The notes beneath the pieces are model-generated. The model worked only from the letters and a program-made list of their open reading frames with translations. It searched no databases and was not told the DNA's origin. Both the position numbers and the translations under genes were made by a program. From IMG/VR virus record IMGVR_UViG_3300042569_002972, positions 1-22,826 of that record: a DNA stretch of 22,826 nt; one strand, written 5' to 3'. Shown piece after piece: positions 1-22,826 of the stretch; within the stretch, counting starts at the first letter, position 1, and every line of letters begins with the position of its first letter. The DNA is from a virus.

Positions 1-1
1 T

Positions 2-1468
2 AATGACTGTTTGTCCACTAGAGAGCTTTTCTTTAAGAACAAGGCAGAGATTGTGTTAAGAAGTGATTTGTCCAAACACTTTAGAATGAACTTGCTTAAT
101 CATTCTGAACCCAAGTTATCAAAAAGTATATTTCTAAAATTGCTTTCTGAAAAACTTAAAGTATCTCCACACATACTTAAAAAACAAAAGACATACCGCA
201 AGGTTATTAATCTCAATGAAGCAATATTACCATATATTGAATTCAAAACACCTGAGTTAAAAGCTACGCTGTCAAAGTTTAAAAAGTTAAAGCTTGATGG
301 AGAAAATCTTAAAGGTTCATTTAAGCATGAAGTAACTTACCGAGGATTGACATTATCTTTTGCATTAGGTGGAATTCATGGGGCTAAGAAAGGTATATAC
401 AAATCAGATAAAGATTTTATCATTAAGTCTTTTGATGTAACAAGTTTCTATCCTAACCTTGCTATTAGAAATCAGTGGGCTCCAGCGCATATTGATAAAA
501 AAGCATTTTGTGAAATCTATGAAGGATTCTTTGAAGAAAGAAAGAAGTACAGCAAAAAAGATCCGCTCAACTATGTGTACAAAATTTTGCTAAACTCAAC
601 CTATGGTTTGTCTAATGAAGACAACTCATTCCTAAAGGATAGCATGTTTACTATGCGCATTACATGTAATGGTCAGTTGCTATTGGTAATGTTAATAGAA
701 GAGTTATGTGAATCTATTCCTGGTGCCAGACCAATCATGGTTAATACTGATGGTGGTGAGATAATTATTCCTAGAGAATATGAAGAATTATATCATCAGA
801 TATGCAAAGAATGGGAAGAACAAACTTTGTTGCAGTTAGAATTTGAAGCGTATGAAAAGCTAATCATTCCTGATGTCAACAATTACATCGGCATCTTTGC
901 GGGTAAAGAAATTACTAAAGAAGATGCAGTCAAGAAAATCAAAAATGAGTTTCCAAAACCACTAATCAAAAGAACTAAAGACAACCGATACTTATGGTAT
1001 CCCACTAAAAGTAAAGGTAGGTTTGAAGTTGATAAACCATTGCACAAAAACAAAAGCTTTCGCATTAAGAGAATAGCTTACTACTATTATTTTGTTCATA
1101 ATCAAAGTCCAGAAAAGACTTTAGAAGAGAATAAGAAAATATATGATTACTGTGCAGGAGTTAGAGCAGTTGGTAGTTGGAAATTCTTTTTAACCTGCAT
1201 GACTAATGGAGAACTTGATCAGCAAAGTGCACAAAAAACTTTAAGGTATTACATGTCCCTAAAAGGATGTAAGATTCTTAAAGTTGATGGAAGCAGAGCT
1301 ATTAAAGTAGAAGCTTCAAAAAGTTTAGAAAGAATTATGAACAAGTTTGAGAATAAAGAATTTGATGATTATGAAATTGATACTCAGTATTACTTGAGAG
1401 AAATCAATAAAGAAATCAATAAGATTATGCCTTCTCAACAAAAAAACTTATTTTTCAATGAGGATTAA
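2..1468 (+). CDS. Family B DNA polymerase, C-terminal part (5' end outside window)
   Basis: The reading frame is open to the left edge, so the gene is truncated and the TTG at 11 need not be a start. Numbered from that TTG, it shows the family B palm and fingers motifs: GGIHGA (120-125), motif A DVTSFYPNLA with the metal-binding Asp142, motif B KILLNSTYG (191-199), and motif C NTDGGE (245-250). In motif C the first Asp of the usual DTDS is Asn; the second Asp (D247), the essential metal ligand in the family, is kept. The 3'-5' exonuclease region would lie upstream, outside the window. It synthesises phage DNA, most likely with the helicase encoded two genes on. It overlaps the next gene by 11 bases, suggesting one operon and translational coupling. 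The family call is secure; the full length is unknown. Confidence 0.93.
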   Translation, partial: NDCLSTRELFFKNKAEIVLRSDLSKHFRMNLLNHSEPKLSKSIFLKLLSEKLKVSPHILKKQKTYRKVINLNEAILPYIEFKTPELKATLSKFKKLKLDGENLKGSFKHEVTYRGLTLSFALGGIHGAKKGIYKSDKDFIIKSFDVTSFYPNLAIRNQWAPAHIDKKAFCEIYEGFFEERKKYSKKDPLNYVYKILLNSTYGLSNEDNSFLKDSMFTMRITCNGQLLLVMLIEELCESIPGARPIMVNTDGGEIIIPREYEELYHQICKEWEEQTLLQLEFEAYEKLIIPDVNNYIGIFAGKEITKEDAVKKIKNEFPKPLIKRTKDNRYLWYPTKSKGRFEVDKPLHKNKSFRIKRIAYYYYFVHNQSPEKTLEENKKIYDYCAGVRAVGSWKFFLTCMTNGELDQQSAQKTLRYYMSLKGCKILKVDGSRAIKVEASKSLERIMNKFENKEFDDYEIDTQYYLREINKEINKIMPSQQKNLFFNED

Positions 1469-2837
1469 CAGAACACAAACAGAAGATTATTTAAGAAAAA
1501 CAAAATTACCCCAAGCAACTAAGTCATATACTGTGATCTCACACAGTACAATTATTGATACACTTAGAACTAAGCTTGATGAAAAAGGATTCATTATCAA
1601 AAGTGAATTATATAAAGCAGAAGATGCCGGTGATGTAGCAATGGCATTTATTCAAATTGAAAATAGCAAAGACCCAGACATGGGTATGACATTTAACTGG
1701 ACCAATTCTTATAATAAGAAGATTCGCTTTGGATGCTCTGTAGGAGGTTTTATTTATGATAATGAAGTTCCATTCATCTCATCTAGTAATGCAGCGTCTT
1801 GGCTAAGAAAACACACAGGTACGGCTCTAAATGATACCATGCAGGTAATTGATGCAATGATTGAATCTGCAGAAGATCACTTTGATGCAATCATAGCCAT
1901 GAAAGATAAATTCAAATCTATTGAAGTATCTAGAAAAGATTATGCTAAACTGATTGGTTTGTTGTACTTAGACAAAAAGATTCTTACTCCTAATCAAGTA
2001 AGTTTAATCCGTGTTGAGTATGATAAACCATCCTTTGATTACAAAGACAAAGGCACTTTATGGGAATTGTACAAAATGATTATGTTCGGTATTGCTGAAA
2101 ACTCACCTAAGAAATGGTATGAACAGCAAATGCAGATTAGCGCATACATTCAAGTGATGTACAATGTAGCTGTAGAAACAAACATTGAAGATGCAACTGA
2201 CCAACTAAAGTTAGAACTTGAGTCAGAAGAAGATGAATCTACAGAAACAGTAACTGAAGAAGTCAATATGGAAAGCATTGATAACTTAATTCAAGCTCAA
2301 AATATGATTCAAGAAGCAGACTATTCTAAGAAAGAAAGACTTGAAGAAATTAGAACTGAATTAGATAATGAAACAGTTAGTTACGGAGAGCTTGTAGAAC
2401 TTGAAGAGTTGTCTGAATTTATTGAGGAAGATGATGTTCAGTTGTTAGAAGCAGCGGGTGTTCCTGAATTTGAAGATGATGTAATCCTTCCTACAGCTCC
2501 AATGTCAGTAGAAGAAGTTGAACTTGTTCAAGAAGAATTTGGCATTATTGAAACAGGCAGTCCTGATGATGGTTATGTCGGTTCTACAGCTGATACTGAT
2601 TCCCTCTTTGATCTAACAGAGGAAGTAGAAGAAACACAAGAAGAGATAGACACAATGTCACTATTCACAGAAGAACCAAAAGTTCAAAGTATAGTGCCTC
2701 AAGAATTCCAAGAGAGAGTAGATGAGATGCTGACATCACAGTATCAAAACAAAAGACGTGTAGTAGATGTCACCAAAGGCATAGACCACACAGTTTTTGA
2801 GCTAGACTCCAAAGAATTCTTTGTTCTAGAAAATTAA
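1458..2837 (+). CDS. DUF932-like phage protein with acidic C-terminal tail
   Basis: This 459-residue protein starts at the ATG overlapping the end of the polymerase gene. Residues about 25-245 resemble the DUF932 phage/plasmid family by eye. There is an SHSTIIDTLRTKL-type helix, then a strand-rich part with NSYNKKIRFGCSVGGFIYDNEV, which recalls that family's NS.DKS...GxxVFVCDN core, then helices. From about residue 250 to 440 the chain is dominated by Glu and Asp with low complexity, so it is probably disordered; such a tail could mimic DNA or bind basic partners. DUF932 has no established biochemical role. Its place between DNA polymerase and helicase suggests a part in replication or recombination. 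I am confident that it is a real gene, only moderately of the family, and do not know its function. Confidence 0.6.
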   Translation: MRINRTQTEDYLRKTKLPQATKSYTVISHSTIIDTLRTKLDEKGFIIKSELYKAEDAGDVAMAFIQIENSKDPDMGMTFNWTNSYNKKIRFGCSVGGFIYDNEVPFISSSNAASWLRKHTGTALNDTMQVIDAMIESAEDHFDAIIAMKDKFKSIEVSRKDYAKLIGLLYLDKKILTPNQVSLIRVEYDKPSFDYKDKGTLWELYKMIMFGIAENSPKKWYEQQMQISAYIQVMYNVAVETNIEDATDQLKLELESEEDESTETVTEEVNMESIDNLIQAQNMIQEADYSKKERLEEIRTELDNETVSYGELVELEELSEFIEEDDVQLLEAAGVPEFEDDVILPTAPMSVEEVELVQEEFGIIETGSPDDGYVGSTADTDSLFDLTEEVEETQEEIDTMSLFTEEPKVQSIVPQEFQERVDEMLTSQYQNKRRVVDVTKGIDHTVFELDSKEFFVLEN

Positions 2838-2841
2838 TCCT

Positions 2842-2889
2842 TGGCGATGAAGTAGCCGCATGTAAGAGTGCGGTTACTATCATCAGCCA
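2842..2889 (+). promoter_or_regulatory. Long imperfect hairpin upstream of the helicase gene
   Basis: Bases 2842-2860 pair with 2869-2889 to give 19 base pairs, with one G-U wobble (2855/2874), two single-base bulges (2879 and 2885) and an 8-base loop, TGTAAGAG. It lies in the only gap in the window longer than 10 bases (2838-2903) and ends 14 bases before the ATG at 2904. No T run follows on either strand, so it does not look like an intrinsic terminator. It could control helicase translation, mark an RNA processing site, protect an mRNA end, or be a protein-binding site or origin element. The structure is directly visible; the role is inference. Confidence 0.7.
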
Positions 2890-2903
2890 TCAATCCCCCA
2901 ACA

Positions 2904-4214
2904 ATGACATTAGAACAATTAGTCAATGCCAGAAAAGTGGCCATAGACTTTACCGATGGACAAAAACAAGCCCTAATTAAAGTACATAAGTTTTTAAAAT
3001 CAAATAATCAATTTTTCCTCCTAGCAGGATATTCAGGATGTGGTAAAACAACTCTTGCAGAAAACATTGCAAATGCTACTAACGCAGTCCTATTAGCACC
3101 AACTAATGCAGCAGTAACTAGATTATCAGAAAAAATCAATAACCCTTATTTAGAGTATTTTACTATTCACTCATACTTTAACATAAGTGTTGCCGGTAAA
3201 GGTGGATATATTGAAAAAAAACATCAAAAAAATACCGTTCTCATTATTGATGAGTGCTCTATGATTGATGAATATGTACTTGACATTATTGTTGAAAATG
3301 CTCTAAAGCAAAACTTTAAAGTAATTTTTATGGGAGATAGTTTTCAGTTAGAACCTGTAGGACACAATCCTCAAATTTTTAACTGGGATAAAAATGTTAA
3401 ATACAGGTTATACTTTCGAAGTCATAACAAGTATGAATTAACTGAAGTCAAAAGATATGACGGTAGTTTATTAAAGATTGCAACTCAAATCAGAGAAAAT
3501 AAAAAATCTCTGTTTAACCAACCTGAAAATTCTGATCTATCCATAGTACCAAGATTTAGCAAAAGTCTCTTACATAACATTAAACTAGATAATCCATACA
3601 TTGTATTGACCTCTACAAACCAAAGAAGAGTTTTATACAATGCCAAAATTAGAGCAATTAGGTTTAATGATCCGGATATATCAGAATATGCTCAACATGG
3701 GGATAAACTTGTTTCTATAGCCAATACTATAAATTACAATAATGGTGAAACATTTAAAATTAACAACCCTCGGTTTGTTAAGAGTTTTAAAATTAAGCTG
3801 GTTAAAAAAGAAAAACAAACAGAATATGAATGCTTGTATTATAAACACAGTTATAACCAAAGGACTATTCTTATTCCAGAACTTGTAGAAGCAGGTGTTT
3901 CAACATATGAATTAGAATCTGTAGTTAAAGCAGGGTTAATAGAAATTGATCAAGTATTACTGCATGAATTGTTCAAATTTGATGTTGGCGCTAAATATCA
4001 AAAGAAAGTAACATTTGATAAATCTATAAATATTGCAACCTACGGTTATGCAATTTCTTGTCATAAAGCTCAAGGTCAAGAATGGGATAATGTTTATATA
4101 GATGCTGATTGGCTAATGCCTGTATGGGATTCAGCTAAATGGTTTTACACAGCTATTACAAGAGCTAAATGCAAAGTAGAAGTAAGAGCAAATAGATATT
4201 TAAAAATAATTTAA
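2904..4214 (+). CDS. SF1 DNA helicase, RecD/Dda-like
   Basis: This superfamily 1 helicase has 436 residues from the ATG at 2904. The in-frame GTG at 2868 would add 12 residues but lies across the loop and stem of a hairpin, so I prefer the ATG. Numbered from the ATG, visible motifs are: Walker A GYSGCGKT (42-49), motif Ia APTNAA (65-70), Walker B/motif II IDECSM (115-120), motif III GDSFQLEPV (144-152), motif V CHKAQGQEW (about 386-394), and motif VI YTAITRAK (415-422). The order, the UvrD_C_2-type C-terminus and the length match T4 Dda-like helicases (about 440 residues). It would unwind DNA 5'-3' using ATP, for replication start, fork movement or recombination next to the polymerase. The downstream gene begins one base after its stop. 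Confidence 0.93.
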   Translation: MTLEQLVNARKVAIDFTDGQKQALIKVHKFLKSNNQFFLLAGYSGCGKTTLAENIANATNAVLLAPTNAAVTRLSEKINNPYLEYFTIHSYFNISVAGKGGYIEKKHQKNTVLIIDECSMIDEYVLDIIVENALKQNFKVIFMGDSFQLEPVGHNPQIFNWDKNVKYRLYFRSHNKYELTEVKRYDGSLLKIATQIRENKKSLFNQPENSDLSIVPRFSKSLLHNIKLDNPYIVLTSTNQRRVLYNAKIRAIRFNDPDISEYAQHGDKLVSIANTINYNNGETFKINNPRFVKSFKIKLVKKEKQTEYECLYYKHSYNQRTILIPELVEAGVSTYELESVVKAGLIEIDQVLLHELFKFDVGAKYQKKVTFDKSINIATYGYAISCHKAQGQEWDNVYIDADWLMPVWDSAKWFYTAITRAKCKVEVRANRYLKII

Positions 4215-4215
4215 C

Positions 4216-4518
4216 ATGGTGCTAAAAAGAACATTAACTAGAAAAAGCATTCTAGGATTTGGAAATGATTCACTTAAAAATCTTTCTGTCCAAGCAGCAA
4301 TTGATTTAGGTAAAACTAGATACTTAGCTCGCAGTTATTTCAATCTTGAAAAAATCAGTTTTACTGATGATATTTTAGATGAACTTGGTATAACCCTTGA
4401 ATATAGAATTGAAAAGCCAGGCACAAGTGAAAAGAAAAGAACTGCATACTTTGAAAATTTGGTATCTAAAATGACACCAGAAGAAAAATACAACTATCAA
4501 AAAGTTAAAAAAAAATGA
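4216..4518 (+). CDS. Small basic phage protein, unknown function
   Basis: This 100-residue Lys-rich protein starts one base after the helicase stop and ends in an ATGA overlap with the next gene, so it is firmly within the operon. Residues 4-55 form a compact block, with a basic LTRKSILGFG stretch, a helix with LGKTRYLARSYF, and FTDDILDELGI. The general shape (basic GFG turn, then LGK..YL, aromatic residues and an acidic helix) faintly recalls short DUF3820-like phage proteins, but I would not assign it. The C-terminal third is charged and probably flexible. Its position suggests an accessory role in DNA replication; function unknown. Confidence 0.75.
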   Translation: MVLKRTLTRKSILGFGNDSLKNLSVQAAIDLGKTRYLARSYFNLEKISFTDDILDELGITLEYRIEKPGTSEKKRTAYFENLVSKMTPEEKYNYQKVKKK

Positions 4519-4736
4519 AACAAACAGCAGTAGAATGGTTTTCTAAGAACTTAAAAGATTTTCCTCACATAAAACATTCTCAATCATTTAAGGACTTAGT
4601 TATAAAAGCCAAAGAAATGGAGAAGGAGCAGAAGATTAAGTTTGCGGAAAATTGTTTAGACAAAGCATTAGACTTAGATATTAGAACTGCATTTTCTAAT
4701 GTAGAGAAATACTACAACGAAACCTTTAAACAATGA
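4515..4736 (+). CDS. Small helical protein, unknown function
   Basis: This 73-residue protein is linked to both neighbours by 4-base ATGA overlaps, which supports its being translated despite its size. It is predicted to be entirely helical: an N-terminal TAVEWFSKNL helix, a middle segment rich in Lys/Glu (KAKEMEKEQKIKFAE) and a short C-terminal helix with paired Tyr. The layout, with an aromatic TAVEW start and an AKEMEKEQ helix, resembles small orphan proteins common in phages of Bacteroidota. No catalytic motif, membrane segment or Cys pair is present. Function unknown. Confidence 0.75.
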   Translation: MKQTAVEWFSKNLKDFPHIKHSQSFKDLVIKAKEMEKEQKIKFAENCLDKALDLDIRTAFSNVEKYYNETFKQ

Positions 4737-5605
4737 GCACCGTTGAGAAAGTAGTTAGAAAAAGTATGATTATTAGACCATCCGGGCGTAGTACTGATTT
4801 TATTGCGCCCAGTTTTGGTCACGGCTGCTTATATGAATGCGGCTACTGCTACATGAAAAGACATAAACCTTACGGTTTAGATATTGCAACCAATCCCAGT
4901 CAAATCTTAACAGAGATAAATAATCATGCAGCATTTGCAGATGTAGTAAAACCTAATCAAACTCATTCTGAGTATATAACTTATGACATTTCATGCAATG
5001 AAGATTTTGCACTTCATGCTAAATATCATCAGTGGGAATATATATTTGATTTCTTTAAAATGCATCCTGTGGCAATGGGATCATTTGCTACAAAGTATGT
5101 TAACAAAAAACTTCTTGCTTTTAATCCTGAAGGTAAAATTAGAATTAGGTTTAGTTTAATGCCTCAGATTTTTGCTGATAAGTTAGAACCAAACACTAGT
5201 TCTATAGAAGAAAGATTAAAAGCTGTAAGTTTATTTAAAGAAGCCGGTTATGAAGTACATCTTAATTTTAGTCCTGTAATTGTATCACCTAATTATCTTA
5301 GAGATTATTCAAAACTTTTTGTTCAGGTCAGCCAGTATGCAGAAAAAAACGGATGGGATAATAATTCTGTAAAAGCAGAAGTAATTTTCTTAACGCATAA
5401 TGCAAAAAAGCATCAATACAATTTAGATAATAAAATACCTGGAGAAGATTTATTGTGGACTCCAACAACCCAGGAAAATAAAATATCTCAATATGGCGGA
5501 ACAAATATTAGATACAAACATGAATTAAAGGCTGATTACATCAAAGATTGGACTAATTTACATGATGATATTATTAATTGGAATACCATTAGGTATATAT
5601 TTTAA
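4733..5605 (+). CDS. Radical SAM protein, spore photoproduct lyase-like
   Basis: This 290-residue protein has the radical SAM cluster motif C-x3-C-x2-C at Cys32, Cys36 and Cys39, within GCLYECGYCYM. Two Tyr flank the third Cys (Y38, Y40), as in the YCY of spore photoproduct lyase. DISCNEDFALHA places a Cys (C88) where that enzyme has the Cys acting as hydrogen donor (CTSD context). RIRFSLMPQ (136-144) followed by EERLKAV..FKEAGYEVHLNFSPVI also follows the lyase family. Such enzymes use SAM and a [4Fe-4S] cluster to reverse the thymine dimer 5-thyminyl-5,6-dihydrothymine. About 60 residues found before the cluster in Bacillus SplB are missing, so it is a compact version. It starts by ATGA overlap after a small gene. 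Repair of phage DNA is the natural inference; another radical SAM substrate is possible. Confidence 0.85.
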   Translation: MSTVEKVVRKSMIIRPSGRSTDFIAPSFGHGCLYECGYCYMKRHKPYGLDIATNPSQILTEINNHAAFADVVKPNQTHSEYITYDISCNEDFALHAKYHQWEYIFDFFKMHPVAMGSFATKYVNKKLLAFNPEGKIRIRFSLMPQIFADKLEPNTSSIEERLKAVSLFKEAGYEVHLNFSPVIVSPNYLRDYSKLFVQVSQYAEKNGWDNNSVKAEVIFLTHNAKKHQYNLDNKIPGEDLLWTPTTQENKISQYGGTNIRYKHELKADYIKDWTNLHDDIINWNTIRYIF

Positions 5606-5607
5606 AC

Positions 5608-5790
5608 ATGATTTCTAATAAAAGAAGAACTATTGTCACGGCTTTGATGCTAGACAATAAAAATTACTCTGAGTTTATTCCTAAAGCTCTAGAGAGTTAC
5701 ATCAAATCAAAATATAAGTGTTCACTTTATCTTGCCCGCTTGTGTGCGCAAGATTTAATTCAAAAAAACAATGGGAAGAATAATAATTGA
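5608..5790 (+). CDS. Small protein, unknown function
   Basis: This 60-residue basic protein begins two bases after the lyase-like gene stop. It is probably helical: a basic N-terminus (SNKRRT), then a helix with FIPKALESYIKSKYK and a second with LYLARLCAQDLI, ending in Asn/Lys. A short two-helix DNA-binding fold is conceivable but not shown. Its last 20 bases overlap the start of the next gene in another frame. The tight spacing supports a real gene. Function unknown. Confidence 0.6.
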   Translation: MISNKRRTIVTALMLDNKNYSEFIPKALESYIKSKYKCSLYLARLCAQDLIQKNNGKNNN

Positions 5791-5989
5791 ATATTTACCA
5801 GACATTTCAGAAGAGGCTGAGAAAATCATTTCTGAAAACATAACACCTGCAATGACATCATATGAAGGTGATTCAAATCAATATAACTTGCTAGATATTC
5901 TTGCTGATATTATATCTATGTTTTCTAAAGAAGACCAAGATGTTCTTAAAAAATTAAAATCAGAAGGTGTAGACTACATTGAATTATGA
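5771..5989 (+). CDS. Small acidic protein, unknown function
   Basis: This 72-residue acidic protein starts inside the previous gene (20-base overlap) and ends in an ATGA overlap with the next. It is rich in Glu, Asp and Ile, with two likely helices (about 12-25 and 41-66). There are no Cys, no membrane segment and no recognised motif. Small acidic proteins like this in phage early regions are sometimes inhibitors of host enzymes, but nothing in the sequence proves that here. Confidence 0.6.
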   Translation: MGRIIIEYLPDISEEAEKIISENITPAMTSYEGDSNQYNLLDILADIISMFSKEDQDVLKKLKSEGVDYIEL

Positions 5990-6195
5990 AGTATCAAAAA
6001 GATATTGAATTAATTAAAGAGCTTGAACCAGAATTAGAACGGTTTCAAAAAAAGTTTGTAGAATACAAAAACAGGATTGCCAAATCTATGATTGGAGATG
6101 GTGAACCATATAGAGTAAAAGAAAGAGCTGCCATTAAAAGAGCGGCTGAAGATTTAAAACAAATTCTTTATAAAATAAATAAACTATCAGAATGA
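5986..6195 (+). CDS. Small coiled-coil protein, unknown function
   Basis: This 69-residue, highly charged protein is joined to both neighbours by ATGA overlaps. It is almost wholly helical with heptad-like spacing of Leu, Ile and Phe (residues about 5-35 and 46-66), split by a GDGEPY turn near residues 37-42, so it may form a helical hairpin or coiled-coil dimer. Function unknown. Confidence 0.65.
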   Translation: MKYQKDIELIKELEPELERFQKKFVEYKNRIAKSMIGDGEPYRVKERAAIKRAAEDLKQILYKINKLSE

Positions 6196-6326
6196 AAAAA
6201 CTATTAGACCTTGCAGTAAAATCAGTTAAAGATGAAAACTGGCCTGTATTTGTATATGGGTCTGTTGTAGGAATATTTGCCGGTATATCTATAGCAGTTA
6301 TAATATTATCAATTGTATTGTTATGA
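6192..6326 (+). CDS. 44-residue single-span membrane protein
   Basis: The ATG at 6192 overlaps the preceding TGA and its own TGA at 6324-6326 overlaps the next ATG, so ATGA junctions flank it on both sides, which is strong evidence for a real gene despite 44 codons. The N-terminal half is charged (MKKLLDLAVKSVKDENW). Residues about 18-44 form one long hydrophobic stretch with GIFAGISIAVIIL, a single transmembrane helix ending at the C-terminus. It probably sits in the inner membrane. The position in the replication block and lack of a paired lysin gene make a holin role uncertain. An accessory or host-takeover role is equally possible. Confidence 0.7.
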   Translation: MKKLLDLAVKSVKDENWPVFVYGSVVGIFAGISIAVIILSIVLL

Positions 6327-6634
6327 TAGATCCTCCCCCAATAAAAATCAAAATTAATAAAACAAAATCTATAAGGGGTAAGCTTTTTAGGCTATCTTTG
6401 GTAACAGAAAATTTCTATTTCTACAGCAACTATAAAGACGGTGATGAGAACTCAAACACTTTAATTTATAGTAGATCTACTGATCAATTAATATCAAATA
6501 ATTACTTTGCTTATGAAGCTTTAGAAGATGTTTTATCTTCTGAAAACTACATGTGGGCAAGCAGCTATTTAAAAAAATGCTATGCGAAATATGTAAAATA
6601 CATGGAAAAATTTAACCCTGATTATTTTAATTAA
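6323..6634 (+). CDS. Hypothetical protein, 103 residues
   Basis: It starts in an ATGA overlap with the small membrane protein gene. The N-terminal half looks strand-rich (IKIKINK, FRLSLVTENFYFYSNY) and the C-terminal half helical with many Tyr. No signal peptide, Cys pair or catalytic motif is seen. Its TAA is followed by a 10-base gap before the MazG-like gene. It is likely a real gene by context; function unknown. Confidence 0.7.
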   Translation: MIDPPPIKIKINKTKSIRGKLFRLSLVTENFYFYSNYKDGDENSNTLIYSRSTDQLISNNYFAYEALEDVLSSENYMWASSYLKKCYAKYVKYMEKFNPDYFN

Positions 6635-6644
6635 CAAACAACAA

Positions 6645-7028
6645 ATGCAAGAACAAATCAAAATGGTTTATGAATTTCACCAAAAATTCAAACAAGAGCA
6701 AAAAGATAAACCTGGTTTTATCACAAGACACGAGTCTGCTCTTAGGTATTCATTAGGTAAAGAAGAACTTGATGAATACATTCAGGCAGTAAATGAAGAA
6801 GATATGATTGAAATTCTTGATTCATTAGCAGATCAACTGTATATACTGTTTGGTACAATTTGTAAACATGGATTACAAGATCATATTGTTAAAGCATTTG
6901 AACTAGTCCATCAGAATAATTTATCTAAACTGGGGCCAGATGGTAACCCTATTCTTAGAGCTGATGGTAAAATCATTAAACCTGTTGGATTTAAAAAAGT
7001 AGAATTAAAAGATGTGTTAAGCTTGTAA
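6645..7028 (+). CDS. MazG-like NTP pyrophosphohydrolase
   Basis: This 127-residue all-helical protein carries the metal-binding signature of the MazG/PRA-PH NTP pyrophosphatase fold: EELDE (40-44), followed by EILDSLAD (56-63), giving ExxE and ExxD ligand sets for Mg2+. HQNNLSKL (89-96) and a later GPDGNP..RADGK loop are typical of the phage branch of this family. It would hydrolyse a nucleoside triphosphate to monophosphate and pyrophosphate, cleaning up or rebalancing the nucleotide pool during phage DNA synthesis. Phage MazG proteins have also been linked to host alarmone control, but this cannot be read from sequence. It has one domain, shorter than the two-domain E. coli MazG (263 residues). 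Confidence 0.85.
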   Translation: MQEQIKMVYEFHQKFKQEQKDKPGFITRHESALRYSLGKEELDEYIQAVNEEDMIEILDSLADQLYILFGTICKHGLQDHIVKAFELVHQNNLSKLGPDGNPILRADGKIIKPVGFKKVELKDVLSL

Positions 7029-7031
7029 CTT

Positions 7032-7583
7032 ATGGAAAAAATAAATGTAGATCTGTTAGCTGAAATGGGCATGTATGTTCAAAAAAGCAAAACCTTTTTG
7101 TGGCCTCTACTTAATCTTAAAATACAACCAATTGAAACTTATTTAAAAATTGGTGATTTAGATTTAGAAGATAACCGTGTACTTATTGCACTATTTCACA
7201 ATGAAAACGCCCAATATATTAGCATGAAAAAAGAAATAGAATCACATCCAATGTGTGATTTTATTTTCAAAGACTCAGAGTTTGATATTGTTTTCTTTAA
7301 CATGTACAAAATTAAAGATGACTATGATATGTTAGTTCAAGGTAGCTATTCCAAATTGTCTAATAACTTTAAAATAGTTATATCTGGAGTAGAAAAAAGA
7401 AAGCCTGTCTTGATGTGTTTGTATCCTGAAAACAATTACAAAGAATTCGCTGAAGTCTTAAACATACATGAGCATGAACTTGAGGGGAAAGAATTACTCT
7501 CTCCCCCTAACAATGAACATGAAACAATGTATGTTATACCAACTATTAAAGAGCAAATTATAGAAGAGTACGGACTTAATTAA
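7032..7583 (+). CDS. Hypothetical protein, 183 residues, last gene of plus block
   Basis: It begins three bases after the MazG-like stop. It is mixed alpha/beta, with strands such as DNRVLIALFH, FDIVFFNMYK, FKIVISGV and RKPVLMCLY, and no recognised motif or membrane segment. It may be a single globular domain. Its TAA lies in a TTAATTAA palindrome that also ends the minus-strand gene coming the other way. A weak hairpin (7484-7491 with 7499-7506) sits inside its 3' end. Conserved position cannot be judged here; function unknown. Confidence 0.75.
   Translation: MEKINVDLLAEMGMYVQKSKTFLWPLLNLKIQPIETYLKIGDLDLEDNRVLIALFHNENAQYISMKKEIESHPMCDFIFKDSEFDIVFFNMYKIKDDYDMLVQGSYSKLSNNFKIVISGVEKRKPVLMCLYPENNYKEFAEVLNIHEHELEGKELLSPPNNEHETMYVIPTIKEQIIEEYGLN
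7576..7583. other. Shared convergent stop palindrome
   Basis: The 8-base palindrome TTAATTAA holds the TAA stop of the plus-strand gene (7581-7583) and, on the other strand, the TAA stop of the giant minus-strand gene (7576-7578). The two transcription blocks therefore meet with no intergenic DNA and no separate terminator on either side. Confidence 0.95.
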
Positions 7584-10500
7584 AGAAGTCTGAATTCTCT
7601 CTTTCTATAGATGTAGCCGGATCAATTAAACTTCCACTAAGACCAATAGATTTTAAAGCTAAGTTCCAAGCTTTGTTTTTATCTGCTTCTTGGAAAACAT
7701 ATGGTCCGGCTGCTCTTTCATAAAGATCAGGATCATCTAACCAATAAGTTTGGTACAATGATTTACTAATATCTTTTATAGTTTTTACCCCTCCTCCATC
7801 AGAAAGTGGCGAATTTAGCATTGCTAAATCTCCTGCTGTCCCTAAAGCATTAAATGGCATAAATGTTTCCTCTTCTCTTTTTACTCTTAGCTCAAGTCTT
7901 AGCAATTGTAATTTAAGATAAGTTTCTGGATCAAAATTACGGTTACTTTTAACTAATGTTCTTTTTTCAGAAATTAATGGTAACTGAGGCAATGATGTAG
8001 ATTTTCTTAATTGAGAATAAATATTTTCTGCATTTGGATCAAAAGTAAAATCAATCAAACCATCATCATCATCATCAAATCCAACAGTAGAAGATAACAT
8101 ATTAATCACCATAGAAATTGCATAAGCAAGAGCAAGTTGCAACGCACCTTTTTTTGCTTGCCAACTGTAAGCATTAAATTGCCAAAATCTTCCTTTATTA
8201 CTAATCAACTCTTGTATAAGTGTAATAGCTGATAAGTAAGTACCGGCTTCAGCTCTACGCGTAGCATAATTAAGTCTTCTTTGACCTCTTTTTCCTTTTT
8301 TAGTTCTGATCTGGTAACGATCCAAGAGCATGCCTGGAAAAAACTTCATTAAGAAAAATACAAATTTTCCTATAGCTGTTCTGTATACTTCAGCTTCAGT
8401 AAACTCATTTCCAATACCTAATGACTTTTGCAATAAAGATTGATGCTCATTCATTAAATCCTTTAATTTGTCCCCTAAAACAACATTACCTTCAGCATCA
8501 TAACTAATAGACATATCTTTAGGGACACCGGGCTTAGTTTGAATTTTACCATTTACCAGTTCTACAGCATCATCCAAAGTTGTTTTTTTACCATCTAACA
8601 TAAAAGAATTATGGTTGAGGATTGCATAGAACTGATGAACAGGAACTGAATCACTGAGGTATCTTCTATCAAAATAAAAGAATTTACCTTCCATTATAGA
8701 TTGCTGTACTGTTTTACTTCCTCTGGCACCAATTTCCTTTTTTAAATTACCAGGAATTGCACCTAAAACATCAAGTAGTTGCAACTTAGGAGACACTTGT
8801 TTATTAGAATACATGGTTGCAATTAACTCAGAAATGGCAGATGCAGATTTTCCTCTTGTTAACGCCACATCTTGTGCATTATAAATCATTCCTTCAGCTG
8901 CTTTTTTCCACATCATAGACTTACCACCAAAGTAGTTGGTCAAAGATTTAATTGGATCTAATGCAAATGATGTAAATGACATCCATCTTTGTAAAGCCAC
9001 AGTACCTCTAACAATTCCAATCATAGTTGAATTTGTTTCTGATAATTGCTCACCTTTAAAATGCTTATTTAAGATGCTTCTAATTTGTTTAATGCGCTCT
9101 TGAGTATCACTTTCTTTAGCAGTTAATAATGCCGCATCATTTAATTTTTTTTCCAGTTCGGTTTTCTGCGGGTTAGCTGCAAGATTCACCATAGCATTTT
9201 CAAAAACATTAGCAAAAGAATTTACTTTACGCATGCCTTTAAAGTGCTCAATAGAATATGCATGATCCATCATTGAATCAATAATATTAGTTGATACATC
9301 TATAATAGGTAGTTTATAGCTACCGCCAATAGGACGAGTTAATGTTTTATAATTAAGTCTAGTAGATGATCCTAAAAACAATCCATATTCTGCATCATCT
9401 GCTCCGCCATATAATGCATCATTAATACGCGCTGCCTTCCTTCTAAAATAGTTTTTATCATACCCTTCAGTAACTCCTTTTCTATAACGCGGGTAGCTGA
9501 GATATAATTTTTGAGAATTATCAAGCCCTCTTTGGTTATTTAAATGAGATGTTCTTAAATGATCAAGCAAGTTCCACTTAGCTCTTTCAGTTTCAAACAT
9601 CTTTTTGTAATTACCATCTATGTATTTAGAATCTTTGGCACTGCCAGTATCTCCTGGATTAAAATCTTTAGGAAGCCATTGGTCACGGTTGTCAACATTA
9701 GCTAATACAAGATTACCATTTGCATCTACATAATCTCTTTCTACTTTTTGAGTCTTGAATTCTTCCTTGACCTTTCTTCTATAGTAAGCTCTAGTTGGAA
9801 TTCTAGGAATACCATCAAGCTCAATAAAACCATTAGGTGCAAATGTATTCGGCACCCCTGTACCAATTACGGACTTAGTTTCATAGTACTGATTGTCTTC
9901 AGGAATTGAAAACTTCCAAGCAGATGTAGGGCGATTTGCTAAATATTCACCTACAAAGTTACCAGTGCTGTCATATTCATCAGCCATTTGTTGATAATGG
10001 TTTCTTTCAAACCATGATTTAAAATCAGCATTAACTTTAGATAAAGAAGCACTCCAATAAGGACTGGTAACCACTTCATATATTTGTTCTGAAGTAGGTA
10101 CATCACCTTCAGCAATATCTAAGTCAGGAAACATTCTTTCAAATATTTCCATAGACTCATCATTAGTGTTGGCAAAATCCATAAATGCACTAATATAATA
10201 TTGAGTAAGCCCGGAAACTGACATTGAACTTAAAGTCTTGTCCAAGTCTCTTACAAAATCCATATCAGCTTTTGTAATATTAAAGTCATCCTCTAGACGA
10301 GCTTGCATTTCATCCCAGAAACCATAGTAATAATTAGCATCATCTTCATCTCTGAATTGACCATTATTTCTATCTCTAAAGAATTCAATTTCTCTATACT
10401 TTCTTAACTCATCTTTGCTGCCACCAAACAGTTGAATCCATTGGTCTTTTACAGTAGCAATTGTTTGTTGAATATCTCTAATTGTAATTTGAGCAGTAGG

Positions 10501-13500
10501 AGTTAATTGATTGCCATCAAACTGATTAAAGTTATCTTTTGTAGGTTTAAGAATAGCATAAACCTTAGCATACATAGGAGCTAAGTCAACTAATGAATTA
10601 TTAATATCAACAATAGGTTGAATGGTTTGCGACCTAGCCTCAAGTAATTGTTCCCTAATTTGATAAAATTCTTCCTTAACTGCAATAGTTGTATTAGTCT
10701 CTAACCATTTTCTTACAGCTTCGGTATGTGCAGGTTCACCTGGAATTTTTCCCTGGTCAATAAGAGCTTGATTAAATCTAGCAAATGCATTTTCAAATGC
10801 ATCTTCTCTTTCTTCCCATTCATAAAACTCAGAGATATCATTTCTGTAACCTGAAAGTATTTCAGCTATATCTTTAGCAATACCTGTTTTTTCATTACCA
10901 TCTACATCATATAAACTGTGTAGTCTTTGGTATTCATTCCACAATTTATTTAATTCTTCTACAGAACCAAAATTAGTTGGATCAATGTCAACATTTTCTG
11001 CAATGATTTGCATTCTGTCAAACACATCTTGCAAAGCTTCTCTTGCTTTTTCACCTTCAGGAGTAGAAAAGTATTTATTTTTTACATCATAAAATGCCTG
11101 AACATATTCACGGTTCATGTAATCAGACTCAAATTGCTCTAATGCATTTTTAGCTTGAGTCCAAGCATCTTTATTTGCTTGTGAAGGATTAGAATTATAA
11201 TTCTGTCTTGCAGTTACAATATCCTGTCTAAGTTTTTGTAAATCAAATTCCCAGTTAATAAAATTACTTATGAATTTGTACTCCATGAATTCTTGAATAT
11301 TACCATATTCATCTTTTTCATATGAGCGGTTTACTTGACCTATATCCTTACCTAGTTGACCTTCACCCAACCAATGAGTATCATAACCGGCAGCAGCTAA
11401 TAGTGGTTTTAATCCCTCTAACATCTCTGAACGTCTTGCATTAGCATTACCATCAATTGTGTTAAAAGTCTTCATTAGGAAGGAATAAAAGCCACCTACA
11501 ATAACATCTTGGTTACTCAAGTAAGATTCTAATAATCCATTCCATTTTCTAGAATCTCCTAAGCGCCCCTCAGCTCTTGCTCTTAAAGCTTCTTTGGTAA
11601 TATTATGAGAGTCATAAGACTTACGGGTTAATTCTTCTAAGCGAATTTCCTCTTCCCTGGTTAAAGTTTGAGGAGATTTTGCTTTGAGTCTATTCATTTC
11701 TGCCATTTCTTCTGCAGTAACACCATAATATTCCTGATGCAATCTGTTGTACTGTGCTAAAGAACCGGCAGCTTTTAACGAAGCCATCTGTTCTAAGTAA
11801 TCTTTTTTAACTGGAGCAAGTTGTTTAGTTAAATGATCATACAATACATCAATTACTGAATCTACTTGCAATGCATTAGACATGCTCTTAGTGCGCTGCA
11901 ATTTATTGATTAAATCATCAAGCGCATCTCTAATAGGGTTAGATGATAAACCGGTTACAGGATCTATAATATCTGTAAAAGCAACTGAGCCACTTACAAG
12001 ACTAGTAGTAGTAAATTCATTTTTCCACTGCTGTAATTTTTCCAGCCAGTCATCATTGTATTGCATAATGGCAAACAGTTGATCAAAATCTTCATTTTCT
12101 GTTACGCCATTTTTTTGAAGCTCAATAAGTTTTTTATTAAACAAATCAAACATTTGATCTGTCATTGATAAAACTTGAACAAAGGATGATATCTTGTTAT
12201 TAAATTCAATAATGTCTGCATCTAATGCGGCATTACCTGTAATATTTAATGACTCTAGAGGTTTTACAAGCTTGTTACTACCAATTGTAGCTAAGCCCTC
12301 TAGAATTTGTTGCATTTGGTTTAAAACACCCTCTCTATTTTCATCTGCTAATTGGCTTTCAATAAGTTTGAAAATATCATTTTCAGCTTTAAAGTTTGCA
12401 AGCTGTACCTTTACTACATTGTAAAAGTTATTCATTAACTCTTGAGTCTGCTTGGCAGCACTGTCTTTTAGTTGTGCTTTTAATTGATCATAATCTGTTT
12501 GAAACATTACCATAAGGTCTTGATTCAAAAAGTCAGTATCTAAAATAAACTCTTCTCCATAGTTAATCATGTTAACTAAGTCTTTTAATTTAGTCTTAGA
12601 ATTGAGTTTAGATACATCAACTTTTTTACCAAACATCTTTCTTAAAAATTGCTTGATCTGGAAAAATAGATTACTGATAAATCCTTTTGGTGCCGCTGAT
12701 TCATCTGCATTAATTGCTTCTAAAGATCTAACAATTGCTTCCTCCATGAACTCTCTAGTTCCTTGGTTATAATGAGGATCGGCAATAAGGTCATTAATAA
12801 TTTGTTGACCTAGTTCAGTTTGTCCTAATTCATTAAACAATGATTGAAATAGCTCAGGATTCTGAACACTCATTGATTTAATAATGGGGTGAGAAAATTC
12901 GTGAAATACACTATTCTGATCAAAAGCCCCTGCAACTAAATAAACTTTACCTGCCTGGTAAAAATTTTGTCTGTAAGGTTGACCAGGAAACAAGCGCTCC
13001 ATATCATCCATAGTAATTACCTCAAAAGGAATTCCTAATTGTTCAGACATTTTTGTAGCAACAGCTATAGCTTTAGATTGATTTACAGTGTCAACTGTTT
13101 TATTAAAGTCTTTAATGAAGTCATCAAATCCAAATTCAGAACCATTATCTAAATCTGTAATAGTGTTAATTGGATCAAAATCTTCTGATTCAAGACGCTC
13201 ATTTAACTTTTCAATTACAGCTTCTGATGTTCTTACAACTTGATTGTGTTCAAAGTAATCGCGGTATGCCTCTTTCTCTCCTACAGCATTAACTAACTCA
13301 GTAAATCTATCTTGATCTAAGGGATTAGTAATTTTGTATTCGGGTCTTTTCATTAAAGCTGCTACTTCTTTATCTGTTAAGCGCATTACTGTATCAATAA
13401 GCGGATATCCCCAATTTTCAGTAGAGCCAATAAACTCTTTATTTCTTTTATCAGGAGCGGCTTCTTTTAAATCACGGACATCATCATACAAAACAACATT

Positions 13501-13605
13501 TTGTTTATCCATGAGTTCCTTATATATCAACTCAGCTAATAAAAAGTTAGGTTCCTTTTTAAGAATACTTTGAAACTCTGGTGAATTTGGATTTACACAA
13601 CTCAT
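7576..13605 (-). CDS. Giant zincin-containing protein, probable virion cargo/ejected protein
   Basis: I place the start at the ATG at 13605 (2009 residues), because it overlaps the upstream stop as ATGA; a GTG at 13614 would add three residues. A zinc protease motif HEFSH lies at 235-239, followed about 50 residues later by EEAIV (288-292), a plausible third-ligand Glu of a gluzincin. The rest is long, mainly helical and rich in Gln, Asn and charged residues. Near the C-terminus is a hydrophobic segment (about 1820-1840: LALAYAISMVINML) directly followed by five Asp and Gly (1844-1849). In crAss-like phages, giant proteins next to the RNA polymerase are known to be packaged and ejected, and zincin domains occur in injected phage polyvalent proteins. 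I infer a packaged protein that may cleave itself, a virion partner or a host target, or cross the membrane. Confidence 0.75.
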   Translation of the reverse strand: MSCVNPNSPEFQSILKKEPNFLLAELIYKELMDKQNVVLYDDVRDLKEAAPDKRNKEFIGSTENWGYPLIDTVMRLTDKEVAALMKRPEYKITNPLDQDRFTELVNAVGEKEAYRDYFEHNQVVRTSEAVIEKLNERLESEDFDPINTITDLDNGSEFGFDDFIKDFNKTVDTVNQSKAIAVATKMSEQLGIPFEVITMDDMERLFPGQPYRQNFYQAGKVYLVAGAFDQNSVFHEFSHPIIKSMSVQNPELFQSLFNELGQTELGQQIINDLIADPHYNQGTREFMEEAIVRSLEAINADESAAPKGFISNLFFQIKQFLRKMFGKKVDVSKLNSKTKLKDLVNMINYGEEFILDTDFLNQDLMVMFQTDYDQLKAQLKDSAAKQTQELMNNFYNVVKVQLANFKAENDIFKLIESQLADENREGVLNQMQQILEGLATIGSNKLVKPLESLNITGNAALDADIIEFNNKISSFVQVLSMTDQMFDLFNKKLIELQKNGVTENEDFDQLFAIMQYNDDWLEKLQQWKNEFTTTSLVSGSVAFTDIIDPVTGLSSNPIRDALDDLINKLQRTKSMSNALQVDSVIDVLYDHLTKQLAPVKKDYLEQMASLKAAGSLAQYNRLHQEYYGVTAEEMAEMNRLKAKSPQTLTREEEIRLEELTRKSYDSHNITKEALRARAEGRLGDSRKWNGLLESYLSNQDVIVGGFYSFLMKTFNTIDGNANARRSEMLEGLKPLLAAAGYDTHWLGEGQLGKDIGQVNRSYEKDEYGNIQEFMEYKFISNFINWEFDLQKLRQDIVTARQNYNSNPSQANKDAWTQAKNALEQFESDYMNREYVQAFYDVKNKYFSTPEGEKAREALQDVFDRMQIIAENVDIDPTNFGSVEELNKLWNEYQRLHSLYDVDGNEKTGIAKDIAEILSGYRNDISEFYEWEEREDAFENAFARFNQALIDQGKIPGEPAHTEAVRKWLETNTTIAVKEEFYQIREQLLEARSQTIQPIVDINNSLVDLAPMYAKVYAILKPTKDNFNQFDGNQLTPTAQITIRDIQQTIATVKDQWIQLFGGSKDELRKYREIEFFRDRNNGQFRDEDDANYYYGFWDEMQARLEDDFNITKADMDFVRDLDKTLSSMSVSGLTQYYISAFMDFANTNDESMEIFERMFPDLDIAEGDVPTSEQIYEVVTSPYWSASLSKVNADFKSWFERNHYQQMADEYDSTGNFVGEYLANRPTSAWKFSIPEDNQYYETKSVIGTGVPNTFAPNGFIELDGIPRIPTRAYYRRKVKEEFKTQKVERDYVDANGNLVLANVDNRDQWLPKDFNPGDTGSAKDSKYIDGNYKKMFETERAKWNLLDHLRTSHLNNQRGLDNSQKLYLSYPRYRKGVTEGYDKNYFRRKAARINDALYGGADDAEYGLFLGSSTRLNYKTLTRPIGGSYKLPIIDVSTNIIDSMMDHAYSIEHFKGMRKVNSFANVFENAMVNLAANPQKTELEKKLNDAALLTAKESDTQERIKQIRSILNKHFKGEQLSETNSTMIGIVRGTVALQRWMSFTSFALDPIKSLTNYFGGKSMMWKKAAEGMIYNAQDVALTRGKSASAISELIATMYSNKQVSPKLQLLDVLGAIPGNLKKEIGARGSKTVQQSIMEGKFFYFDRRYLSDSVPVHQFYAILNHNSFMLDGKKTTLDDAVELVNGKIQTKPGVPKDMSISYDAEGNVVLGDKLKDLMNEHQSLLQKSLGIGNEFTEAEVYRTAIGKFVFFLMKFFPGMLLDRYQIRTKKGKRGQRRLNYATRRAEAGTYLSAITLIQELISNKGRFWQFNAYSWQAKKGALQLALAYAISMVINMLSSTVGFDDDDDGLIDFTFDPNAENIYSQLRKSTSLPQLPLISEKRTLVKSNRNFDPETYLKLQLLRLELRVKREEETFMPFNALGTAGDLAMLNSPLSDGGGVKTIKDISKSLYQTYWLDDPDLYERAAGPYVFQEADKNKAWNLALKSIGLSGSLIDPATSIERENSDFFN

Positions 13606-16600
13606 TTGTAACACTCTTTTAGTAATTCAATAATTTCATTTTGTTTTTCAGGACTTGCCTTTTCAAGAGCTTCCTCAATATATTTTTGAGCTTCACTACT
13701 TGATTTACCTTTAAAGAACTTTGCAGTAAAGTTAGTTAATATAGTTTGTTTTTGTTCTGCAGTAAATGGCAAGGTATCATAAGTGTATTTACTTACACTA
13801 ACAGATGGTTCAACTATTGGAGTAGACCAATCATATTGATTAATTAAATAATCTAATGCAGTAGCATGCGTAGCATAACCCTTTTCTTGATAATAAAGAA
13901 TAGAAGATCCTTTAATTTTGCCTGAAAGAATATCATTAATGATTGCTTGTCTATATTCTTTAGTTGCATTGACATTTCCTAAATTATCTCCAGTTGTCAT
14001 CCAGTAAATAAACTGCATGGTAGTTATTTTTCCAGCTTCATCTCTTGATGTTTGAACATTTTGCCAATCAAATGGATTTCCAATAGTCAAACTATCTTTA
14101 TAATTCTGCAAAAATGATTTTTTAGAATTACCTCTATAAGCAATAATAAGAGCTTTTAATTTTCCGGTTTTTCTATTTAATTTATTATCAAACAATGTGC
14201 GGGCTTCAGGTACAATATCAGACCAAAAGTTTTTACCTGTGTATTTAGTATTTACTTCTAAATCAGAAGGCAAAATAACATTTTCAGATTTAGTTTTGTT
14301 ACCAAGCTTATTATAAATTTCTTCTGCTTTTGACTTTGTTCTTTGGGGGTTTACAGCTGCTGGTTTTTTAGAACCAATATCACTTCTAAAGCCCATCAAG
14401 ATTTCTTCAACAACAGAATCAAATAAAGTATTACCTACAACAATACGACCTGAACCTTGACTTAATTCATTTTTTAAGCGGAATCTAAAGCCAATTGTAT
14501 TATTGCTACGGTAAGACTTGTCTAGATCAGCAATAGCTTTAAGTATTCTATCCTTGACAATATTTTTACCCTCATTAATTAGTTCAGTTGATGTTAAAGA
14601 GTTAAACCATTTAGGAGTAAAACGCTTATCACTTTCATATAATGCATCCAATAAAGCATTGTATACAGAACTTGTTCTAGTATCTATTTCAGAAGCTGCC
14701 GGATCAAAATTTTGACCTTCTGTTTTATTCAACTTAGAAGCAGAAACTACTTCATAGTATGTTCCAAGTTCAGTGTATTTAACAACTGGAACAAAACCTT
14801 TTTCTTTTAAGTAGTTCAAAGCCATTGTATCAATACCTGATGCAGTTCCAACATTAAAAGTAGTTACACCTGCAGCAAGAGCTTTATCAATTAATGGTTT
14901 GTGATATGCATTAAATGTCTTTTCAATTTCTGCAATAAACTCTTCCTTGTTTCTACCTAAGTAAGCGCGTTCAGTAATTGTACTACCAAAAATCCAAACC
15001 TTATCTGTAGCAACAAACTGTTCTTTAGTTGACTTAGCTTTAGTCAATTTGCCAGGATAAACTTTTTCTAAGGCATTAGCATAAGCCTCCGATGAAGATT
15101 CATATTGCTTATTAAAAGGTTTAGTTGCAGTACCAATAGCTTTGGTAGATGCATTAGCCATAGCTTCATCTTTAATGGCGTATCTGGCTTTTTGAATTTC
15201 AGATTCACCAATAGATAAGAAACCTTCTTTTAAGTTTTTAGATTTATACTTTAATGAAGGTAGCTCTTGAGAGTTATCAATACCTAATACTAATAAAGCT
15301 TTATCTAATTCCTTTTGACTTTTTCCTTCAGGAGCAACTAATTTTTCATTTTTAATTGACCAGTTCAAAGTTCTAATAGAATTAGCAAACTCAAGCGGGG
15401 TAATGTTAGGATTATTATAGAACATAGCCGCTGTCAATAGTTCTTGACCGGCTGCTGCTGTTTTATTAACCGGAATAATAGTAATCTTGTTTTGAGCAAT
15501 CTTAGATTCTTTTAAAGACTTTTCTTTAGAGAAGCGTAGCTCATCAACAAGATAGCTAGTACCACGGACCTTAGTGCGCAGACCATTGTTTTTAATCTTC
15601 TCAACAAAGATCTCTTTAAACTGATCAACAATTTGTCCATCTTTTTTACCTTCACGAACAGCAAAGCTTTTTTCTAATTCCTGAAGAACATCATTAATGT
15701 AAGGTAAGCCTATTTCATTTTCAATAACTTCATTAAATAAGTTTTGATCAAGTATTTTAGCAAAATCATATTTAGATGTACGGTTCATACCAGTTTGCAT
15801 AATACCGATGTGAGAAAGCTTTCCAAAGAATTCAGCAACTTCTCTTTCAGGATAATTTTTTAACTCCTCAACATTTTCTTTATACACAGCCGCCATCTGA
15901 GCATCTTTAATCTGTGGAAAGTAAATGTTCATTTTTTTAAGAGAGTCACTAAAATCATAATTAACATCTCTGAAAAAAGCATACTGATTAAGCCCTGGAT
16001 ACTTAGCAGAAAAATTACGCAAGATGTTACCTACTCCTACAGATAAATCAAATAAAGCATTTACATTATTTGTATGGTAGAGTGCAGCTCTTTGTAAAAT
16101 AATATTGCGGCCTGTGACAGATCCATAGTCCAAGAAAGAATTATTTGGATTATCAAATTGATAGAACTTTTCTTTAAATTCATTATCTGAAAGTTCCTCA
16201 GAGGCAGCTTTTAAATTGTCATACTCTAGTCTAAAAGTTACCCATTCTTTTGGTTGAGCTGCATTAAAGAATTTAGATGAATAAAGAAACTCTGCCATAT
16301 TGATATCTAAGATCATGGCTTTAGGATGGTATTTTACCACACCTGTTTCTTCATTAACTTCCATGCCTTTTCCTTGTGGTAAATTTACATCTTGTTCTAA
16401 AATATAAGTTTTACCCGGAAGCGCAGAACCATCCTCATAATATTTACTTGGAGATGTAGTATAAGATTTACGGTTATATGCGGCATTTTGATATAAGAAC
16501 CACATAAAGTCATTCTTAAATTCTGTAAGTACTTTTCTTGGATCAGATCCTTTTGGAGTTTTAATACCTAAAGATCTAAGGACAAGAGCCCTGTTATTCT

Positions 16601-19600
16601 TAATCTTAAAGTATTTAGAAAACAAATTAACAATAAACTCATCATTATTGAATTTACCAATTGGTGTATCAAGTAATGCATCAAACCAATAATCCGGAAT
16701 AATTTTATCTTCTATTGCAGTAAGTTTAAACTCAGCAATATCTTCAATCCTTTTTTGAGCCTCGGTAATATTAGAGATTTTATTAGTGTCAAACTTAGAT
16801 AACATTGTAAATGCAGTAAGTGCATTAGCCATGTTTTCAATCTGCACATAATGAGAAAGAATTTCAACATCCCTAAATGTTGGTTCACTACCTAATCTTG
16901 ATTCAAGTTCTGTGGGACTGAATGGATCAGCTGCATTAGCAATTCTATCTATATTGAACAGAGTAGTTTTAGTTTTATTTTCTGGATTCTTTGATGAAAA
17001 TAAACCTTTGTATTTTTCATAAAGAAAATCTAAAGCTGTACCTTCTTTGTTAGGATCAGTAATCCCTTCAGCAACTTTATTAGCTTTAGCAAATACACCT
17101 TCATTTTCTTTTTTAAGTTCATTGTATTCTAATACTAATGGATTGTTTACCATATTAATTACAGAAGATGTACTTATACCTGCCATAACCATGAACAAAA
17201 GAATAGGGCTATTTTCTTTAGTACCCTGAGCTTCAAAAATCCAAGCATCCTTAGCTACATCCACATAACCATTAATAAGTTGAGAAATAATATCAGATAC
17301 TTGTTGTCCATCAGCATTTTTCATAATACCTAAAGCAACGGCATTATCTTTTTCATTAAGATTATAACCTATTTTGCCATCATCTGTAATGAAATTTAGC
17401 TTCTTGTTCTTAAAGTTGTCAATAGTTTTAAGAGCACGGAGATATGCGGGACTGTTTACTAATGACTCATTTTGAAGAACTTTAAGAGCGTTTTCAAACT
17501 TGGCTTGGTCTTCAGCTGAGGTAGCTTGCAAAGTGGCACCAAAGGTTGTAAATATTGCATAAAAAGTAGATGAAATAGCAGCAATACCTAATGAATCTTT
17601 ACCAACAGAGTTTTCTTGGTGCTTTAACAAGTTATAGCGATATTCAAAAATAGAAGTCTTAGCAATTTTATCTGAAGCAGAAGATGAATTTTTCTTATTG
17701 CTTAATTTGTTATATGACTTTTTAATTTGTTTACCTGCAGCTCTTGCTAAAGGTTCTACACTATCTGTTGTGTTAGGTGTAACCAATAACAATAGATTAT
17801 CCGGCATTAAAACTCTTTCTGATAACAAATCAAATAATTTGTTTTCTAGACCCTTTACACCTTTACCTGCTATCTTTCTTTCAACTGATGCTTTTTCTTC
17901 ATTGTATTGGTTTAATTCAGCTTCTATTGCTGAAATATCTGCCATGTACTCTTCATACTTTTGCCCAACAGCTTGTTTGCGATCCTCCTTATTAAGAATC
18001 TCTTTGTCAAAAAATGCAGTTAATTTATTCTGAATGTCAGAACGCAAATAATTAATAGAGGAATTTAAAGCATCAATTTCAGATTGAAGCTCTGCATGAA
18101 CAGATCTTTGTAATTCTTTTGGATACGCCTTATTTTCAGCTACCTCTTTTTTCTGACTGTACTTCTGATCAATTTCATCTTGAATAACCGCAATAGCTTC
18201 AAAAGAACTTTCAATATCTGCATTGACCTGAGTTTTATTCTCTAAGTAATCTGTATACACAGCCCAAGCTTGGCTAAGCTTTTCGCTTGTGGCTTTAATC
18301 TTTTCATCTATAGGAATAATCTGAGCACGCAGTTCATCATAAGATTCAGTTACAGATGGATCATAAACAACTTGTTCAACCTTACCATTTAAGTTGATAA
18401 GATTTTTAAACATGTTAAATAACTTATCAATGTCAAAGTCAGATCCGGTTTGTGAAGTAATCTCTGTAGGCAAAACAATAATAGGTCCTGCCCATTCAGG
18501 TAAAAATTCAGCAATTGTTGCACTGGTTAATGCATTTGGTCCCTGTGTAGGAATACGAACTCCTGGAATAGAAATGTAATCAGAATATTGATCTAACCAT
18601 TTTGTGTCCTTAATGGCTTCATTTAACCTTTTAAGTGATGCATCATAATCTAATTCATTTTTACCTTCTTCAGTTTTAAAGTAAACCGCTACTGAATTAC
18701 CATCAGGATGTGTAGTATAAAAAAGTTTCTTAAAGTCACCTTGTAAAGCTACTTTAACTTCCATAGCTTGTACATACTTTTGACCATCCGGACTTACTGC
18801 TTCATTACCATTCTCATCTTTTAAATAATAAAACTTGAGACCGTTGGAGCCATACTTTAAACCTTCTTCTCTAGTAGCTTTTTTAAGAGATGTTTCATAC
18901 ATGGTACCGGAAACCTGCACCAAGGCTTCTCCATTAACAGATATCCTTCTTAAAGTTTTATCTACTAGAGCAACAAGTAACTCTTCTAACTTTTCACTAA
19001 TCATAGAAAGCGATAAGTCATCAATAAGAGTACCATCTGGTTTGGCAATAAATTCAATTTCAGAAGGTAGGATTTCTTTGTTTCTTAACTTGTCTTGGAG
19101 ATACTGTTTTAGTTTAGATGAATCCCCGCTATATCCAACAACTTTGCCATCAACTATAGTTTCTTTTAACTCTATGTCTTCTAATAGTTGATTCTTTAAT
19201 ACCTCTTGCATTTTATCAAGAGTGTTATTAAAGTTTTGCAACCATCTCCATTTAGCTGATTTCTCTAACTTTTGTTTTGGAGATAGGGCTTCCCATGCTT
19301 CTTTAATATTTTTCTTGCCAGTATAAACAAAATCTGTAGGTACACCGCCATCCATAATACCAATGGTAGCAATCTTACGAAGCTGTGTAGGTAAAGATAT
19401 GTGTCCTTTAAAGCCTTCATCTAAAAAGATCTGACTCTTTAAAAACTTAATGTGAATAACATTAGGCGTAAACTTAAAGTCCGGATCTTCAGTTACTGTT
19501 CTAGTTTTTGCATCATAGAAATTATCAACATCAGCTTCAAAAGTCTTAGTGTCTTTGTTCACTTTTACTTTAGAAAGAGTTGAAAGTTTAGAACCGGTTT

Positions 19601-22600
19601 GCATTGTAACATAATCAATACCTTGCTCCATCATTTTTTCATGCAAAGTTTGCAAGTGAGTGCCTTCAATTAATTGAGGAACTAATGGTACTAAAGAGTA
19701 CTTATGAAATGCCATGTTGTTTAATGACAAACCTAATGTACCCAATAGTTCTTGTGTTTGTGGATTATTTACCTGGCCATAGTATTGAAACTTTCTAGCA
19801 GGGAATGTAGTAACTAAATCTTTTTTCAAGATTTTTTCACCAGATAGCATTTTTTGATACAAATTTTCTTGTGCATCAGACCACTCATTAATTGAAATAT
19901 TTAATAAGCGATAAGTATCAAATGAAACCCAACCTTGAGCATCCGCTTCTTCAATTGCCCCACCTTCAGCTTCATATTTATTGCTATCTAAGCCTAGCAT
20001 TTTGCGATAATGATCCGCATATACTGAATTAGATTTAGCTTCTTTGATAATAGCTGTATTTAAATATCCTGAATATGAGTAATCAGCAGTAATTCCCTTT
20101 TCTGTATTATGCTTTTTAGCAAATCCTTTTGCATTAAATTTTTCAGAGTTTAAAAACTTTAACCATGCATCATCATGTCTAAATATTTTACCAGTAGAAA
20201 TTAATCCAGCAATACGTTTATGAAAATCTTCACCTTCTACATTAAAGACAGAAGAATCACCAATAAATAATGAACCGTAATTAAGGTTTTGAATAAAGTT
20301 ATTAATTACAAAAGTTCTAAATAACTTATCATTTACTGATTCAATTGATTCATCTTGATTAGTGTAATCTTTGTAAAGGTTATCAGAAATAACAATCTTA
20401 TTAGCAAACTCATTCATCAGTAAAGCAGCTTCATTTCTAAAGTACTCTACAAGAGCATTTTCAATTTCAGTTTTTAATGGAGTTGATAAAGCATCAATAG
20501 TAAATCCTTTATCTCCTAGAATACCATCTAATGAAATAGATTCAAGTTTACTTTTTAACTCAGGATTAAATATTTTATCAAATACAAACCAATCTTCTCC
20601 GCGATTAAGTTGTTTAACATCAATTGCAATTTCTGAAGGATTGATTTCTCCAGACAACAACATTTCTTTAATCTTACGGATTTTTTGAATGCGGATAATT
20701 TCTGCAGCTATGTGATTTTTAAATTCATTGTAAAGAATTTTACCTTTATATCCTTCAGAAAAAATTGATTGAACCTCACCTTTATCCACTAGTAAGTTAG
20801 AACCTTTTCTAGTTTCTGATCCTTTTCTTGATGGAGCAAACACCGTTAATGAAGTAGATTTAGCTTCAGATCGCATGATCTCCTGCTTGCCTTCTAAAGT
20901 TAAATGGAAATCACTAATGAATTTAGTTTTAATATCTGAACCCATGGACTCAATACCACGGTCAGTTTCCCAGCTAATAGGCTCATCATAGATTTCACCA
21001 GTTGTGTCATCTTCTTTTTCTGAGATACCTTTATATTTTTGAATAAGCTTGGATCCCGATAAAGCCTCTACTGAAATTTTAATACCGTAATCTCTCTTAC
21101 CTCTTTTAGTAGGCGCATGCACAGAAGGATCTAATTGGAACATGTCAATGAGCCATTTAGATGATGCCGCCTGCGGATTAGTATATGGATCTAAATGCTC
21201 CATACCTTTAATCTTTAGGAAATCTTCAAGTGTTGCTGCCTTATTTATTTCTGATACAGTTACTAAAAGACTTGAGTTTAATGATTTCTCACTAACCAAA
21301 TCACCATTAGCATTAAAGCTAGAGAAGTTGGTATAGTCATTAGAATAAATATATTGCAGTTCTCTTAATTGAGTTAAGAAGCCAGAAAGATCTTGTTGTT
21401 CTACAACTTTATTGTTTTCATCAAAGTAGTTGAATTTTCTAAATAACTGATCTAAGTTGCCAATAAACTTACCATTGGTATCTACTACCCATCTTTCAAG
21501 TTCAGAATCCCAAACAGCTTTGGTCATTCTATTTTTGATGGAATTATTAATATACTCAGTAATGGCAGCACTTATACCTAATTCAGAATCACCTCTAAAT
21601 AAAATTTTTCTAACATCCTCATCTTCTACCATATCTATACCAAGAGCTTTTAAAAACTCAAATGGTTTAGCAATAGCTTCTACTTTAGCAAATAAAGTAT
21701 ACTCCGCATTTTTAGATTTTTTAGGATCATTTTTAGAAGTAATATTATTTGGCCCAGGTCCTTGTATTTTGGCATAAGTTAATGAGTCAGCTCTGTTAAA
21801 ATCAAGATAAAGATTTTCCAAATTAAATACAGGCACACCACCTAACTCATCAGCATAAGGGCTTTCCGTCAACAAGAATTTGAAATTAGCTGCCCACTTG
21901 CGGGTAACTTGCAAACTCATAGAAGAAGACTTACCTGATTTAGATATTAAAGTAACAACAGGATTATCCGGATCAGTTTCATCTATTTCTTTTTCTAAAA
22001 TAAATTCACGGAGTAAAACATCTGCTTTATTAAATGATTCCCAGAATCCGGTCCATTGTCTATGTTCAGCAACAGTAATATTATCAGTAAAATCCAGTTG
22101 TGAAATATCACCTAATCTTCTTAGTAATTGATCAATTTCTTTATCGGTTTTTGCAGCATCCTTGAGTTTAGCACTCATGTCCATTGCATCTGGAGTATTG
22201 CGTAAAAGTTTTGCTACTTTAGCAATTGCATTTTTGGTAGGCATAATTTTCTTAAAGCCTAATCCATTTAGTTGTGGCACACCTTTTCCTTGTTCAGTAT
22301 ATTGCTGAATAGAACCAAGAATGCTTAATGTTTGCCCATCAATTAATTCATCAAATAATTGCTCATTGCCGGAACGGTCCCACAAAGGAACATAGTTTTC
22401 TTCTTCAGTTGCTTTGACATCATAAAAATCTTCATACTCAGTTTTTTTCAAAACCAAGTCACTGTAATTTTTTAAGAAGTTTTCAATTAAAGATTTTGGT
22501 ATTTGCTCTTCACCTTTTAATCTAGCTGTTTTGTTTAAATCAGATAGCTTGCCAAAATTTTCAGGGTTTAGTATTTTTTCTAAAAGTTGTTTTTGAAATA

Positions 22601-22826
22601 CCAACGCAGTGCTTTCACTTCTTTGTTGTGCATTTTTATCTTCAATTTTAGAAATAGACTCAAGTTTATTGTTTACATCATTGAGCCTTTGTTCAAATCT
22701 AGCTTTGACATAATCAACAGCTAAACTTAATAAGCGCGGATTAGCGGCAATGTTAAACACACCTTGACCTGTTCTAACTGAACTACCTTTTTCATCAAGT
22801 AGTTTTAAATCATTTGCTAATTGTTT
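13602..22826 (-). CDS. Giant virion RNA polymerase, crAss-like (5' end outside window)
   Basis: The frame is open through the right edge, so the gene is truncated at its start; at least 3074 residues are present (numbered here from the edge) and the GTG at 22760 is not a required start. The catalytic signature DFDID is at 1463-1467, preceded by RIPTQGPNAL (1424-1433) and IAEFLP, matching the order in cellular beta' (RAPTLH ... NADFDGD) and the DFDID motif of the crAss-like phage phi14:2 RNA polymerase. A region at about 1040-1150 with VPQLIEGTHLQTL, IDYVTMQTGSKL and PTQLRK may be the other double-psi barrel, with its lysines. A coiled coil spans about 1504-1650. The C-terminus holds a SLOG-like domain (2610-2700) and a DUF4326-like region (about 2870-3000). 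It is expected to be packaged, injected and to transcribe early phage genes. The polymerase call is strong; subdomain calls are by eye. Confidence 0.88.
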   Translation of the reverse strand, partial: KQLANDLKLLDEKGSSVRTGQGVFNIAANPRLLSLAVDYVKARFEQRLNDVNNKLESISKIEDKNAQQRSESTALVFQKQLLEKILNPENFGKLSDLNKTARLKGEEQIPKSLIENFLKNYSDLVLKKTEYEDFYDVKATEEENYVPLWDRSGNEQLFDELIDGQTLSILGSIQQYTEQGKGVPQLNGLGFKKIMPTKNAIAKVAKLLRNTPDAMDMSAKLKDAAKTDKEIDQLLRRLGDISQLDFTDNITVAEHRQWTGFWESFNKADVLLREFILEKEIDETDPDNPVVTLISKSGKSSSMSLQVTRKWAANFKFLLTESPYADELGGVPVFNLENLYLDFNRADSLTYAKIQGPGPNNITSKNDPKKSKNAEYTLFAKVEAIAKPFEFLKALGIDMVEDEDVRKILFRGDSELGISAAITEYINNSIKNRMTKAVWDSELERWVVDTNGKFIGNLDQLFRKFNYFDENNKVVEQQDLSGFLTQLRELQYIYSNDYTNFSSFNANGDLVSEKSLNSSLLVTVSEINKAATLEDFLKIKGMEHLDPYTNPQAASSKWLIDMFQLDPSVHAPTKRGKRDYGIKISVEALSGSKLIQKYKGISEKEDDTTGEIYDEPISWETDRGIESMGSDIKTKFISDFHLTLEGKQEIMRSEAKSTSLTVFAPSRKGSETRKGSNLLVDKGEVQSIFSEGYKGKILYNEFKNHIAAEIIRIQKIRKIKEMLLSGEINPSEIAIDVKQLNRGEDWFVFDKIFNPELKSKLESISLDGILGDKGFTIDALSTPLKTEIENALVEYFRNEAALLMNEFANKIVISDNLYKDYTNQDESIESVNDKLFRTFVINNFIQNLNYGSLFIGDSSVFNVEGEDFHKRIAGLISTGKIFRHDDAWLKFLNSEKFNAKGFAKKHNTEKGITADYSYSGYLNTAIIKEAKSNSVYADHYRKMLGLDSNKYEAEGGAIEEADAQGWVSFDTYRLLNISINEWSDAQENLYQKMLSGEKILKKDLVTTFPARKFQYYGQVNNPQTQELLGTLGLSLNNMAFHKYSLVPLVPQLIEGTHLQTLHEKMMEQGIDYVTMQTGSKLSTLSKVKVNKDTKTFEADVDNFYDAKTRTVTEDPDFKFTPNVIHIKFLKSQIFLDEGFKGHISLPTQLRKIATIGIMDGGVPTDFVYTGKKNIKEAWEALSPKQKLEKSAKWRWLQNFNNTLDKMQEVLKNQLLEDIELKETIVDGKVVGYSGDSSKLKQYLQDKLRNKEILPSEIEFIAKPDGTLIDDLSLSMISEKLEELLVALVDKTLRRISVNGEALVQVSGTMYETSLKKATREEGLKYGSNGLKFYYLKDENGNEAVSPDGQKYVQAMEVKVALQGDFKKLFYTTHPDGNSVAVYFKTEEGKNELDYDASLKRLNEAIKDTKWLDQYSDYISIPGVRIPTQGPNALTSATIAEFLPEWAGPIIVLPTEITSQTGSDFDIDKLFNMFKNLINLNGKVEQVVYDPSVTESYDELRAQIIPIDEKIKATSEKLSQAWAVYTDYLENKTQVNADIESSFEAIAVIQDEIDQKYSQKKEVAENKAYPKELQRSVHAELQSEIDALNSSINYLRSDIQNKLTAFFDKEILNKEDRKQAVGQKYEEYMADISAIEAELNQYNEEKASVERKIAGKGVKGLENKLFDLLSERVLMPDNLLLLVTPNTTDSVEPLARAAGKQIKKSYNKLSNKKNSSSASDKIAKTSIFEYRYNLLKHQENSVGKDSLGIAAISSTFYAIFTTFGATLQATSAEDQAKFENALKVLQNESLVNSPAYLRALKTIDNFKNKKLNFITDDGKIGYNLNEKDNAVALGIMKNADGQQVSDIISQLINGYVDVAKDAWIFEAQGTKENSPILLFMVMAGISTSSVINMVNNPLVLEYNELKKENEGVFAKANKVAEGITDPNKEGTALDFLYEKYKGLFSSKNPENKTKTTLFNIDRIANAADPFSPTELESRLGSEPTFRDVEILSHYVQIENMANALTAFTMLSKFDTNKISNITEAQKRIEDIAEFKLTAIEDKIIPDYWFDALLDTPIGKFNNDEFIVNLFSKYFKIKNNRALVLRSLGIKTPKGSDPRKVLTEFKNDFMWFLYQNAAYNRKSYTTSPSKYYEDGSALPGKTYILEQDVNLPQGKGMEVNEETGVVKYHPKAMILDINMAEFLYSSKFFNAAQPKEWVTFRLEYDNLKAASEELSDNEFKEKFYQFDNPNNSFLDYGSVTGRNIILQRAALYHTNNVNALFDLSVGVGNILRNFSAKYPGLNQYAFFRDVNYDFSDSLKKMNIYFPQIKDAQMAAVYKENVEELKNYPEREVAEFFGKLSHIGIMQTGMNRTSKYDFAKILDQNLFNEVIENEIGLPYINDVLQELEKSFAVREGKKDGQIVDQFKEIFVEKIKNNGLRTKVRGTSYLVDELRFSKEKSLKESKIAQNKITIIPVNKTAAAGQELLTAAMFYNNPNITPLEFANSIRTLNWSIKNEKLVAPEGKSQKELDKALLVLGIDNSQELPSLKYKSKNLKEGFLSIGESEIQKARYAIKDEAMANASTKAIGTATKPFNKQYESSSEAYANALEKVYPGKLTKAKSTKEQFVATDKVWIFGSTITERAYLGRNKEEFIAEIEKTFNAYHKPLIDKALAAGVTTFNVGTASGIDTMALNYLKEKGFVPVVKYTELGTYYEVVSASKLNKTEGQNFDPAASEIDTRTSSVYNALLDALYESDKRFTPKWFNSLTSTELINEGKNIVKDRILKAIADLDKSYRSNNTIGFRFRLKNELSQGSGRIVVGNTLFDSVVEEILMGFRSDIGSKKPAAVNPQRTKSKAEEIYNKLGNKTKSENVILPSDLEVNTKYTGKNFWSDIVPEARTLFDNKLNRKTGKLKALIIAYRGNSKKSFLQNYKDSLTIGNPFDWQNVQTSRDEAGKITTMQFIYWMTTGDNLGNVNATKEYRQAIINDILSGKIKGSSILYYQEKGYATHATALDYLINQYDWSTPIVEPSVSVSKYTYDTLPFTAEQKQTILTNFTAKFFKGKSSSEAQKYIEEALEKASPEKQNEIIELLKECYK

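Follow-up and report, generated by a model that had tools for sequence, protein, structure and literature searches.

A cysteine-type protein of the spore photoproduct lyase family in a phage replication gene cluster: a candidate enzyme for light-independent reversal of UV lesions

Main finding

The stretch of viral DNA analysed here (22,826 nucleotides, hereafter the window) carries, at 4733..5605 on the plus strand, a gene for a 290-aa radical SAM protein of the spore photoproduct lyase (SPL) type, which was assigned by profiles and tree to the TIGR03886 branch of the family and which has a cysteine at the position of the hydrogen donor (Cys-type). By analogy with SplB, we think it probable that this phage Cys-type TIGR03886 enzyme reverses a thymine-thymine photoproduct independently of light. 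No description of a phage SPL was found in the open-access papers searched; if our reading is true, this would add viruses, for the first time, to the known sources of SPL-type repair enzymes. The enzyme is widespread, and phages may bring their own light-independent eraser of UV damage.

Gene, catalytic residues and family assignment

The open reading frame starts with the ATG at 4733, and its stop codon ends at 5605. The protein contains four cysteines in total, C32, C36, C39 and C88. The first three form the CxxxCxxC cluster motif, which together with Y38 and Y40 occupies residues 32-40 (CLYECGYCY; 4826..4852, +), and C88 (4994..4996, +) is by alignment the equivalent of the hydrogen-donor Cys, i.e., C140 in Geobacillus and C141 in B. 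subtilis. In the alignment with SplB, C32/C36/C39 correspond to C91/C95/C98 and Y38/Y40 to Y97/Y99 (B. subtilis numbering), while in the phmmer alignment C88 shares its column with C140 of 4fhc, which is replaced by Ala in 4fhe (C140A); SplB entries were the only PDB matches obtained by phmmer. All six residues are identical in 82 of the 82 aligned sampled homologues. The preliminary description of this DNA had named the radical SAM Cys triad, two flanking Tyr and a Cys at position 88 matching the hydrogen donor, and each of these is borne out at this ORF.

Among the NCBIfam profiles, TIGR03886 (lyase_spl_fam) was the best family match by far (6.9e-87, 291.8 bits), with a score below the equivalog cut-off of 437.55 bits and a match to profile positions 62-346 only. 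The Pfam SPL profile (PF20903) matched at 2.1e-20 and 73.4 bits, above its gathering cut-off of 27, and the SplB equivalog TIGR04070 at 2.5e-21 and 76 bits, below its cut-off of 400. The E-values, together with the residue conservation, exclude a chance match of the ORF to SPL.

Predicted structure and the short N-terminus

An AlphaFold model of the window protein, built from 40 window and viral-type sequences, reached a pLDDT of 92.4 and a pTM of 0.90. The six top structural matches were all SplB entries, with Z scores of 29.6-29.8 over 278 residues and an rmsd of 2.3-2.4 A (VIA-align), in comparison to a Z score of 14.0 for the next family, RlmN. The overlay on Geobacillus SplB, which had been proposed earlier as a check, is thus in favour of a predicted SPL fold. 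Residues 1-290 of the model superpose on SplB 58-341 (VIA-align), and the phage protein is therefore an SPL without the first 57 SplB residues. Among the predicted viral proteins of BFVD, the best match had only 12% identity, and the name spore photoproduct lyase did not occur among the 50 matches listed.

The shortening at the N-terminus, noticed before from the sequence, proved to be real and to mark the clade. A missed N-terminus was considered and rejected, since an in-frame TAA lies two codons 5' of the start (TAA ACA ATG) and short forms occur across the whole viral clade. The ATG overlaps the stop codon (ATGA) of a 73-aa ORF (4515..4736, +), homologues of which were found in about 12 SPL loci; supply of the missing segment in trans by this ORF was unsupported, as no resemblance to the SplB N-terminus was seen by eye.

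Phylogeny and the two active-site types

In the trees with bacterial homologues, which were rooted at the midpoint, the window protein sits in the TIGR03886 branch (branch support 99/99 and 100/100) and outside the SplB clade. Orthology with SplB was rejected, given the 76 bits in comparison to a cut-off of 400 and the placement in the other branch of the tree at 100/100. The earlier suggestion of a working spore photoproduct lyase thus holds in part: the predicted SPL fold, the donor Cys and the Tyr pair agree with it, while the placement in TIGR03886 rather than in the SplB branch, with 27 differing positions, does not. No report of a biochemical assay of any TIGR03886 member was found in the open-access literature.

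The phage short forms make up one clade (support 100/99), which forms a group with the short Bacteroidota proteins L089, L235 and L250 and the viral L164 (98/100), and the full-length Cys-type Bacteroidota proteins join this phage group at weaker support (86/49). Because the phage short forms group with short Bacteroidota proteins, the phage form seems to derive from a Bacteroidota-type ancestor, with the N-terminal segment lost before or at its entry into phages.

The position of C88 divides the branch. Glu was found there in the TIGR03886 proteins of Deinococcus, Alphaproteobacteria, Actinomycetota and part of one Bacteroidota order (motifs YDLGENGD and YEIGENGD), and Cys in the other Bacteroidota (YDIGCNSD) and in phages, as well as in SplB and the SplB-like paralogues. 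The viral proteins L108 and L109 are of the Glu-type and group with Glu-type cellular proteins. The state at this position changes once on the tree, and with this midpoint rooting Cys is inferred as the ancestral state on grounds of simplicity, since SplB has it too. Apart from the donor position in the Glu-type, the catalytic set is common to all SPL groups. Among 75 aligned proteins, 23 positions are common to all groups and 27 set TIGR03886 apart from SplB, including T221-H222-N223 versus R-F-T, Q247 versus R and R260 versus V, in comparison to two positions only, C88 and T83, that separate the Cys-type from the Glu-type. The donor Cys versus Glu therefore appears, in these alignments, to be essentially the sole consistent difference between the two types. 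C141A SplB makes an off-pathway sulfinate as its main product, which is why the Cys retained in phages and its loss in the Glu-type are informative. Proteins publicly named 'spore photoproduct lyase family protein' thus fall into two active-site types, one of them without the hydrogen-donor Cys, so that a function should not be assigned on the name.

Several cellular genomes (G181, G252, G334, G457, G473 and many of the order of G252) have a second, SplB-like Cys-containing paralogue besides TIGR03886, and on a Roseomonas plasmid (L105) the two genes are adjacent and overlapping. On plasmid P1 of Deinococcus gobiensis (L100:2794-6553), an SPL-family gene is followed by genes for a DEAD/DEAH helicase and a DUF790 protein, presumably an XPB-Bax1 repair pair.

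Virus identity and genomic setting

The gene lies, as had been proposed, in a replication setting. Upstream on the same strand are the C-terminal part of a family B DNA polymerase, which runs off the window (2..1468, +; phrog_1252, 2e-98), a 459-aa protein with a weak DUF932 match that is also found beside the polymerase in relatives (1458..2837, +) and a Dda-like SF1 helicase (2868..4214, +; phrog_325, 3.5e-77), and downstream follows a MazG/PRA-PH-like nucleotide pyrophosphohydrolase (6645..7028, +; PF01503, 6e-13; phrog_671, 1e-33). The SPL gene within a polymerase-helicase cluster was also observed in three related contigs (L205-L207).

The minus strand encodes a giant protein with an SDFDID motif and a match to the crAss-like catalytic RNA polymerase, which runs off the window (13602..22826, -). 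Its matches include Cellulophaga phi14:2 g066 and the Rudgehvirus RNA polymerase catalytic subunit, and crAss-like phages are among the matches, with others, of the family B DNA polymerase. A crAss-like RNA polymerase and a family B polymerase are thus both present, at a remote 21-32% identity, and judged by these low-identity matches the window virus is a distant crAss-like phage. No capsid, portal or terminase gene was recognised within the 22.8-kb window. Beside the RNA polymerase protein lies a 2012-aa protein (7576-13614, -) that is conserved in the lineage and had no match in PHROGs or annotated phages.

The place in a replication cluster, along with the many kinds of radical SAM enzymes that phages use according to the BFVD list, would also suit an enzyme that hypermodifies normal thymine or another base of phage DNA and has no part in repair. 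We regard this as improbable, given that no thymidine-hypermodification gene was recognised among the window genes scanned, that the protein retains the Cys and Tyr pair specific to SPL and that the nearest cellular relatives are bacterial SPL-family proteins; lesion reversal is the reading we prefer.

Distribution among phages and selection

A relative is encoded by at least 597 IMG/VR stretches, which belong to several phage lineages, and the best 80 of these at least 597 loci are about 69-100% identical. A scan of viral contigs with a Deinococcus protein gave more relatives, some of them full-length and encoded in contigs of 56-321 kb (L106, L107, L108), and a scan with Bacillus SplB gave one 'viral' contig, L183, which is possibly host DNA. 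In the 50,697 annotated phage records there were two matches only, at about 23% identity; these gut phages (MT835770 and MT835514) were set aside as a distant group with Tyr at the donor position and long branches. The pattern-based search of GTDB contigs yielded three matches only. In a Kordia MAG (L083), the SPL gene adjoins phage head genes, and a scan of viral contigs with this Kordia phage protein, which used narrow patterns, gave no match.

The polymerase cluster of the window is common to only about 16 of 166 SPL-bearing loci, a large second carrier lineage being characterized by an SF2 helicase, a DnaB-like helicase and a primase. Within the window lineage the SPL gene is accessory: of 11 contigs that have the Dda-like helicase, 6 carry it, and some of the 5 without it are perhaps incomplete. 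As most carriers are outside the window lineage and the presence there is patchy, the gene has moved among phages or has often been lost. The 22 carrier records examined, which may be incomplete, yielded no photolyase (PF03441). Carrier phages probably have Bacteroidota as hosts.

The 6 of 11 presence, and the occurrence in unrelated lineages, could suggest a host-derived passenger gene of no use to the phage. This we consider very hard to believe in view of the large viral clade, the invariant catalytic residues and a median pairwise dN/dS of 0.19 among 156 SPL coding sequences, which indicates purifying selection.

Some carrier loci have further features of their own. In both L206 (7843-9689) and L210 (about 1250-3130), an apparent split intein divides the SPL gene into two ORFs. 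In the first, ...GCLYNCTY is followed by an intein N-half (TIGR01445, above cut-off); the second starts with an intein C-half (TIGR01443, above cut-off) that ends in HN before CYMKRH, which makes the third cluster Cys of SPL the +1 residue. In L206, the two halves are separated by an antisense ORF (7991-8875) that matches HNH weakly. The organisation resembles the 'fractured gene' split-intein arrangement, reportedly described by Dassa in 2009. In L107, a PurA/PurZ-type synthetase (phrog_1211) is directly upstream of the full-length viral SPL and ThyX is downstream (3934-4932 and 6806-7621), and a link of the synthetase and ThyX to modified-base DNA is possible. The 321-kb contig L108 has a bacterial-type Ku gene (2064-2933) about 2 kb upstream of its Glu-type SPL, and this SPL has a Cys beside the position of SplB S76, which lies close to the alternative donor site in Clostridium SPL.

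Proposed function

In SplB, the 5'-deoxyadenosyl radical abstracts H6 from the lesion, C141 gives a hydrogen to the allyl radical and Y99 with Y97 recycles the radical to 5'-deoxyadenosine (PMC5368176, PMC3742179), and each of these mechanism residues (C141, Y99, Y97) has a counterpart in the window protein. Following SplB chemistry, a [4Fe-4S] cluster bound by C32/C36/C39 would cleave SAM, and the resulting 5'-deoxyadenosyl radical would abstract the C6 hydrogen of the dihydrothymine-containing thymine-thymine photoproduct, after which the bond between the two thymines would break. The thymine allyl radical would then receive a hydrogen from C88, and Y40, aided by Y38, would pass the radical back to 5'-deoxyadenosine. 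The outcome would be a direct, light-independent reversal of UV lesions in phage or host DNA during infection, presumably at replication.

A role of the TIGR03886 branch in UV repair is supported by the neighbours of its bacterial genes, which include DinB and uracil-DNA glycosylase, photolyase and the DdrO-type regulator ddrOP3, by the Ku gene near the SPL of the viral contig L108, and by the UVC induction of an SPL-family gene in the non-sporulating Curtobacterium (PMC12029717). The SPL activity of Deinococcus gobiensis was inferred from homology in the paper concerned (PMC3314630).

The exact lesion may differ from that of SplB, since 27 TIGR03886-specific positions differ. The same chemistry could act on another thymine adduct, formed in hydrated or single-stranded DNA, rather than on 5-thyminyl-5,6-dihydrothymine, with the Cys-type retaining the hydrogen donor and the Glu-type lacking it. 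Besides these positions, the 25% identity of the window protein to SplB in comparison to 42% to Deinococcus TIGR03886, and the presence of TIGR03886 and SplB-like proteins together in several genomes, as if for separate jobs, are in line with such a division. However, the protein has the SplB catalytic set around SAM and the donor Cys, and no alternative lesion is indicated, so that we hold this alternative to be possible but clearly the less likely one in comparison to reversal of the SplB-type photoproduct.

Spores and dry DNA are where the spore photoproduct is known to occur. The dense packing and poor hydration of DNA inside a capsid make damage in the virion, as raised in the preliminary description, an attractive idea. 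It is conceivable, though we think it rather unlikely, that spore-photoproduct-type lesions arise in the packed DNA of sunlit virions and are erased on entry by a dedicated light-independent enzyme that many phages carry, the Cys/Glu switch separating lesion-reversing enzymes from others. The question of whether packaged phage DNA contains spore-type photoproducts is thereby made testable.

Comparison with known systems

Three known groups can be compared with the window protein. SplB (TIGR04070; 4fhc and 4fhd, Geobacillus thermodenitrificans) is like it in the predicted fold over 278 residues (Z 29.8), in the CxxxCxxC motif, the Tyr pair and the donor Cys, and in the 23 conserved positions common to all groups, but differs from it in having residues 1-57, which the window protein lacks, in an identity of only about 20% in the structural alignment and in the 27 branch-specific substitutions. 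The Glu-type TIGR03886 proteins of Deinococcus, Methylobacterium and Streptomyces are about 36-43% identical to the window protein and share its branch-specific residues, whereas their donor position is occupied by Glu (20 of 20 aligned) and their N-terminal segment is retained; the phage form is short and has Cys. The Cys-type Bacteroidota TIGR03886 proteins (L088, L222-L233, and the short L089, L235 and L250) are the nearest cellular neighbours of the phage clade; most of them, unlike the window protein, keep an N-terminal segment of about 60 aa, and at an identity of about 43-44% they have the donor Cys in common with it.
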